64,000 bases of DNA from Collibacillus ludicampi (GCF_023705585.1 NZ_BOQE01000001.1:943341-1007340); one strand, 5' to 3'. Counted from the first letter of the stretch, positions 1 through 64,000 are shown. Translations and numbers: made by a program. The notes: generated from the letters alone by a model not told the origin.

Positions 1-723
1 CTCGTCGGCAGTATCCATCAGACTCATACCTGCTGCAAATAAGATCGGCAGAGACAGGATACCCAATAGAGGTACACCTTTCTCGACTGCACCTGCCGAT
101 ATAGCCAATAGAGCAATCTCGCTGGCGGTATCAAAACCCAAACCAAATAAAAAGCCTAACGGATACACATGCCAACTCTGGCTAATGATATGAAAGAACC
201 GCCCGATATAACGGGACAAAAAACCGCGGGATAACAGCAATCGTTCTATTTCTTTCGCTTCATAGATTCCTCGATACATTCTCGAAAATGCCTTGCAAAT
301 ATTAACCAAAATAAGCAGGTTGATTATTCCTATAAAAAGTAAAAACGATCCGGAAACCGTTGTGCCAATCAGTTCACCATATTCTTTCAAATAGGGCATT
401 TGGGTCTGTACCCACCCCACCGTAATCGTTGTTAATAAGGTAAGTAAAAACACCACCGTGGAATGTCCTAAGGAAAAGAAGAGTCCTACTCCCGATGGTT
501 CCTTTCTGTCTTGGATCAGCTTCCGAACCGTATTATCGATCGCTGCAATATGATCGGCATCAAATGCGTGACGAAGCCCAAGTGTATAGGCCAAAAAACC
601 GATTCCAAACAATGCAGGGTAGTTTCTGGCGACAAGAAACAGGCTAAGTAAACCAAAGATGTGTAAACCAATAATAATCATTCCATAACCGAACAACGGA
701 TGACTTTTCATTCGAGAAAGCAC
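1..723 (-). CDS. NiCoT-family nickel/cobalt permease (partial, runs off window)
   Basis: Membrane permease that imports Ni2+ (or Co2+). Seen: 241 codons from a GTG start at 723 with an AGGTGAGG ribosome site; several hydrophobic segments; the family signature RHAFDADHI at about residues 51-59 (the HX4DH motif of HoxN/NixA proteins) and a second conserved segment LFGLGFDTASE. The 3' end lies outside the window. It is the last gene visible in the operon-like run that includes larE and the LarA-like enzyme, so nickel supply for the pincer cofactor is the natural role. Choosing nickel over cobalt is inferred from this context. Confidence 0.9.
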   Translation of the reverse strand, partial: MLSRMKSHPLFGYGMIIIGLHIFGLLSLFLVARNYPALFGIGFLAYTLGLRHAFDADHIAAIDNTVRKLIQDRKEPSGVGLFFSLGHSTVVFLLTLLTTITVGWVQTQMPYLKEYGELIGTTVSGSFLLFIGIINLLILVNICKAFSRMYRGIYEAKEIERLLLSRGFLSRYIGRFFHIISQSWHVYPLGFLFGLGFDTASEIALLAISAGAVEKGVPLLGILSLPILFAAGMSLMDTADE

Positions 724-758
724 GAGATCCCACCTCACCTTCCTGCTTCTTTCTATCA

Positions 759-2561
759 TCAGACTTTTCGTATCCGCTCAATGCCATACTTCTTCATTTT
801 CTTAATGACAGTAGTATGAGACACCCCAAGCGCTTGCCCTACTTTCCGAATGGAACCGTAGCGCAAAAGGGATTGAATGATGAGATCGCGTTCCATCTCA
901 TCAAAGGCATTTAAGCTCCCCCTCGAATTTGCACAGTTCGTGAAATCATCCGCTTTGTGCATTTCGTTTTGTATTTGTTTTAAGGTATTCGCGGAGGGGA
1001 TTGCCGATTGGTTTTGCAAGTCGAGAAAATCATGCGGCAGATGGTTCTGAGTAATCAGTGAATCAGGTATGGTTACAACCATTCGTTCGATTAAATTGGA
1101 TAATTGCCGCACATTCCCGGGCCACGGGGAGTTCTGCAGGATCTGTATAACGACAGGATGAATGATCTTTTGGGTGCCATATTTTTGATTGTATTTATTG
1201 AGAAAATACTGAATTAATGCGGGAATGTCTTCCCGTCTTTCACGCAAGGGCGGAATGTGGATCGGAACCACATACAGCCGATAATACAGATCCTCACGAA
1301 ATAACCCCATCTGAATCCGCTCTTGCAAATTCCGATGTGTGGCGGCAATGATCCTGCAATTGACTTGGATCGGGTCGATACCACCAACGCGGGTAAACTC
1401 TTGTTCTTGCAAAACACGAAGGACTTTCACCTGAAGCGCAGGAGACATTTCACCAATTTCATCAAGAAAAATCACCCCTCCTTCTGCCGCTTCAAATAGT
1501 CCGATTTTTCCGGTTTTCTTCGCTCCCGTGAATGCGCCCGATTCATATCCGAATAATTCCGATTCAAGCAATTCCTCCGGGAGAGCCCCACAATTGATTT
1601 TGATAAAAGGTCCTTCTGAACGGGCACTAGACTTATGAATAAAAGAAGCGACGACCTCTTTCCCAACCCCCGATTCTCCCAAAATCAAAACTGTAGAATC
1701 AAAATTCGCTACTCGTCCCGCTAACTCCATCACTTTCCTCATCTGCGGAGAAATCGCAATAATTTCATCGGTGAGAACGCGTTTGCGCAGGGTTGAGAGC
1801 TCCGATTGGAAACGTTGGCTTTGGTACTGCACCATACTGAGCTCTTCACGCAACTTTGACAACTCCGTCATGTCCCGAATCGTTGAAACCACGCCTTGAA
1901 CTTTCCCCGTTTCATTTATAATAGGGACAGCGCTTACAAGATGTTCTTGTCCTGTAGGATATCGCTGAACCCCTATGACTTCTCGGCGCTCCTGCAACGC
2001 TTTCCATGTGATCGACGGCTCCTTAAACGTTCCATTCCTCACCAGCTCAGTCAAATGAACACCGACAAAAGATTCTTCGGGAACTCCTGCCAAACGGCAA
2101 AAGGACGGATTCACTCTTGTCACATATCCCAGAGCATCTGCGATAAAAATACCGTCATATGCGTGATCGATGATCGCATCCAATTGTCGGCTTCGTTCCA
2201 ACGCTTCCCGATACATTTGGTGAATCATGTTTTGCAAATCAGCCGCGTGAACCACTCCAACAAACTGATTCTGTTGATTCACGACACCAATCACGTGATA
2301 TCCGACAGGGATATGTATATCACTTATCTCCGTCTGATCGCACAAACAGGGAGCGTCAGGAATCCAAATCCCTTTATCGTTGCATGACGAAGAGCACTGA
2401 GGGAGCATGCGAAACACCCCCGCCCAGTATCCCTCGTTCAACACAGGTATTTCTATGACAGAAAGCTCTTGCATCCTTTCGATGACCCGCTCCGATTCGT
2501 TTTGCAAAACGCTTAGATCGACGGTGTACATAGGAGTTTGTACGACCTCTGAAAGAAGCAT
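759..2561 (-). CDS. Sigma-54-dependent transcriptional activator with CBS-like and PAS sensor regions
   Basis: Enhancer-binding protein that activates RNA polymerase-sigma-54. Seen, 600 residues: N-terminal CBS-like region (about 1-120) with an unusual cysteine group C56, C60, C72, C74; PAS domain about 125-235; AAA+ domain with Walker A GESGVGKE 295-302, GAFTGA 342-347 and DEIG 367-370; C-terminal Fis-type helix-turn-helix (LGVSHTTVIKKMKKYG). GAFTGA is intact, so it should contact sigma-54. Start at 2561 has an AGGAGG site. It lies between larE and the nickel permease; good -24/-12 promoters lie at 10356, 10530, 22287 and 24025. Inference: it drives this catabolic regulon, sensing a pathway ligand through PAS and perhaps redox or metal through the cysteines. 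Confidence 0.93.
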   Translation of the reverse strand: MLLSEVVQTPMYTVDLSVLQNESERVIERMQELSVIEIPVLNEGYWAGVFRMLPQCSSSCNDKGIWIPDAPCLCDQTEISDIHIPVGYHVIGVVNQQNQFVGVVHAADLQNMIHQMYREALERSRQLDAIIDHAYDGIFIADALGYVTRVNPSFCRLAGVPEESFVGVHLTELVRNGTFKEPSITWKALQERREVIGVQRYPTGQEHLVSAVPIINETGKVQGVVSTIRDMTELSKLREELSMVQYQSQRFQSELSTLRKRVLTDEIIAISPQMRKVMELAGRVANFDSTVLILGESGVGKEVVASFIHKSSARSEGPFIKINCGALPEELLESELFGYESGAFTGAKKTGKIGLFEAAEGGVIFLDEIGEMSPALQVKVLRVLQEQEFTRVGGIDPIQVNCRIIAATHRNLQERIQMGLFREDLYYRLYVVPIHIPPLRERREDIPALIQYFLNKYNQKYGTQKIIHPVVIQILQNSPWPGNVRQLSNLIERMVVTIPDSLITQNHLPHDFLDLQNQSAIPSANTLKQIQNEMHKADDFTNCANSRGSLNAFDEMERDLIIQSLLRYGSIRKVGQALGVSHTTVIKKMKKYGIERIRKV

Positions 2562-2686
2562 TCCGAATCCTCCTCCTTGTTGAGATCTAAGCTGCCGTTC
2601 CTATAGAAAAAAGACGATTGTGTCGGGATGCTGCCGTTTGGTTCTCGTGCTTCTGTTTCTATCCGCAAACACAACCGTCAAGTCAA

Positions 2687-3517
2687 CTACTGATTCGAAA
2701 CCATATCTAATGATTGTAAGGTTTCATTTAAGCTTCCGGATCGATACCCCTGCAGATCGATGCACACGTAGGTGTATCCGATGCTCTTCAGCTTTTCTAC
2801 GACCAATTCGGAAAAACCGACCAGCTTTTGTATATCTTCCGGGGACACCTCGATACGGGCTAATTTGTCATGCTGACGTACACGCACCTGGCGGAACCCC
2901 AAGTCCATTAAGAATTGTTCCGCTTGATCGATCATGGTCAATTTTCCGAGAGTGATGACCTCGCCATAAGGAATGCGGGAGGAAAGACATGCAAACGATG
3001 GTTTATCCCAAGTTCTTAGCCCCATCTCGCGGGATAACTGCCGAATTTCTGCCTTGGTTAATCCCGCTTCCTGGAGTGGAGCGCGAACCCCATTCTCAAT
3101 GGCGGCTTGCAATCCAGGTCGATGTTCTCCCAAATCATCGGCAATAGCGCCAAACACGACATGATCGTAGCCGCGCTCCTTGGCGATCGGTATCAGATGG
3201 CTGAAAAGCTCCTGCTTGCAATAATAACAGCGGTTGGTCGGGTTTTCTGCATATCCCGGAATATTCAGCTCACTGGTTTCGATGACAAGATGCAGGCTGC
3301 CTAATTCTCCTGCCAATGCGATCGCTTCCTGGAGTTCCCTTTCCGGATAGGTTTCTGAATTCGCCGTAACCGCTAGCACACATTCGCTGCCTAACGCTTC
3401 AATCGCCGCTTTCAGCAAAAAAGTGCTGTCCACACCGCCTGAAAATGCCACCACGATACGCTTAAGTTGACGAAGATTTTGAAGCAATTGTTCATATTTA
3501 CGTCTTGCTTCTAGCAC
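2687..3517 (-). CDS. larE: LarE, sacrificial sulfur transferase for the nickel-pincer cofactor
   Basis: LarE adenylates the carboxylates of pyridinium-3,5-biscarboxylate mononucleotide and donates sulfur from a cysteine, giving the thiocarboxylates that hold nickel. Seen, 276 residues: PP-loop SGGVDS at 26-31, RCYYCK near 96-101, and PSFACLSSR with Cys177, which aligns with the known sacrificial Cys176 of Lactiplantibacillus LarE. Start is GTG at 3517 with AAGGAG nine bases upstream. It follows the aldolase gene by about 100 bases and has its own possible sigma-A promoter in that gap. Retention of the cysteine suggests the stoichiometric, self-consuming mechanism rather than the cluster-dependent variant. 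Confidence 0.93.
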   Translation of the reverse strand: MLEARRKYEQLLQNLRQLKRIVVAFSGGVDSTFLLKAAIEALGSECVLAVTANSETYPERELQEAIALAGELGSLHLVIETSELNIPGYAENPTNRCYYCKQELFSHLIPIAKERGYDHVVFGAIADDLGEHRPGLQAAIENGVRAPLQEAGLTKAEIRQLSREMGLRTWDKPSFACLSSRIPYGEVITLGKLTMIDQAEQFLMDLGFRQVRVRQHDKLARIEVSPEDIQKLVGFSELVVEKLKSIGYTYVCIDLQGYRSGSLNETLQSLDMVSNQ

Positions 3518-3572
3518 GTCGTATCGCTCCTTAGTAAAAACTAAACTGGACAGGAATCATTACTAACTCAAA

Positions 3573-3599
3573 ATTATAGTACTGTGAAATTCTTTTCAA
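3573..3599 (-). promoter_or_regulatory. Possible sigma-A promoter upstream of larE
   Basis: Minus strand TTGAAA (3594-3599) and TATAAT (3573-3578) separated by 15 bases; an alternative -35 (TATTGA) gives 17. It would give basal expression of larE, the activator gene and the nickel permease independent of the sigma-54 promoter upstream. Spacing is short, so confidence is modest. Confidence 0.4.
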
Positions 3600-3616
3600 T
3601 AGTCATTCAATGGCGG

Positions 3617-4639
3617 CTAGACGACCGTTTTCTCTTTGCGTGCGAGGCTTAATTCGTAAGCCACATCGATAATCTGATCTTCCTGGCCGCCAACGACACG
3701 GCGTTTGCCCAATTCCACGAGGATGGCAAGAGGATCGACGCCAAATTTCTCAGCGGCGCGTTTTGCATGTAAGAAAAAGCTGCTGTAAACTCCTGCATAT
3801 CCAAGGATTAATGCTACGCTATCAATGATCTGTGGACGCGACATCTTAGGTGCCACAATGTGTTCTGCCGCATGGATCAGTTGGTTTAAATCACACCCCG
3901 TCTGATATCCCGCTTTATGAAGAGCGGCAACCATGACCTCCGTCTGTGCATTGCCCGCGCCTGCCCCCATTCCGCGCAGACTGCCGTCGACATAGGTGGC
4001 TCCTTCAGCAAGAGCGGCAAGCGTGTTTCCAACCGCTACACCGAGATTGTTGTGAGCATGGAACCCGATTGGAATATTGAGTGCTTCGCGTAAGGCCGCC
4101 ACGCGTGCACGCACGCCATCCGGCAACAGTGCCCCGGCAGAATCTGTTACGTATACCACGTCAGCACCGTAACTTTCCATCTTCTTCGCTTCCTCAACGA
4201 TTCGTTCCGGACCCTCCATATGGGCCATCATCAAAAATCCAACAGTCAACAGACCTAATTGTTTCGAGGATTTGATATGCTGCTCGGAAATATCGGCTTC
4301 TGTAACATGAGTAGCTACGCGAGCCACTTTTGCCCCCAGTTCGGCAGCCGCGTGCAAATCCTTTAGGGTACCAATCCCCGGTAAGAGCAAGACTGCCACT
4401 TTGGCCTGTTTTACGACATGACAGACCGCTTTTAGATATTCTTCGTCCGATGCAAAACTGAATCCGTATTGGTAAGAAGAACCTGCCAAGCCATCCCCAT
4501 GGCCGATTTCAATAATATCCACACCGGATTGATCAAGAGCGCTTGCAATCTCAGCCATTTCGGAAGGAGTAAACTGATGTCTCACCGTGTGCATTCCATC
4601 GCGCAGAGTCGAATCTGTAATTGTTATTTTCTGTGTCAT
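3617..4639 (-). CDS. 4-hydroxy-2-oxovalerate aldolase (DmpG/MhpE family)
   Basis: Splits 4-hydroxy-2-oxopentanoate into pyruvate and acetaldehyde; in the known family it forms a channelling complex with acylating acetaldehyde dehydrogenase. Seen, 340 residues: [17 protein letters not shown] at the N-terminus (metal- and base-containing TIM-barrel start), [20 protein letters not shown], and [17 protein letters not shown], all typical. The start ATG overlaps the dehydrogenase stop by 4 bases, so the two are translationally coupled. It completes the lower meta-cleavage pathway, although no ring-cleavage enzyme is present nearby. Confidence 0.96.
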
Positions 4640-5520
4640 CTTTTAATTGCCTCCCTTTGGGATTCTTCATGTATGGCGATCCGTTTTGCAACGCCTACTG
4701 CGGCTGCCGTAATGATGTCCAGATTTCCTGAGTACTTGGGTAAATAAGCCCCCGCGCCCTCCACCTCGACCATCGCCGTGACTTTGTCTCCTTCCAAAAT
4801 CGGAGGAACTTTCAAACGGTAACCGGGGACATACGTCTGTACTTCTTTGACAATTTCTTCAACCGCACGTTCGATCGATTTTTGATCCGGGTTTTTGACT
4901 TTGGTATAGATCGTATTGCGCATCATGATTGGCGGTTCCGCCGGGTTCAGGATGATGAGCGCCTTCGCCCGGTCCGCTCCCCCGATTTGCGAGATCGCCC
5001 GTGCTGTCGTTTGTGTAAATTCATCGATATTTTGACGTGTGCCAGGTCCTGCCGATTTGCTGGCAATGGTAGCGACAATTTCTGCATATTCTACATCCGC
5101 CACTTGATTGATGGCTGCTACGATCGGTATGGTCGCCTGTCCTCCACAAGTGACGAGGTTGATATTCGGGCTTTCCAGATGAGCATCCATATTGACTGAC
5201 GGAACCACGTAGGGTCCAACTGCGGCTGGCGTTAAGTCAATGGCCCGTATTCCCGCCTCCCGCAAGAGAGGTGCGTGCTGTAGGTGCGGTTTTGCACCCG
5301 TGCAATCAAAGACCAGATCGATATCCGACCGCTTCAGAATGGCTTGAATTCCTTCGGCAGAAGTTTCGATGCCGCGTTCTCTTGCCATTCGAAGCCCGTC
5401 AGATTCAGCAATGATCCCGACCATCATGCAAAGTTCCAGTTCCTCACACTCTAACACTTTCAACATTAAATCAGTACCGATGTTACCCGGCCCTATAATT
5501 GCAGTTTTCAGTCGTTTCAT
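4636..5520 (-). CDS. Acetaldehyde dehydrogenase, acylating (DmpF/MhpF family)
   Basis: Converts acetaldehyde, CoA and NAD+ to acetyl-CoA, normally receiving acetaldehyde directly from the partner aldolase. Seen, 294 residues: nucleotide-binding GPGNIG at 10-15, the catalytic-cysteine segment VTCGGQAT with Cys125, and the family ending. Start at 5520 with GGGAGGAAAG upstream. It sits between hydratase and aldolase in the order hydratase-dehydrogenase-aldolase, the same content as the mhpDFE set. Confidence 0.96.
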
Positions 5521-5547
5521 GTTCGCTTTCCTCCCGGAAACAAATGA

Positions 5548-6333
5548 TTATTTTGATCCAAAACCAACCTGAACGGTTCCAACTCCGGCAAAATGGGCAC
5601 TGTACACATCCCCGGGCTTTACTTCATATGCCCGCGTGAAAGAACCGGACAACACGATATCACCGGCCTTCATCCCTTCGCCAAAAGTCGCCAATTTGTT
5701 ACATAGCCATGCAACCGCTGTTGCAGGATGTCCAAGTACTGCCGCTCCGGCAGCTGTATCAATCACCTCTCCATTGCGCTCCAATACGAGACCAATCAAG
5801 CGCAGGTTTACGTCATGAACGGACACACCTCGGCTCCCTAAAATCAAAGCGCCGCTTGATGCATTATCCGCTACCGTATCTTGAATTTTAATTTTCCAAT
5901 CTCGCACCCGGCTGTCGATGATTTCAAAAGCAGGTACGACATAAGCCGTGGCTTGGATGACATCCTGGAAATGCACGGCTGGCCCTTGCAAATCATGTTT
6001 CATTATAAACGCGAGTTCCGCCTCGACCTTGGGTTGCAGAAATCGCTCGTAAGGTACGAGACTTCCTTCAGGCAAAAGCATGTCATCAAACAGTGAACCA
6101 AAATCGGGTTCATGAACTCCGAGTGCGTTTTGCATCGCCTGCGATGTTAAACCGATCTTGCGCCCAATGATCCGTCTGCCCGAATCGAGCTTCCAGGCTT
6201 TCACTTGTTGTTGAATGGCATAAGAATCCTCAACCGTAATGCTTTCGTAAGTTTGGGTCAACGGTTCGATCGGCTGCCTGTTGAGTTCTGCCTCCCATAA
6301 CGCTTTCGCCGCTTTTTCCACAAATGGATTCAT
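5548..6333 (-). CDS. 2-oxopent-4-enoate hydratase (DmpE/MhpD family)
   Basis: Adds water to 2-hydroxypenta-2,4-dienoate / 2-oxopent-4-enoate to give 4-hydroxy-2-oxovalerate. Start chosen at 6333 (MNPFVEKAAK), where GGAAAGGGAG precedes the ATG; a longer in-frame extension lacks a good ribosome site. Seen, 261 residues with the family landmarks: RRIIGRKIGLTS, QPKVEAELAF (metal-binding glutamates), FEIIDSRVRDWKIK, and DIVLSGSFT near the end. Oxalocrotonate decarboxylase is a close relative, so substrate could be a substituted analogue. First of the three lower-pathway genes. Confidence 0.92.
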   Translation of the reverse strand: MNPFVEKAAKALWEAELNRQPIEPLTQTYESITVEDSYAIQQQVKAWKLDSGRRIIGRKIGLTSQAMQNALGVHEPDFGSLFDDMLLPEGSLVPYERFLQPKVEAELAFIMKHDLQGPAVHFQDVIQATAYVVPAFEIIDSRVRDWKIKIQDTVADNASSGALILGSRGVSVHDVNLRLIGLVLERNGEVIDTAAGAAVLGHPATAVAWLCNKLATFGEGMKAGDIVLSGSFTRAYEVKPGDVYSAHFAGVGTVQVGFGSK

Positions 6334-6385
6334 CGAATCTCCCTTTCCTTTTACCGTCTGTTTCAAATAAACCTCAACGGTACCA

Positions 6386-7294
6386 TCAAGAGGTCGAATG
6401 ATGGCCGTGTTGATGAGCTACCGTTTTCATCCAACGTTGTCTAAGCAAACCGGCCAACCGTTCCGCAAGAACTTCAGGTTCCGGTTGTAAGTCTATGCTT
6501 TCAACCAGAACGTCCGTACAGAGCCGGACTTCATCATGCGGACCGGGGAGTGTCACAAGGTAGGTCAAACCTTCCTTTGCCACTCCGATGCGAATCCCAT
6601 CTTTCACGTGTCTTCCGTGTCCGCGGGTAAATTTCACAATATAGGGAGTCACCGCTTCAGGGCAGACCTTCAGTAAAGCCTCTACGGTACAATCCTTGTC
6701 CTCCGCACCCACTCCACCTGTTGTCACAATCAAACCAAACCCTTGATCGAGGGCTTGGCGCAATGCGCCTGCGATCTCGTCAACATCGTCTGCCAACGGG
6801 CGGTGGGTCTGCACCTTGCAACCCGCTTCGGTAAACCGCTCGACTAAGTACGGAGTGTTTGCATCCTCGATCATCCCTTTGGCAACCTCAAATCCGGTAG
6901 GAAACACTTTTACCCGGCGGCGAACGCGATTTTGAATCTCTTCACCGATGAGGGTGCTTTTTTCCACAACCTGCTTAGCTTCGATCGGAGAGAGCGCGAT
7001 CATACCCAGTACTCCTTCAGAATGGATGTCCGCATCCGGGCCAAGCGTCACACCGGGAAGAGAACGTATCGCATCGAGCAATTCCTGTTTTTTCCCTATA
7101 AACTGGTCGTCTTTCATGGAGTGGACAAGCAAATCCAGTGCGATGTGATCTTCACGGACATCGATGACAAACACACGATCTCTGGGCAATTGCAAAACAG
7201 AAGCGACAGTTTGCGCCAATTGCGTCAAGTCACAGTCATGTAAGTAGATATCTGTGAAACGAATTTCCGTTTTATTCAAAAGACTGTACTCCAT
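6386..7294 (-). CDS. MoaB/MogA/CinA-type (MoCF) domain protein, function unknown
   Basis: Seen, 302 residues from ATG 7294 (GAGAGG upstream; an alternative ATG at 7327 overlaps the previous stop but lacks a ribosome site). An N-terminal unknown region of about 125 residues is followed by a MoCF fold: VFPTGFEVAKGMIEDAN (about 130-146), the phosphate-binding TTGGVGAEDKD at 191-201, and TLPGPHDEV. The family includes molybdopterin adenylyltransferases and CinA pyrophosphatases. No molybdenum enzyme is nearby. It lies between the phosphoribosyltransferase-like gene and the hydratase. Inference: it acts on a nucleotide-type cofactor precursor, possibly that of the nickel-pincer cofactor; this is not established. 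The tail is histidine-rich (HQHGHH). Confidence 0.72.
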   Translation of the reverse strand: MEYSLLNKTEIRFTDIYLHDCDLTQLAQTVASVLQLPRDRVFVIDVREDHIALDLLVHSMKDDQFIGKKQELLDAIRSLPGVTLGPDADIHSEGVLGMIALSPIEAKQVVEKSTLIGEEIQNRVRRRVKVFPTGFEVAKGMIEDANTPYLVERFTEAGCKVQTHRPLADDVDEIAGALRQALDQGFGLIVTTGGVGAEDKDCTVEALLKVCPEAVTPYIVKFTRGHGRHVKDGIRIGVAKEGLTYLVTLPGPHDEVRLCTDVLVESIDLQPEPEVLAERLAGLLRQRWMKTVAHQHGHHSTS

Positions 7295-7323
7295 ATCTGC
7301 GCCTCTCTTTATAGATGATAGGT

Positions 7324-8169
7324 TCATTGGATTTCGACTACATCCACTCGCATATCAAGCAGAGGCGCATTTAAAATCGCCGCCCCCACATCAACCAGAT
7401 CGACCGGAAGATCCCGAAGCAGAAGTAATGTTTCCTCTTTCACTCCTCCTGCAAAAGCAACCTTCGTATGTTGACGTGCGCCAAGATCGTTCAGAACTTG
7501 CAAGACCACATCAAGATCTTTGAGAGATCCTGTGTCAATCATGACCACGTCTGCATGGCCGCAAACCGCTTCCCGCGCTTCTTGAACGATCGGTTGTATT
7601 TCACCGCGAACCTGAATCACCTTTTTGTGATCCGGAAATTGATCGGCCGCTGCGAGCGCCTTCGCTACGCTTCCAAACATGCGAACATAATTTTTATCGA
7701 TATAGACAAAAGGGCCTTCCACCATGCGCATCCCAACATGGGCGGCCGCCAGTGCGGCATGCAGTCCGGGTTTCGATTCCTGGGGCAACTTTTTCCATCC
7801 CCCGCAAACGATCCGTACATCGGGTCCCGCCAAAAGTTGAAGTTGGCGTGCACGCGTGGCATATCCGGATGGAAGCATCATGGCACCTAAGACTCGATCC
7901 TCAGCGATGGCAACCTGTTTCGCCCTGCCGCGAAACGACAGGACAACATCACCCGGTTGCAGCAACGTTCCGTCTTCTTGACTGTGCAAGAGTTCGCATC
8001 CGAGTTCTTCTATGAAAGCGACCGCACGTCGAGAATTCGCGAGGACGCCGCAGTCCGTAACAACAACTTGAGCTGTGAACGTGCGATCGCCCAACGAGGA
8101 GAATAACGTGTCGCGAAGATCCACGTTGTCAGATTTTTTCAGTTGGTTCACGAGTTGTAGAGTTTCCAT
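7324..8169 (-). CDS. NadC/ModD-like pyridine phosphoribosyltransferase homologue
   Basis: Seen, 281 residues from ATG 8169: quinolinate-phosphoribosyltransferase layout with SGYATRARQL (about 101-110), KPGLHAALAAAHVG, KNYV, then VRGEI, MIDTG, FAGGV and DVGAAILNAPLLDM on the barrel strands. The family's quinolinate-binding TRKT segment is replaced by GGWKKLPQES (about 123-132), so quinolinate itself is unlikely. ModD proteins show a similar divergence and have no firm function. The gene sits directly downstream of the LarA-like gene. Inference: it may attach phosphoribose to, or exchange, a pyridine for a dedicated cofactor. It is clearly not the housekeeping NadC. Confidence 0.75.
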   Translation of the reverse strand: METLQLVNQLKKSDNVDLRDTLFSSLGDRTFTAQVVVTDCGVLANSRRAVAFIEELGCELLHSQEDGTLLQPGDVVLSFRGRAKQVAIAEDRVLGAMMLPSGYATRARQLQLLAGPDVRIVCGGWKKLPQESKPGLHAALAAAHVGMRMVEGPFVYIDKNYVRMFGSVAKALAAADQFPDHKKVIQVRGEIQPIVQEAREAVCGHADVVMIDTGSLKDLDVVLQVLNDLGARQHTKVAFAGGVKEETLLLLRDLPVDLVDVGAAILNAPLLDMRVDVVEIQ

Positions 8170-8184
8170 GGATCTATACACCAC

Positions 8185-9627
8185 CTATGCGTTCACCAGC
8201 ACGCCGTTTCGCCCGATGCCTCTTTGCTTTAACCACTTCGGCATCAGGATTTCATCCACTTCGACGCTCACTTTGGGAGCAACCGACAACAGATGTTCCG
8301 CTAATGATTCGCTCACATTGATGCCCCCAACTGCCCCGTCAAACACGATCACTTTGTCCGTACCCGTGGTCTTGTACGCAAATTTCATCGCATCATCGAG
8401 ATTGTCGGCGATCATCGCGTATTTCATATATTCCAGATTTTGCGGGTCGTGTTCAAACAGATCCGCCTGCTCTTTACCGACGACGATTGTGGGAAGTTGT
8501 TGCGCAAAGAACGCGCTTGGGTACCCGATCCACGCGTAGTTTTGCACGACCATGCGGATCGCCGGGTTGACCGGTTTCACTTCCGGAATCAGCGGTTTCC
8601 CGTCTTTTCCGTACAACGCTTCCGCATACCAGGTGTAGGGGGGCAATTTCACATCCAAATCGAACAAATCGGTATTCACACCGACGAAGTTACAGTAAAT
8701 CACCCCTGCAGAAAACACATACGGTACAGGACAAGGAAAATCCAATCCGACAATACATTCGTCGATTTTCCCCAACAATTGAAACACTTTTCCGTAATAA
8801 CGGAGACCGTCGACTGTAATCGTATCGTTGATCCGATAAAGATCATTGTCTGCTTCCACACTGAGCACGCCGCTCGGGGACATGTTCAAAAATACGGCAC
8901 CCACAAATTTGCTTTGCACAAACGGCGATTCGAAGATCGCTCTTGCCGTAAAGTTGGCGCCCCGCGGTCCCAGATTCTGATGATACGTGGAGCGTGTTTC
9001 GATTCGCGCATACGACATCCCAAATGGTTTTACAGCGCGATCCACCTGGCGATGGAAATGAACTTCCCGCACATCGCTGTTATGCACGTGGATAATCCAG
9101 TCTGCATCGTAAGTCCGTTTGAGACCGTAAAGCGTTCCAATTTCGGTTTCAATGGGTATCCCTTCATCAATTGGGGCCATTCCCATGGCGCGGTCAAAAT
9201 GCTGTTTCAAGTGAAAACGTTTGATATATTCTTCCGTCTCACGGAATCGAAGCCCCACGCCTGCACGCAAACGAACCTCTTTGGCTCCCGTACGCCGTTT
9301 AACCACATCATAGACCGTTCGCAGCAATTCGGCATAAGGTTCCCCGCCAAGCAGCGTAAATCCGTGGTGAGAAGCCAACACGTTTACAGTATGATGCGGT
9401 TGAATCATCGACAGATCCACTTTTTCCAAAGCGGCTTCGGCCGCACGACGGATGGCGCTTATGCCTTCCGCGCTCGGGTAGATCACTTCCGGGGTGTCGG
9501 GAAACAATTCTTGCAGCATGAGCGAAGTCATTCCCGGCAGATCCGCAAAACGTTTTTTGACAAGGCTCGGGTCAATTCCATACCGTGAGGCGCGCGGCGG
9601 AAGCGGTTGAATCGGTGCACGATGCAT
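8185..9627 (-). CDS. Divergent LarA-family (nickel-pincer-dependent) enzyme
   Basis: LarA proteins bind nickel-pincer nucleotide and move hydride at C2 of 2-hydroxyacids (racemases and epimerases). Start at 9627 has GGAGGAGG and overlaps the ferredoxin stop as TAATG. Seen, 480 residues: His190, Lys200 and His216 have exactly the spacing of LarA His174, Lys184 (covalent cofactor lysine) and His200 (nickel ligand). The segment RTYDADWIIHVHNSDVREVH aligns with the family's IAIGNVEPHYF region. The N-terminal DHTRP-type substrate motif of LarA is not seen (ASHHGFTLLGG instead), so substrate or reaction probably differs. LarE, LarC and the nickel permease genes nearby support the cofactor. No earlier name is recognised. 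Confidence 0.75.
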   Translation of the reverse strand: MHRAPIQPLPPRASRYGIDPSLVKKRFADLPGMTSLMLQELFPDTPEVIYPSAEGISAIRRAAEAALEKVDLSMIQPHHTVNVLASHHGFTLLGGEPYAELLRTVYDVVKRRTGAKEVRLRAGVGLRFRETEEYIKRFHLKQHFDRAMGMAPIDEGIPIETEIGTLYGLKRTYDADWIIHVHNSDVREVHFHRQVDRAVKPFGMSYARIETRSTYHQNLGPRGANFTARAIFESPFVQSKFVGAVFLNMSPSGVLSVEADNDLYRINDTITVDGLRYYGKVFQLLGKIDECIVGLDFPCPVPYVFSAGVIYCNFVGVNTDLFDLDVKLPPYTWYAEALYGKDGKPLIPEVKPVNPAIRMVVQNYAWIGYPSAFFAQQLPTIVVGKEQADLFEHDPQNLEYMKYAMIADNLDDAMKFAYKTTGTDKVIVFDGAVGGINVSESLAEHLLSVAPKVSVEVDEILMPKWLKQRGIGRNGVLVNA

Positions 9628-10280
9628 TATTCTTCCTCCTCCTTTACAGCGCAAGATAGATGGGATTGCGGCGCGTTTCGAATGGTTTCCAAAAACTCGA
9701 TGTCTGCGTCAAAATAAAATCCGCGTTGCGCATATTTCTCTTTCACGTGATCCGGAATATCCCAGATTGTGGGGGTTGCACCGTACCACTGATAGCGCCC
9801 GTTCGGAGATTCCGGTTCAATCCCTGCCGAGCGCAGCAGGCGCATCGCCGGTTGCAGGCATTCCACCGTACAACCTGTGCGCAATCCGGTCGCCATGGAG
9901 ATTTTATCGGGCGTATCCGCTCCCTGCAGAATGGCGGCAGCCACCTCTTCCGCACGAGTGCTTGTGCAGTAGCAAACAATTTGTTCCGGATGCAAATGAG
10001 CGTCATAACACAATTTCCGGATCTGTTCCGATTGGTGAATGTCCACGCCGATGACGCGCGGTTCATCCAATTTCGCCATCTGAATCGCGTCGAAAGGACA
10101 ACGTTGTTCGCACGCTGTACATCCCGTACAGGACTCTTCATGAACAACCGCTAATTTTTTTGCTTTGGTTCCCGGAACCGGCTCCATCGTAATGGCCAAG
10201 GTGGGGCATACTTGTGCACAAATCTTGCATCCGGTGCATTTGTCATTGAGAATGACCGCCATCGTGTTAATGAGACGCAT
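9627..10280 (-). CDS. 2x[4Fe-4S] ferredoxin fused to BFD-like [2Fe-2S] domain
   Basis: Electron carrier. Start chosen at 10280 (GGAGGGGAG upstream). Seen, 217 residues: two classical clusters C15-C18-C21-C25 and C51-C54-C57-C61, then a BFD-type domain with C103, C105, C137 and C141 (IVCYCTSTRAEEV ... RTGCTVEC), then about 75 residues ending in acidic EEEE. First gene of the minus-strand operon, 76 bases downstream of the -12 element of a strong sigma-54 promoter. Its tight coupling to the LarA-like enzyme suggests redox chemistry, either a net oxidation by that enzyme or supply of electrons for cofactor maintenance. Partner is inferred from position only. Confidence 0.9.
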   Translation of the reverse strand: MRLINTMAVILNDKCTGCKICAQVCPTLAITMEPVPGTKAKKLAVVHEESCTGCTACEQRCPFDAIQMAKLDEPRVIGVDIHQSEQIRKLCYDAHLHPEQIVCYCTSTRAEEVAAAILQGADTPDKISMATGLRTGCTVECLQPAMRLLRSAGIEPESPNGRYQWYGATPTIWDIPDHVKEKYAQRGFYFDADIEFLETIRNAPQSHLSCAVKEEEE

Positions 10281-10355
10281 CCTTTCACTCCCCTCCAGTA
10301 AGAACATTCAGTATAGGCAGAAACGTTTATTACTCTTTCCGCCACCATTTACGAA

Positions 10356-10371
10356 TGCAAATCCTGTGCCA
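10356..10371 (-). promoter_or_regulatory. Sigma-54 promoter of the ferredoxin/LarA-like operon
   Basis: Minus strand TGGCACAGGATTTGCA: exact TGGCAC-N5-TTGCA consensus with GG and GC at correct spacing. It lies 76 bases before the ferredoxin ATG. A sigma-54 activator is encoded in the same operon. Confidence 0.9.
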
Positions 10372-10431
10372 CTCGGAGATTTCAGAGAAATCAAATCAAA
10401 TGGAACTACATCGTTTCCATAAACAACGATA

Positions 10432-10469
10432 AGTTTCCAAAATATTTGGAAACTATGCGATTCCATCAT
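10432..10469. promoter_or_regulatory. Candidate enhancer (UAS) for the sigma-54 activator
   Basis: A perfect 23-base palindrome (10432-10454; arms AGTTTCCAAA / TTTGGAAACT) is followed by TATGCGATTCCATCAT (10454-10469). A near-identical 16-mer, TATGCGTTTCCATAAT, lies at 24101-24116 upstream of the lactate-permease-family gene. Position between two divergent -24/-12 promoters fits an activator-binding region serving both. Confidence 0.65.
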
Positions 10470-10529
10470 CGAGGCTTGGTTACCAGTAGAAGCTTGCTAT
10501 GCATGGAAATGGAACCATTGACGGCCTCG

Positions 10530-10545
10530 TGGCATCTGATTTGCA
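10530..10545 (+). promoter_or_regulatory. Sigma-54 promoter of the larC-like gene
   Basis: TGGCATCTGATTTGCA, one mismatch to the -24 hexamer, correct GG-N10-GC spacing, 70 bases before the ATG at 10616. Divergent from the promoter at 10356-10371. Confidence 0.85.
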
Positions 10546-10615
10546 AATCAATAAGGAAAATAGGTTTTCATACTTACACTGCGACCATTTTTTCAGCGTG
10601 AAAGGAAAGAGTACA

Positions 10616-11836
10616 ATGAACACGGCGTACATCGAATGTTTTTCCGGCGCAGACTGTGAGATTTTTCTGGGGGCGTGGTTTGATCTTGGGTTATCTCTAG
10701 ACGTTTGGAAACGGTACATGGCCAAGCTGGATATCAAAGGGGATGACATTACGGTTGAACGAGTGAAGCTGAAGGGAATTGCAGCCACAAAAGTGACCAT
10801 AAACACGCGTCATATACCGAGGTCCTTGCATCTTTCGGATATTGAACAAATCATTGATCACTGCGAATTTCCAATAATTGTAAAAGAAAAGAGTAAGCAG
10901 ATCTTTCATCACTGGGCCATTGCAGAGGCGACCGTTAGTGAAACTCTCCCGGAGAATATCTGTTTCCATCTAACAGACACATCCGACTCTCTCGAAAAAA
11001 TCGTCGGAAACGTGCTAGCTTGGCATTTGCTCGGGGAACCGGCTTGCTTTATTACAAACATTCAGGTAGGCGGCGGGTTCGTACCGTGCGCAGACGGTTT
11101 TAAGCCAGTACCGACACCGGCAACAACACATTTATTGTTAGGCTATCCTATCTTTTCTTCCGGGGTTTGGGGCGAAACAATCTCCCCAGCCGCCGCCGCT
11201 CTCATTCGCACCTTGGCACTTCCCGCCCCGCAGGAGACATTTATTGGACAAAAAATAGGATATGGGGCGGGACACCGGGATCTTCCAATCGCTAACCTCC
11301 TGCGCATCCAACTCGGGAGATGGTACTCTGAATCCCCTACCGGAGAATCTGTTGATCGGGAAGAGGATGCAGCAAAACGGACAGTCGTGATTGAAACCAA
11401 TATCGACGACATGAATCCGGAATGGGCAGGGCATCTGGTTGAACGTCTTTTGTCAATGGGCGCAATGGATGCCTACTGGATTCCTGTGGTCATGAAAAAA
11501 GGACGCCCGGGTCTCCAGTTGCGAGTCGCGTGCTCCGCGGAACGGCAGATGGCCTTGCAAGAAGAGATTGTCAGGCAAACAACGACGATCGGGATGCGTT
11601 ATTATGAGGTGGGAAAATGGTCCGTACCGCATAAAATCGTCTACGTCTCGACAGTGTACGGAGAAATGCCGGTGAAACTGGCGTATTTGGGAAGTGAAGT
11701 TGTCAACGTGGCCCCGGAATACGAATTCTGCCGCCAGTCGGCGGAACGACTCGGCATTCCGGTCAAACTGGTTTATCAGACGGTTTTAGCTGAGGCGATC
11801 AAAGAGTATCGTCTGCCATTGAAGTCAAATCGCTGA
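10616..11836 (+). CDS. larC: LarC-like nickel-insertion protein for the pincer cofactor
   Basis: LarC inserts nickel into the bis-thiocarboxylate pyridinium mononucleotide in a CTP-dependent step. Start chosen at 10616 (MNTAYIECFSG) after GAAAGGAAAG and downstream of the sigma-54 promoter. Seen, 406 residues as one uninterrupted frame (some species split it by frameshift): IETNIDDMNPE, MKKGRPG, TTIGMRYYE and VAPEYEFCRQSAERLGIPVKLV are conserved C-terminal landmarks. The usual N-terminal CFSGISGDM is altered to CFSGADCEI, and the His-rich linker is reduced. Paralogue or specialised form is possible; family membership is solid. It is co-regulated with the LarA-like operon through the shared control region. 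Confidence 0.88.
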   Translation: MNTAYIECFSGADCEIFLGAWFDLGLSLDVWKRYMAKLDIKGDDITVERVKLKGIAATKVTINTRHIPRSLHLSDIEQIIDHCEFPIIVKEKSKQIFHHWAIAEATVSETLPENICFHLTDTSDSLEKIVGNVLAWHLLGEPACFITNIQVGGGFVPCADGFKPVPTPATTHLLLGYPIFSSGVWGETISPAAAALIRTLALPAPQETFIGQKIGYGAGHRDLPIANLLRIQLGRWYSESPTGESVDREEDAAKRTVVIETNIDDMNPEWAGHLVERLLSMGAMDAYWIPVVMKKGRPGLQLRVACSAERQMALQEEIVRQTTTIGMRYYEVGKWSVPHKIVYVSTVYGEMPVKLAYLGSEVVNVAPEYEFCRQSAERLGIPVKLVYQTVLAEAIKEYRLPLKSNR

Positions 11837-11875
11837 CTCGCATGTATCACCCTTAGTCTGTGGCACCTGCGATCT

Positions 11876-12005
11876 TGAGTGCTTGGGTGGATATATCGCT
11901 TTGCGCTTGGGTTCGATGAAGGTCGTCTTTGAGGCATATGCTTTGGAACTTTTCATTCTTTGATGTTGCCACTTGCGGCATGGAGGACAACTTTCGCCCT
12001 TCGAG
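11876..12005. repeat. Partial copy of a dispersed intergenic repeat
   Basis: GTGCTTGGGTGGATATATCG and the following bases (ctttgcgcttgggttcgatg, aaggtcgtc) recur almost exactly at 48759-48809; an end similar to TTTTCATTCTTTGATG recurs near 48938. No open frame of interest. It fills most of the gap between larC and the Zn-alcohol dehydrogenase. Confidence 0.7.
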
Positions 12006-12043
12006 ACTTTCACCTATAGATAACGTTCATGCCGGCGCATACG

Positions 12044-12073
12044 GCAAAGGAACGGTTTGAACCGTTCCTTTGC
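12044..12073. terminator. Hairpin between convergent genes
   Basis: GCAAAGGAACGGTT, a two-base loop, then AACCGTTCCTTTGC: a perfect 14-bp stem between the end of larC and the end of the Zn-alcohol dehydrogenase gene. No strong T tract on either side, so efficiency is uncertain. Confidence 0.55.
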
Positions 12074-12083
12074 CCACTACAGG

Positions 12084-13129
12084 TCAATCATTGTATAAAA
12101 TCACTTTCATCGCTTTTTCTTTGGCAGCATGGCGAAACACTTCATAAGCCTGCATGATCTGGTTCAGCGGAAAGCGGTGGGTGATCAATTGTTCCGGTTG
12201 GATCTTCCCAGATTGCACTGTCTTTAACAGCATCGGTGTCGTACTCGTGCTAACCAGCCCGGTCGTGATCGTGACATTGCGAAGCCACAATTGTTCCAAG
12301 CGCAGATCGACAGGCTTGCCGTGAACGCCAACGTTCGCCAGCCGTCCGCCGGGCTTTAGGATTTGCTGACAGATGTCGAAGGTCACCGGGAAACCAACGG
12401 CCTCAATCGCTACATCGACGCCTTTTCCATCCGTTAATTCCATCACTTGCTCAACCGCATTTCCCTCGGCACTGTTCACGGTTTTGGTAGCTCCGAACTT
12501 TTTGGACTGCTCCAGGCGGTTATCGTCGAGGTCGACCATAATGATCTCTGCCGGCGAATAAAGTTGCGCTGTCAAGAGTGCCGACATCCCGACCGGCCCG
12601 GCTCCGACGATAGCGACCACATCCCCCGGCTGAACGCCGCCGTTGATCACCCCGATTTCCAAACTTGTCGGCAAAATGTCGCTCAACATGACAAGCGCTT
12701 CCTCATCGCATCCCGGAGGAATGTGATACAGGCTCGTATCGGCATAAGGGATACGAACGTATTCCGCCTGGGTACCGTCAATCAGGTGTCCCAAAATCCA
12801 ACCGCCGTCTTCACAGTGGGCGTACATGGCTTTTTTGCAATAATCGCATCTTCCACAAGAAGTGATACAAGAAATCAGCACTCTGTCGCCGGGCTTGAAA
12901 TTATTCACACCCGGGCCGACTTCCTCCACAATTCCGACTCCTTCGTGTCCCAGGGTTCGGCCGTCGGTTACCGCCGGCACATCACCGCCTAAGATATGCA
13001 AATCTGTGCCGCAAATCGTCGTTTTGGTGATTCTTACGATTGCATCCGTCGGTTTCTGAATCGTCGGCTTGTCCTTCTCTTCTCTACCCATTCGATCTTT
13101 CCCGGTCCTCGGAAAACGAGCGCTTTCAT
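12084..13129 (-). pseudogene. Zn-dependent alcohol dehydrogenase, frameshifted near codon 16
   Basis: Medium-chain NAD(P)/zinc alcohol dehydrogenase family. The body (335 codons from an internal ATG at 13091) has the catalytic CGTDLH, GHE, four structural cysteines (CGRCDYCKKAMYAHC) and GAGPVG. The expected N-terminus lies upstream in another frame: ATG at 13129 with GGGAGG and MKALVFRGPGKIEW, which is standard for the family. The two frames differ by two bases, joined at a GA-rich stretch (GTAGAGAAGAGAAGG), so one base lost or two gained would explain it. The internal ATG has only a weak ribosome site. It is either a broken gene, a sequence error, or a shortened protein. Confidence 0.8.
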
Positions 13130-13272
13130 AAAAATACCTCCCGTTTTAGAATGGCTGCTGATCTCGGCACCGTCGCGTCTTTTTTACCTATTTCCTCCTA
13201 GGTTTCACACTCCCACAGGTAAACTGAAATTTTATCTGTGTATATGAGTGTAAGATTGTATGGGCAAAGAAA

Positions 13273-13290
13273 TTGTGATGGATTTCACAA
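13273..13290. promoter_or_regulatory. Crp/Fnr-type operator
   Basis: TTGTGATGGATTTCACAA, a perfect TTGTGA-N6-TCACAA palindrome in the gap between the alcohol dehydrogenase and the divergent Crp/Fnr regulator gene. It could serve either or both. Confidence 0.75.
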
Positions 13291-13402
13291 AAAAGGGGAT
13301 GTTCACAAAAAATCAACATTACGGTTATAGTTTTGTCACTTGATAAGTCGTAGCAGATTTGTTTTTTTATAAACAGTAGAAGCATCCTTGGAGGAAGATA
13401 CG

Positions 13403-14083
13403 ATGCCATCTGCACGAAAGAATTCCCTACGCAAGTTTCCCGTCTTTCACACACTCTCTGAGCAGCGCATGATGGAGATCATGAAATACGCTTTTTTCCG
13501 GAAGTATCATAAGGGCCAGATCTTGTTCATGGAGGGAGATCCGCGGGATCGGATCTATCTTTTGCTTAACGGCTATATCAAGCTGGTCAGGATGAACGAT
13601 GATTGTACCAGCCCATTTTTCTTGTATCTTAAGCCGTATAGCATTTTCCCCTGTATCGGACTGTTCCAGGACAGACATTACCGTTTTTCCGGAGAAGCCG
13701 TAACCGATGTTGAACTCATCTATTTCCCGACGGCCAAATTTGAATGGTTGATCCAGAAAGACCCCACTGTCCTGATTAATTGGATACGTATCATGGACGA
13801 CAAGATGCATGAACTTGAAATACGGATCCAAAAGTTGACTCAAGTCCACGCCACCGATCGGGTGCGTCAACTGATCAGTCTCCTCATCAAGGACATCGGA
13901 GAGAAAACGGATGCCTCCACCATCCGCATTCCCTGTCCGCTCACTACCACCGACCTGGCCAGAATGGCCGGCACCAGCCGGGAGACAGTCAGTCACGTCC
14001 TACAGAAATACAAAGCTTCCGGCAAACTGATGATCGAATCAAAAATCATCACAATCACCGATCCCGCGTTTTTTATGAGATGA
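13403..14083 (+). CDS. Crp/Fnr-family transcriptional regulator
   Basis: Start chosen at 13403 (MPSARKNS) with TTGGAGGA upstream. Seen, 226 residues: cyclic-nucleotide-binding-type beta barrel (KGQILFMEGDPRDRIYLLLNGYIKL), long dimer helix, and winged helix with TTTDLARMAGTSRETVSHVLQKYK as recognition helix. There is no N-terminal Fnr cysteine cluster, so oxygen sensing by an iron-sulfur cluster is not indicated; the ligand is unknown. The good palindrome at 13273-13290 suggests autoregulation and control of the divergent alcohol dehydrogenase. Its 3' end overlaps the convergent UbiD gene by 11 bases. Confidence 0.9.
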   Translation: MPSARKNSLRKFPVFHTLSEQRMMEIMKYAFFRKYHKGQILFMEGDPRDRIYLLLNGYIKLVRMNDDCTSPFFLYLKPYSIFPCIGLFQDRHYRFSGEAVTDVELIYFPTAKFEWLIQKDPTVLINWIRIMDDKMHELEIRIQKLTQVHATDRVRQLISLLIKDIGEKTDASTIRIPCPLTTTDLARMAGTSRETVSHVLQKYKASGKLMIESKIITITDPAFFMR

Positions 14084-15473
14084 CATGGACTCCTTCAAGG
14101 TGAACCGATCGGAGAGAAGTTTCAGGACTGATATAATCCTCCAAATGGATCTCATCATAACCGGGAATTCGTATTCGCAAATACCGCATAGGTTCACTGT
14201 TTAAAGGAACTGTGCAATCCAATCCCATCTTCGACCCGACCCCGTTATCGGTTGACGGATCCAGTTTTGATCCCTGAGCACCATGGATCACGACTAAATC
14301 CCTTTCCGCCTGAAAGCGGGTCGCGATTGCCCACTCCACCTCTTCCATATTAAATATGTCTACTTCTTCATCTACGACAACTACGTGTTTTATATCAAAA
14401 CTGTTGGCAAGTGCGGCAAAAATCGCATTCTTCCCTTCACCCTCGTTACGTTTTTTTATCGAAACGATTGCATGATAGCGACAGGTTCCCCCTGGGCTCA
14501 TGTGTACCGCTTTCACCGTCGGCACAGTCTGTCGAATGCTCTGGAACAGGCTTGCTTCGCGCGGAATGCCCCCAAGAAGAAGATGCTCATAGCCCGCCGG
14601 TACAATCGTATAAAAAATCGGGTGGTTTCGATGAGTGACCGCTGTGATCTGTACGACTTCCTTATCGCTCCGGGGACCGTAGTATTTCGGAAATTCCCCG
14701 AAAGGACCTTCCGGCTCGCGGACATGCGGAAGGATTTTGCCCTCCAGCACAATTTCCGCATACGCAGGCACATCGATGTCAACCGTCTCGCAACGAACGA
14801 CTTCAAGCGGTTCTCCACGCAGGGCGCTCGCAATTTCAAGTTCATCCACACCGAATGGAGTGCTCGCTTGGGAAGCGAGCAACGTCACCGGATCGACCCC
14901 GATCACAATCGCGCATTCAAGCGGCCTGCCCTCCTCTTCAGCCTGTTTGTATAAATGAAACGTGTGGCGGGGAAGGAGCAAAGCCCCCAGTTTGTCTTTC
15001 CCTGAAACTTGCAAACGGTGAATCGAAACGTTTTGCTTGCGGGTGACCGGATCCCGGACAATAAACAATCCGGCTGTGATGTAGTTGCCCGAATCCTTCT
15101 CATGGTGAACCGGAATCGGAAACAGCTTCATCAAATCGATGTTTTCCCGAATGATATTTTCTTTGACCGGCGCTTGCTCCCTCTCCACATGCCGGCATGG
15201 GACAGGGGAATCAACTGCCTTGGTAAACTTCGGAATAATCCCGTACGGATCCGTGTCCAACGCTTCCGCAAAATCTTCCCGGGTTGAGCAAATTCCTGAC
15301 ACAACAGGCACCGTATACTCTTCCACCTGGGTGAAATAGACCGCCTTTTTACCGTCCAATTTTTTTGCCACCGCGGCAAGTTCAAATTCTAAACCGACCT
15401 TTTTCCCGATGACAGCCAAACGGCCCACCGATTCCAGATATTCAAGCCAGGTTCGAAATGTCTTTGCTTTCAT
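14073..15473 (-). CDS. UbiD-family prenylated-FMN-dependent (de)carboxylase
   Basis: Reversible non-oxidative decarboxylase of aromatic or alpha,beta-unsaturated acids using prenyl-FMN. Seen, 466 residues: NVSIHRLQV (metal/cofactor site), the catalytic REPEGPFGEFPKYYG with the conserved glutamate, TAVTHRNHPIFYT, and SPGGTCRYHAIVSIKK. The UbiX prenyltransferase that makes the cofactor is not in this window. It is 16 bases downstream of the sodium:solute symporter gene, so the pair probably imports and decarboxylates one acid. Substrate cannot be read from sequence; hydroxybenzoate-type enzymes and others share these motifs. Confidence 0.93.
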   Translation of the reverse strand: MKAKTFRTWLEYLESVGRLAVIGKKVGLEFELAAVAKKLDGKKAVYFTQVEEYTVPVVSGICSTREDFAEALDTDPYGIIPKFTKAVDSPVPCRHVEREQAPVKENIIRENIDLMKLFPIPVHHEKDSGNYITAGLFIVRDPVTRKQNVSIHRLQVSGKDKLGALLLPRHTFHLYKQAEEEGRPLECAIVIGVDPVTLLASQASTPFGVDELEIASALRGEPLEVVRCETVDIDVPAYAEIVLEGKILPHVREPEGPFGEFPKYYGPRSDKEVVQITAVTHRNHPIFYTIVPAGYEHLLLGGIPREASLFQSIRQTVPTVKAVHMSPGGTCRYHAIVSIKKRNEGEGKNAIFAALANSFDIKHVVVVDEEVDIFNMEEVEWAIATRFQAERDLVVIHGAQGSKLDPSTDNGVGSKMGLDCTVPLNSEPMRYLRIRIPGYDEIHLEDYISPETSLRSVHLEGVHVIS

Positions 15474-15489
15474 TGAATGAGCTCCTTCC

Positions 15490-16896
15490 TTAACGCACTT
15501 CTTCCGTTTTTTCTACTAGCACCATTTGCGGGGTTGATTGTTTGAATAGATGGTCGATTGTCATCACGATTAAAGGAGTGAGCGACGCAATATAGATATT
15601 GTCGATCCCGAACGGATTGTTGTACAGGTACCATGCTGTGGTCAAAACAACGGCAAGAATCATTCCCCACACGGCTCCGCGCCCACTGCTGAACTTCGGA
15701 AAATAAAACATCAGAATCACAATCACGGCGAGTGTGGTTCGCAATGCCCGGGCAAAAAAGATTGTGCTTAAAATTTTCGGTGCAAATATCGCAAACGGAA
15801 TCGGAAGCAACCCCATGACCACAGTAGCAATCCTGGAAAATCGTAAAGTCTGGTAGTCGGTCGCGCTTCTATTAAAAAAAGGAATATAGAAATCCTTTAA
15901 CAGAAGCGCCGCGGAACCGATTGTTCCGGCGGCAACCGTTCCAAAAACTGCTGCAATCAAACCGGCTATAACGAATCCCCCAAAAACCGGGTGCATGAGT
16001 GTTGTCATCATGGGGAAAGCCTGTGCAGACGGAATTTTGGGAAAGAGGTCTGCGGCAACCATACCGATCAGAGCCGCCATGATGCCCACAGGAATCACCA
16101 GTAATCCGGCGTAAATGCTTGATTTTTTGGCTTTTCTGTCATCTCCTGTCGAACATATGGCCTGAATGATGTACTGCGTTGAGAAAACCGAACCTATATT
16201 GGCAATTGTCCAGGCAATGATCAGAGACCAGCCAATTCCCATCCAATCAAACATTTCAGGCTTTAGATGCGAAGACATACCGGAAAGTCCGCCCGCTGCT
16301 GCCATACCAAACGTTAAGGCAAGAATCAACCCTAAATACTTGAAAAAAGCATGAATTAAGTTGGTATACGCAACCGCATACATTCCTCCGGAAGTGACAT
16401 ACACGACGGTCACCAGTCCCACAATTATAGCGGCAGTGGCATGCGGAATTTGAAGAATAGCCGATAGTGTAGCCGCTCCACCTGCGTACATTGAAATATT
16501 AACCACAGCCAACGCATAGATCATGATCAGTGACGTTACAACTCGTGCACCATTACCATATGATTTAGAAATCGCACCAGAAATCGTGTACTCTCCACGC
16601 TTATGGAACTTTTTCGCCAGAGTGTATGCGAACAGCACGAACGCAAGTGTTAGGGTGATCAAGTTCCAGGATGCAGATATGCCTTTGCCAAAGGCGGTTT
16701 GAGCTGTCCCAAGGGTAGAACCCGTTCCGATAAATTCCGACATCATTAAAACACCAATGATGAAGGGACCGAATGCCTTTCCTCCCGTCATGTATTTATC
16801 GGAGCTCTTCGAGAATTTTTTTGTATAGAGTCCTAACAAAGTTGTAAGTAACACATAGAGCAAAGCGATCCCTAAAATAATCATACTCCCTGTCAT
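15490..16896 (-). CDS. Sodium:solute symporter (SSF family)
   Basis: Seen, 468 residues with about 13 hydrophobic segments and SSF landmarks: early GLYTKKFSKSSDKYMTGGKAFGPF, then EFIGTGSTLGTAQTAFGKGI, and a central VTSGGMYAVAYTNLIHAFFKYLG. The family imports organic acids, sugars, proline or pantothenate with sodium. Immediately upstream of the UbiD gene, suggesting a carboxylate substrate. Preceded by a 246-base gap after the R2lox gene that may contain its own promoter. Confidence 0.9.
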   Translation of the reverse strand: MTGSMIILGIALLYVLLTTLLGLYTKKFSKSSDKYMTGGKAFGPFIIGVLMMSEFIGTGSTLGTAQTAFGKGISASWNLITLTLAFVLFAYTLAKKFHKRGEYTISGAISKSYGNGARVVTSLIMIYALAVVNISMYAGGAATLSAILQIPHATAAIIVGLVTVVYVTSGGMYAVAYTNLIHAFFKYLGLILALTFGMAAAGGLSGMSSHLKPEMFDWMGIGWSLIIAWTIANIGSVFSTQYIIQAICSTGDDRKAKKSSIYAGLLVIPVGIMAALIGMVAADLFPKIPSAQAFPMMTTLMHPVFGGFVIAGLIAAVFGTVAAGTIGSAALLLKDFYIPFFNRSATDYQTLRFSRIATVVMGLLPIPFAIFAPKILSTIFFARALRTTLAVIVILMFYFPKFSSGRGAVWGMILAVVLTTAWYLYNNPFGIDNIYIASLTPLIVMTIDHLFKQSTPQMVLVEKTEEVR

Positions 16897-16992
16897 TTTT
16901 TGGCCCCCTTTCGTATAAAAAATGGCCGCTGTTGTGCCGAATCTATTCTCATCCGCCGATCCAACATGATCATCAATCGGTACGTTTTTGGC

Positions 16993-17008
16993 GACAATAG
17001 TGCGGCCA
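16993..17008 (-). promoter_or_regulatory. Weak sigma-54-like sequence before symporter/ubiD
   Basis: Minus strand TGGCCGCACTATTGTC has correct GG position and TTG, but GT replaces the invariant GC of the -12 element. Listed only because every neighbouring operon has a good sigma-54 site. The remainder of 16897-17142 shows nothing else recognisable. Confidence 0.2.
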
Positions 17009-17142
17009 ATTCTTTAAGAGATCCCCATGCACCCCTACAACTTAGAAATATTTGCTTATTTGTCAGGACATGCGGATGTATTGATTTCGACAGTATCCCG
17101 TAATCATCAGGTTTCCGTTCGTCATACGATTCCCTCGTTTGA

Positions 17143-18009
17143 TCAGACAGACACCGGGGTGCCGAATATGTCCTTGAGCCTGCGTTCGAACATTTTGATC
17201 AACCGCTCGCGTCCCTTCACTTCGGGAGGAGTCGGGTATTCCCGGCCGTCGACGATGACCGGCTGGTCATAACGAACCAGGATGTGCGGAAGATACTCAT
17301 CGTACAACGCCCGAATCCGTTTTGCATGCTCCGGATTCCGGGCAAACAGCTTCAGCATGCGAAGACCGAAACCAACATGCCTTCCTTCATCTTCCTTTAT
17401 ACGTGAAAACCCTTCTTTCAGTCCGGGAAACAACCCTTTGCTTCCAAATACAGCTTCAAACACGTCATATCCTGACATGGCCTGAACGCCCTCAATGATG
17501 CCCTGATAATGGGTCAAACCTTCCACCAAAACCGCTTCACGTTCCTCTTCACTTTGTTCAAGAGCCGCGAGCATCTTCTTGACACGCTCATCGAGCTTTT
17601 GCTGTACAATGTTTTTCACGCCCGGGATACGCTCCCGCCCCAATACTTCCTTGAAATAGCGCAGAAAGAACTCCGTATGCTTAAACTCATCGAGCAATTG
17701 GGTGCTTAGAAACGCTTGTTGTTCGGTTGACGAACCCAGCATGATCCAGGGGCAGAACTTTAAAGCGACATTTTCTTCCGCATCGAGAAAACCTGTACAA
17801 AAATGAATCAAATATCCTTTAAGATCTTCATCCAGTGATTCAAAATCCACCTTATCCTGAGTGAGGTCGATCGCTGCAGGATCCCAGGTCCCAAACCGGA
17901 TCGCTTTCCGGTACAAATCCCAGGCGACTTCATCGGTCGACTTGTCAAGGCTAGGAATCAATTCCTCTGTCACATTTTCATTCATGTTTTGATGCCAATT
18001 TTGAGTCAT
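17143..18009 (-). CDS. R2-like ligand-binding oxidase (R2lox)
   Basis: Ferritin-fold protein with a Mn/Fe cofactor and a bound fatty-acid-like ligand; oxidation chemistry is known in vitro, physiological substrate is not. Seen, 288 residues: metal ligands E78, E108, H111, E173, E208 and H211, in DAEENVALK, LDEFKHTE, HYQGIIEG and EDEGRH. Val81 (three after E78) and Tyr168 (five before E173) match the pair that forms the tyrosine-valine ether cross-link in Geobacillus R2lox. Not a ribonucleotide reductase, since the radical-transfer tail is absent. Placed directly after Fe-alcohol dehydrogenase and aldehyde dehydrogenase genes. Confidence 0.9.
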   Translation of the reverse strand: MTQNWHQNMNENVTEELIPSLDKSTDEVAWDLYRKAIRFGTWDPAAIDLTQDKVDFESLDEDLKGYLIHFCTGFLDAEENVALKFCPWIMLGSSTEQQAFLSTQLLDEFKHTEFFLRYFKEVLGRERIPGVKNIVQQKLDERVKKMLAALEQSEEEREAVLVEGLTHYQGIIEGVQAMSGYDVFEAVFGSKGLFPGLKEGFSRIKEDEGRHVGFGLRMLKLFARNPEHAKRIRALYDEYLPHILVRYDQPVIVDGREYPTPPEVKGRERLIKMFERRLKDIFGTPVSV

Positions 18010-18062
18010 ACCCTGATACCTCCTTAAAATTTTTGTTTATAGATAAATTTTGATTATTGAAA

Positions 18063-19241
18063 TCAAAGCAACCGTTTCAGCAGTTCCAGTACTTCCGATT
18101 CGGTCGGCGTACGCGGATTAAACTTCATCATGCCGCTTTTAAACGAATCTTTAGCGATGTCCGAGAGTTTCTCTTCGGATACGCCGACGTCACGCAACCG
18201 GGTTGGAAGACCGATATCCTTGACCAGTTGCAGAACGGCCGGCGCAGCTTGTGCGGCCAATTCTTCCAATTGATCCCCCTGTACTCCCAACAACTTGGCG
18301 ATTTTTGCCGCTTTGTCTGGACGTGCGGGTGTATTGAATTCGACCACTTGAGGAAGCAGCAGACCGATGGCAATCCCGTGCGGAACATGACAATGTCCGG
18401 ATAAAGCGCTTCCAATCGCATGGGCAAGCCCCAGGAATCCATTGTTAAAAGCCATCCCTGCCAACAAACTGCCATGGGACATCCCGATTCGCGCAGCGAC
18501 GTCTGAACCGTCACGAACCGCAAGACGTAAGTTCGCATTCATCGTAGCAATCGCTTCCATGGCCAAGGCGTCAGATGCCGGACGGGATCGCACCGAAAAA
18601 AATGTTTCGATCCCATGCGCGAAAGCATCAATTCCGGAAGCGGCCGTCATTTTTTGAGGAAGGCTCATTGTCAATTCCGGGTCGACCAAGGCAATTGTTG
18701 GCGCCATATATGGGCTGGTCACCGTTACTTTCACGTTGTTGTGCCAATCCGAGTAAACACCAAAGATTGTCACTTCACTTCCTGTTCCGGAAGTGGTCGG
18801 AATGGCAATCAGAGGAACCGCAGGGGCGACGGGGATCCGATTCACACCGGCATAATCGCCGATGCTTCCCCCGTTAAACGCAACGACACGAATGCCTTTC
18901 GCCGTGTCAATCGGACTTCCGCCGCCGACCGCAACTATGCAATCATACATCTCTCTTTTAAAAACCTCAGCCCCACGATCGATCGTCTCCAGACTTGGAT
19001 CGGGCTCCACATCCGTATACATATCGAATTGAATCCCCGACGCCAGTAATGATTCCGTCAATCCGGCAAGCAATCCCGCCGATTCCACTCCTTTGTCACT
19101 CACTACAAACACTCTTTTTCCTCCCAATTGCAAAAGCATTTCTCCAATCCGGGAGGCCTTGCCATATCCAAATTCGATCCGCGTGGGGAGGTGAAATGAA
19201 AATTCGAAATCAATGGCCTTCATCGCTTGACCCACACTCAT
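18063..19241 (-). CDS. Iron-containing alcohol dehydrogenase
   Basis: Group III NAD(P)-dependent alcohol dehydrogenase. Seen, 392 residues: GGGSPIDTAK nucleotide site, IPTTSGTGSE, and the metal-binding histidine region GLAHAIGSALSGHCHVPHG. It lies between the aldehyde dehydrogenase gene and R2lox with short gaps (about 20 and 50 bases), so the three are likely cotranscribed. Expected role: interconversion of an alcohol and aldehyde in the pathway served by this operon. An in-frame start nearer MKAIDFEF is possible. Confidence 0.93.
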   Translation of the reverse strand: MSVGQAMKAIDFEFSFHLPTRIEFGYGKASRIGEMLLQLGGKRVFVVSDKGVESAGLLAGLTESLLASGIQFDMYTDVEPDPSLETIDRGAEVFKREMYDCIVAVGGGSPIDTAKGIRVVAFNGGSIGDYAGVNRIPVAPAVPLIAIPTTSGTGSEVTIFGVYSDWHNNVKVTVTSPYMAPTIALVDPELTMSLPQKMTAASGIDAFAHGIETFFSVRSRPASDALAMEAIATMNANLRLAVRDGSDVAARIGMSHGSLLAGMAFNNGFLGLAHAIGSALSGHCHVPHGIAIGLLLPQVVEFNTPARPDKAAKIAKLLGVQGDQLEELAAQAAPAVLQLVKDIGLPTRLRDVGVSEEKLSDIAKDSFKSGMMKFNPRTPTESEVLELLKRLL

Positions 19242-19262
19242 TCTTTTCCTCCTCCTTTCGAT

Positions 19263-20735
19263 TCACGATTCATCGATCTCAAAGTGGACATGTTTCGTCT
19301 CGCAGTATTCCATCAACCCGTCAACCCCCCGGGTGCGCCCCAAGCCACTCTGTTTGTAGCCTCCGAATTCAGCTTCGGGAAAGTTTTTATTGTACGTATT
19401 GATCCATACCGTTCCTGCTTTGATGCCCTTGGACATCCGCATCGCACGGTTCAAATCGGTCGTCCAGACGCCCGCAGACAGTCCGAAGTCAGTATCGTTC
19501 GCCAATGCAAGGGCTTCCTCGTCACTGGAAAAAGACTGAACCGCAAGAACTGGCCCAAAAATTTCTTCCCGTACCACACGACTGTTGGAAGGCAGATCAT
19601 CAATGATTGTCGGTGCAAAGAAATACCCTTTATCGTAATCACCGCCCCTTATCCGATAACCTCCGGTAATGATTTTTCCTTCGCGGCGTCCGATTTCACA
19701 GTATTCCTCTACCAAATTCAATTGGTTTTGGGAAATCACCGGTCCCATGTCGGTAGACTCATACATTCCATTGCCAACCTTAAGTTTTTCGGTAAAGTCT
19801 TTGAGGCGGGAGAGCACTTCTCCCTTGATCGATTCATGAACCAACAACCGCGAACCCGCCATGCAAATCTGACCGGCTGAAATAAAAATGGAACGTCCGA
19901 TCAGCGGTATCGCTTTGTCCAAATGAGCATCTTCAAACACCACGTTAGGAGACTTTCCACCTAATTCAAGAGCAAGCTTTTTGATGTTGCTCGCGGCCAT
20001 CTCCATCATCGCCTTGCCGGTGGATGTATCACCGGTGAAACTAATCATGTCTATTTTTTTGCTCATTCCCATGGCTGCACCGATCGAACGACCCGGTCCC
20101 GTGACAATGCTGACGATTCCTTTGGTGAAGTGCGGCACTTGATCAATGAGCTTAAAGATTTCCACGGAAATGGCCGGAGTCAGACTTGCCGGCTTGACAA
20201 TCACACCGTTCCCTGCCGCCAAAGCAGGGGCCAATTCGCGGATCATCAGAAGTGCAGGCCAATTCCAGGGCGAAATAATCCCGACTACGCCGATCGGCTC
20301 TTTCACGATGACTCCGAAATTATTGGGTTCCAGTTGAATCGAACGGCCAAATACGGTACGGGCGGCACCCGCAAAATATTTCAGAGTATCGATACATCCG
20401 GCCAATTCAATCCGCGATTCGCGGATGGTCTTGCCTTGTTCCATGGTTAAAACCCGTGCCAGATGTTCCAGATTTTCCTCCATTTTTTGAGCCAACCCCA
20501 GCAGTGCTTCATAGCGGCGCTTCGGATTATATCCCCAATCACTTCGGAGAAACGCCTGGTAAACGGAATCGATCGCTTCTTCCACGTCCTGAACGGTCGA
20601 ATTTTGCGCGTAACCGATCAATTCTCCCGTGGCCGGATTTCGCGACTCCAGCAGTTCCTTGGAAGAAGACTCCGTCCATTCGCCGCCTACGTAATTGTAA
20701 TAGACTGTAAGCTTCTGCTCCGTTAGAATAGTCAT
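19263..20735 (-). CDS. Aldehyde dehydrogenase (NAD(P)+)
   Basis: Start chosen at 20735 (MTILTEQKLT) with GAGGGGGAG upstream; a longer frame reaching 20951 is only an extension into the preceding gene. Seen, 490 residues: SPWNWP, VKPASLTP, FTGDTSTGKAM, catalytic glutamate in LELGGKSPNVVFEDA, catalytic cysteine in AGQICMAGSR, and EIFGPVLAVQ. It oxidises an aldehyde to the acid. Second gene of the operon started by the MFS transporter and sigma-54 promoter at 22287. Confidence 0.95.
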   Translation of the reverse strand: MTILTEQKLTVYYNYVGGEWTESSSKELLESRNPATGELIGYAQNSTVQDVEEAIDSVYQAFLRSDWGYNPKRRYEALLGLAQKMEENLEHLARVLTMEQGKTIRESRIELAGCIDTLKYFAGAARTVFGRSIQLEPNNFGVIVKEPIGVVGIISPWNWPALLMIRELAPALAAGNGVIVKPASLTPAISVEIFKLIDQVPHFTKGIVSIVTGPGRSIGAAMGMSKKIDMISFTGDTSTGKAMMEMAASNIKKLALELGGKSPNVVFEDAHLDKAIPLIGRSIFISAGQICMAGSRLLVHESIKGEVLSRLKDFTEKLKVGNGMYESTDMGPVISQNQLNLVEEYCEIGRREGKIITGGYRIRGGDYDKGYFFAPTIIDDLPSNSRVVREEIFGPVLAVQSFSSDEEALALANDTDFGLSAGVWTTDLNRAMRMSKGIKAGTVWINTYNKNFPEAEFGGYKQSGLGRTRGVDGLMEYCETKHVHFEIDES

Positions 20736-20785
20736 TTTTCTCCCCCTCTGTGAAATTATTGCATGACCTGCCACCGTACATGATT

Positions 20786-22114
20786 CTAGAAATTTCCCTT
20801 CGTTTCCGGAATCACGAGACTGCCAATCAGATATAAGAGAAAGATCCCGATTGAAAAGTAGGTAAGCGCAAGCGGAATACTGTGCGTCAATCCGCTGGCC
20901 AAAGAGACAAACGTCGGCATCATGCCACCGATGGCAAATCCGATATTCCAAGATAATCCAGTTCCACTTGAGCGAATGGCGGTTGGGAAACGTTCATTAA
21001 GAAAGATTAAGACAGGGGCATATCCGGCATTCCCCAGAAATGAAAGTCCCATCGCATAGATCGTAATCGAGGTCACATCCGTTGCACTTCCCAACGCCAA
21101 GAAGAGTAACGGAAGTACGATCACGTTAAGGGCGCCAACCAGAAGGAACGTTTTCTTCCGCCCGATCCTATCGCTGAGATAACCAAACATCACCGCGGAG
21201 ATGATAGATGCCACACTTGCACCCATCAAAATGAAAGACGTTGTGCCCGCAGGAAGTTTGTTGATCATTTTAAGAAACGTTGGAAGGTATCCGGATGTAA
21301 GATAGTAACCCGCCCCTCCGCCAATCACGATCATAAGATTGACAAGCAATACACCAAAGTATTGTGTAAAGACGATACGGACAGGTGACTGTTGTTGCTT
21401 CGAGGCATCTTTTTTCGCTTCTTCGGCTTGTTTGAGTTTCTCCCACAGCGGAGACTCCTCGAGCGAGTTAAAAATAAAGAAACCGAGGAAAGAACTAAGG
21501 ATACCGGAGAAGAACATGCATCGCCATCCCCACTCGTTAAACGCGGATCCTGGAAAAACAGACGAAACCACGAAATATACGATGGAAGCTAACAATGCTC
21601 CGATCCCAGCTCCTCCGCCGCCAATCAGCCCAGACATGAGTCCTCTCCATTGAGGTGTAACAGACTCGGTTCCAATCGTGTGTGTAGACGCTACCACACC
21701 TCCAACAAATACACCCTGCACCAAGCGAAGAGCAAGGAACAGAATCGAGGCAGCAATTCCCATCTGATGAACGGTAGGAAGCAAGCCAAATACAGCCGTC
21801 GTTACCCCGACGCCTATGAACGCGATCACCATAGCTCCTTTTCTTCCCCGTCTGTCCGCGTATGAACCAAAAATGGCAGATCCAACCGGACGCATTATCA
21901 GTGTAACGGCAAAAGACGCGTACACAGCAGCCAATGAGAGGGCCGGGATATCGGTCGGAAAGAACAATTGACCGATGACAGGCGCCACATATAACAGAAC
22001 AAACAGGTCAAAAAGATCCAATGACCAGCCTAAAACCGATGCAATAGAAGCAATCCAAATTTGGCGGTCGTTTAGAACCAAGCTTTGTGTATTCGTATTG
22101 GCAGCGATCGACAC
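20786..22114 (-). CDS. MFS transporter (sugar/aromatic-acid-type symporter)
   Basis: Seen, 442 residues, 12 hydrophobic segments, loop motifs ADRRGRKGAM (2-3) and LSDRIGRKKT (8-9), and SPLWEKLKQAEEAKK in the central loop, as in metabolite:H+ symporters of the aromatic-acid and sialate groups. First gene of the MFS/aldehyde dehydrogenase/alcohol dehydrogenase/R2lox operon, 172 bases after a sigma-54 promoter. Likely imports the substrate; identity not readable. Confidence 0.88.
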   Translation of the reverse strand: MSIAANTNTQSLVLNDRQIWIASIASVLGWSLDLFDLFVLLYVAPVIGQLFFPTDIPALSLAAVYASFAVTLIMRPVGSAIFGSYADRRGRKGAMVIAFIGVGVTTAVFGLLPTVHQMGIAASILFLALRLVQGVFVGGVVASTHTIGTESVTPQWRGLMSGLIGGGGAGIGALLASIVYFVVSSVFPGSAFNEWGWRCMFFSGILSSFLGFFIFNSLEESPLWEKLKQAEEAKKDASKQQQSPVRIVFTQYFGVLLVNLMIVIGGGAGYYLTSGYLPTFLKMINKLPAGTTSFILMGASVASIISAVMFGYLSDRIGRKKTFLLVGALNVIVLPLLFLALGSATDVTSITIYAMGLSFLGNAGYAPVLIFLNERFPTAIRSSGTGLSWNIGFAIGGMMPTFVSLASGLTHSIPLALTYFSIGIFLLYLIGSLVIPETKGNF

Positions 22115-22286
22115 ATTTTATCCCCCCGTAATGAATTGAAATTTGAGATTCAGTATTATTAAATAACTAAAATCGCCCAGTGAAGCTCCTCCGATTTCAC
22201 CTCCCTAAAAATGATGCGCACGGTGGAGTCGTTTGAATGGGCGGGACAACAGCAGTTTTCCTCTGTCCGCCTCGATCTTTTATCAT

Positions 22287-22302
22287 CGCAAATATTATGC
22301 CA
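22287..22302 (-). promoter_or_regulatory. Sigma-54 promoter of the MFS/ALDH/ADH/R2lox operon
   Basis: Minus strand TGGCATAATATTTGCG: GG and GC correctly spaced; TGGCAT-N5-TTGC as at 24025 and 47121. It is 172 bases upstream of the MFS start; the leader 22115-22286 shows no gene. Confidence 0.82.
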
Positions 22303-22380
22303 AGTATATCTAGTAGTAATTATTCGATTATATAGAATAGTGGATTCCTAAAGTGGTTCTAAATTGCATCGTTTTGGAAC

Positions 22381-23946
22381 CTAAGTCATTCCAGCCAGTT
22401 TCCACACGCTTGCCACAACTGATGACAAAAGCGGAACGAATAGACTGAAACCTGCGAGCCTCTTTAGAAGTTTCGATTCGGAACCTGAAGATAGGCCGGC
22501 CGATTGAACAGCCACTTCAAGAGCCTGCGGAGCGATCATCTTCCCCCCTACCGCAGCGACAGCAAAACAAGCGGCGATTCCCGATGGCGGTAAGCGTACC
22601 ATTTGCGCGGCGAATGTCTGCAAACCTCCAAACAGCGCAATCGACGCCGCATTGCTGCCCGTTAAAAAAGTTCCCAACCATCCCATCAGAGGGGCAATCA
22701 GCAGATATCCCGCAGCCATGTGCTGAAATGGATAAGCGAGTGTCCCTGCGATTCCGCTATATACCAATAAAAATCCTACGGAACAGATCATAGACAAATT
22801 AAAGGCAACCCATCGCATGGAATATAATGATGAGATGAATATTTGAAACCAGGCTCGCCATCCCATTCCTGAAGTGAGAGCGGTAAGGAGCGAAGCTGCT
22901 ATCATGGCTGTACCTGCCGATGCTGCCACCTGTCCCTTCCAAACTGCTGACAGAGCGCCATGACCAAATGGAGCTTGCGTTATGACCAATTTGTCTAACA
23001 TCGGGATCGGCCAATCCCGCCCTATACGCAAAAGAGCCGTTTGTACAATAGGGAGATTCCAGATCATCACACACAGGGTCAGTAAGACAAACGGCCACCA
23101 GCTTTTTAAGAATTGCTTGGCTAACCATTTTTCCGTGAAGATTCTACGGTTCTTCGCCAACAGTACAATCACGGCGATGTACACCCCGGCACCAATCATC
23201 CCACCTAAAAAAGGAGATATATAAAGCACACTGATCAGAGTGGCGGCCGCATAACAAAAACCCCCAATCAAACAAGGACTCAAAAATTGTTTCGCCGATT
23301 TCCAACCGCAAGTGGCCAAACAGGTGAGAAAAGGGGCAGCCATCGCCGGTACGAAATCATAACATGCACTTTGCCGTAAAATTTCTGTCAGCGGATGCCC
23401 TGTTACCTGGGACAACAACAAGATGGGGACACCCACCGCACCATATACGGCAGGTATTGCACAAGACGTTAACGTTGCCACCGCACTTTTCTCCCTGTCG
23501 ACTCCCAGTTGTGACAATAATGCTGTCACAATTGTTATGGGAGCCAAAAAACCTGCCGTACTATCGATAAAAGCAGTCAAACCGAATCCGACCAAAAGCA
23601 CTTTCCATTCGATTCCATTTTCTGCAGATTTCAAAGTATTTTGAATCGAATCGATATATCTGCATTTTTCAGCAACCCGAAACAGTAACAAGGAGCTCCA
23701 AATCATGTAGAACAGCGGAAAAAGAGCAAACAGCACACCATATAACACCGTGCTCGTGATCATACCCATCGGCATGTTCCACACGCCACCTGCCAATGCG
23801 ATCGTTAGCAACAATGTGACACCGTATACACCAGGCGGCTTCATCCACGCGGTTGCGAGCAGCAAACATAACAGCACGAGCGGTAAGACAGCGAGCAGTA
23901 CCGACCACACGACGGGAGAGAGCGGGACATACGTTTGTAAAAACAT
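22381..23946 (-). CDS. Lactate permease family transporter (LctP/LldP type)
   Basis: Seen, 521 residues with about 13 hydrophobic segments and LctP landmarks: VGFGLTAFIDSTAGFLAPI, CAIPAVYGAVGVP, WLGTFLTGSNAAS and the late AAVGGKMIAPQ. Known members import lactate or glycolate with protons. It is under a sigma-54 promoter and shares a 16-base upstream element with the larC/ferredoxin control region, so a 2-hydroxyacid that is a substrate for the LarA-like enzyme is a reasonable cargo. Substrate is inferred. Confidence 0.9.
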   Translation of the reverse strand: MFLQTYVPLSPVVWSVLLAVLPLVLLCLLLATAWMKPPGVYGVTLLLTIALAGGVWNMPMGMITSTVLYGVLFALFPLFYMIWSSLLLFRVAEKCRYIDSIQNTLKSAENGIEWKVLLVGFGLTAFIDSTAGFLAPITIVTALLSQLGVDREKSAVATLTSCAIPAVYGAVGVPILLLSQVTGHPLTEILRQSACYDFVPAMAAPFLTCLATCGWKSAKQFLSPCLIGGFCYAAATLISVLYISPFLGGMIGAGVYIAVIVLLAKNRRIFTEKWLAKQFLKSWWPFVLLTLCVMIWNLPIVQTALLRIGRDWPIPMLDKLVITQAPFGHGALSAVWKGQVAASAGTAMIAASLLTALTSGMGWRAWFQIFISSLYSMRWVAFNLSMICSVGFLLVYSGIAGTLAYPFQHMAAGYLLIAPLMGWLGTFLTGSNAASIALFGGLQTFAAQMVRLPPSGIAACFAVAAVGGKMIAPQALEVAVQSAGLSSGSESKLLKRLAGFSLFVPLLSSVVASVWKLAGMT

Positions 23947-24024
23947 TCAGTCTTCCACCTCGAAAAATTATTCCGTTATCGTAACGATTTCTATACACAC
24001 TGCGCTTCATACGCTGACTTAAAA

Positions 24025-24040
24025 AGCAAAATATATGCCA
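24025..24040 (-). promoter_or_regulatory. Sigma-54 promoter of the lactate-permease-family gene
   Basis: Minus strand TGGCATATATTTTGCT with correct spacing, 78 bases before the ATG at 23946. Confidence 0.85.
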
Positions 24041-24094
24041 TTCTGAAAAAATGTATAGATTCCATACGTTTTGAGAACATTCACTTCCCCAAAC

Positions 24095-24116
24095 GGAAAT
24101 TATGCGTTTCCATAAT
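24095..24116. promoter_or_regulatory. Candidate enhancer upstream of the permease promoter
   Basis: GGAAA-N7-TTTCC inverted repeat inside TATGCGTTTCCATAAT (24101-24116), matching 14 of 16 bases of 10454-10469. Located about 60-90 bases upstream of the -24 element. Confidence 0.6.
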
Positions 24117-24169
24117 AGGTTTCACATAACACCACTTCTGGTTACTTTTCATAAATGTTTTCTATGATT

Positions 24170-24213
24170 CTCTAAAAAGATAAGAGCCCCAGAGCCAATG
24201 GCTCGTAGGGCTC
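24170..24213 (-). terminator. Rho-independent terminator of the 46-residue gene
   Basis: Nested hairpin: GAGCCC / GGGCTC outside and GAGCC / GGCTC inside, followed on the minus strand by TTATCTTTTT. Confidence 0.7.
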
Positions 24214-24231
24214 AAACATCATTATGAATAT

Positions 24232-24372
24232 TCAATACCGTGGAAGGTACGCCGAATAGACTGCGGCGATGAAAAACACGACAATGAAACCGATCAGAAA
24301 CGCGACTGCCCATCCGGACAATCCCCACCATCCGGTGCCGGGGCCACCCGCCCAAATCCCTGGAACCATCAT
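24232..24372 (-). CDS. Small single-span membrane protein (46 residues)
   Basis: Start chosen at 24372 (MMVPGIWAGG) with AAGGTG just upstream; a longer frame lacks support. Seen: Gly/Trp-rich N-terminus (GGPGTGWWGLSGW) then one hydrophobic helix (AVAFLIGFIVVFFIAAVY) and a short tail. The layout resembles short glycine-rich membrane proteins of sporulating Bacilli (YjcZ-like), but no firm family match is claimed. It stands alone with a terminator. Confidence 0.65.
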   Translation of the reverse strand: MMVPGIWAGGPGTGWWGLSGWAVAFLIGFIVVFFIAAVYSAYLPRY

Positions 24373-24604
24373 TTTCACCTTCTTATTGTGTGCTTTTATC
24401 ATTACTGTACGAACAAAGCACGCTTCCCGTATGGACGGGTGCACAAAATCGATGAAAACGGGCGAACGTGTATACCGCTGTACGAATAAAAAATCACTCC
24501 GGTAGGTGAAGTATTGATTTTCAAGACAGGGTAGACTTTTTTTGAACACAAATCGTATAATAATTCATATACTTGCATTTAAATACAGAAGGACGGGATC
24601 GATT

Positions 24605-25078
24605 ATGATCTTACGGAAAGCAGTCATGCCCGATGTCGAGGCCATCTATACATTGATTCAACAGTATGCGGAAGAAGGACTTCTTCTCTCGCGTTCACGC
24701 TTGTCCCTTTATGAAAACCTTCAATCATTGACGGTTGCGGAAGAGAACGGTCGGGTGATCGGAGTGGCCGGATTGCACATCCTCTGGTCTGATCTGGCAG
24801 AAATCCGTTCGCTTGCCATCGCTCCTGATTCCAAAGGGAAAGGCATCGGTAAACAATTGGTTTTACAATTGATTCAAGAAGCGGAATCGCTGGGAATCGC
24901 CCGCGTATTCGCGCTCACCTATCAAGTCGCTTTTTTCGAAAAATGCGGTTTCCAACTCATTCAGAAAGAATCATTGCCGCAGAAAGTGTGGAAAGATTGC
25001 ATGAATTGCAAAAAATTCCCCACCTGTGACGAGATCGCCATGATCTTTTATATTCCTTCACTCGTACCCGTTCCTTGA
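24605..25078 (+). CDS. GNAT acetyltransferase, ArgA-like (N-acetylglutamate synthase type)
   Basis: Start chosen at 24605 (MILRKAVMPD). Seen, 157 residues: DLAEIRSLAIAP, acetyl-CoA loop DSKGKGIGKQLV, LTYQVAFFEKCGF, then LPQKVWKDCMNCKKFPTCDE with three cysteines. This is the pattern of the free-standing N-acetylglutamate synthase domain found in Gram-positives and fused to ArgH in others. Product would be N-acetylglutamate for arginine synthesis; the argCJBD operon lies about 2.5 kb away on the other strand. ArgJ there can also make acetylglutamate, so it may be anaplerotic. Confidence 0.8.
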   Translation: MILRKAVMPDVEAIYTLIQQYAEEGLLLSRSRLSLYENLQSLTVAEENGRVIGVAGLHILWSDLAEIRSLAIAPDSKGKGIGKQLVLQLIQEAESLGIARVFALTYQVAFFEKCGFQLIQKESLPQKVWKDCMNCKKFPTCDEIAMIFYIPSLVPVP

Positions 25079-25213
25079 GCCATCCGCGGTATGTTCGAGC
25101 ATGCTCAAGTAGAAAACCATAATATACGCAAGAGCTTTGTTTCCTCACTTGCTGAACAACCTCTTTTCAATAAAAGCTCCGCTGGGTGGCTCAATGGTTT
25201 CCACGATCATTAG

Positions 25214-25249
25214 AGCCGCTCCAGGAATCTATCCTTGAAGCGGCTTTTT
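25214..25249 (+). terminator. Terminator downstream of the acetyltransferase
   Basis: AGCCGCT ... AGCGGCT stem (with inner AGGA/TCCT) followed by TTTTT on the plus strand. It overlaps the last codons of the convergent ThDP enzyme gene. Confidence 0.75.
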
Positions 25250-26875
25250 CGCGGTTAAAGGCGGAATGGTATCCTGAACATGTACATCCAGTAACGTCGG
25301 ACGTTCGCTCATCAGCGCCTGTTCTAGCGCCCCCTCCAGTTCCGTATCTCTCCCCACTTTCATTGCATTCCAACCGCACGCCTGTGCAAGCGCGACGAAA
25401 TCCGGATTGTTCAAATTCACTCCCTCTTGCATATACCCTTGTACGATCATTTTGCTCTTTTCCATTTGCAGTGTTCCATTGTTCATCACGACGAGCGTGA
25501 TCGGCAAGAGATAACGGACGGCTGTCGACAATTCCATAAGCGACATCGCGAGCCCACCATCACCTACGAGCGCCAATACCTGCCGTTCCGGACAGCAGAG
25601 TTTCGCAGCGATCGCCGCCGGCAATGCGAATCCCATCGTGCGCCAATCGCCCGAGAAAAGAAGACGCTGCCCTTTGGAACGAAAAATACGGCTAAACCAG
25701 ACGGTATGATCACCCGTATCCACCGTGAGGATCGAATCAGGCCTGACGGTCCGCTCGATGGCACGGATGACCCGCTGGGGAGGGATCGGCGTACCGCTCC
25801 TGTTTCCTTCCTCTTCGATCGTTTTGTCCCATTTTTCCTTCACTTCTCGAACTCTGCGAAGCCAACTCTGGTTGCACATGTGTGCCCGGAGCGCGTCGAC
25901 GAATACAGGTATGACGGCCCCCGCATCACCCACGATACCGATCTCCACAGTCATTTTGTGTCCGATATTGCGCGGGGCTGTATCCACTTGCACGATCCGT
26001 GCCTCTTTCGGGACAAACCCTTCCGGCCACCATGTATCACCGACGAGCAAAATAATATCCGCATCATTCATCAGTTGCGAAACATCCGGATTTCCCCCTT
26101 CGCCGATTCCGCCCGCCAACAACGGAAACGACTCGTCCACGCTTCCTTTCGCACCTAGACTTAAAACCAACCCGGCGCCCCACACTTCTGCGAGAGTCTT
26201 TATGCTATCGATCGCTTTGCGCGCACCCACACCCGCGACGATCATGGGGCGTTGGGCGAACTTTAAAGTCTCGATGGCCGGGACCAAATCTTCTTCTTGA
26301 AAATGATGTTTTGCATACAGCATGTGAACGGGAGGACGCGCCTGTTCAGATTGTTTTTGTGTAAATAGATCTTTCGGGATGGAAAGATGGGTGACTGCCC
26401 CTTCCGTTTGAGCGATATGCAACGCTTTCGCCAGAAGATCCACCGTAGCGTCAGGACTTGCGAGCAACGTGCTAAAGCGTGCGAGAGGTTGGATCATCAC
26501 CTGTTGATCGATCACTTGTTTATCATCCGCTCCCACTTTGTTCAAAGGGGCCTGCCCGGTAATGGCGAGTACCGGGGCTTGATCGAGATGTGCATCGGCC
26601 AATCCGTTGAGCAGGTTCACCATACCAGGCCCCATGGTGGCCACACACACTCCCAACCGTCCCGTTAATTTCGCTTCAGCCGATGCCATCATCGCGGCCA
26701 TCGATTCATGCCTGACAGCGATAAAACGAATTCGATCCTGTTTGGCCAGTGCATCCATCAGCCCCAGAATGGCGTCACCGACCACTCCATAGATGCGCTC
26801 CACCCCCCAGAGCGCCAATTGTTCCAAAATCGTTTCTGCGACTGTACGCACTTGCTGTACTTGTTGTTTTGGCAT
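25229..26875 (-). CDS. Thiamine-diphosphate enzyme, pyruvate oxidase/acetolactate synthase-like
   Basis: Seen, 548 residues in the three-domain ThDP layout: catalytic glutamate in VRHESMAAMMASAEAKLTG, middle FAD/NAD-like domain, and the C-terminal ThDP motif GDGGLAMSLMELSTAVRYLLPITLVVMNNG. The order YGVVGDAILGLMDAL near the N-terminus is most like pyruvate oxidase/dehydrogenase (PoxB) rather than anabolic IlvB. It would decarboxylate pyruvate to acetate or acetyl phosphate at the membrane. No small regulatory subunit gene is adjacent, which also argues against acetolactate synthase. Confidence 0.85.
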   Translation of the reverse strand: MPKQQVQQVRTVAETILEQLALWGVERIYGVVGDAILGLMDALAKQDRIRFIAVRHESMAAMMASAEAKLTGRLGVCVATMGPGMVNLLNGLADAHLDQAPVLAITGQAPLNKVGADDKQVIDQQVMIQPLARFSTLLASPDATVDLLAKALHIAQTEGAVTHLSIPKDLFTQKQSEQARPPVHMLYAKHHFQEEDLVPAIETLKFAQRPMIVAGVGARKAIDSIKTLAEVWGAGLVLSLGAKGSVDESFPLLAGGIGEGGNPDVSQLMNDADIILLVGDTWWPEGFVPKEARIVQVDTAPRNIGHKMTVEIGIVGDAGAVIPVFVDALRAHMCNQSWLRRVREVKEKWDKTIEEEGNRSGTPIPPQRVIRAIERTVRPDSILTVDTGDHTVWFSRIFRSKGQRLLFSGDWRTMGFALPAAIAAKLCCPERQVLALVGDGGLAMSLMELSTAVRYLLPITLVVMNNGTLQMEKSKMIVQGYMQEGVNLNNPDFVALAQACGWNAMKVGRDTELEGALEQALMSERPTLLDVHVQDTIPPLTAKKPLQG

Positions 26876-27018
26876 AAAGACATCCTTTCCTCGTGTTCTC
26901 GATGCTTGTAGGATGCGCCGATACAGGGAAGATATGTAATTTCACGGAAAAACGAACGGATGCGCACCTCTAATAAGAATACGCATCCGCTTGTTTGGAA
27001 TCGGGAATATGATCGATC

Positions 27019-27168
27019 CTAAAACTTGCGAAAGATGTTTAAACGATTGTCCACAATCTCCTCCATGATTTGTGAAACTTGCAGCATCCCTTCAATCTCT
27101 TGAGGCGATTGTTTCCTTTTTTCCATGGAAATCGTAATTGAGAATCCGAACACTTGAATGGCTAACAA
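27019..27168 (-). CDS. YrzI-like small protein (49 residues)
   Basis: TTG start at 27168 preceded by TAGGAGGG seven bases away. Seen: hydrophobic MLAIQVFGFSITIS, then MEKRKQSPQEIEGMLQVSQ and a charged helix ending IFRKF. The FxITIxxxRKxSxEE arrangement is like the YrzI family of short Bacillus proteins; the match is by eye. Function unknown. It follows a 20-codon frame and lies between the tiny-gene cluster and the pyruvate-oxidase-like gene, both on the minus strand. Confidence 0.55.
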   Translation of the reverse strand: MLAIQVFGFSITISMEKRKQSPQEIEGMLQVSQIMEEIVDNRLNIFRKF

Positions 27169-27188
27169 ACGAAGCCCTCCTATCTCGG

Positions 27189-27251
27189 TTATGTGGAACC
27201 GTCACCTTTAACAAACAAACATTTCATCCTATTCATGTAAACTCTCACCAT
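27189..27251 (-). CDS. Tiny open frame (20 residues) with strong ribosome site
   Basis: MVRVYMNRMKCLFVKGDGST, ATG at 27251 with AAGGAGG five bases upstream; stops 20 bases before the TTG of the YrzI-like gene. Too short for homology. It may be a leader frame or simply chance next to a good ribosome site. Confidence 0.35.
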   Translation of the reverse strand: MVRVYMNRMKCLFVKGDGST

Positions 27252-27282
27252 GCATTCCTCCTTTCGTTTGTTTTTTGAATAT

Positions 27283-27355
27283 AAAAAGCCACTGACTTAT
27301 CAAACTGTGGATTTCCCGAGGGGAAACACACAGCCAGAACGGCCAGTGGCTTTTT
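27283..27355. terminator. Bidirectional terminator hairpin
   Basis: AAAAAGCCACTG (27283-27294) and CAGTGGCTTTTT (27344-27355) form a 12-bp stem with T tracts on both strands; the long loop holds a second small stem (CTGTG/CACAG), giving a branched structure. Confidence 0.75.
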
Positions 27356-27379
27356 ATCGCTATCTAGGGGTGATCAAAG

Positions 27380-27460
27380 TTATAACTGAACCTGATGATC
27401 CCACGGAGGCCGAACGATTGAATATGCAATTGGGTTGATGATCATCAGTTTGCGCTTCAT
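27380..27460 (-). CDS. Mini-gene encoding a 26-residue peptide
   Basis: ATG at 27460 with AAAAGGAGGT upstream, peptide MKRKLMIINPIAYSIVRPPW plus DHQVQL. It has its own sigma-A promoter (27500-27528) and a terminator directly downstream (27283-27355), so the transcript would be about 200 bases. Not recognised. A free small peptide, a leader peptide or a regulatory RNA are all possible; the complete promoter-RBS-frame-terminator set argues against chance. Confidence 0.55.
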   Translation of the reverse strand: MKRKLMIINPIAYSIVRPPWDHQVQL

Positions 27461-27499
27461 CGCTAGACCTCCTTTTGGGAACGATTTGATATGGAAATG

Positions 27500-27528
27500 A
27501 TTATATATCGACTGGAGAAGTTTGTAAA
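27500..27528 (-). promoter_or_regulatory. Sigma-A promoter of the 26-residue mini-gene
   Basis: Minus strand TTTACA (27523-27528), 17 bases, TATAAT (27500-27505). Confidence 0.75.
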
Positions 27529-27538
27529 CCATATTTTT

Positions 27539-28720
27539 TTATTTTTCAAATTCCATAGATTTTTCTCCTAACACTTGATCGACAATCGAGACGGCTTGAT
27601 CGATATCCGCTTCCGTGATTACAAAAGGCGGGACGAAACGGACTGTGTTTCCCCCTGCCACTGTGAGCAGAAGGCCTTTTTCAAATGCGGCGGAGACGAC
27701 AGCCCCCGCTCCTTCCTTCAGCAAGACCCCTCTCATTAAACCCATGCCGCGCACTTCGACAGCGATTTCGTATTTCTTCACCAATTCCGCCAGACGATCC
27801 GCCAGGTAGTTACCAAGCGTACGCACGCGTTCGAGATATCCTTTCCCGAGAAGAATATCAAGTGTCGCCAGAGCAGCGGTTGTCGCCAGCGGATTCCCGC
27901 CGAAAGTCGAAGCGTGTGTTCCCGGCGTGAAGACCTTGGATACGTGTTTCTTCGCAAGCATGGCCCCGATCGGTACCCCGTTCGCCAATCCTTTCGCCAG
28001 TGTAAGAATATCCGGTTCGATCGAAAACTGCTCATACGCAAAAAGTGTGCCTGTCCGGCCGATACCCGTTTGAATCTCATCGAAAATGAGCAGAATCCCT
28101 TTCTCGTCACAAAGCTTTCGCAGTGCGGTCAAAAAATCGGGATTCATCGGCAGCACGCCGCCTTCCCCTTGTACCGGTTCAATCATGATGGCACATGTCT
28201 TTTCATTGATCAGCCCCAAGACCGAATGTAAGTCTCCCGCTTCCGCATAATGAAACCCGGGGACGAGCGGCCCGAACCCTTTTTGATATTTGGTTTGACC
28301 GGTCGCGGTGATAGCACCCATCGTTCTGCCATGAAACGAATCTTTAAACGTGATGATCTCATATTTTTCGGGGCCGTAATGATCAAAGGCATACTTGCGC
28401 GCAAGCTTGATCGCCGCTTCATTCGCTTCCGCGCCCGAATTGCAAAAAAAGACTTGATCCATGCAGGAATGTTCGACCAATGTTTCGGCCAGCTTGATCT
28501 GTGAGGGGTTATAGTAGAGATTCGAACAGTGGATCAGTTGTGCCGCTTGCTTGCTGATCGCTTCCGTGATGGCAGGATGGCTGTGCCCCAGGTTCGTTAC
28601 GGCGATCCCCGCCGTGAAATCAAGGTATTCCTTGCCGTTTTCGTCATACAGGCGCGCGCCTTCACCACGCACCATCGTTACGGGCATGCGCCCGTAAGTC
28701 TGCATGATCGCATCATGCAT
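27539..28720 (-). CDS. argD: Acetylornithine aminotransferase
   Basis: PLP enzyme converting N-acetylglutamate semialdehyde to N-acetylornithine (step 4 of arginine synthesis). Start chosen at 28720 (MHDAIMQTYG) with GGGAGGGG upstream; the longer frame begins inside argB. Seen, 393 residues: CNSGAEANEAAIKLAR, FHGRTMGA, IFDEIQTGIGRTG, the PLP lysine in TLAKGLANGVPIGA and STFGGNPLA. It overlaps the argB end by 8 bases and is the last gene of argCJBD. Confidence 0.96.
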   Translation of the reverse strand: MHDAIMQTYGRMPVTMVRGEGARLYDENGKEYLDFTAGIAVTNLGHSHPAITEAISKQAAQLIHCSNLYYNPSQIKLAETLVEHSCMDQVFFCNSGAEANEAAIKLARKYAFDHYGPEKYEIITFKDSFHGRTMGAITATGQTKYQKGFGPLVPGFHYAEAGDLHSVLGLINEKTCAIMIEPVQGEGGVLPMNPDFLTALRKLCDEKGILLIFDEIQTGIGRTGTLFAYEQFSIEPDILTLAKGLANGVPIGAMLAKKHVSKVFTPGTHASTFGGNPLATTAALATLDILLGKGYLERVRTLGNYLADRLAELVKKYEIAVEVRGMGLMRGVLLKEGAGAVVSAAFEKGLLLTVAGGNTVRFVPPFVITEADIDQAVSIVDQVLGEKSMEFEK

Positions 28721-29582
28721 GTGAATCCCCTCCCAATACCATCGTACCGATTCCTTTGTCGGTGAACACCTCAAGCAGAAGAGCATGCGGTTCTTCGCCA
28801 TTCACGATGTGCACATGTTTGGCCCCCGATTCAAGCGCCCCCAGACATGCTTCGACCTTTGGCACCATCCCGCCATAAATCGTGCCGTCCGCAATAAGTT
28901 CCCGAATCTCATCCGCCGTGATCCGGGAGATCACTTCTTTCCCGCTTGCCGTTTCTCGCATGATACCGGGAACATCCGTAAGCAACACCAGTTTTTCGGC
29001 ACCGAGCGCACCGGCGATGGCTCCTGCCGCCGAATCGGCATTCACATTGTAACGCTCGCCCTTTTCATCCACTCCGATAGGAGCGACCACAGGTACAAAT
29101 CCTGATTCAACCAAGCTTGTCAATAAACCCGTGTCCACGGTCGTGATTTCCCCAACCTGTCCGAGATCGCCATGTTGGTACTCTTTCTTCTTGACTTGCA
29201 GCGTACCTGCATCCACTCCCGAGATACCGACCGCTTTCACACCATGCTTGCCAAACATCCCGACGATCCGTTTGTTGATCTTGCCTGCAAGCACCATTTC
29301 CACCACATCCATCGTCTGGGCGTCAGTGATGCGAAGGCCGTCCACAAATCGGGCTTCGATGCCCAAGCGGCTCAGGGTGGATGAGATCTCTTTGCCGCCC
29401 CCGTGTACAATCACAGGTTTGATCCCTACATGACAAAGCCATACGATGTCGAGAATCACCTGTTCGAATGGCCCTCCCATGGCTGAACCTCCGTACTTGA
29501 TGACGACCGTCTTTCCGGCAAACCGTCGGATATAGGGCAACGCTTCGATCAGGGTGTTCGCTTTTTCCCTCAATTCCGTCAT
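28713..29582 (-). CDS. argB: Acetylglutamate kinase
   Basis: Phosphorylates N-acetylglutamate, the committed step feeding ArgC. Seen, 289 residues: TVVIKYGGSAMG, VHGGGKEIS, NVNADSAAGAIAGALGAEKLVLLTDVPG, GGMVPKVEACL. The N-terminal extension and EALPYIRRFAGK resemble arginine-feedback-sensitive forms, though ArgJ in this operon suggests the cyclic route. Third gene of the operon, 17 bases from argJ. Confidence 0.97.
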   Translation of the reverse strand: MTELREKANTLIEALPYIRRFAGKTVVIKYGGSAMGGPFEQVILDIVWLCHVGIKPVIVHGGGKEISSTLSRLGIEARFVDGLRITDAQTMDVVEMVLAGKINKRIVGMFGKHGVKAVGISGVDAGTLQVKKKEYQHGDLGQVGEITTVDTGLLTSLVESGFVPVVAPIGVDEKGERYNVNADSAAGAIAGALGAEKLVLLTDVPGIMRETASGKEVISRITADEIRELIADGTIYGGMVPKVEACLGALESGAKHVHIVNGEEPHALLLEVFTDKGIGTMVLGGDSHA

Positions 29583-29599
29583 TGACTTTCAACTCCGTT

Positions 29600-30823
29600 C
29601 TAGGTACGATAGCTGGCGTTGATTTTTACGTAATCATATGTCAGGTCACAGCCGTATGCGGTGGCGTTCGCATCTCCTTGATGCAAGTCGACCGTAATCG
29701 ATACGGTTTCATTCTCCAGATACGATTTCGCCTGATCTTCATCGAATGCAAGGCCCATCCCCTCTTGGCAAACAAGGATCGAACCTAATTTCACATCGAT
29801 CTTGCCAGGGTCGATACTCACGCCAGCCCGCCCCGCAGCCGCGATGATCCGGCCCCAGTTTGCATCCGTCCCATATATGGCCGTTTTCACAAGGCTTGAA
29901 CCAACGATCGTTTTCGCGATCTGCACCGCTTCGCTTTCCGTGCGAGTACCCGTCACGGTGACCTCGATCAATTTGGTCGCCCCTTCTCCATCGCGTGCAA
30001 TCGCTTTTGCCAGATGCAAACACACCGTGTGAAGCGCGCCGACAAAACGATCCCACTCCGGATCCTCTTCGACCAGCAACACATGAGCTGCCAGACCGTT
30101 GGCCATAACAAGCACCATATCGTTCGTGCTCGTATCCCCGTCGACGGTGATGCGATTGAACGTCTTGTCCGTAATCTGCGATAATGCACGCTGCAGGGCA
30201 TCCGCACGAACTGCCGCATCGGTGGTGATGAATGCGAGCATCGTTGCCATATTGGGATGAATCATGCCCGAACCTTTGGCCACACCGCCGACCGTTACCG
30301 TTTTCCCGTGAATCTCCACTTGTACGGCAATTTCCTTCTTGCACGTATCGGTCGTCAAGATCGCCTCGGCAAAATCGTCTCCGCCTGTAACGTGTAACAT
30401 CGAGGCTGCGTGACGAATGCCTTCGCTTACTTTATCCATAGGAAGAGGGACTCCGATTACACCTGTAGAAGCCACTCCCACAAGTGTGGAATCAATTCCG
30501 ATCGCCTCGGCCGTCCATTGTTGCATCTGCAATGTGTCCAATTCACCCTGTTTTCCGGTACAAGCGTTTGCATTTCCCGCATTCGCGACGACAGCTTGCA
30601 GAACACCGCTATGTTTGACAACCGACTCCGTAACGGTGACACAAGAAGCGCGTACGACATTTGTCGTGAACACACCGGCTGCCGCTGCCGGCACATCCGA
30701 AACGATCAATCCGAGATCTTTACGCCCGGCCTTGATTCCCGCCTTGATCCCCGCGGCACGAAATCCTTTGGCTGCTGTCACTCCGCCATTCACACGGATC
30801 AGATTTTGCAGTGTCTTCTCCAT
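29600..30823 (-). CDS. argJ: Bifunctional glutamate N-acetyltransferase / ornithine acetyltransferase
   Basis: Recycles the acetyl group from acetylornithine to glutamate. Start chosen at 30823 (MEKTLQNLIR) with GGGAG upstream. Seen, 407 residues: GSGMIHPNMATML and the self-cleavage site GEGATKLIEV, where the precursor splits before threonine into alpha and beta chains and threonine becomes the nucleophile. Ends in YGCDLTYDYVKINASYRT, typical. Whether it also makes acetylglutamate from acetyl-CoA cannot be decided here. Confidence 0.96.
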   Translation of the reverse strand: MEKTLQNLIRVNGGVTAAKGFRAAGIKAGIKAGRKDLGLIVSDVPAAAAGVFTTNVVRASCVTVTESVVKHSGVLQAVVANAGNANACTGKQGELDTLQMQQWTAEAIGIDSTLVGVASTGVIGVPLPMDKVSEGIRHAASMLHVTGGDDFAEAILTTDTCKKEIAVQVEIHGKTVTVGGVAKGSGMIHPNMATMLAFITTDAAVRADALQRALSQITDKTFNRITVDGDTSTNDMVLVMANGLAAHVLLVEEDPEWDRFVGALHTVCLHLAKAIARDGEGATKLIEVTVTGTRTESEAVQIAKTIVGSSLVKTAIYGTDANWGRIIAAAGRAGVSIDPGKIDVKLGSILVCQEGMGLAFDEDQAKSYLENETVSITVDLHQGDANATAYGCDLTYDYVKINASYRT

Positions 30824-30845
30824 ATCGGTACTCCCTTTCGTCGAT

Positions 30846-31880
30846 TTACGGATACACGGGGACAAATCCAAGGCCTGTCGCCTCGTCCCAGCCGTTCATC
30901 AAATTCAGATTTTGCACCGCTTGACCAGATGCCCCTTTTACCAGATTATCGATCACCGAGATGACAGTGACCCTTCTGGTCCGCTCATCTACATAAAGTC
31001 CGATGTCGCAGTAATTCGATGTGGCTACTTCTTTCGTTGCGGGGAATTCTCCTTCCGGACGTATGCGTACAAAAGTTGCCCCTTCATACACTTGTTGATA
31101 CAGATCCAGTAAATCCCTCGTCGTCCAACGATCTTTCAAACGCGCATAGGAAGTCGTTAAAATGCCGCGTACCATCGGTACGAGATGTGTAGTGAATGAA
31201 ATCGTGACATCTTCGCCAGCGACACGGGCAAGCTGCGTTTCAATCTCGGGGATGTGTTGATGTACACCTAATTTGTATGCTTTTAAATTCTCGTTAATTT
31301 CTGGATAGTGAGTGTTTAATGAAAGGGCTTTACCCGCACCGGATACGCCTGATTTCGCATCGACGACGATCGAATCGAGTTCGATCAGTCCATTTTTCAC
31401 GAGAGGCAGCAATCCTAGCAGAGTAGCCGTCGGGTAACAGCCCGGGTTAGTGATCAGATTCGCTTGTGCGATTTCTTCCGCGTACCACTCGGACAAGCCG
31501 TAGACAGCCTGTTGCTGCAATTCAACAGGAGGGGCTTGCTTCTTATACCATGTTTCATAAAGAGGAGCCGGCAAGCGGAAGTCTCCTCCAAGGTCAATGA
31601 CTTTAAGCCCGGCTTCGATCAGCCCGGGAACAATCCCGCTGGAAAGACCGCCGGGAAGGGCGACAAATGCCAGATCCGCCTGTTTGGCTATTTCCGCCGG
31701 ATCTGCTTGTTGCAATGTGTGTTTATAAATATCACGTACATGTGGATATAACTGAGCGATAGACTTTCCCGCAGAGGAGTCGGAAGTAAGAACAGATACC
31801 TCTACACGTGGATGCATAGATAAAATGCGAAGCAGTTCAGCACCGGTGTATCCGGTCGCACCAATCACCGCGATCTTCAT
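30846..31880 (-). CDS. argC: N-acetyl-gamma-glutamyl-phosphate reductase
   Basis: NADPH-dependent reduction of acetylglutamyl phosphate to the semialdehyde. Seen, 344 residues: MKIAVIGATGYTGAELLRIL, catalytic cysteine in LITNPGCYPTATLLGLLPL, AKSGVSGAGK, and HQHIPEIE. First gene of argCJBD; its promoter overlaps two ArgR boxes, so arginine repression is expected. argF, argG, argH and carAB are not in the window. Confidence 0.97.
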   Translation of the reverse strand: MKIAVIGATGYTGAELLRILSMHPRVEVSVLTSDSSAGKSIAQLYPHVRDIYKHTLQQADPAEIAKQADLAFVALPGGLSSGIVPGLIEAGLKVIDLGGDFRLPAPLYETWYKKQAPPVELQQQAVYGLSEWYAEEIAQANLITNPGCYPTATLLGLLPLVKNGLIELDSIVVDAKSGVSGAGKALSLNTHYPEINENLKAYKLGVHQHIPEIETQLARVAGEDVTISFTTHLVPMVRGILTTSYARLKDRWTTRDLLDLYQQVYEGATFVRIRPEGEFPATKEVATSNYCDIGLYVDERTRRVTVISVIDNLVKGASGQAVQNLNLMNGWDEATGLGFVPVYP

Positions 31881-31911
31881 GATCCCGTCACCTCATCATT
31901 ATTGGAACGTA

Positions 31912-31946
31912 TGAATTATTATACATTGTAATGTATATTTTTTCAA
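31912..31946 (-). promoter_or_regulatory. argC promoter overlapped by two ArgR boxes
   Basis: Minus strand sigma-A promoter TTGAAA (31941-31946), 17 bases, TATAAT (31918-31923). ARG boxes: TGAATTATTATACA (31912-31925, full match to TGNATWWWWATNCA) over the -10, and TGTATATTTTTTCA (31932-31945, one mismatch) over the -35, 20 bases apart. Confidence 0.88.
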
Positions 31947-32066
31947 TAAGAAAAAACGCACAGACAGGGGTACGGCCGTATGCACATCGAGTTAAGGTTA
32001 TCCGCAAATAATTCTACGAAATACTTTAGATTTCGTCGCGATGCAGGGAGTGTCGATGAGGTCAGA

Positions 32067-33761
32067 CTATCTTCCGCGTTTTGCGATGATTTTTCTGATT
32101 AATATCTTCCAGATCATAGTTCGCGTCCATTTAGCTAGTCCTACCCTATCATGATCCTTCTGACAATCAAAGCAATCACGAAAACGATCGTCAGGGCAGA
32201 GAATATCTCTGTCTGTACATGGGTTAAACAATGGAGATTCGACAACCCCATATGGACGCATCATCTCATAGTCTTCATGTTCAAGGATATGACAGTGCCA
32301 AACATATAGTCCAGAGAAGGGGATGAAGCGAGTGATGATTCGGGTTATCTCTCCCGGATTGGCTCGAACGGTGTCTTTCCATCCTTTTTCATTGGGATCC
32401 GGTGGCATCACTGAACCGATAGGTATGATTTCGCCTGTAGAAGTTTCGGTGAACTTCTGTCGATCCAGGATTTGAAAGTGTACGAGATGTAAATGGATTG
32501 GATGCGTATCACGCGTTTTGTTTATAAGTCTCCAGATTTCGGTTCTTCCCTGGAGGGGTGCTTCAGTAATCGGATCGTTCCATTCTCTACTCGTTAGTAG
32601 CAGCTTAGGTCGTCCAAATGAGTCTCTTGATTCGGTGAGTGTAAGGTCTCTCGTACCGCTGGCATCCGTTTCTGAAAGACGTTCGATGCAACTGAGATGA
32701 GCCGGAATTGAACTTTTATCCTTCTGTGCAAGGTTCTGTTTGACACGAAATTGCATGATCTGTCCGGTTGTATCAGGATCGGGAGGATTTCCGTTGGGAA
32801 AGGGTGTCGGAGCGTCATTGGTGAGAAGGATCTTTTCCCCGTTATGACCTGAAAAATCGATAATAACGTCTGCGCGTTCCGCAGGGCTAAGCAGGAGTTC
32901 GTTCACTGTCACCGGAGTTTCCAGGAATCCACCGTCTGTACCAATTTGAACAAACGGTTGTCCCGAAGAAAGTCTCAGTCTGTAGAAACGGGAATTTGCC
33001 CCATTTGCAATTCGGAACCGATATTTTCTCGGTTCTACTTCTAAATAAGGCCAAACCTTTCCATTTACCAGATTGGTATCGCCGAAGAACTCCGGCACGA
33101 TGGACGGGTCCGCTCCTTGAACCGGGGGATTCGGTTGTCTCGGGTAAAAAAGGGAACCGTCCGGGTTGAATGACTTGTCCTGAATTAACAATGGAATTTC
33201 ATATTTCCCGTTTGGTAAGTGGAGTTTTTTTTCACGCTCATCACGAATCAGGTAAAAACCAATCAGTCCTGCGTAAACGTTCAGACGAGTGATACCCAAC
33301 GCATGATCGTGGTACATCAGTGTGGTAGCCCGTTGACAGTTCGGGTATTCATAGACTTTATGAACGAAGAAAGGCCCCGTTTGTTTGAATCCTTCAGTAA
33401 ACCAGGCTTCAGGATACCCATCATTTTCCGGGCGTACGTGCCCGCCATGGAGATGAACAACTGTACGAACTTCCGGGGTCGGAGGTTGTGCCCCATGTAC
33501 TGTTTTATCCACTGGGAGCAGATGATCGGGCGGAAGATCATTCACCCATTTTACTTGAATTCGTTCGCCGCGTTTTACTTCGATTGTGGGCCCCGGGTAG
33601 ATACCCTCATATCCCCAAACCGTTGTCTCTGGAAGTTCACTATGGAGTTTTTGTTTTACCTGTTTCATTCTGACTTCGTACAAAGGCACTCCGCGTTCCT
33701 TCTTTTTCGGTTGTAAAACATGAGGAATGGGTAGTTTATCGATATATTTCGTGAGCGGCAC
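32067..33761 (-). CDS. CotA-like multicopper oxidase (spore coat laccase type)
   Basis: Oxidises phenolic or bilirubin-like donors with O2. Seen, 564 residues, three cupredoxin domains: copper ligands in HLHGGH, YHDHALG, HPIHLHLVHF and WHCHILEHEDYEMM (type 1 site with methionine). It has no signal peptide, as in Bacillus CotA. GTG start at 33761 after TTGAGGGAG. A C-terminal tail of about 50 residues beyond the usual end carries four cysteines (CTDRDILC, DCFDC) and a basic end; this is unlike standard CotA. Monocistronic here. Confidence 0.93.
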   Translation of the reverse strand: MPLTKYIDKLPIPHVLQPKKKERGVPLYEVRMKQVKQKLHSELPETTVWGYEGIYPGPTIEVKRGERIQVKWVNDLPPDHLLPVDKTVHGAQPPTPEVRTVVHLHGGHVRPENDGYPEAWFTEGFKQTGPFFVHKVYEYPNCQRATTLMYHDHALGITRLNVYAGLIGFYLIRDEREKKLHLPNGKYEIPLLIQDKSFNPDGSLFYPRQPNPPVQGADPSIVPEFFGDTNLVNGKVWPYLEVEPRKYRFRIANGANSRFYRLRLSSGQPFVQIGTDGGFLETPVTVNELLLSPAERADVIIDFSGHNGEKILLTNDAPTPFPNGNPPDPDTTGQIMQFRVKQNLAQKDKSSIPAHLSCIERLSETDASGTRDLTLTESRDSFGRPKLLLTSREWNDPITEAPLQGRTEIWRLINKTRDTHPIHLHLVHFQILDRQKFTETSTGEIIPIGSVMPPDPNEKGWKDTVRANPGEITRIITRFIPFSGLYVWHCHILEHEDYEMMRPYGVVESPLFNPCTDRDILCPDDRFRDCFDCQKDHDRVGLAKWTRTMIWKILIRKIIAKRGR

Positions 33762-33840
33762 AGTTGGTTCACTCCCTCAAATAAAATACAGTTCATATAA
33801 AAAATACGAAGGGGAATGTATTTTACACATATGTATTTAT

Positions 33841-33960
33841 AAGGTAAAAAATGAGTCTACGGCTCAGGTTGCCCTGAACTGGGTTCGCCAACATCCCGTA
33901 GTGCATATCCCAATCATCGGTGCTCGCACCCTCTTTCAGCTTCAAGACAACCTGAGGTGA
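33841..33960 (+). pseudogene. Relic of an aldo/keto reductase (C-terminus only)
   Basis: Forty codons reading AQVALNWVRQHPVVHIPIIG then ARTLFQLQDNLR and a stop, the characteristic last strand and helix of aldo/keto reductases. Nothing upstream encodes the rest of the protein, and there is no start. It sits beside the HxlR regulator on the opposite strand. Confidence 0.75.
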
Positions 33961-33970
33961 CTAGAATCTC

Positions 33971-34318
33971 TCAATTGTTTTCCGGCGCCACCGTCTTTCT
34001 TTCTTCCACCTGATTGATGTGTTCCGCTCCCCACTGGCACATCATCTCCAGGATCGGGTTGAGGGTTTTTCCATATTCGGTCAGGGAGTATTCCACTTTG
34101 GGAGGGACTTCCGCATACACTCGACGATGGATCAATCCCTCAGCCTCCAGTTCCCGCAACTGTTGTGTTAACATTTTTTGAGTGATGTTGGGAATTAGCC
34201 GCTTCAGCTCACTGAACCGACGAACCTTCCCTTTCAGATGCCAAAGGATAAGCACTTTCCATTTCCCACCGATCACATCCAGTGTGGCTTCCACCGGGCA
34301 TTGATAAGCCTTGTCCAC
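33971..34318 (-). CDS. HxlR-family transcriptional regulator
   Basis: Winged-helix regulator of the type that controls quinone/aldehyde stress genes. Seen, about 115 residues: single N-terminal cysteine (AYQCPVEATL) as in thiol-sensing YodB/HypR, GGKWKVLILWHL, RRFSELKRLIPNITQKMLTQQLRELEAEGLIHR, and the wing VPPKVEYSLTEYG. GTG at 34318 has AAGGGG eight bases away; GTG at 34327 is possible. Divergent from an NADPH:quinone-reductase-like gene, its likely target. Confidence 0.9.
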   Translation of the reverse strand: MDKAYQCPVEATLDVIGGKWKVLILWHLKGKVRRFSELKRLIPNITQKMLTQQLRELEAEGLIHRRVYAEVPPKVEYSLTEYGKTLNPILEMMCQWGAEHINQVEERKTVAPENN

Positions 34319-34350
34319 GATGTCCACCCCTTTTGGTTACTTTTAGGAAA

Positions 34351-34371
34351 CTATATGACTTATAAGTGCAT
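34351..34371. promoter_or_regulatory. Candidate HxlR operator
   Basis: ACTTATAAGT palindrome (34358-34367) flanked by ATATG/GCATA in the gap between the HxlR gene and the divergent reductase gene; arrangement typical for this family. Confidence 0.45.
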
Positions 34372-34504
34372 ACTTCATTAAAATATACTCCAATTATACA
34401 ATGTTTACAGTCACCAAAATCATAGGAACTCCCCCTTTGCTTCCTTACATTTGCTCAACGACACATGGTAACCAGGGAAAAAGTTCTGTGAGGTGAGTGG
34501 ATCA

Positions 34505-35485
34505 ATGAAAGCGATGGTATTGGACCGACCGGGGAGTCCGGAGACATTACGCATGGCGGATCTGCCCAAACCGGAACCCGGCCCCGGAGAAATCCGCGTC
34601 CGCGTGCTGGCAGTAGGATTAAACCCGGTGGATTATAAACTGGCTGCTGACGGATATCTTGGTTGGAACTACCCCTTCGTGCTCGGTTTGGATGTTGCCG
34701 GCATCGTGGACGCGTTGGGTGAAGGAGTAACCGAGTGGTCGGTCGGTGATCGTGTGTTTTACCACGGTGACCTGTCCAAACCGGGTGGCTATGCGGAATA
34801 CGCCATCACCACCGCCCACACGGCGGCCCGAATTCCTAATGGGGTCTCTTTTACGGAAGCGGCCGCCCTCCCTTGCGCGGGAATGACCGCTTATCAGGCT
34901 CTGCACCGCAAGGCACATATCCATGCCGGAGAAACAGTTCTCATTCAGGCGGGGGCCGGTGGTGTGGGCGGTTTCGCCGTTCAACTGGCGAATCGGTCCG
35001 GGGCACGTGTCATCACTACATGCTCGGCGCGAAACCGTGATTACGTGCTTCGCCTCGGAGCTGAGGAAGCCATCGATTACAATGCGGAAAACATGACGGA
35101 ACGTGTGATGGAACTGACGGAGGGCCGCGGCGTCGACGTGGTAGTGGACACCGTCAGCGGACAGAGTGCCACGGCAGGGTTGGAGATGCTGGCTTTCAAT
35201 GGACGACTCGTCTGTATTGCGGGATTTCCCGATTTTTCAAAAATCCGCCCCTTCTCTAAAGCTGTCTCCATCCAGGAGGTTGCATTGGGGGCTGCGCATC
35301 TGTCGGGTGATCGAGTGGCCCAAGAGGATCTTCGGACAATGAACCAAGAACTGGCCGAACTTGTCCGGACTAAGCAAATTTCCCCCATGCTGGAGCAGGT
35401 CATCCCCTTTGAGAAAATCCCGGACGGACTGGCTCAATTGGCTCAAAGGCATGTCCGCGGCAAGATCGTCGCCGAAATCCGATAA
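34505..35485 (+). CDS. Zinc-free medium-chain NADPH:quinone oxidoreductase-like protein
   Basis: Quinone reductase/enoyl-reductase branch of the medium-chain dehydrogenases. Start chosen at 34505 (MKAMVLDRPG) with GAGGTGAG upstream. Seen, 326 residues: VGLNPVDYKLA, LGLDVAGIV, IQAGAGGVGGFAVQLA nucleotide site; the catalytic- and structural-zinc cysteines are absent. Ends in ARGKIVAEIR-like HVRGKIVAEIR. With the HxlR regulator and the downstream flavodoxin-fold reductase it forms a quinone/electrophile-stress module. Confidence 0.9.
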   Translation: MKAMVLDRPGSPETLRMADLPKPEPGPGEIRVRVLAVGLNPVDYKLAADGYLGWNYPFVLGLDVAGIVDALGEGVTEWSVGDRVFYHGDLSKPGGYAEYAITTAHTAARIPNGVSFTEAAALPCAGMTAYQALHRKAHIHAGETVLIQAGAGGVGGFAVQLANRSGARVITTCSARNRDYVLRLGAEEAIDYNAENMTERVMELTEGRGVDVVVDTVSGQSATAGLEMLAFNGRLVCIAGFPDFSKIRPFSKAVSIQEVALGAAHLSGDRVAQEDLRTMNQELAELVRTKQISPMLEQVIPFEKIPDGLAQLAQRHVRGKIVAEIR

Positions 35486-35609
35486 CACGTATAGATCGGC
35501 CGGGTTCCAAACCGGTTGAAAAAGTGAAGAGACAGCCCGCATACAGCAGGCTTCAAGCCGGCATGCCCGAATGGCAGTTCATAAAGGATCACAAGGAGGT
35601 ATTCTAAGG

Positions 35610-36323
35610 ATGAACGCATTGATTGTCTATGCTCATCCGGAACCTAAATCCTTCAATGGAGCATTGAAGGATTTGGCGGTTCGGTTTTTGACAGAACAGG
35701 GTCACCAAGTGCAGGTTTCGGATTTGTACGCCATGAACTTCAAAGCCGTTGCAGATCGGGAGGATTTTGTGGAACTGTCCAATCCCGAATTTTTCAAATA
35801 CCAACTGGAGCAGATCCATGCGTCTCAAAACGGATTGTTTTCCCCGGATATCGCCGCTGAGATGGAGAAACTCCGTTGGGCTGATTTCGTGCTGTTCCAA
35901 TTCCCTCTCTGGTGGTTCTCCGTTCCCGCTATTTTGAAGGGATGGATTGACCGGGTCTTCGCCATGGGATTTGTCTACGGGGGCGGTATGTGGTACGACA
36001 AAGGCGGATTGAAGGGGAAAAAGGCGATGCTCTCCCTGACCACGGGCGGTCCCGCCCATATCTATAGCAAAGACGGAATTAACGGGGACATCGACCAGAT
36101 CCTGTTTCCGATCCATCACGGTATGCTGTTCTTCTCGGGAATGGAAGTGCTGCCTCCCTTCATCGCTTGGAGTGTCGCAAGCGCTTCCGATGAACAGCGG
36201 GAACGATACCTGGAAGAATTCAAACAACGGTTGCTCACCATCGAGAGCACAGAACCGATCCCCTTCCATCCCTTATCTCATTACGGAGAAAACCTCCAAT
36301 TGAAAGACGAATACAAAGATTGA
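35610..36323 (+). CDS. NAD(P)H:quinone oxidoreductase, flavodoxin fold (NQO1/MdaB family)
   Basis: FAD/FMN-dependent two-electron quinone reductase. Start at 35610 with ACAAGGAGGT upstream. Seen, 237 residues: MNALIVYAHPEPKSFNGAL (phosphate loop), FPLWWFSVPAILKGWIDRV, LSLTTGGPAHIYS and HHGMLFFSGMEVLPPF. Follows the medium-chain reductase by about 125 bases on the same strand. A 17-base perfect hairpin (GAGGAGAT/ATCTCCTC) begins at the stop codon. Confidence 0.92.
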   Translation: MNALIVYAHPEPKSFNGALKDLAVRFLTEQGHQVQVSDLYAMNFKAVADREDFVELSNPEFFKYQLEQIHASQNGLFSPDIAAEMEKLRWADFVLFQFPLWWFSVPAILKGWIDRVFAMGFVYGGGMWYDKGGLKGKKAMLSLTTGGPAHIYSKDGINGDIDQILFPIHHGMLFFSGMEVLPPFIAWSVASASDEQRERYLEEFKQRLLTIESTEPIPFHPLSHYGENLQLKDEYKD

Positions 36324-36350
36324 GGAGATCATCTCCTCCAATCCAAATAA

Positions 36351-36420
36351 GAAAATGAAAAGCCTTTAGGGGGAAAAATTCCTCTAGGCTTTTGACCCAT
36401 GAATTAATGGAGATTCGTAA
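36351..36420. repeat. Duplicated terminator plus gene 3' end, copy 1
   Basis: Contains hairpin AAAAGCCT/AGGCTTTT (36358-36393) and then the reversed end of a reading frame (AATGGAGATTCGTAATG). Copy 2 at 36951-37020 has the same hairpin, and there the frame end belongs to the glutamate-synthase-domain gene. Copy 1 is therefore a relic of that gene's end, separated by the DUF488 gene. Confidence 0.75.
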
Positions 36421-36468
36421 TGCCTTTACTCCAGCCATGTCACTGTTTGTAAACGGGCGAATCCCCTC

Positions 36469-36837
36469 TCACCTCAGCTTTTTCTTCACCCAATCCCTAA
36501 GCACCACCGCATGATTATGCACCGGGTCTTTCGCCGCGTAAAGAAGGGTGACATTTCCTTCCTGTGCATATTGACAGATTTGGTTGATCAACTGTTGATG
36601 GAGGGGATCGGAAGCGAGTTCCTTTTCGTAAAGCTCGCGAAATTCCGCAAAACGCTCCGGTTTGTGGTTAAACTGTCGTCGCAGTCCCGGACTAGGTGCG
36701 ATTCCTTTCATCCATTCGTCCAAACGGGCTTGCTCCTTTTTCACCCCGCGCGGCCACAAACGGTCGACCAAAATGCGTTTTCCGTCCCCCGTGTCTGACG
36801 GCTCATAAATCCGTTTCAATCTGATTTCATAAGGCAT
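36469..36837 (-). CDS. DUF488 family protein (YeaO-like)
   Basis: Seen, 122 residues: IRLKRIYEPSDTGDGKRILV, DRLWPRGVKKEQARLDEWMK, FAEFRELYEKEL, VTLLYAAKDPVHNHAVVLRDWV, all hallmarks of the family. Function not established. AAGGAGG precedes the ATG. The gene sits between two copies of a 70-base duplication, so it may have arrived by insertion or duplication. Confidence 0.9.
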   Translation of the reverse strand: MPYEIRLKRIYEPSDTGDGKRILVDRLWPRGVKKEQARLDEWMKGIAPSPGLRRQFNHKPERFAEFRELYEKELASDPLHQQLINQICQYAQEGNVTLLYAAKDPVHNHAVVLRDWVKKKLR

Positions 36838-36955
36838 GTCTCATCCTCCTTGCCTTTAAGATAACGATTACAAATTGTAACCGGTATTACTGAATCCACT
36901 CAGTCCACTAATAAGGTTTCGGTGAATTTTTGTCAAGCCAGCATGCCCGAAAATG

Positions 36956-36988
36956 AAAAGCCTAGGGGGAAAATTCCTCTAGGCTTTT
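36956..36988 (-). terminator. Terminator of the glutamate-synthase-domain gene (copy 2 of duplication)
   Basis: AAAAGCCT ... AGGCTTTT stem with an inner GGGGGAAAATTCCTC segment, directly after the gene's stop codon at 37003. Confidence 0.7.
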
Positions 36989-37002
36989 GACCTATATATT
37001 TT

Positions 37003-38322
37003 TTAATGGAGATTCATATAGGAATGACTTTCGACTTGACCTTCAAATGTGTGGAAAAAAGGCTTCGTTTCTTCAAAGAAACGGTCTTGATTCTCAGGTG
37101 CAACGTATCCGAGTTGGATTCCTGTCGCTTTGGCGATGAAAGGGTCAATCGTACACAGATCTGACTTTGTAATATCCGATAATGCAGTTTTACCGAGTGT
37201 TACGGCTACGGATTCCATTTCTTGAACACAAGCATTCAGATATCGAACTACATTCATGGCTGCTTGGTCAATATTTAATTGGTCTGTCATTTTACCTGTA
37301 TATATAACTAAGCTCGTGGGCGGTTCAAACGGTACAGCTTTCACCATTTGTTCACTGACAAGCGCCATGATAGCGGCTGTACCAATATAGACACCATCTG
37401 CCCCCAATGCCATTGCCTTCAACATTTGTCCAGGTGTCACGAGTCCCCCGGTTGCAATCAGGTTGATATCACCCATTACGCCTTTTCGCACGAAGAACTC
37501 AGCTGCTCTTGTGATAGCAAAAAGAGTGGGTAATCCAACGTCATCTTGTAAGGTGGGTGACCCTCCATGCGTTCCACCTTCCGCACCATCAAGGGTTACG
37601 AAATCCACTTCGGCTTCTACAGCAATTTGTAATTCTTTTTCAAGATGATGCGTGGCGGCTATTTTCAGTCCTATGGGTACACCTGTTTCGTCTCGAAGAC
37701 GCCTTACTAATTGAATAAAGTCATCCTTTGAATTAACCCCCGGCAGGCGCGAATGAATCAGGGCGTCTTCGCCCTCGTGTAAACCAAAAACTTCTCGAAA
37801 GTCCTCCCCGATATTTTTTGCTGTTGTGCGTTGTGGCGCTGAACCTTGTGCACCTTGACCCAATTGAATTTCAATGGCATCCAGACGCTTATATTTGTCG
37901 GGGGTGTTCATCCATCCCCCTCGATTATACTGACCAATGAATAGATGAGCCGCATCCCTTTCCTCTTCAAGGAGCCCTGCTTCACCAGAGTTTGTGGCTG
38001 TACCGACAGCGGTTGCCGCTTTGGCCAAAGCGATTTTGGTGCTTTTGCTTAACGCACCTCCAAAAGACATAGCGGCAATCATAATTGGAATGGAAAGGGT
38101 CAATGGTTTTCTCGCACGGTGTCCTATGGTGATTGAAGTACGGATTCCGACGTTTTCAGGCGTTGGAAAACGAAAGAGATGTACAGGATTGAACAGAATC
38201 TTCTCCCATGGAGACATATGAATAGGGCTTCCAAGAGGGCGTGAGATAGGAGTTCCTTGATTCGCCCGCATGGCAATTTCCATAAGGTTCGTCATGCCCA
38301 CTTTATTCGTTGCAGGAATCAT
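37003..38322 (-). CDS. FMN-binding glutamate synthase-domain protein
   Basis: Shares the TIM-barrel FMN/synthase domain of GltB, without the glutaminase and FAD subunits. Seen, 439 residues: PIMIAAMSFGGALSKSTKIA, ATNSGEAGLLEEE, IEIQLGQGAQGS, VTLDGAEGGTHGGSPTLQDD, GLVTPGQMLKAMALGADGVYIGTAA and QLGYVAPENQ. Stand-alone relatives exist in many Bacilli and their reaction is not firmly known. The ATG follows the stop of a 33-codon frame by one base and lacks its own ribosome site, implying coupled translation. Confidence 0.88.
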   Translation of the reverse strand: MIPATNKVGMTNLMEIAMRANQGTPISRPLGSPIHMSPWEKILFNPVHLFRFPTPENVGIRTSITIGHRARKPLTLSIPIMIAAMSFGGALSKSTKIALAKAATAVGTATNSGEAGLLEEERDAAHLFIGQYNRGGWMNTPDKYKRLDAIEIQLGQGAQGSAPQRTTAKNIGEDFREVFGLHEGEDALIHSRLPGVNSKDDFIQLVRRLRDETGVPIGLKIAATHHLEKELQIAVEAEVDFVTLDGAEGGTHGGSPTLQDDVGLPTLFAITRAAEFFVRKGVMGDINLIATGGLVTPGQMLKAMALGADGVYIGTAAIMALVSEQMVKAVPFEPPTSLVIYTGKMTDQLNIDQAAMNVVRYLNACVQEMESVAVTLGKTALSDITKSDLCTIDPFIAKATGIQLGYVAPENQDRFFEETKPFFHTFEGQVESHSYMNLH

Positions 38323-38323
38323 T

Positions 38324-38425
38324 TCAAACAGGTTCTCGGTGTATTGGTCTCATTGCTCTCGTAATCGCTTTGTCGACAGATTCGTTAATAAATGAACGGA
38401 TAAAATGTTCAATGAGTCTCAGCAC
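38324..38425 (-). CDS. Small coupled protein (33 residues)
   Basis: GTG start at 38425, frame reading VLRLIEHFIRSFINESVDKA then ITRAMRPIHREPV. It overlaps the end of the upstream 116-residue gene and stops one base before the next ATG; GGGGAG lies ten bases ahead. The gap it fills is otherwise unexplained and coupling to both neighbours argues for translation. No homology recognised. Confidence 0.5.
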   Translation of the reverse strand: MLRLIEHFIRSFINESVDKAITRAMRPIHREPV

Positions 38426-38759
38426 GTTGAGCACTCTCCCCGAGTTCACCACGATCAACTACGTTTTTTATCTCTTCAATTTTTTGAGCCATCGCGAAAC
38501 ACATTTGCTTCATGGTTTCGAGTTGACGGGCAGCATTTTGTTCTTCAACCGCAAGATCCACTAACTCACGATCGTCAAAGAACTGGTTGACAAATATGTT
38601 GAATTTGGAGTCGTGGATTTCTGGGTTTGAGGTGAGTTTTGTAAGTTTGTTGTAGTGCTCACGTTCAATTGAAGAAAGTGTTCCAGCCATTGTTTCCATA
38701 CGATTGAGTTCTGAATGGATGTAAGAAAGTGTATGTTTCAGGTCTTGATCATTCTCCAT
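38409..38759 (-). CDS. Hypothetical helical protein
   Basis: Seen, 116 residues from ATG 38759 (GTAGGTG upstream; longer in-frame starts exist to 38822). Almost entirely charged helix: HTLSYIHSELNRMETMAG, REHYNKLTKLTSNPEIHDSK, EEQNAARQLETMKQMCFAMA. No known domain recognised. First of a three-gene run ending in the glutamate-synthase-domain protein, so it may be an accessory or regulatory partner. Confidence 0.65.
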   Translation of the reverse strand: MENDQDLKHTLSYIHSELNRMETMAGTLSSIEREHYNKLTKLTSNPEIHDSKFNIFVNQFFDDRELVDLAVEEQNAARQLETMKQMCFAMAQKIEEIKNVVDRGELGESAQRAETH

Positions 38760-39004
38760 TTTAGTAACACCTACCCAATTTTTTGCTTTTACTTTACCCA
38801 TGAATTGAAATTCTATTCCCACCCATTCTGATATTTGGATGTACCCTGTTCAGATACGGCTTTTCTTTGTAGGAGTAAGGAATATCGCGGATAATGATCC
38901 GAAGAACTGTAAAAAGTAATCAAATAGAATGATCGTGTTGCGCATGAGGATATTGCAACAATGACGAGTATCAATGCAATGGTGTTAAGGGAAGGATGAT
39001 TTTT

Positions 39005-40060
39005 GTGCCTTACATCGTATCAACTGGAATCGCAAAAGCCCCCTACGAATATCAACAAAAAGACATTCTTCCGATTGTGAGAGAGATGTTCTCAGATAGG
39101 TTTCCTGATATAGACCGATTGCTTCGGGTTTTTGAAAATACACAGATAGATACGCGACGTTTTTGTATGCCGATCGAACATTTTGCGGAAACACACGATT
39201 TTAAAAGAAAAAATCAACTTTACATAGACAATGCCGTCAAGTTAGGAATGGATGCACTTAAAAATTGCCTTGACCAGGTTCAACTCAGTCTGAATGAAGT
39301 TCATCATCTATTCTTTATCTCCACCACTGGACTGGCGACACCAAGTATCGATGCGAGGATTTTGAATGAACTTGATGCACATCCACACATGAAACGGACT
39401 CCCATCTGGGGCTTAGGTTGTGCGGGGGGAGCAGCGGGTCTCTCCAGGGCTTACGATTATGTCCAGGCACATCCCGATGAACTTGCGATTGTCGTCGCTG
39501 TCGAGCTTTGCGGATTAACATTTCAACGTGACGATAAAACGAAAAGCAATCTGGTAGCGACTTCCCTTTTTGCCGATGGTGCTGCAGCGGTTTTAGTCTC
39601 TGGGGATCGGGCATCCCTAAAAGGAAAGTTGAAGATTAAAGGAACGATGAGCACACTTTTAAAAGATAGCTATGATGTCATGGGATGGGATTTTTCGTCA
39701 TCCGGATTTCATGTCATCTTTTCACGCGATATTCCTACTTTGGTAAAACGGGAACTACCGAAGACGATCCGTGAATTCACGAATTTCTATCGTTTAAACG
39801 AGGAGATTGATCATTATGTTATACATCCGGGTGGGAAAAAGGTTTTAGAGGCATATCAGAAGTCACTGTCCATACCTGTTGAAAAACTGCGTTTGGCAGA
39901 ACAGATCCTCCGTGAAAATGGAAATATGTCATCTTGCACCGTTCTCTTTGTATTAGACCGTTTTCTTAAAAATGAACCGATACAAAAAGGTGAAGCGACT
40001 CTTATTTCCGCCCTCGGCCCAGGCTTTAGTTCTGAACTTATACTTGCGGAAGGAGTCTAG
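39005..40060 (+). CDS. Type III polyketide synthase (BpsA/chalcone synthase-like)
   Basis: Condenses fatty acyl-CoA with malonyl-CoA; in Bacillus BpsA makes alkylpyrones. Start chosen at GTG 39005 (VPYIVSTGIA) with AAGGGAAGG eight bases ahead; an ATG at 38996 sits on that site. Seen, 351 residues: FFISTTGLATPS, catalytic cysteine in WGLGCAGGAAGLSRA, catalytic histidine in YVIHPGGKKVLEAYQ, asparagine in NGNMSSCT, and GEATLISALGPGFSSEL. The methyltransferase partner follows in the same frame. Confidence 0.94.
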   Translation: MPYIVSTGIAKAPYEYQQKDILPIVREMFSDRFPDIDRLLRVFENTQIDTRRFCMPIEHFAETHDFKRKNQLYIDNAVKLGMDALKNCLDQVQLSLNEVHHLFFISTTGLATPSIDARILNELDAHPHMKRTPIWGLGCAGGAAGLSRAYDYVQAHPDELAIVVAVELCGLTFQRDDKTKSNLVATSLFADGAAAVLVSGDRASLKGKLKIKGTMSTLLKDSYDVMGWDFSSSGFHVIFSRDIPTLVKRELPKTIREFTNFYRLNEEIDHYVIHPGGKKVLEAYQKSLSIPVEKLRLAEQILRENGNMSSCTVLFVLDRFLKNEPIQKGEATLISALGPGFSSELILAEGV

Positions 40061-40063
40061 CCG

Positions 40064-40504
40064 ATACATATCAATCATTATTTTCTATTCCTTTTCCTCT
40101 TTCTTATCCTCCAACGCTTTGTGGAATTATGGTTGGCAAGAAGAAATGGGAAGTGGGCCATCTCTCAAGGCGGGTATGAAGTTGGTAAGAGCCATTTTAA
40201 ATACATCGTGTTCATACACACAGGCTTTCTCGTCAGTCTTTTTATGGAGGTAGGTGCCGGCGCGAATCCCCCGACCTGGTGGATGGTGCCTTGTATCATT
40301 CTCATTCTTTCTCAGTTTTTGCGATACTGGTGTATCTATTCCCTGGGGCCATATTGGAATACAAGAATTTATATCGTTCCAGAAAGCGGTCTTGTGAAGA
40401 AAGGACCTTATCGTTGGTACTCCCATCCTAACTATTTAGTCGTTATGACAGAATTCGTTGTTATACCGCTTATAACATATTTTCGGAATATTCTGGGTAC
40501 CTAA
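40064..40504 (+). CDS. Isoprenylcysteine methyltransferase-like membrane protein (BpsB-like), non-standard start
   Basis: BpsB-type enzymes methylate alkylpyrones. Seen: hydrophobic segment ending in LQRFVELWLARRNGKWA, then GGYEVGKSHFKYIVFIHTG, and ESGLVKKGPYRWYSHPNYLVV, the family's cofactor-binding ending. The expected N-terminal membrane helix is encoded directly after the polyketide synthase stop, in the same frame (TAG CCG ATA CAT). The only codon at proper distance (8 bases) from AAGGAG is ATA at 40064; the first standard start, GTG at 40121, would remove the first helix. Either ATA start, stop-codon readthrough, or a mutated start. Confidence 0.75.
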   Translation: MHINHYFLFLFLFLILQRFVELWLARRNGKWAISQGGYEVGKSHFKYIVFIHTGFLVSLFMEVGAGANPPTWWMVPCIILILSQFLRYWCIYSLGPYWNTRIYIVPESGLVKKGPYRWYSHPNYLVVMTEFVVIPLITYFRNILGT

Positions 40505-40626
40505 GAACCGGTGATGATTTCGACCGTACAGGATATTTGTGGGTCACCCCTTTTGCATATTACGGTACCCTGTGCAAGAACAGTTCCGTTCAGATGAACT
40601 TCTAATGGAATAACCAACGCCTTCAT
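40501..40626 (-). CDS. Possible small protein (41 residues)
   Basis: Frame reading MKALVIPLEVHLNGTVLAQG then TVICKRGDPQISCTVEIITGS. Weak AGGA ribosome site four bases from the ATG. Its stop overlaps the convergent methyltransferase stop. The alternating strand-like pattern is protein-like, but no family is recognised. Confidence 0.35.
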   Translation of the reverse strand: MKALVIPLEVHLNGTVLAQGTVICKRGDPQISCTVEIITGS

Positions 40627-40662
40627 CGCATCCTAACCGGTATATGACCACCATTTAACGGT

Positions 40663-40700
40663 AAAAATGATCAACATGATAGTGGCCAATGATCATTTTT
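40663..40700. terminator. Inverted repeat, possible bidirectional terminator
   Basis: AAAAATGATCA ... TGATCATTTTT, 11-bp stem with A/T tracts on both sides and a 16-base loop, between the methyltransferase and a CydD relic. Confidence 0.55.
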
Positions 40701-40741
40701 GCCACCGATGATTCGGTGAGTTTGGAGGGGACTCGACAATT

Positions 40742-40939
40742 GAAGGGAGTTCATATACATATGAAGCGGCTTGTGCGGCAGATGCAAGTGTGCTTCTGGC
40801 CGTCACCGTGGGAGTGGGGTTAACGAGCGGAGTGCTGTTGATCCTTCAGGCCTACCATCTGTCCCACGTTGTCAACGCTGTATTTTTGGAGCACGCTCCA
40901 TTGCAACAGGTCAAGCCGGGACTCTGGATCTTAGGATGA
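40742..40939 (+). pseudogene. Relic of CydD-like ABC exporter (N-terminus only)
   Basis: Sixty-five codons including SVLLAVTVGVGLTSGVLLIL, QAYHLSHVVNAVFLEHAPLQ and QVKPGLWILG, matching the first membrane helices of thiol-reductant exporter CydD, then a stop. No start codon or ATPase part remains. GGAGGGG lies just upstream, where an original start may have been. Confidence 0.6.
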
Positions 40940-40994
40940 ACAGAAGATCTAATCTTCGCTGGTGGGGCTTCAAAGCCCCATCAATTTTTTCACC

Positions 40995-41057
40995 TTGACA
41001 AACCGACTGCCGGTTTGTATGATGAAGAAAAGTCAGAACAAACCGACAGTCGGTTTT
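40995..41057 (+). promoter_or_regulatory. tetR-type promoter with two operators
   Basis: TTGACA (40995-41000), 17 bases, TATGAT (41018-41023). Operator 1 (40998-41018: ACAAACCG ... CGGTTTGT) fills the spacer; operator 2 (41038-41057: ACAAACCGACAGTCGGTTTT) lies 40 bases downstream. Both centre on AAACCGAC(T/A)G.CGGTTT, strongly suggesting autorepression by the TetR protein encoded next. Confidence 0.88.
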
Positions 41058-41093
41058 CCCAGCTTTCCATATTCTCTTGAAAGGGGGACTCCC

Positions 41094-41696
41094 ATGCCGG
41101 AGCTCATAACGAATCCTACCTTAGATCGATTGTTATCCACAACCGAGCAGATCATTCGAGAGAGAGGTTGCCGCCGAACGACCCTGCAGGAAATCATGAA
41201 CCGTTCCGGCCTATCCAAAGGAGCGATCTATCATTACGTCACGAGCAAAGACGAATTGTTCGGTTTGATCTTTAAATCTCGGATGGAAGCCGTGAATACG
41301 CGTTTTTTTGAAGCGGTCAAGAGTGCCCGGCGAGAATTGGATCAGCCACTGAAAGCAATCACGGAAGGGTTGCGACATATTCATAACGAGAAAGATGTCA
41401 GCAATCAAATTTTCATCTATCTGCTGAGTCAGCAAGAAAATCCGGCGATCCGAGAGATGTTGCGGGAAATCTACGACCATTCGGTACGTACTGCTGCGAT
41501 TTGGATCGAAACCGGGCAAAAGAACGGCGTGATCCCGGACTCGCTCGACGCTAGAAAAATGGCCGACATGTTCGTCGTCTTGTCCTACGGCCTCCGGGCG
41601 AGGAGCATGATTTCTACGGAAGCCGTTTCTTTTTCCATGGATGATTTCCATGAACTGATGCACCACATGTTATCTGAACATTCAAGGGGAGGATGA
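41094..41696 (+). CDS. TetR/AcrR-family transcriptional regulator
   Basis: Start at 41094 (MPELITNPTL) with GAAAGGGGG upstream. Seen, 200 residues: N-terminal helix-turn-helix IIRERGCRRTTLQEIMNRSGLSKGAIYHYVTSKDELF, then an all-helical ligand domain ending MHHMLSEHSRGG. Two matching palindromes at its promoter indicate autoregulation. It is followed four bases later by a membrane protein gene, its probable regulated partner. Confidence 0.93.
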   Translation: MPELITNPTLDRLLSTTEQIIRERGCRRTTLQEIMNRSGLSKGAIYHYVTSKDELFGLIFKSRMEAVNTRFFEAVKSARRELDQPLKAITEGLRHIHNEKDVSNQIFIYLLSQQENPAIREMLREIYDHSVRTAAIWIETGQKNGVIPDSLDARKMADMFVVLSYGLRARSMISTEAVSFSMDDFHELMHHMLSEHSRGG

Positions 41697-41700
41697 AGGG

Positions 41701-42396
41701 ATGGGCCTGTTCACCATATTTAAAGTGTTGCATATTGTCGCCGGGTTTACTGCTTTGCTGGTATTCTGGATTCCGATCATCACCAAGAAAGGAGGCAAAA
41801 CACATGTCCGGGTCGGCTGGATCTATGTATGGGCGATGATCGTCGTAGCGGTCAGTGCCCTTTACATGGGGACATGGCGGATTGTCGCCGATCCAAATCG
41901 AACCGTTGAGAGTGCAGGGTTCGCTTGGTTTTTAATCTTCATTTCTATCCTGAGCTCAGCCACCGCATGGTTCGGAATCCGCGTGCTCAAGTTTAAAAAA
42001 CGATCCGGTATCCATCGGCAACCGGTCGATCTCCTCTTTTCGTCCCTGTTGCTATTGTCCGGCATCGGTATGTCGATTTACGGTTCATCTCTTCACTCTT
42101 CGCTCCTGACCTGGTTCCCGTGGATCGGCGTTATGGTAGGTGGCACACAACTTCTGTACTGGTTGCGCAAACCGGACCATCCGATGCATTGGTGGTTCCA
42201 ACATTTAGGAGGTATGTTGGGGTGTTGTATTGCAACAATGACCGCGTTCACGGTGTTCGGTGCTCCCCGTCTGCTCGGACTCAGCAAGGTGAGCCTGTTG
42301 ATTTGGTTTGGCCCGACCCTTTTCATGCTCCCCGTGATCATTGGAATGTCCGTTTATTACCGGCGCAAATTCAGCAGAAATCGTGCCAACTTATAG
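41701..42396 (+). CDS. Polytopic membrane protein (DUF2306-like)
   Basis: Seen, 231 residues with about seven hydrophobic segments: FKVLHIVAGFTALLVFWIPI, KGGKTHVRVGWIYVWAMIVVAV, WWFQHLGGMLGCCIATMTAF, LLIWFGPTLFMLPVIIGM. Several histidines lie near helix ends (HIVAG, HRQP, HWWFQH). The family is uncharacterised. GGGGAGGATGAAGGG precedes the ATG; it is cotranscribed with the TetR gene. Confidence 0.75.
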   Translation: MGLFTIFKVLHIVAGFTALLVFWIPIITKKGGKTHVRVGWIYVWAMIVVAVSALYMGTWRIVADPNRTVESAGFAWFLIFISILSSATAWFGIRVLKFKKRSGIHRQPVDLLFSSLLLLSGIGMSIYGSSLHSSLLTWFPWIGVMVGGTQLLYWLRKPDHPMHWWFQHLGGMLGCCIATMTAFTVFGAPRLLGLSKVSLLIWFGPTLFMLPVIIGMSVYYRRKFSRNRANL

Positions 42397-42405
42397 TTGG
42401 CACGA
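42381..42405. terminator. Perfect hairpin over the stop codon
   Basis: TCGTGCCAACT, three bases, AGTTGGCACGA: an 11-bp perfect stem spanning the end of the DUF2306-like gene. No T tract. Confidence 0.45.
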
Positions 42406-42501
42406 GATCGCCGAGAAAAGATGACCCGCCCCTTGTCGAATGGATCGATTCAAGACTTCAAGCATGAAACGAATCACGGGATGAGGAAACGACGGTGTGG
42501 G

Positions 42502-42813
42502 TCATCTACGATTGTCAATCTCCTTGCGGTCAGAAAGCCAAGTCCTTTCGTCGATAGGAACCGTGTCTTGTATCTTTTCTCCATTTCGCCAACGTTCCAC
42601 CCACACATATTCATAATCTTCGACCCCTTGAGCAATTGCGTCCACAATGTCGATCTTCTCTGTCCCAATACAAAGAATGTCGGGAAACTGATGTCCAATT
42701 AACCCCATCACAACGTAAATGTCTGATGTTAATCCGCCGAAAGATCCGCATATCGATCGGCATTGACCGTAATCCAAATGATTTCCGTAATTTTCACGCG
42801 TATGATGTGTCAT
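42502..42813 (-). CDS. Hypothetical protein
   Basis: Seen, 103 residues with three cysteines: DYGQCRSICGSFGGLTSDIY, FPDILCIGTEKIDIVDAIAQ, GVEDYEYVWVERWRNGEKIQ. ATG at 42813 has GTGAGG eight bases upstream. Composition is protein-like and the frame is isolated between convergent or repeat DNA. No domain recognised. Confidence 0.5.
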   Translation of the reverse strand: MTHHTRENYGNHLDYGQCRSICGSFGGLTSDIYVVMGLIGHQFPDILCIGTEKIDIVDAIAQGVEDYEYVWVERWRNGEKIQDTVPIDERTWLSDRKEIDNRR

Positions 42814-42848
42814 GCAAACCGCCTCACTTCAGCTCGGACAATTCATAA

Positions 42849-42887
42849 AAAAAGTCCAGAGAATCGAGCGATTTCAATTTCCGGACT
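42849..42887 (-). terminator. Imperfect hairpin
   Basis: AAGTCC ... GGACTT stem in the gap before the dispersed repeat; T tract on the minus strand (AAAAAAAGTCC read on plus). Could end transcripts arriving from the CoA-transferase operon. Confidence 0.4.
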
Positions 42888-42925
42888 TCTCAATGGCTCG
42901 AACACTTTCTTGAAAAAAGTGTAGT

Positions 42926-43160
42926 TTGGTGGGCGTATGCTTTGCGTTCGCGCTCCGTGGAGGTCGAACGAAAGGAAGCGTGTCGATCTCCAAAGTCACT
43001 TTCTCACGCAAAGCATATGACCTATTAACGGTTTATAAGGAAGCGGAACAACCATCGCTCACCTCTGCGCCGCAAAGCGATACAACCCACCCAAAAGCCA
43101 CTCCGTTTCTTGTGGCAGCCTCAAACATCTCTTTCTGCGTTTGTTTCGTTCCTGCTTAAG
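42926..43160. repeat. Dispersed intergenic repeat, copy at 43 kb
   Basis: Begins TGGTGGGCGTATGCTTTGCG then ttcgcgctccgtggaggtcg, ends near CAACCCACCCAAAAGCCACT. The same two ends, reversed, bound the region 61945-62335. No gene is seen in 42814-43192. The sequence yields accidental frames only. Confidence 0.75.
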
Positions 43161-43192
43161 TGGTGAAACGAACTTTCGAAGGAAAAGACCAA

Positions 43193-43843
43193 CTAGTTTG
43201 TTACCGCAAGATCGGGGCTAACCCGAAATGAGGCTTCCGTTTTTTCCTTGACTTCTTCAATGGTTACACCTTCTTGCGTTTCAACAAGAATCATGCCTTC
43301 CGGTGTAAAATCAAATACCGCAAGATCTGTGATCAAGCGATCGACCACTTGTTTGCCTGTCAATGGAAGGCTGCATTTCTTCTTGACTTTGGACTGCCCC
43401 AACTTGTTGACATGTTCCATGATGACAACCACTCGCTTGGCGCCATGTACGAGATCCATCGCTCCCCCCATTCCTTTGACCATTTTTCCCGGAATCATCC
43501 AGTTGGCAAGATCACCCGTTTCGGATACTTCCATCCCTCCCAAAATGGCTAGATTAATATGTCCTCCACGAATCATGGCAAACGATTCCGCACTATCAAA
43601 GTAAGAAGCCCCCGGTACAGCCGTTATCGTTTCTTTCCCTGCATTGATGAGATCCGGATCTTCCATTCCTTCAACGGGATATGGTCCGATCCCCAGCAAT
43701 CCGTTTTCCGATTGCAGTAAAACCGTATATTCGCGCGGAATTTCATTGGCGACAAGTGTAGGCATTCCGATCCCGAGGTTCACATACATTCCATCCTGAA
43801 TTTCCTTTACCGCCCGCTTGACGATTTTTGTACGCGTATCCAT
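43193..43843 (-). CDS. scoB: 3-oxoacid CoA-transferase subunit B
   Basis: Transfers CoA from succinyl-CoA to acetoacetate (ScoAB/AtoDA type). Seen, 216 residues: [19 protein letters not shown], active-site glutamate in [65 protein letters not shown] precedes the ATG. It is downstream of the frameshifted A subunit; without a working A subunit it would be inactive. Confidence 0.95.
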
Positions 43844-43861
43844 TCCTCTTCTTCCTCCTAA

Positions 43862-44570
43862 CTATGCTTTGAGAACGGTGCGCCGTTCAATTCGCTTTTC
43901 ATAATGGAGCCCATGGATCACACGTTGTACATAAATTCCCGGCGTATGAATTTCATCCGGATCCAATTCTCCTATATCAACGATTTCTTCCGCTTCGGCG
44001 ATCGTAATCTTTCCTGCCATTGCCGCAAGTGGATTAAAATTACGGGCTGTTTTACGATAGACCAAGTTGCCCAGCGGATCCGCCTTCCAAGCTTTCACCA
44101 GGGCAAAGTCACCGACAATCCCATGTTCCAGGAGATAAGTGCGGCCATTGAATTCCCTGTGTTCTTTTCCTTCCGCAATCAGCGTCCCCACCCCCGTTGC
44201 TGTATAAAAGGCAGGTATACCGGCGCCTCCAGCGCGAAGTCTTTCCGCCAAAGTGCCCTGAGGAACGAGTTCTACTTCCAGCTCACCGCTTAAAAATTGT
44301 TGTTCAAACGTTTTATTTTCTCCTACGTAGGAAGCAACCATCTTTTTGATTTGCTTGTTTGCAAGCAAAATCCCGAGGCCCCAATCATCTACACCACAAT
44401 TGTTACTTACAATCGTGAGATCTTTGACTCCTTTCTCTCTTAAAGCAAGGCGATTTTTCCGGGATTCCGCACAGCCCGAATCCTCCTACGATAATGGTCG
44501 ATCCATCTCGAATGTCTTCTATGGCTTCTGTTACAGAGTGGACAAGTTTCCCTTTCTTCATGTCGTTCAT
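43862..44570 (-). pseudogene. scoA: 3-oxoacid CoA-transferase subunit A with one-base frameshift
   Basis: The N-terminus reads [20 protein letters not shown] then [18 protein letters not shown] from ATG 44570 and is then lost; the rest, from [20 protein letters not shown] onward to the normal end, is in the next frame. One extra base in a run of five T (plus strand, 44454-44458) explains it: removing one gives [11 protein letters not shown] and a full protein of 235 residues. The gene is otherwise intact, which suggests a recent mutation, a homopolymer sequencing error, or tolerated slippage. Confidence 0.85.
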
Positions 44571-44612
44571 CTCGCTTTCTTTCTCAATTTCTCTATGAAA
44601 TCGGAACCATTT

Positions 44613-45398
44613 TTACTGCGCGGTGTAACCTCCATCGATGACGGTCGCTGTTCCCGTCACACCTTTTAACTTGTCGCTTGCCAAAAAAACCGCATAATCG
44701 GCAATTTCCCGGACGGATAGCAATCGCTTTTGCGGAACCAACGGGTAGATCACTTCCTCCAGCACTCTCTCCAGTGGAACATTTCTCGTTTTCGCCAAAT
44801 CTTTCAATTGATTGCGCACGAGCGGCGTATCCACATACCCAGGGCAGAGAGCATTGACGGTAATTCCGTAAGCTGCACCTTCCAATGCCGCTACCTTTGT
44901 TAAGCCGATGACCCCATGTTTCGCGCTGTTGTAAGCCGCTTTCCCGGCGAAACCGACGAGTCCGTTAATGGAGGCTATATTGATGACTCGGCCAAACCCC
45001 TGTTGTTTCATGAGAGGAAAAGCATGCTTGATACCAATAAACGGAGCAGTCAACATCACTTTAAGCATGAGCTCGAATGTTTCGGTCGGGAATTCCTCAA
45101 TCGGTGATACATACTGCAGTCCCGCATTGTTTACAAGAATATCCAAACGCCCGTACGTTGTCGATACGAATTCGATGCTTTGGCGGAACTGTTCTTCCTT
45201 CGTAACATCACAAGCAATGCCCAAAGCTTCAAAGCCTTGGTTTTGCAATTCCTGAGCTGCCTGTTGCGCAGCCTCACCATGCAGATCCGAAAGAACCACT
45301 TTCGCCCCTGACTCTGCGAACGCGCGGGCAATTTCTAGGCCAATTCCACTTGCTGCACCCGTCACCAGCGCGATTTTGTTTTCCAAAAGTTTTTCCAT
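44613..45398 (-). CDS. 3-hydroxybutyrate dehydrogenase (SDR family)
   Basis: NAD-dependent oxidation of 3-hydroxybutyrate to acetoacetate. Start chosen at 45398 (MEKLLENKIA) with AGAGGGGA upstream. Seen, 261 residues: TGAASGIG nucleotide site, NNAGLQYVSPIEEFP, catalytic YNSAKHG, and NALCPGYVDTPLVRNQLKDL, a segment characteristic of bacterial hydroxybutyrate dehydrogenases. It feeds acetoacetate to the CoA-transferase encoded downstream. Confidence 0.93.
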   Translation of the reverse strand: MEKLLENKIALVTGAASGIGLEIARAFAESGAKVVLSDLHGEAAQQAAQELQNQGFEALGIACDVTKEEQFRQSIEFVSTTYGRLDILVNNAGLQYVSPIEEFPTETFELMLKVMLTAPFIGIKHAFPLMKQQGFGRVINIASINGLVGFAGKAAYNSAKHGVIGLTKVAALEGAAYGITVNALCPGYVDTPLVRNQLKDLAKTRNVPLERVLEEVIYPLVPQKRLLSVREIADYAVFLASDKLKGVTGTATVIDGGYTAQ

Positions 45399-45478
45399 AC
45401 CAATCCCCTCTACGCCATGTGATGAAATTCCCCAAGACACCTACAGAACGGAATCTGTATGTGAATCAATCTTGAAGA

Positions 45479-46861
45479 CTAAAAAATAGAAACTGCAAAT
45501 GCGAGAATGAAGACAGAAAGCGTTTTCGCAACCGTTATCGCAAAAATATCCTTATAGGACTGGCGATGGGTGAGTCCCGTAATCGCAAGAAGTGTTATAA
45601 CGGCACCGTTGTGAGGTAACGTATCCATCCCTCCGGATGCCATTGAAGCGATTCGATGCAAAAGCTCAGGGCTAATCCCCGCAGATTGCGCCAACTGCAG
45701 ATACTGTTTACCCATCACTTCAAGCGCGATCGACATGCCCCCGGACGCGGAACCGGTAATACCTGCCAAAACGTTTACGGCCAACGCTTCCGAGACGAGT
45801 GGATGGTTACTCGCACCTAGTATCGAATCTTGAATGATTTTGAACCCGGGCAATGTTTTCACAACGTTTCCGAAACCAACTTCAGACGCCGTATTGAAGA
45901 TCGCCAACAACGCCCCCATGGCAGCCGCAGTGAATCCGGCAGCAAGTTTGTTTTTCACCTGTTTGGGATTGATGAGCAGCGCGGCCAAAATCCCGATCGT
46001 CAATGCCACGATCAAAGCCCAAGTGGAAGCTACCGTTTTGACATTGGCAATCTTGAACGTCTGCTTTAACATTTCTGGATCGTACCATGACGATACGTTT
46101 AAAAAGCCTCTACTTAATAGATAGTTAAAAACCAACACGAGTATGAGCGGCAAAACGGATAGCCAAATATTGGGGTACTTTTCATCTTGATTGACTTCTG
46201 GTTCATTCGTGTGTCCTTCCCCATATCCTTCCCCGGCAACTGCCGCTTGCTTGCGGCGATATTCCAACCAGAGCATTCCTGCTGTAAAAACCATAATACT
46301 TCCGATAATCCCTACGACAGGCGCCGCATACGCATCTGTGCCAAAATAGCTTGTTGGGATAATATTTTGAATTTGCGGAGTACCAGGAAGTGCGTCCATC
46401 GTAAATGTAAATGCGCCTAGTGCGATCGTCCCCGGTATCAAGCGCTTCGGAATATTGGCTTCACGGAAAATGGCAGCCGCGAACGGATAAACAGCAAAAG
46501 CTACGACGAACAAAGAAACTCCGCCATAAGTCAATATGGCACAAGCAAGCACAACCGATAAAATCGCCCGTTTGGACCCCAACGCTTTCACGATCGAATG
46601 CGCAATCGATGCGGCGGCTCCGCTGATTTCCATCACCTTTCCGAAAACCGCCCCCAGTAAAAATACAGGGAAAAACGATTTCACGTAGTTTGCCGCATTT
46701 GTCATAAACGTTTCCGTGTAACTTGGCAGTAAAGCGTGTCCCGATAAAACAACTGCAAGCAACGTAAAGATCGGTGCAAACACGATGACTGGAAAACCGC
46801 GATACGCAAAAAACATTAACAATCCCAATGAGACAAGAATCGCTAAAACCTCAATAAACAT
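45479..46861 (-). CDS. GntP-family permease (3-hydroxybutyrate type)
   Basis: Start chosen at 46861 (MFIEVLAILV) after GGGGAAGGGG. Seen, 460 residues and about 12 hydrophobic segments: FFPVFLLGAVFGKVMEISGAA, YGGVSLFVVAFAVYPFA, ALPGTPQIQNIIPT, GITGSASGGMSIAL, ASGGMDTLPHNGAVITLLAI. The last two are typical of GntP proteins found with ketone-body genes. First gene of the operon, 259 bases after a sigma-54 promoter; most of that leader is a dispersed-repeat copy. Confidence 0.92.
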   Translation of the reverse strand: MFIEVLAILVSLGLLMFFAYRGFPVIVFAPIFTLLAVVLSGHALLPSYTETFMTNAANYVKSFFPVFLLGAVFGKVMEISGAAASIAHSIVKALGSKRAILSVVLACAILTYGGVSLFVVAFAVYPFAAAIFREANIPKRLIPGTIALGAFTFTMDALPGTPQIQNIIPTSYFGTDAYAAPVVGIIGSIMVFTAGMLWLEYRRKQAAVAGEGYGEGHTNEPEVNQDEKYPNIWLSVLPLILVLVFNYLLSRGFLNVSSWYDPEMLKQTFKIANVKTVASTWALIVALTIGILAALLINPKQVKNKLAAGFTAAAMGALLAIFNTASEVGFGNVVKTLPGFKIIQDSILGASNHPLVSEALAVNVLAGITGSASGGMSIALEVMGKQYLQLAQSAGISPELLHRIASMASGGMDTLPHNGAVITLLAITGLTHRQSYKDIFAITVAKTLSVFILAFAVSIF

Positions 46862-46904
46862 GGCAACCCCTTCCCCTCTTTTTCTTGGATAGAAGAACTC
46901 TTTT

Positions 46905-47110
46905 CTGGCTCGACTCAGAAAACATGCGTTCTGACGGGCGTATGTTTCGCATTCATCCTTCGCGGATATCTTCTTTGCAAGCATATGCTCGCAACGCCCC
47001 GAAGGATGCGAGACAATCTGTCAAAGCCGCTGTCTCACGCGAAGCATCCCCCCTGTCCGAAGGCAGTTTTCACTCATCTCTTGGCACAGCTTGCAGCATG
47101 GGCGGCTACT
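46905..47110. repeat. Dispersed-repeat relative inside the gntP leader
   Basis: GGGCGTATGTTTCGCATTCA and the ends GCAGCATGGGCGGCTACT resemble ends of the copies at 42926 and 48755-48975. It lies between the sigma-54 promoter and the gntP start. Confidence 0.55.
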
Positions 47111-47120
47111 TATGATGCTT

Positions 47121-47136
47121 AGCAAATTTCATGCCA
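47121..47136 (-). promoter_or_regulatory. Sigma-54 promoter of the gntP-bdh-scoAB operon
   Basis: Minus strand TGGCATGAAATTTGCT with correct GG/GC spacing. A sigma-54 activator gene is immediately upstream. Confidence 0.85.
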
Positions 47137-47235
47137 TCCTGATTTTTCGTACGATCCGCTTGACTTACTCATTCGATTTCATCCGGAATTTTGGAACACT
47201 TTTTATCAAAACCATCCGAATACTTAAAAATAAAC

Positions 47236-47273
47236 AGTCCAGGATTTTGGACTCTATTCCAAATTCCTGGACT
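47236..47273 (-). terminator. Hairpin: terminator of the activator gene and possible enhancer
   Basis: AGTCCAGGATTTTGGA and TCCAAATTCCTGGACT pair over 15 of 16 positions; the minus strand continues GTTTATTTTT, so it fits a terminator. It also lies 100-140 bases upstream of the sigma-54 promoter, and each arm contains a GTCCA/TGGAC half-site, so it may be the activator's binding site. Confidence 0.75.
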
Positions 47274-47290
47274 CATCAGTATTCCTTTCA

Positions 47291-48649
47291 TTATAAACCA
47301 TATTTTTCGAGTTTCTGATAGAAACTCGACTTGCTGATTCCTAGCAATTTAGCCGCTTCCAATTTGTTTCCAACTGTTGCGGCTAATGCGCGCACAATCG
47401 CTTCTTTTTCGGCCTCTTCGATACTTTCCCTTAATGGCCGCACACCGAAGGTCGATTCCTTTTTTTCCGGTTGAGGAATCAAAAAATGATCAGCTTTCAG
47501 ACAATCGCCTTCCATTAGATGTAAAGCGCTTTCGAGGGCATTTCTCAATTCCCGGACATTGCCCGGCCAGGAATATCCGCTTAGTAAATCCCAAACATCT
47601 TCCTCAATTTTTCTCACGTGAATCCCTGTCGATTCCATTAATTGATCCAACAAGTCGTGAACCAATTCCGGCAAATCTTCTAATCGTTCCCGCAAAGGAG
47701 GAATGTTGATCGTCACGACATTCAAACGATAGAACAAATCCTCCCTAAACTTTCCTTCTCTGATTCGCTCCCTCAAGTCACGATGGGTAGAAGCGATGAT
47801 CCTTACATCAATGGAAATTGGCTTGGTTCCTCCCAGGCGTTCCACTTCTTTTTCCTGTAAGACCCGTAAGAGTTTCGCCTGTAATGTCAGGGGCATATCA
47901 CCGATTTCGTCCAGTAATATCGTCCCGTGATTCGCCAATTCAAATTTTCCTTTTTTGCCCTTTTGCAAGGCGCCTGTAAAAGCGCCCGCTTCATATCCAA
48001 ACAACTCAGACTCCAGCAAGGTGTCAGGAATGGCCGCACAATTCACCCGTATAAACGGTCCCATTTCCCTGCGGCTAGCCGCATGGATCGCATGGGCAAA
48101 CAATTCTTTTCCCGTCCCGCTTTCTCCTGTTATCAATACGGTTGTATCACTTTTTGCCACTTTCTGCGCAAGTTTTTTGACCGCTTGCATTTTTGGGCTG
48201 GAACCGATGATATTCTCGAAATGATAGTTAGCCCCCAACTTCCGGCGGAGTTCCCGCTTATAATAGGCCAATTCCCGCTTTAATTGATCCACCGTAGCCG
48301 CCAGCGCGTGAAGTTCGCGGACATCTTGAAACATAACCGTACCTAAAACGGCAACCAATTTTCCATTCTTAAAGATGGGTACGCGGTTTGCGATCATGTC
48401 CTGTCCGTGAATTCGTTGAATCTCGGCAATCTCCGCTTTTCCCGATTTCCCCACAATGTGCATACGTGTGTTGGGAATGACCTCTGTGACGTGCTTTCCG
48501 ACTACATGATCCACACCCAAAAATTCCCGGTATCTTCGGTTCATCAACAAAATGAATCCATCCGGATCGGTCACCACAATACATTCGTGCGCCTTTTCCA
48601 ATACTTCTTCAAGCAAGTCCTGATAACTTTGAGGATCAAAAGTACGCAT
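47291..48649 (-). CDS. Sigma-54-dependent activator with PAS domain
   Basis: Start chosen at 48649 ([10 protein letters not shown]) with AAGGGAG upstream. Seen, 452 residues: PAS domain about 10-110, coiled linker, AAA+ domain with Walker A GESGTGKE 175-182, GAFTGA 222-227 and DEIG 247-250, and C-terminal Fis helix-turn-helix ([17 protein letters not shown]). The neighbouring GntP/hydroxybutyrate operon has a -24/-12 promoter, so this is its likely activator, analogous to regulators of butyrate and hydroxybutyrate use in Bacilli. Confidence 0.94.
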
Positions 48650-48754
48650 CGAAACTCCCTTCCCATTCATCATTCCTGTTGATTGACCGATCGAGTCGCT
48701 ATAATATTCTGATCTTAACTGAAACAAAAATCGACTTCAAGCGGAGGTTTCTAC

Positions 48755-48980
48755 TTTGTGTGCTTGGGTGGATGTATCGCTTTGCGCTTGGGTTCGATGA
48801 AGGTCGTCCCGCCCGGATTCTTTACAGAAGTTGCGGAACGACCTTCAACTCACCTCTGCGCTGCAAAGCGATACGATCCACCCAAAAGCCATTTCGTTGC
48901 ATGTGGTAGTTTTAAATCTCTCTTCCTTACAAGAAACTTTTCATTCTCTGATGGGGCTGCTAGCAGCATGGGTGGCTATT
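48755..48980. repeat. Dispersed intergenic repeat, copy at 49 kb
   Basis: GTGCTTGGGTGGATGTATCG with continuation shared with 11876-12005; the inner part CTCACCTCTGCGCTGCAAAG is shared with 43058; the end GCAGCATGGGTGGCTATTAT is shared with 47094. Accounts for most of 48650-49119, where no gene is seen. Confidence 0.75.
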
Positions 48981-48989
48981 ATGTAATAA

Positions 48990-49010
48990 AGGCCGGTGAT
49001 ACACCGGCCT
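48990..49010 (-). terminator. Terminator of the CuA-type lipoprotein gene
   Basis: AGGCCGGTG, three bases, CACCGGCCT, followed on the minus strand by TTATTA. An 8-9 bp GC-rich stem. Confidence 0.65.
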
Positions 49011-49119
49011 CATGTACATCTATATTGATGCGATCTATTGTTAAAAAAGGTAACTGCACGGCATGCTTCGCGTTACCTTGCCTCTTGATTCATTGAAAAC
49101 CGTTACCGAAGAAACGATC

Positions 49120-49551
49120 CTATTTAACAGTGAGCGTTGTTTGCATGTCACTGTGACCGATTCCGCACATGACTGAACATATGATGGTATAAGTCCCCGG
49201 TTTTTCAGGTGTCCATGTAACGGTTGTATCGCTGCCGGGAGTTAATGGTTGGTTCACGTTTGTTCCTGCGATGGAAAATCCGTGTGCACCTTCTTTATCG
49301 CTAATCACGAACTTCACCGGTTGACCGGCTTTCACTTCAGTCTTATCTAACGTCCATTTGAAATTGGTAGCGGTCACTTTCACCGTTTGCTCATTTCCAT
49401 TAGCCGGAGCGTTTGATGAAGAGCTGTTAGGCGCGCTTGTCGCATTATTTGAAGGCGTTGCCGATTGGTTGGAATCGCTGCCGCATCCGGTAAGTGCAAG
49501 TCCCAATGCGAGAACGCTGCCCGCCAAGAGTACCAGGCGATTCTTTTTCAT
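49120..49551 (-). CDS. CuA-type cupredoxin lipoprotein
   Basis: Extracytoplasmic copper protein tethered by lipid. Seen, 143 residues: signal peptide with lipobox LTGC (Cys23), a Ser/Asn/Ala-rich linker to about 55, then a cupredoxin with His90, Cys125, Cys129, His133 and Met136 (CSVMCGIGHSDM), the binuclear CuA ligand set of cytochrome oxidase subunit II. No membrane helices and no oxidase genes nearby, so it is a stand-alone CuA domain, perhaps an electron shuttle or copper carrier. Own terminator downstream. Confidence 0.88.
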   Translation of the reverse strand: MKKNRLVLLAGSVLALGLALTGCGSDSNQSATPSNNATSAPNSSSSNAPANGNEQTVKVTATNFKWTLDKTEVKAGQPVKFVISDKEGAHGFSIAGTNVNQPLTPGSDTTVTWTPEKPGTYTIICSVMCGIGHSDMQTTLTVK

Positions 49552-49649
49552 CCATCTTGCCCCCTTTTCTTGTCCTTATTCCATCATATCATTTGAACCT
49601 TCTATAAATATGGGGATTCCAATCCGAAGCATGACACTTTTGTGACAAG

Positions 49650-50522
49650 TTAGGGTACAGGCAAGCGGGTAAATCCTTCCCCCAATACCTCGTGTGCATC
49701 GGTAACGATAACGAAGGCTTGCGGGTCGACTTCCCGTACAAGATTTTTCAATTTGCTGACTTCCGATTGCTGCACGACACACATAAAGATCGGGCGTTCC
49801 TCTCCGGTATAACCACCAACGCCTGTTAGCCTTGTAATTCCCCGATTGAGATTGAACAGCACCGCGTCTTGAAGTTCTTTGTCGTGCCGCGAGATGATAT
49901 AGGCCAGTTTTGCTTGAGAAAATCCCTGTTGTATAAAATCAATCGTTTTACTCGTAACAAACAGGCTGATGAGTGCATAGAGAATTCGTTCTACATTAAA
50001 GATAATGCCGGCGGAAGCGATGATACTCCCATCGATAAAAAGAAGCAACACACCCGGTGAAACGCCGGTGGCTTTTTGAAACAGGCGTGCAAGCAAATCG
50101 GTTCCGCCTGTACTGCCCTGTGCCCGGAACACGAGACCGATTGCAAGTCCCAGAGTCAGTCCTCCGTAAATGGAAGCGAGCAACGGATTCGTCGTCAACG
50201 GATGGTGGATGAGCGGTTCGGTCAACCATAAGAAAAATGTTAACGTCAAGATACCATACAGCGTTTTCACACCAAACGTTTTACCCCCGAGCCATTTGAC
50301 ACCTGCTATGAATAATGGAATGTTAAAGAGAAGCTGTGAATATGTAATCGGCAGTCCAATCGTATAGTAAAGCAAGATACCAATGCCGCTTACGCCGCCT
50401 GTTACCGTCTTATTAGGAATAAAAATCCAATTAACAGCTATAGACAAGATCAATGCGCCGACTGACATCAAAAGATATTCTCTGATCCAAGAATTTCTGC
50501 GTACGTCTATTCGATCTTGCAC
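49650..50522 (-). CDS. YitT family membrane protein
   Basis: Seen, 290 residues: five or six hydrophobic segments (AVNWIFIPNKTVTGGVSGIG, GLAIGLVFRAQGSTGGTDLLA) followed by a soluble DUF2179 domain (VTSKTIDFIQQGFSQAKLAY, MCVVQQSEVSKLKNLVREVD). Common in Bacilli; function unknown. It is separate from the rRNA operon by terminators. Confidence 0.93.
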   Translation of the reverse strand: MQDRIDVRRNSWIREYLLMSVGALILSIAVNWIFIPNKTVTGGVSGIGILLYYTIGLPITYSQLLFNIPLFIAGVKWLGGKTFGVKTLYGILTLTFFLWLTEPLIHHPLTTNPLLASIYGGLTLGLAIGLVFRAQGSTGGTDLLARLFQKATGVSPGVLLLFIDGSIIASAGIIFNVERILYALISLFVTSKTIDFIQQGFSQAKLAYIISRHDKELQDAVLFNLNRGITRLTGVGGYTGEERPIFMCVVQQSEVSKLKNLVREVDPQAFVIVTDAHEVLGEGFTRLPVP

Positions 50523-50617
50523 ACCATTCCCACCTTTGAGTTCTTTTGCGACAAGTTTAGTTTAAACATGATGAACCGTTTGAAGCCACCCCATTCTGAA
50601 CAGTTTAAACGAAGATA

Positions 50618-50716
50618 AACAAAAAGTTCCTCCTTTAGGTAGGGGAGGAACCTTTCGGACTGTAAAATCTAAAGCAAAAATAAAAGGATCTTCCCGCTAA
50701 AGGAAGAACCTTTTTG
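50618..50716 (-). terminator. Tandem terminators of the rRNA operon
   Basis: Two hairpins on the minus strand: AAAAGGTTCTTCC/GGGAAGATCCTTTT followed by ATTTTTG, then AAAGGTTCCTCC/GGAGGAACTTTTTG. Both follow the 5S gene directly. Confidence 0.85.
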
Positions 50717-50719
50717 TCT

Positions 50720-50837
<118 letters not shown>

Positions 50838-50852
50838 TGAAATATGATAAGA

Positions 50853-50927
50853 TGGCTCCTCGAGTAGGATTCGAACCTACGACCCTCCGGTTAACAGCCG
50901 GATGCTCTACCGCTGAGCTATCGAGGA
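50853..50927 (-). tRNA. tRNA-Asn (GTT)
   Basis: Minus strand TCCTCGATAGCTCAGCGGTA ... GGTTCGAATCCTACTCGAGG and encoded CCA; anticodon loop CTGTTAA gives GTT. Located between 23S and 5S. Confidence 0.95.
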
Positions 50928-50932
50928 AGGAA

Positions 50933-51009
50933 TGGTGACGCGTACGGGATTCGAACCCGTGAATGCCGCCTTGAAAGGGCGGTGAGTTAAGCCACTTCTC
51001 CAACGCGCC
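50933..51009 (-). tRNA. tRNA-Glu (TTC)
   Basis: Minus strand GGCGCGTTGGAGAAGTGGCT ... GGTTCGAATCCCGTACGCGT and encoded CCA; anticodon loop CTTTCAA gives TTC. Located between 23S and tRNA-Asn. Confidence 0.93.
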
Positions 51010-51067
51010 ACGCGCATGTGAGGGGATTCCCTCATAACTGAAAGCGAATGCGACCCGCGTATGGGAT

Positions 51068-54124
<3,057 letters not shown>

Positions 54125-54296
54125 ACAAAGGTTGTTCAAAAAGTCGGTGGATCCGCCTTTTTGAACTTGCTCTGTTTGATGCAGTACCTTGGCATAAGCC
54201 AAAGTTGATGTCGCATTCGCTATCCAGTTATCAAGGAACCTTGAGGAATTCGCTCCCTCAAAACTGAGCCGTGCAGAAGAAAAGCATCTGTTACAT

Positions 54297-55852
<1,556 letters not shown>

Positions 55853-56052
55853 AAAATTCGCTCTGCGCCTCGCGAGCGAGGCTTCTTGCAGAGCCCATCT
55901 ATCGTCCAATCGTGGCTCTCTTCTGCACGATTCAGTTTTCAAAGAGCGACTGTCGCAACAGCGACTTTCCCAATATACCACCTTGCAATCTGTTTCGCAA
56001 GTGGCAATTTTTGTTTCACTTTTCATCACCGCTCATCGCGGCGACGATTTGT

Positions 56053-56082
56053 ATATTAGCATAACAACGAGAATGGGTTCAA
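56053..56082 (-). promoter_or_regulatory. Likely rRNA operon promoter
   Basis: Minus strand TTGAAC (56077-56082), 18 bases, TGCTAATAT (extended -10; 56053-56058 core), about 200 bases upstream of 16S. The leader 55853-56050 contains hairpins typical of rRNA processing; no gene is seen in 55853-56244. Confidence 0.6.
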
Positions 56083-56244
56083 TCTCATTTTGAAAACAAA
56101 ACAGACCAAAAATCGAATTGATTCATAAATTTTTCAAGAAACGTTCATATTTCTAGGTTTTTTTCTATTATTCCTTATAAATTTTCGTTCATGCCATATA
56201 CCCGTAGACTCATCATATAAAGATAGTAGGAAGGAAGTGATGCT

Positions 56245-56694
56245 ATGAAGATTTTACAAGGTGCGGCTCTTCATAAAAAGATATTATTTACTATTACGAT
56301 CGCTATCATTGTGATCGGTACCAGCGGTTTACTGCTCTTCATCCCTCCATTCTCCATACCTCCGCTGTCCGCTTACTTTCTATTTTTTCATGAGCTTACT
56401 GGCTTGATTGTCATTCTCCCTTTTCTTCTTACTCTCATCATTCACGGAGTACCCAAACGAAAAACACATACAGTTAAAAAATTATACATGTGCACAGGTG
56501 CACTCTGGGGCCTTATTTTTCTTTTTTGCGCTGGGACAGGCGTGTTTGCATATTTTGCTGCCTCACCCCCCTGGTTATACGTTGTACATATCATTTCAGG
56601 AGTGAGCGCGCTGATCCTCTCATTGTTCCATGGATGTCAACACCACCCCGAACAGCATCGACGATCATCTCAAAATGATTTTCACCGTAAGTAA
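56245..56694 (+). CDS. Small four-helix membrane protein with conserved-looking histidines
   Basis: Seen, 149 residues: four hydrophobic segments, with histidines at helix positions (FFHELTG, IIHGVP, VVHIISGVSALILSLFHGCQ) and a His-rich tail HHPEQHRR. The pattern resembles small cytochrome-b561-like or DUF4405 proteins, but heme binding is only a suggestion. AGGAAGTG precedes the ATG. Stand-alone gene. Confidence 0.65.
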   Translation: MKILQGAALHKKILFTITIAIIVIGTSGLLLFIPPFSIPPLSAYFLFFHELTGLIVILPFLLTLIIHGVPKRKTHTVKKLYMCTGALWGLIFLFCAGTGVFAYFAASPPWLYVVHIISGVSALILSLFHGCQHHPEQHRRSSQNDFHRK

Positions 56695-56918
56695 GTTACA
56701 CAAAATGTGAGACTTCCATTACAATCTGCTCGATTCATCGGATACACTTCGGATACGCTTGGAATGCAAACATTTTTCTGTGTCATGGAAGAATGAGGTG
56801 ATTCTGAGAGATTGCCTTCCATATAATGAAATGACCGTTTCTAAATCAAACGATAGCTCTGCAACAAACCCTTGCAAGCGAAACACTTGCTACCCCAAAA
56901 AAAGCAGGAGGGGATCCT

Positions 56919-57269
56919 ATGCTTTCCTACGAAGAAAAGCAGGCTCGCACGTGGGGGATGCTTTGCCACCTTTCTGCATTAGCCGGTTATTTCATCCCAT
57001 TCGGACATCTCTTGGGCCCTCTGATCATTTGGTTGATCAAAAAAGACGAATATCTTTTCGTCGATGATCAGGGTAAAGAATCGCTTAATTTTCAACTTAC
57101 CCTGACCCTTTATACCATCATTTCAAGCATTCTGTGCATATTACTGATCGGTTTTGTACTCTTGTTGGTTCTTTTTCTCGCGGAACTTATACTGGTGATC
57201 ATCGCTTCTGTCCAAGCAAACCATGGTGAAAAGTATCGCTATCCTTTAACGATACGATTTATAAAGTAA
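56919..57269 (+). CDS. DUF4870 family membrane protein
   Basis: Seen, 116 residues: WGMLCHLSALAGYFIPFGHL, GPLIIWLIKKDEYLFVDDQG, KESLNFQLTLTLYTIISSIL, then a helix pair and ANHGEKYRYPLTIRFIK. Standard DUF4870 layout; function unknown. AGCAGGAGGGG precedes the ATG and a GC-rich terminator follows. Confidence 0.9.
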   Translation: MLSYEEKQARTWGMLCHLSALAGYFIPFGHLLGPLIIWLIKKDEYLFVDDQGKESLNFQLTLTLYTIISSILCILLIGFVLLLVLFLAELILVIIASVQANHGEKYRYPLTIRFIK

Positions 57270-57284
57270 TCCTTGAAAAACCGA

Positions 57285-57305
57285 GGGCCGGAGTCTCCGG
57301 CCCTT
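57285..57305 (+). terminator. Terminator-like hairpin after DUF4870 gene
   Basis: GGGCCGGAG, one base, CTCCGGCCC followed by TTGT; 9-bp stem between convergent genes. Confidence 0.6.
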
Positions 57306-57332
57306 GTATGTGTGAAAAAATCACTTGCCTGG

Positions 57333-57881
57333 TTATTCCAAATTACTGTGCCGCACAAATGCAGCCCTGTTGTCAACTTCGTGCATTTGGGCATAGCGCA
57401 AGCAAATCGCGTCAAATACAATGTGCGCACATTGATCAAACAAGGAGCCGAGGGGCTGGACACTCTCCGTTTCCCCTTGACGCCTGAATTTCGTGGCCGC
57501 AGGGACGTGCAAGACAAAAGTGGCAAGACTCGCCAACTCGGACGTTTTGTCCGTTGTGAGCGCGAGTATCGGGCATCCGAGATCCCGGGCCTTTTGTGCG
57601 ACCATGAGCACACTTTTTGTCGTGCCGGAACCGGAGATCGCGACAAGTACATCCCCTGCTTTCATGGAGGGAGTAATCGTCTCTCCAACCACATAAACCG
57701 TAGCCCCCAAATGCATCAGACGCATCGCAAATGATTTGCCCATGAGCCCGGAACGGCCTTCCCCGACGACGAAGATGCGCTTTCCTGCTTGCAAATCCGC
57801 TGCAAACAGTCCGATATCTCCTGCATCCACATGAGTCAGGACAGACTGTACTTCCTTCAAAATCGTCAGGATCTCATTCAC
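57333..57881 (-). CDS. hxlB: 6-phospho-3-hexuloisomerase (SIS domain)
   Basis: Isomerises D-arabino-3-hexulose 6-phosphate to fructose 6-phosphate (ribulose monophosphate pathway). Seen, 182 residues: FVVGEGRSGLMGKSFAMRLMHLG, ISGSGTTKSVLMVAQKARDLG, and FEDAICLRYAQMHEV-like FDAICLRYAQMHEVDNRAAFV. The start overlaps the synthase stop by 8 bases. The usual formaldehyde-fixation partner hxlA is adjacent, but so is a sugar-acid-type permease and LacI regulator. Confidence 0.92.
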   Translation of the reverse strand: MNEILTILKEVQSVLTHVDAGDIGLFAADLQAGKRIFVVGEGRSGLMGKSFAMRLMHLGATVYVVGETITPSMKAGDVLVAISGSGTTKSVLMVAQKARDLGCPILALTTDKTSELASLATFVLHVPAATKFRRQGETESVQPLGSLFDQCAHIVFDAICLRYAQMHEVDNRAAFVRHSNLE

Positions 57882-58530
57882 AAAGCATTTCTCCTTTCAA
57901 AGCATCCGCCGTTTCACGAATCTTTCGGGCTTGTGCAACAGGATCTTCGGCATTCGTAATAGCAGAGCCGATGATTACCACATACGGTTTTACGCGCGAA
58001 AGTGCAAATAAATCATCGGCCGTTATCCCGCCTGCCAGTGCCAGCCGCGGACCGTCTGTACCTATACGTTGTATTTGAGTCAACCACTCGAGCGACTGTC
58101 TTTCCCCCGCAATCTCTTGTTGATCTTTGCTGACATGGGCACACAGGATCGCTTCTTTATAACGGTAAATACTCTCCAAGTGCGGAACAGGCGTATTGAG
58201 CAAATCTACCATTACGCGCTTTCCTCGTTGAGCGGCGACTTCCATGCACACATCGATCGTAACGGTGGGTGCAGCCCCCATCACGGTGGCAACGTCCGCC
58301 CCTGAAGCATAACAAAGGTCGAACTCATAACGGGCGTTATCAAATGTTTTCATATCGGCTACAATCGTTTTGTCAGGGAACGCTTCACGCAGGGCCTTGA
58401 TACTTTCCATGCCAAATTCTTTGATGAGTGAGGTACCCACTTCCATCCAGTCCACATACTCTCTCACCCGTTGACCCAACTGGATGGCTTCATCGATCGT
58501 CATGCGGTCGAACGCGAGTTGGATCATCAT
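57874..58530 (-). CDS. hxlA: 3-hexulose-6-phosphate synthase
   Basis: Condenses formaldehyde with ribulose 5-phosphate, or runs in reverse. Seen, 218 residues: OMP-decarboxylase-like barrel with IQLAFDRMTIDEA, EVGTSLIKEFGM, the metal motif ADMKTFDNARYEFDL, and LAGGITADDL. ADMKT... rather than ADGKIAD favours hexulose-phosphate synthase over ketogulonate-phosphate decarboxylase. It follows the MFS permease stop by two bases. Part of a LacI-controlled cluster. Confidence 0.88.
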   Translation of the reverse strand: MMIQLAFDRMTIDEAIQLGQRVREYVDWMEVGTSLIKEFGMESIKALREAFPDKTIVADMKTFDNARYEFDLCYASGADVATVMGAAPTVTIDVCMEVAAQRGKRVMVDLLNTPVPHLESIYRYKEAILCAHVSKDQQEIAGERQSLEWLTQIQRIGTDGPRLALAGGITADDLFALSRVKPYVVIIGSAITNAEDPVAQARKIRETADALKGEMLCE

Positions 58531-58532
58531 AA

Positions 58533-59813
58533 TTATGCCTGCACCTTCCGTTCTAATGGAATATGAGACGATGTTTTGACGGCAATCGTCAAAAGGACAG
58601 ACAAGAGCAAAGATCCTGCCATAAAAATATAGGATGCACCCGGACCGCCCGTCAAACCGTTAAGATATCCCACGACATACGCCCCCACAAACGATCCCAA
58701 GGCTCCCATGCTGTTGATTAAAGCCTTTGCGGCACCCGCTACGTTACGCGGCATGATTTCAGGAACGATGGCGAAGAAAGGACCATAAGGAGCATACATC
58801 GCCCCACCCGCGATAACCAGCAAGACAAATGATAGCCAGAAATTCGATGTACCGATCGCGTACGATGCGTAAAACGCGAGAGCACCTATCAATAGGAAGG
58901 GCCAGACAAACGCTTTGCGATTCAATGTACGGTCCGAGTAATACGAACAGATGACCATGAGAAGCACCGCCAAGACATAGGGAACCGAAGAAAGCCAGCC
59001 CGTCGCTACGATCCCGATATGGGAAGCGGCCTTAATGATCGAAGGCAACCAAATGACAAATCCGTAAACACCGATGCTCCAAAAAAAGTACTGTAACGAT
59101 AGCAAAATCACTTTGTTCGATTTGAATGCTTCCCTATAATTCTTGACCGGCTGTATCGCTAATTGTTCCTGCTGGAGCGCCATTTCGATCTCCTGTTTTT
59201 CCACTTGGGCAAGCCATTTTGCATCCTTCGGGTGATCATCGACTAACATCCACCAAATAAATGCCCAGAGAACCGCCGGGAGCCCTTCCAGGATAAACAT
59301 CCAACGCCAACCGAACGCTTGCAGCAAATAGCCGGAGACTACCGACATCCAAAGCACGGTGACCGGATTCCCCAAGATCAAAAACGTATTGGCGCGAGAA
59401 CGTTCCTGTTTCGTGAACCAATGGCTCAAATATACGAGCATCGCCGGCATGACAACACTTTCAACAACCCCCAGCAAAAAACGGACGATGAATAATACCG
59501 AAATGTTTGAGATAAAACCGGTAGCCGATGCAAGTACACCCCATAGAATCAAACTCCAGAAGATCAATTTCTTGGCGCTCCTCTTTTCCGCGTAATGAGC
59601 CCCCGGAATTTGAAAGAAAAAATACCCAAGGAAAAAGAGAGCGCCCAACAATGAGGAGACCCCTTGTGTAATATGCAACTCTTTCGCCATTCCTCCAGCG
59701 GCGCCAAATCCGTAATTCGCACGGTCAAGGTAAGCCAGACTGTACGTGATAAATACGATGGGAACCAGACGTATCCAGCGTCCAGGAGCCAATTTGACTT
59801 GCTCTTTTTCCAT
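58533..59813 (-). CDS. MFS transporter, anion:cation symporter family
   Basis: Start at 59813 with AAAGGAGTG eight bases ahead (GTG at 59822 possible). Seen, 426 residues, 12 hydrophobic segments: TYSLAYLDRANYGFGAAGGM (helix 1 signature of the family), FFFQIPGAHYAEKRSAKK, WFTKQERSRANTFLILGNPV. Relatives carry hexuronates, glucarate, phthalate and similar acids. First gene of the MFS-hxlA-hxlB operon, so it probably imports the compound whose breakdown needs these enzymes. Confidence 0.88.
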   Translation of the reverse strand: MEKEQVKLAPGRWIRLVPIVFITYSLAYLDRANYGFGAAGGMAKELHITQGVSSLLGALFFLGYFFFQIPGAHYAEKRSAKKLIFWSLILWGVLASATGFISNISVLFIVRFLLGVVESVVMPAMLVYLSHWFTKQERSRANTFLILGNPVTVLWMSVVSGYLLQAFGWRWMFILEGLPAVLWAFIWWMLVDDHPKDAKWLAQVEKQEIEMALQQEQLAIQPVKNYREAFKSNKVILLSLQYFFWSIGVYGFVIWLPSIIKAASHIGIVATGWLSSVPYVLAVLLMVICSYYSDRTLNRKAFVWPFLLIGALAFYASYAIGTSNFWLSFVLLVIAGGAMYAPYGPFFAIVPEIMPRNVAGAAKALINSMGALGSFVGAYVVGYLNGLTGGPGASYIFMAGSLLLSVLLTIAVKTSSHIPLERKVQA

Positions 59814-60181
59814 TCCACTCACTCCTTTGCATACATAAAAGAATCGAATTCCTCTCCATCGGTGACCTTACATATCGCTAGATCTCGTCACCGCCGATAC
59901 ATCGCCCGTATGTCCAGCCGGACTGCTTTCGTTAAACACATGCCATTCAAGCAAAACACGGATGATTCTGATCGTCCAGCTTGATGGCAACCGATCTCAC
60001 CCCCTTATTCCAGGAAAATGTCTATATCAGCGGTCGGTTCGATCCGATGGATTTCCCTTCCGCAACTCCTGGCAAAACCGAATGGTACAGTAGCAGAAAT
60101 CTGTTCGATTCCACATGATGAAACCGTTTCCATCAAAGCTCTGAAATGAGTCGCCATCATGGCGACAGCAACTCAGAATGA
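59814..60181. other. Control region between lacI-type gene and MFS operon
   Basis: No gene is seen. It holds a LacI-family operator candidate TGAAACCGTTTCCA (60119-60132) and a perfect hairpin GTCGCCATcATGGCGAC (60150-60166) just after the LacI gene stop, which may end that transcript. No convincing -35/-10 pair was identified. Confidence 0.5.
60119..60132. promoter_or_regulatory. LacI-family operator candidate
   Basis: TGAAACCGTTTCCA, near-palindromic around a central CG, similar to the two copies upstream of the regulator gene at 61323 and 61336. Confidence 0.55.
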
Positions 60182-61255
60182 TTATATGGACTTCGTAGTC
60201 GCGGATGATCCGTTCCCGTCCGGTTTTGAGCTGGACGGTGTGGAACCACGAACGATCAACTGACCCGACAAGGAAATCTGGCGTGCGGGAGTATCATCTC
60301 CTTCCAAGCGCTGTAACACGCGTTCCATGGCGGTAACCCCAATCTCATACGTCGGCTGGGCAATCGTTGTGATTCCGGGTCCCACAACGGGCGCCCAATC
60401 CAGATCGTCAAAACCTAATACAGAGATATCTTCTGGAATCTGCAAGCCTTTTTTTCGCAATTCTAAAATCAACTGTAACAAGATGACTCCGTTTGCCGCG
60501 AACAGGACACGCGATTGGTCTTGAGAACTGTGAACGAATGCGTCCAGCTTCTTCTCCAACTGCTTCTCGCTACGCAGGTCGATCTCATAAATATCCGATA
60601 CACTACAATGGCCGTACCGACGAAGGACGTTTTGAAAAGAAATCAAACGTTCCATACGTGAACTGATTCCATCGATCGGTTCGCTAAAAAAAGCGATTCT
60701 TTCATACCCTTGTTCCACCAAATAATGAACGGCCTCCGCTGTCGCCTGTTCATTATCGACCCCCACCGTATCGAATCCCAACTCGGGGACTTTACGATCG
60801 ACCAGTACCACAGGGGTATGCTCGGCGGCTAACTGGTGGAGGAACTCATTGTTTTGTCCGGTCGTATTGATGATGAGCCCGTCGATCCTCTGTGCTTGCA
60901 ACATGAAAATGTATTCCCGTTCTTTCGCGGGATCGTTATCCGTATTACAAACCATCAAGCTGTACCCATGACGTTTGCAGACATCCTCTGCTCCGCGAAG
61001 AATTGCGGTGGAAAACGGATTCGTGATATCGGCAACCACAATGCCGATCAAATGACTCCTATCTCGCTTCAATCCGCTTGCCATCCGATTGGGGCGGTAA
61101 TCCAGAGCGATGATAGCCTCTTGAATACGCTTGAGTGTTTGCTCCGCTAAAGCTTCGTAGTGGCCGTTCAAATAGCGTGACACGGTCGTTTTGGAAACGC
61201 CGGCTCTCCTTGCTACATGATCGATCGTTATGCGTTTACGCGCATCTTGTTTCAT
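60182..61255 (-). CDS. LacI-family transcriptional regulator
   Basis: Seen, 357 residues: helix-turn-helix ITIDHVARRAGVSKTTVSRYLNG, hinge helix RPNRMASGLKRDRSHLIGIV, and a periplasmic-binding-protein-like sensor domain (FDTVGVDNEQATAEAVHYLV, FDDLDWAPVVGPGITTIAQP). Operators with the same core occur at its own promoter and upstream of the MFS-hxlAB operon. The effector would be the imported sugar or acid, or a phosphorylated derivative. Confidence 0.94.
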   Translation of the reverse strand: MKQDARKRITIDHVARRAGVSKTTVSRYLNGHYEALAEQTLKRIQEAIIALDYRPNRMASGLKRDRSHLIGIVVADITNPFSTAILRGAEDVCKRHGYSLMVCNTDNDPAKEREYIFMLQAQRIDGLIINTTGQNNEFLHQLAAEHTPVVLVDRKVPELGFDTVGVDNEQATAEAVHYLVEQGYERIAFFSEPIDGISSRMERLISFQNVLRRYGHCSVSDIYEIDLRSEKQLEKKLDAFVHSSQDQSRVLFAANGVILLQLILELRKKGLQIPEDISVLGFDDLDWAPVVGPGITTIAQPTYEIGVTAMERVLQRLEGDDTPARQISLSGQLIVRGSTPSSSKPDGNGSSATTKSI

Positions 61256-61322
61256 TTCTCAACAACCTTTTCCCGAGTGATGAGACAACATTGTAAATCT
61301 GTATGCTGGTTGGCGCATGCGA

Positions 61323-61349
61323 TGAAATCGGTTTCTGAAATCGGTTCCA
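61323..61349. promoter_or_regulatory. Tandem LacI-family operators upstream of the regulator gene
   Basis: TGAAATCGGTTTCT (61323-61336) directly followed by TGAAATCGGTTCCA (61336-61349), sharing a base. Placement about 70 bases upstream of the ATG suggests autoregulation. Confidence 0.6.
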
Positions 61350-61476
61350 TCGATGTGACTTTAGAATATCACATCCGATATCCGTGTCAAGGGGCAGTTC
61401 TTTTTTCACTTTCTGCTGAATCTGTGGTAAAGTGAAGATAAAATACAATGGCAGCATTTAAGAAGGGAAAGAGCCC

Positions 61477-61923
61477 ATGACCGACGTTGAAGCATATCTG
61501 AGTAAACTGCGGGCGCAAGGATTCAAACTGACAGGCAAGCGCCGTGCGATCGTTGAAGTGCTGTTGCGGGAAGACCGTTACATTACGGCGAAAGATCTCA
61601 TGGAAGCTTTGAAAGAGTCTTATCCAAGCCTCTCCCTTGATACCGTTTATCGTAACTTGAATATGCTGAAAGAGGCTCATATCATAGAGGAATCGGAGTA
61701 CGGAGAAGGCGGGTCGCGATATCGTATCCGTTGCTCTACAGACCATCACCACCATCTTGTTTGTATACGCTGCGGTAAGACGGAAGCGCTGGAAGATTGT
61801 CCGATGGACATCCTCGCCCATGTTCCTGAAGGTTATCAGGTGGTGGGACACCGCTTCGAAGTTCTAGGCTATTGTCCGGGTTGTACAGACGATCTTTCCT
61901 CCAAAGGAGGAAGAGAAGTTTGA
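61477..61923 (+). CDS. Fur-family metalloregulator
   Basis: Seen, 148 residues: FKLTGKRRAIVEVLLREDRY, LSLDTVYRNLNMLKEAHIIE (DNA-binding helix), CSTDHHHHLVCIRCGKTEAL (regulatory histidines and first CxxC), and LGYCPGCTDD (second CxxC). The paired CxxC motifs bind structural zinc. Fur, Zur and PerR cannot be separated securely; the spacing and the HHHH cluster lean to Fur or Zur. GAAGGGAAAGAG precedes the ATG. Confidence 0.92.
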   Translation: MTDVEAYLSKLRAQGFKLTGKRRAIVEVLLREDRYITAKDLMEALKESYPSLSLDTVYRNLNMLKEAHIIEESEYGEGGSRYRIRCSTDHHHHLVCIRCGKTEALEDCPMDILAHVPEGYQVVGHRFEVLGYCPGCTDDLSSKGGREV

Positions 61924-61929
61924 GACTTC

Positions 61930-62340
61930 CACAATATACGGAGTGGCTTTTGGGTGGATGATATCGCTTTGCAACGCTGAGGTGAGTGGAAGGTCGTCCC
62001 GTTTCCATTTTGGCCGTTAACGGGGTATATGCTTAGCGCGTAATTGCGAATTTGGAGGTCGCCTCGCTTCCTTTAGAACGTTCAAGGTGCAAATGCTTTG
62101 CGTGAGAAAGCGACCTTGGAGGTCGTCTCGCAACATTTGATCATTATTCTTTGCGAGACGACCTCCACGGAGCATGAGCGCAAAGCATTTGCCCCATACG
62201 ACGACCTCCACGGAGCGCGAACGCAAAGCATATACCCGCTGAGACGACCTCCACGGAGCGCGAACGCAAAGCATATACCCGCTGAGACGACCTCCACGGA
62301 GCGCGAACGCAAAGCATACGCCCGCCAAACTACAGATTTT
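61930..62340. repeat. Dispersed intergenic repeat, largest copy, with internal tandem array
   Basis: Reverse orientation of the 42926-43160 element: starts GGAGTGGCTTTTGGGTGGAT, ends GCATACGCCCGCCAAACTA. Contains a perfect 16-bp inverted repeat (62118-62133 and 62151-62166, GGAGGTCGTCTCGCAA) and the tandem array at 62157-62328. No gene is seen here. Confidence 0.8.
62157..62328. repeat. Four tandem 43-bp units
   Basis: Units begin at 62157, 62200, 62243 and 62286 with GACGACCTCCACGGAGCRYG; the middle two are nearly identical and the outer two diverge at their ends. Confidence 0.9.
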
Positions 62341-62345
62341 CAAAG

Positions 62346-62377
62346 AAAATGCCGTTCATCCAGGAACGGCATTTTTG
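62346..62377. terminator. Bidirectional terminator between fur-type gene and ligA
   Basis: AAAATGCCGTTC, six bases, GAACGGCATTTTT: strong stem with A/T tracts on both sides. Confidence 0.8.
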
Positions 62378-62468
62378 TTCATTCGTTATCTGTTCGCGTA
62401 ATGTACACGGCATTGGCTGTTTGCAAACGTGTCGTTTGAAAATCTCCCGAATCGAAAGCGCCCGGTAT

Positions 62469-64000
<1,532 letters not shown>

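Follow-up and report, generated by a model that had tools for sequence, protein, structure and literature searches.

Introduction

What could join the genes of a nickel-pincer cofactor to the lower end of a meta-cleavage pathway in a single operon? The question is raised by positions 2,687-11,836 of a 64,000-nt stretch of Collibacillus ludicampi (GCF_023705585.1 NZ_BOQE01000001.1:943341-1007340; the whole stretch is called the window). Here we describe this locus and its relatives in other genomes, centred on a LarA-fold protein termed X489.

Locus layout and gene content

An earlier note had listed larE, a LarA-like gene, a divergent larC, a nickel permease and hydratase, dehydrogenase and aldolase genes, and profile matches, with a modelled fold for the LarA-like gene, confirm both these genes and their order. 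It had also described tight spacing and sigma-54 control, borne out by several gene overlaps, an exact -24/-12 match and a PAS-containing sigma-54 activator. The features are:

L032 4194-5111, beyond the nickel permease and just outside the window: LarB (NF033503, 284.5 bits, cut-off 175)
1..759 (-): HoxN/NixA-type nickel permease (PF03824, 245.3 bits on the in-window part)
759..2561 (-): PAS-containing sigma-54-dependent activator (Sigma54_activat, PAS, HTH_50)
2687..3517 (-): LarE, ATP-dependent sacrificial sulfur transferase (TIGR00268, 354.6 bits, cut-off 150)
3617..4639 (-): DmpG-like 4-hydroxy-2-oxovalerate aldolase (TIGR03217, 516.5 bits, cut-off 286)
4636..5520 (-): DmpF-like acylating acetaldehyde dehydrogenase (TIGR03215, 452.1 bits, cut-off 282.25)
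5548..6366 (-): 2-oxopent-4-enoate hydratase-like protein, DmpE/HpaH family (TIGR03220 best, 314.5 bits, below the cut-off of 408.8)
6386..7327 (-): MoCF-domain protein (PF00994, 81.9 bits)
7324..8184 (-): QPRT-like protein (PF01729/PF02749; nadC 82 bits, cut-off 198.4)
8185..9654 (-): X489, LarA-fold protein (AlphaFold-model fold; no family or PDB sequence match)
9627..10307 (-): ferredoxin, two 4Fe-4S motifs and a BFD-like 2Fe-2S domain (Fer4 x2, Fer2_BFD)
10356..10371 (-): sigma-54 -24/-12 promoter of the operon (exact match, TGGCAC-N5-TTGCA)
10530..10545 (+): sigma-54-like site upstream of larC (one mismatch)
10616..11836 (+): LarC, nickel insertion protein, divergent (PF01969, 331.7 bits)
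13388..14083 (+): Crp/Fnr-type regulator, by association only (cNMP_binding, HTH_Crp_2)
14073..15473 (-): UbiD-type prFMN decarboxylase, HmfF-like (best PDB match 6h6v, 586 bits)
15490..16896 (-): sodium:solute symporter, possible acid uptake (PF00474)
18063..19241 (-): iron-containing alcohol dehydrogenase (PF00465/PF25137)
19263..20951 (-): aldehyde dehydrogenase (PF00171, 530.9 bits)
20786..22114 (-): MFS transporter (PF07690)

Only part of the nickel permease gene is inside the window; about 290 more bases continue beyond the left edge (full gene, L032 5051-6100). The LarC reading frame opens at 10499, and its start at 10616 is a sequence reading. Judged from its own sequence and its relatives, X489 likely starts at an ATG at position 9627 that overlaps the stop of the ferredoxin gene. 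Sigma-54 matches with at most one mismatch number 7 in the window against 1.97 expected, and 0 of 100 shuffles reach 7. DmpF and DmpG score above their curated cut-offs and the hydratase below; it belongs to the hydratase/decarboxylase family, with a 2-oxopent-4-enoate-type substrate that is putative. The genes seen in the earlier note are linked, but the transcription unit probably runs beyond 2687-11836, taking in the UbiD, symporter, Fe-alcohol dehydrogenase, aldehyde dehydrogenase and MFS transporter genes at 14073-22114.

Conservation of the gene set

Of the 398 genomes sampled from the host phylum, 27 carry X489; the 26 with a full-length copy were used for Lar counts. It is spread through the Bacillota and, by record titles, also occurs in deltaproteobacterial, Chloroflexi and Archaeoglobus MAGs. 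Within the limits of the contigs, the gene set recurs in two locus sets (one of 80 loci), which overlap in that several loci are the same contigs. Among the 35 loci whose contigs extend 8 kb or more in both directions from X489 (full-flank loci), the ferredoxin is present in 35, the hydratase in 34, the MoCF protein in 33 and the QPRT-like protein in 32. Because the gene set is conserved across loci, chance grouping is excluded, and the nickel-pincer and lower-pathway genes do look like one functional unit, as the earlier note had supposed. The X489-centred gene set is widespread but unnamed, and stands beside furan-acid genes.

Conservation of the LarA-like gene without the lower pathway would have told against that unit. 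The hydratase relative is retained as stated, but aldolase and acetaldehyde dehydrogenase occur in only 26 of the 35 loci, and an aldolase scoring above cut-off is missing from 10 of the 12 genomes examined for it; strictly speaking, X489 need not have the aldolase as partner. A 2-oxoacid:ferredoxin oxidoreductase accompanies 13 of 28 loci lacking DmpG and 1 of 52 having it, which looks like substitution of the lower pathway and not like loss of linkage.

Predicted fold of X489

X489 has no Lar_N (PF09861) match; at E up to 10 the only Pfam hit is Phage_attach (0.078), no NCBIfam model matches, and a PDB sequence search gave no match. Its AF2 model (pLDDT 83, pTM 0.87) nevertheless upholds the 'LarA-like' label of the earlier note, which no sequence model detects. 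Compared with 12 LarA-family structures it gives Z 15.6-18.5 and rmsd 3.8-7.2 over 306-343 residues, against Z 6.5 for the best non-LarA structure, and the four Foldseek matches at E<=1e-3 are all LarA/Mar2, with low TM-scores (0.34-0.46). The modelled fold of X489 is therefore that of LarA.

An H-x9-K-x15-H pattern (H199, K209, H225) is kept in 80/80 relatives and has the spacing of the LarA catalytic His, the tether Lys, which we take to be Lys184, and the nickel-ligand His. In extracts of PMC12611868 the reference residues are His174 of LarA Lp and Lys183/His199 of LarA Ip. Comparison of the X489 and canonical LarA profiles was not significant (probability 0.76%, E 0.074), and a second comparison likewise; given this and the low TM-scores, the residues are equated by fold and spacing, and residues 211-221, inside the pattern, have pLDDT under 50. 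LarA places two catalytic His over its cofactor and contacts it through Asp and Arg; as the X489 sequence reads, one of these His seems kept and the first lost, and the DxTR motif seems replaced by SHHGFT.

Partner proteins and the nickel-pincer cofactor

The ferredoxin, proposed as electron donor to X489, has cysteines at 24/27/30/34, 60/63/66/70 and 112/114/146/150, corresponding to three cluster motifs, and a ferredoxin with all three occurs in 77 of 80 X489 loci. All 27 X489 genomes and 3 of the other 371 have a match to the QPRT-like protein, which is fused to MoCF in L053 and gave no match to the ModD model. Its Asp217 aligns with a conserved NadC Asp, presumably the PRPP site, and some quinolinate-binding positions, whose roles we assume from NadC, look changed. 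The MoCF protein (AF2 pLDDT 91.2) combines an N-terminal part of about 130 residues with a MoCF domain of MogA/MoaB/CinA fold, its Foldseek matches being CinA, MogA, MoaB and gephyrin-type domains. Tailoring the pincer cofactor to X489 is the most likely role of these two proteins.

We propose that X489 holds a nickel-pincer nucleotide made by LarB/LarE/LarC. LarE is present in 26/26 full-length X489 genomes and LarC in 25/26 (the exception is G308); LarC occurs in 225 of the 398 sampled genomes, and its association with X489 is significant (Fisher 5.6e-6). A Lar_N search found canonical proteins in 23 of the 26 and none in three, C. ludicampi included; all three keep LarC and LarE, leaving X489 as the only visible client there.

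Furan-acid genes near X489

The UbiD gene lies 4.4 kb from X489. Its product matches 6h6v (586 bits) and 6h6x (576), which we take to be HmfF, 2,5-furandicarboxylate decarboxylase; the next distinct enzyme is 7ae4 (215 bits). It keeps His 296, Arg 304 and Arg 331 of the 6h6v chain, as do 8/8 neighbouring HmfF-like UbiDs, and the two arginines presumably act near the furan-specificity His. This His, numbered 297 in PMC7976604, is reported there as key for furan substrates. The 34% UbiD of L130 also has the furan His, but lacks Arg304, so that His alone is not diagnostic. By sequence, we propose that this UbiD may convert 2,5-furandicarboxylate to 2-furoate.

At 57% identity or more, UbiD occurs in 7 of the 398 genomes, all X489-positive, on the same contig and within 16 kb (Fisher 3e-9; 4e-8 without C. 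ludicampi). Within the fetched flanks a UbiD appears in only 10 of 80 loci, namely eight full-length HmfF-like proteins (49-86% identity), one cut fragment and the one at 34%, so most loci give no direct furan clue. UbiD is under-counted, since those of G178 and G343 lie 14-15 kb off, beyond the 10-kb flanks. The window shares with L063, L064 and L109 an MFS-ALDH-FeADH block close to X489 (FeADH 49-77%, ALDH 56-86%, MFS 65-77% identity). Among neighbour clusters, each identified through the Pfam match of a single member, AOR occurs in 11/80 loci, Fe-ADH in 12/80 and the BenE transporter in 42/80.

Proposed pathway and alternatives

Gene content, conservation, predicted fold and the link to HmfF-like UbiD are established; the substrate, cofactor, electron path and mechanism of X489 we infer. 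On balance we lean towards an oxygen-independent furan-acid pathway in which X489 would open the ring of plant-derived 2-furoate reductively. From furfuryl alcohol, furfural or hydroxymethylfurfural, the alcohol and aldehyde dehydrogenases would make 2-furoate or 2,5-furandicarboxylate by oxidation, and the HmfF-type UbiD would turn the latter into 2-furoate. The ferredoxin would hand two electrons to the nickel-pincer cofactor of X489, modified by the QPRT-like and MoCF proteins; the reduced cofactor would deliver hydride to furan C5, and the C4 anion would expel the ring oxygen (C5-O cleavage), giving the enol 2-hydroxypenta-2,4-dienoate. By formula, 2-furoate (C5H4O3) + 2H = C5H6O3, this very hydratase substrate. 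DmpE would hydrate it to 4-hydroxy-2-oxovalerate, which DmpG and DmpF would convert to pyruvate and acetyl-CoA; in other hosts, 2-oxoacid:ferredoxin oxidoreductase would instead form 3-hydroxybutyryl-CoA and return electrons to ferredoxin. Possibly, though we put this somewhat below an even chance, X489 with a further-modified nickel-pincer nucleotide is a ferredoxin-dependent hydride-transfer reductase breaking the furan C-O bond, which would be a new kind of aromatic ring opening.

That the LarA-like protein and ferredoxin supply a precursor of 4-hydroxy-2-oxovalerate, as first suggested, is most likely; the non-aromatic hydroxyacid then envisaged is less likely than 2-furoate. Furan-2-carboxylate, an aromatic ring acid, is favoured by the neighbouring UbiD of HmfF type, by the dehydrogenases for alcohol and aldehyde and, at other loci, by transporters of the BenE type. 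Several X489 hosts (Alicyclobacillus, Aneurinibacillus) are aerobes, which counts against an oxygen-free reading. The known furoate route passes furoyl-CoA and a hydroxylase, and the two MoCoBD_1 proteins of the C. ludicampi genome mean that a furoyl-CoA route by Mo-hydroxylase may operate instead. Also against reductive opening, Desulfovibrio furfuralis is given a different, oxidative route by secondary citation in an extract of PMC11384913.

The same opening might act mainly on another heteroaromatic acid (pyrrole-2-carboxylate or a substituted furan acid), with the HmfF/furan block as one of several feeders; we regard this as unlikely. The 70 of 80 loci without UbiD in the fetched flanks and the BenE-type cluster, which suggests a generic aromatic acid, speak for it, and the carbon skeleton of pyrrole-2-carboxylate fits as well, C-N cleavage and then ammonia loss leading to 2-oxopent-4-enoate. 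However, the X489-linked UbiDs resemble 6h6v and not PA0254/HudA (4ip2, 108.8 bits), neighbours that oxidise aldehydes are in keeping with furans, which form as aldehydes, and the under-count of UbiD weakens the first point. There is only a small chance that X489 racemises or isomerises a C5 2-hydroxyacid (e.g. 2-hydroxypent-4-enoate) whose oxidation product enters at 2-oxopent-4-enoate. LarA enzymes described in extracts of PMC7583248, PMC11770544 and PMC12611868 do act on 2-hydroxyacids, and the model has their fold; yet the twelve neighbour clusters found in at least 14/80 loci include no 2-hydroxyacid dehydrogenase, a redox-neutral racemase would not need the near-constant ferredoxin, and the HmfF association is left unexplained.

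A similarly improbable case is that X489 carries no nickel-pincer nucleotide, the QPRT-like and MoCF proteins serving molybdopterin or another cofactor and the lar genes other LarA proteins. This would agree with the canonical Lar_N proteins of most X489 genomes, with the minority of full-flank loci that hold lar genes (LarB 14/35, LarC 14/35, LarE 10/35), and with the X489-less QPRT-like protein of G091 near a YqeB molybdenum-cofactor gene. The QPRT-like gene of G091, however, also adjoins LarB and LarE, the three Lar_N-free genomes keep LarC and LarE, and LarB, LarC, LarE and the nickel permease flank the C. ludicampi operon. The absence of a ring-cleavage (extradiol) dioxygenase, stated in the earlier note, holds among the annotated window ORFs, but some 1.4-1.6 Mb away two proteins resemble catechol-2,3-dioxygenase, both below the cut-off of 320 (246 and 219 bits); sub-cut-off matches also turn up in 9 of 14 control genomes. 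The two distant proteins could feed DmpEFG; an ordinary lower meta-cleavage operon of this kind, with lar genes alongside by chance, is very improbable, given that sulfate reducers, acetogens, Clostridium, Oscillibacter and an Archaeoglobus MAG, mostly anaerobes, carry the cassette too.

Relation to known systems and significance

X489 resembles the lactate racemase superfamily (LarA, Mar2, LarAHs; PF09861) in modelled fold, H-x9-K-x15-H spacing and gene link to LarB/C/E and nickel uptake. It differs in having no sequence-model match, in the seeming loss of DxTR and the first catalytic His, and in its constant ferredoxin, QPRT-like and MoCF partners; the superfamily isomerises, whereas the X489 context suggests net two-electron reduction. 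As in the lower meta-cleavage pathway (DmpEFG), hydratase, aldolase and acylating acetaldehyde dehydrogenase share one operon, but no ring-cleavage dioxygenase is seen in the unit and most genomes checked lack an aldolase above cut-off. The QPRT-like protein shares its Pfam family with NadC and ModD and the aligned Asp217 with NadC, but falls far below the nadC cut-off, has no ModD match and is almost exclusive to X489 genomes. Furfural/furoate degradation of the Cupriavidus basilensis type is alike in its HmfF-type UbiD (HmfF/G, in extracts of PMC6644310) and in aldehyde oxidation to furan acids; it differs in that here a LarA-fold protein and DmpEFG come next. The known furoate route, according to an extract of PMC11384913, leads from furan-2-carboxylic acid to 2-oxopentanedioic acid.

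The way in which anaerobes open the furan ring is a long-standing puzzle. Folkerts et al. reported a strict anaerobe that degrades furfural in 1989 (cited in an extract of PMC11384913), and no enzyme for oxygen-free furoate ring opening appeared in the literature searched. Abstracts describe furans as inhibitors in plant-biomass hydrolysates and furandicarboxylate as a plastic monomer, which gives practical value to an oxygen-free route to acetyl-CoA. X489 also occurs in records of Flavonifractor plautii and Oscillibacter. Both are gut bacteria, and dietary furans may thus be substrates in people. We know of no net-redox nickel-pincer enzyme and no second form of the cofactor before this. If the proposal is true, X489 would be the first of the former and point to the latter, the roles of two orphan families (QPRT-like and MoCF-like) would become directly testable, and the nickel-pincer nucleotide, so far a racemase cofactor, would become a reductive catalyst.

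Gene organization

The gene set that the earlier note had described in the window, nickel-pincer cofactor genes combined with a hydratase, dehydrogenase and aldolase unit, is confirmed and is arranged as follows:

10356-10371, (-): exact sigma-54 site, promoter of the operon
From this site, (-): ferredoxin, X489 (the LarA-fold protein discussed here), QPRT-like protein, MoCF protein, DmpE-like hydratase, DmpF (acylating acetaldehyde dehydrogenase), DmpG (4-hydroxy-2-oxovalerate aldolase), LarE
Beyond LarE: PAS/sigma-54 activator, then nickel permease at the left window edge
Directly outside the left window edge: LarB
10616-11836, divergent: LarC, with its own sigma-54-like site (one mismatch)
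Right of LarC: zinc alcohol dehydrogenase, Crp/Fnr regulator, UbiD, symporter, R2-like ligand-binding oxidase
Further right: Fe-alcohol dehydrogenase, aldehyde dehydrogenase, MFS transporter

The R2-like oxidase (17143-18009, (-); NF006200, 242.1 bits, cut-off 194) lies inside the dehydrogenase block, and a relative with 82% identity over 125 residues lies beside the same block in another X489 locus, L063.

Fold of X489

Detection of X489 as LarA by sequence failed in every library tried, and comparing its profile with that of 16 Lar_N proteins gave no significant score. The fold search alone settled it as LarA-like. An AlphaFold model from 55 sequences (mean pLDDT 83, pTM 0.87) gave four Foldseek matches at E <= 0.001, all LarA or Mar2 with low TM-scores (0.34-0.46), and VIA-align Z values of 15.6-18.5 for twelve LarA-family entries, the next entry scoring 6.5. 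X489 is classed here as a LarA-fold protein; as no Lar_N match was obtained, it is not filed as a Lar_N family member.

The residues H199-x9-K209-x15-H225 are invariant across the 55 aligned sequences, and the spacing recurs in 80 of 80 relatives (the best 80 of 142). In LarA, one catalytic His, the Lys that holds the nickel-pincer nucleotide (NPN; Lys184) and the nickel-ligand His are spaced in the same way, as an alignment also shows; the profile alignment lies below significance, so we infer these residue equivalences. X489 appears to have other residues in place of the DxTR motif and of the first catalytic His of LarA. Excerpts of PMC12611868 give His174 for LarA Lp and Lys183 and His199 for LarA Ip, put the mass of NPN at about 449 Da, and describe homologs that carry a single catalytic His and lack measured activity.

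Distribution of the cassette

Of 398 genomes sampled from the phylum of the window (Bacillota, judging from named relatives), 28 have an X489 match; leaving out G067 (26% over 135 residues) gives 27 genomes, and 26 are full length, G042 holding a fragment. A contig-collection search returned 142 relatives, the best 80 of which (63-91% identity) were studied, several being the same contigs as matches in the 398-genome set. According to record titles, the hosts of these 80 are Bacillota, deltaproteobacterial, myxobacterial and Chloroflexi MAGs, Breznakiella and an Archaeoglobus MAG. The gene set is thus a genuine and widely distributed cassette, and laboratory strains that bear it include Desulforamulus putei DSM 12395, Moorella thermoacetica DSM 21394 and Aneurinibacillus terranovensis DSM 18919.

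Genes found with X489, called by score thresholds, in the best 80 of 142 loci (many cut by contig ends) and in the 35 of these flanked by 8 kb or more to the left and right (full flank)
Gene; best 80; full flank
Ferredoxin; 77; 35
MoCF; 67; 33
DmpE; 65; 34
QPRT-like; 65; 32
DmpG; 52; 26
DmpF; 50; 26
LarB; 22; 14
LarC; 21; 14
LarE; 13; 10
UbiD; 10; 5

Among the cassette proteins X489 has the highest median identity (68%), followed by DmpF (64%), DmpG (60%), MoCF (45%) and QPRT (39%). One of the three full-flank loci without a separate QPRT gene, L074, is the contig bearing a QPRT-MoCF fusion. A search for X489 on plasmids gave no match.

Neighbour clusters, mostly those present in more than a few loci, were typed by Pfam from one member each. 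An M24-peptidase/creatinase-type cluster (c8) is a frequent neighbour (35 of the best 80 of 142 loci), and a DUF3842-type cluster (c21; L127, 15744-16154, and five other loci) lies near the cassette in 6 of the same 80.

Cofactor genes

LarE is present in all 26 full-length X489 genomes and LarC in 25, the exception being G308; LarC occurs in 225 of the 398 genomes, and its association with X489 is significant (Fisher 5.6e-6). Three X489 genomes, the host included, keep LarC and LarE without any Lar_N protein, which leaves X489 as the visible client there. The nickel-pincer link is weaker for the other 23 of 26, since they carry Lar_N proteins.

The window LarC is itself divergent in sequence, sharing a median 36% identity with the 15 LarCs compared from other X489 loci, and a second host LarC (G000:C1:3722956-3724239) scores higher, 492 vs 332 bits. 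The Alicyclobacillus suci locus L064 has two LarC-like ORFs (8511-9338 and 13243-14448; 275 and 401 residues), which may be one LarC split in two or a pair of LarCs.

Thirty of the 398 genomes have a QPRT-like match at E <= 1e-25, namely the 27 with X489 and three others (Fisher 7e-39). In two of these three the contig ends within cassette genes (QPRT and MoCF; QPRT, MoCF, DmpE and DmpF); in the third, G091 (L170, 8596-11418), the gene, at 29% identity, adjoins LarB and LarE, with a YqeB gene close by. By sequence reading, genes resembling XdhC and molybdenum hydroxylases also appear there, which hints that accessory genes for the pincer cofactor and for molybdenum hydroxylases may be linked. 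These associations and the fusion of QPRT and MoCF in one locus, together with the residues contacting the cofactor in LarA that X489 has apparently lost, suggest that QPRT-like and MoCF proteins might make a modified pincer cofactor, a guess about function drawn from association.

Other roles were considered for these proteins. Substitution for a missing LarB was dropped, as LarB lies directly outside the window. Quinolinate or nicotinate degradation, raised by the QPRT-like gene, was dropped too, since it fits neither the carbon count nor the neighbours and the protein scores far below the NadC cut-off. The window QPRT-like protein has no match to the ModD model TIGR01334. Structure-search alignments of the MoCF protein fall mainly on the MoCF domain and gave no fold for its N-terminal part.

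Proposed metabolism

The closest match of the window UbiD is 6h6v, which we take to be HmfF, at 586 bits; the next distinct enzyme scores 215. UbiDs with at least 57% identity occur in seven of 398 genomes, and in all seven X489 lies on the contig of the UbiD and no more than 16 kb away (Fisher 3e-9; 4e-8 without the host genome); more distant ones (41-51%) occur in 12 genomes, two of them X489-positive. One His is reported as key for furan substrates in the part of PMC7976604 consulted. By alignment it is kept in the window UbiD and in all eight HmfF-like UbiDs adjoining X489; it is present also in the 34%-identity UbiD of L130 and so is not diagnostic alone. The MFS-aldehyde dehydrogenase-Fe-alcohol dehydrogenase block recurs beside X489 in L063, L064 and L109, and elsewhere aldehyde:ferredoxin oxidoreductase and Fe-alcohol dehydrogenase clusters adjoin it (11 and 12 of the best 80 of 142 loci).

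By formula, 2-furoate plus two hydrogens equals 2-hydroxypenta-2,4-dienoate, the exact DmpE substrate. On organic-chemical grounds, hydride attack at furan C5 would expel the ring oxygen and yield this enol directly.

A pyruvate- or indolepyruvate-type ferredoxin oxidoreductase is found in 13 of 28 loci without DmpG vs 1 of 52 with it (best 80 of 142; Fisher 1.3e-6), and in 6 of 9 vs 1 of 26 full-flank loci (Fisher 3e-4). Twelve genomes were examined, nine with full-flank loci that lack DmpG and those of L107, L109 and L128, all of which may be incomplete and several of which are MAGs: no DmpG above cut-off was found anywhere in ten, whereas Alicyclobacillus suci and Aneurinibacillus terranovensis have one. 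In the DmpG-free variant, 4-hydroxy-2-oxovalerate would be oxidatively decarboxylated to 3-hydroxybutyryl-CoA, so the two variants would agree on 4-hydroxy-2-oxovalerate as intermediate.

The best reading of these data, and one towards which we lean slightly, is a pathway that opens the furan ring reductively and depends on ferredoxin and a nickel-pincer cofactor. The earlier note had proposed that the LarA-like enzyme and ferredoxin process a hydroxyacid entering at 2-oxopentenoate or 4-hydroxy-2-oxovalerate; that interpretation is supported in part, with a furan acid taking the place of the hydroxyacid. Against the furan reading, most loci show no UbiD (10 of the best 80 of 142 carry one, many loci being cut by contig ends), some X489 hosts are presumably aerobes, and catechol-2,3-dioxygenase-like matches below the cut-off lie elsewhere in the host genome, which also has two MoCoBD_1 proteins. 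An oxidative route in Desulfovibrio furfuralis, cited in a passage of a secondary source (PMC11384913), also speaks against it.

LarA homologs are treated as 2-hydroxyacid racemases and epimerases in the portions consulted of PMC7583248 and PMC11770544, whose main texts contain no word beginning 'ferredoxin' or 'aldolase'. The open-access literature searched yielded no nickel-pincer or ferredoxin-dependent furoate reductase and, on anaerobic furoate, no matching pathway, an absence that is no proof of novelty. If the chemistry is confirmed, the pathway would merit being called categorically new.
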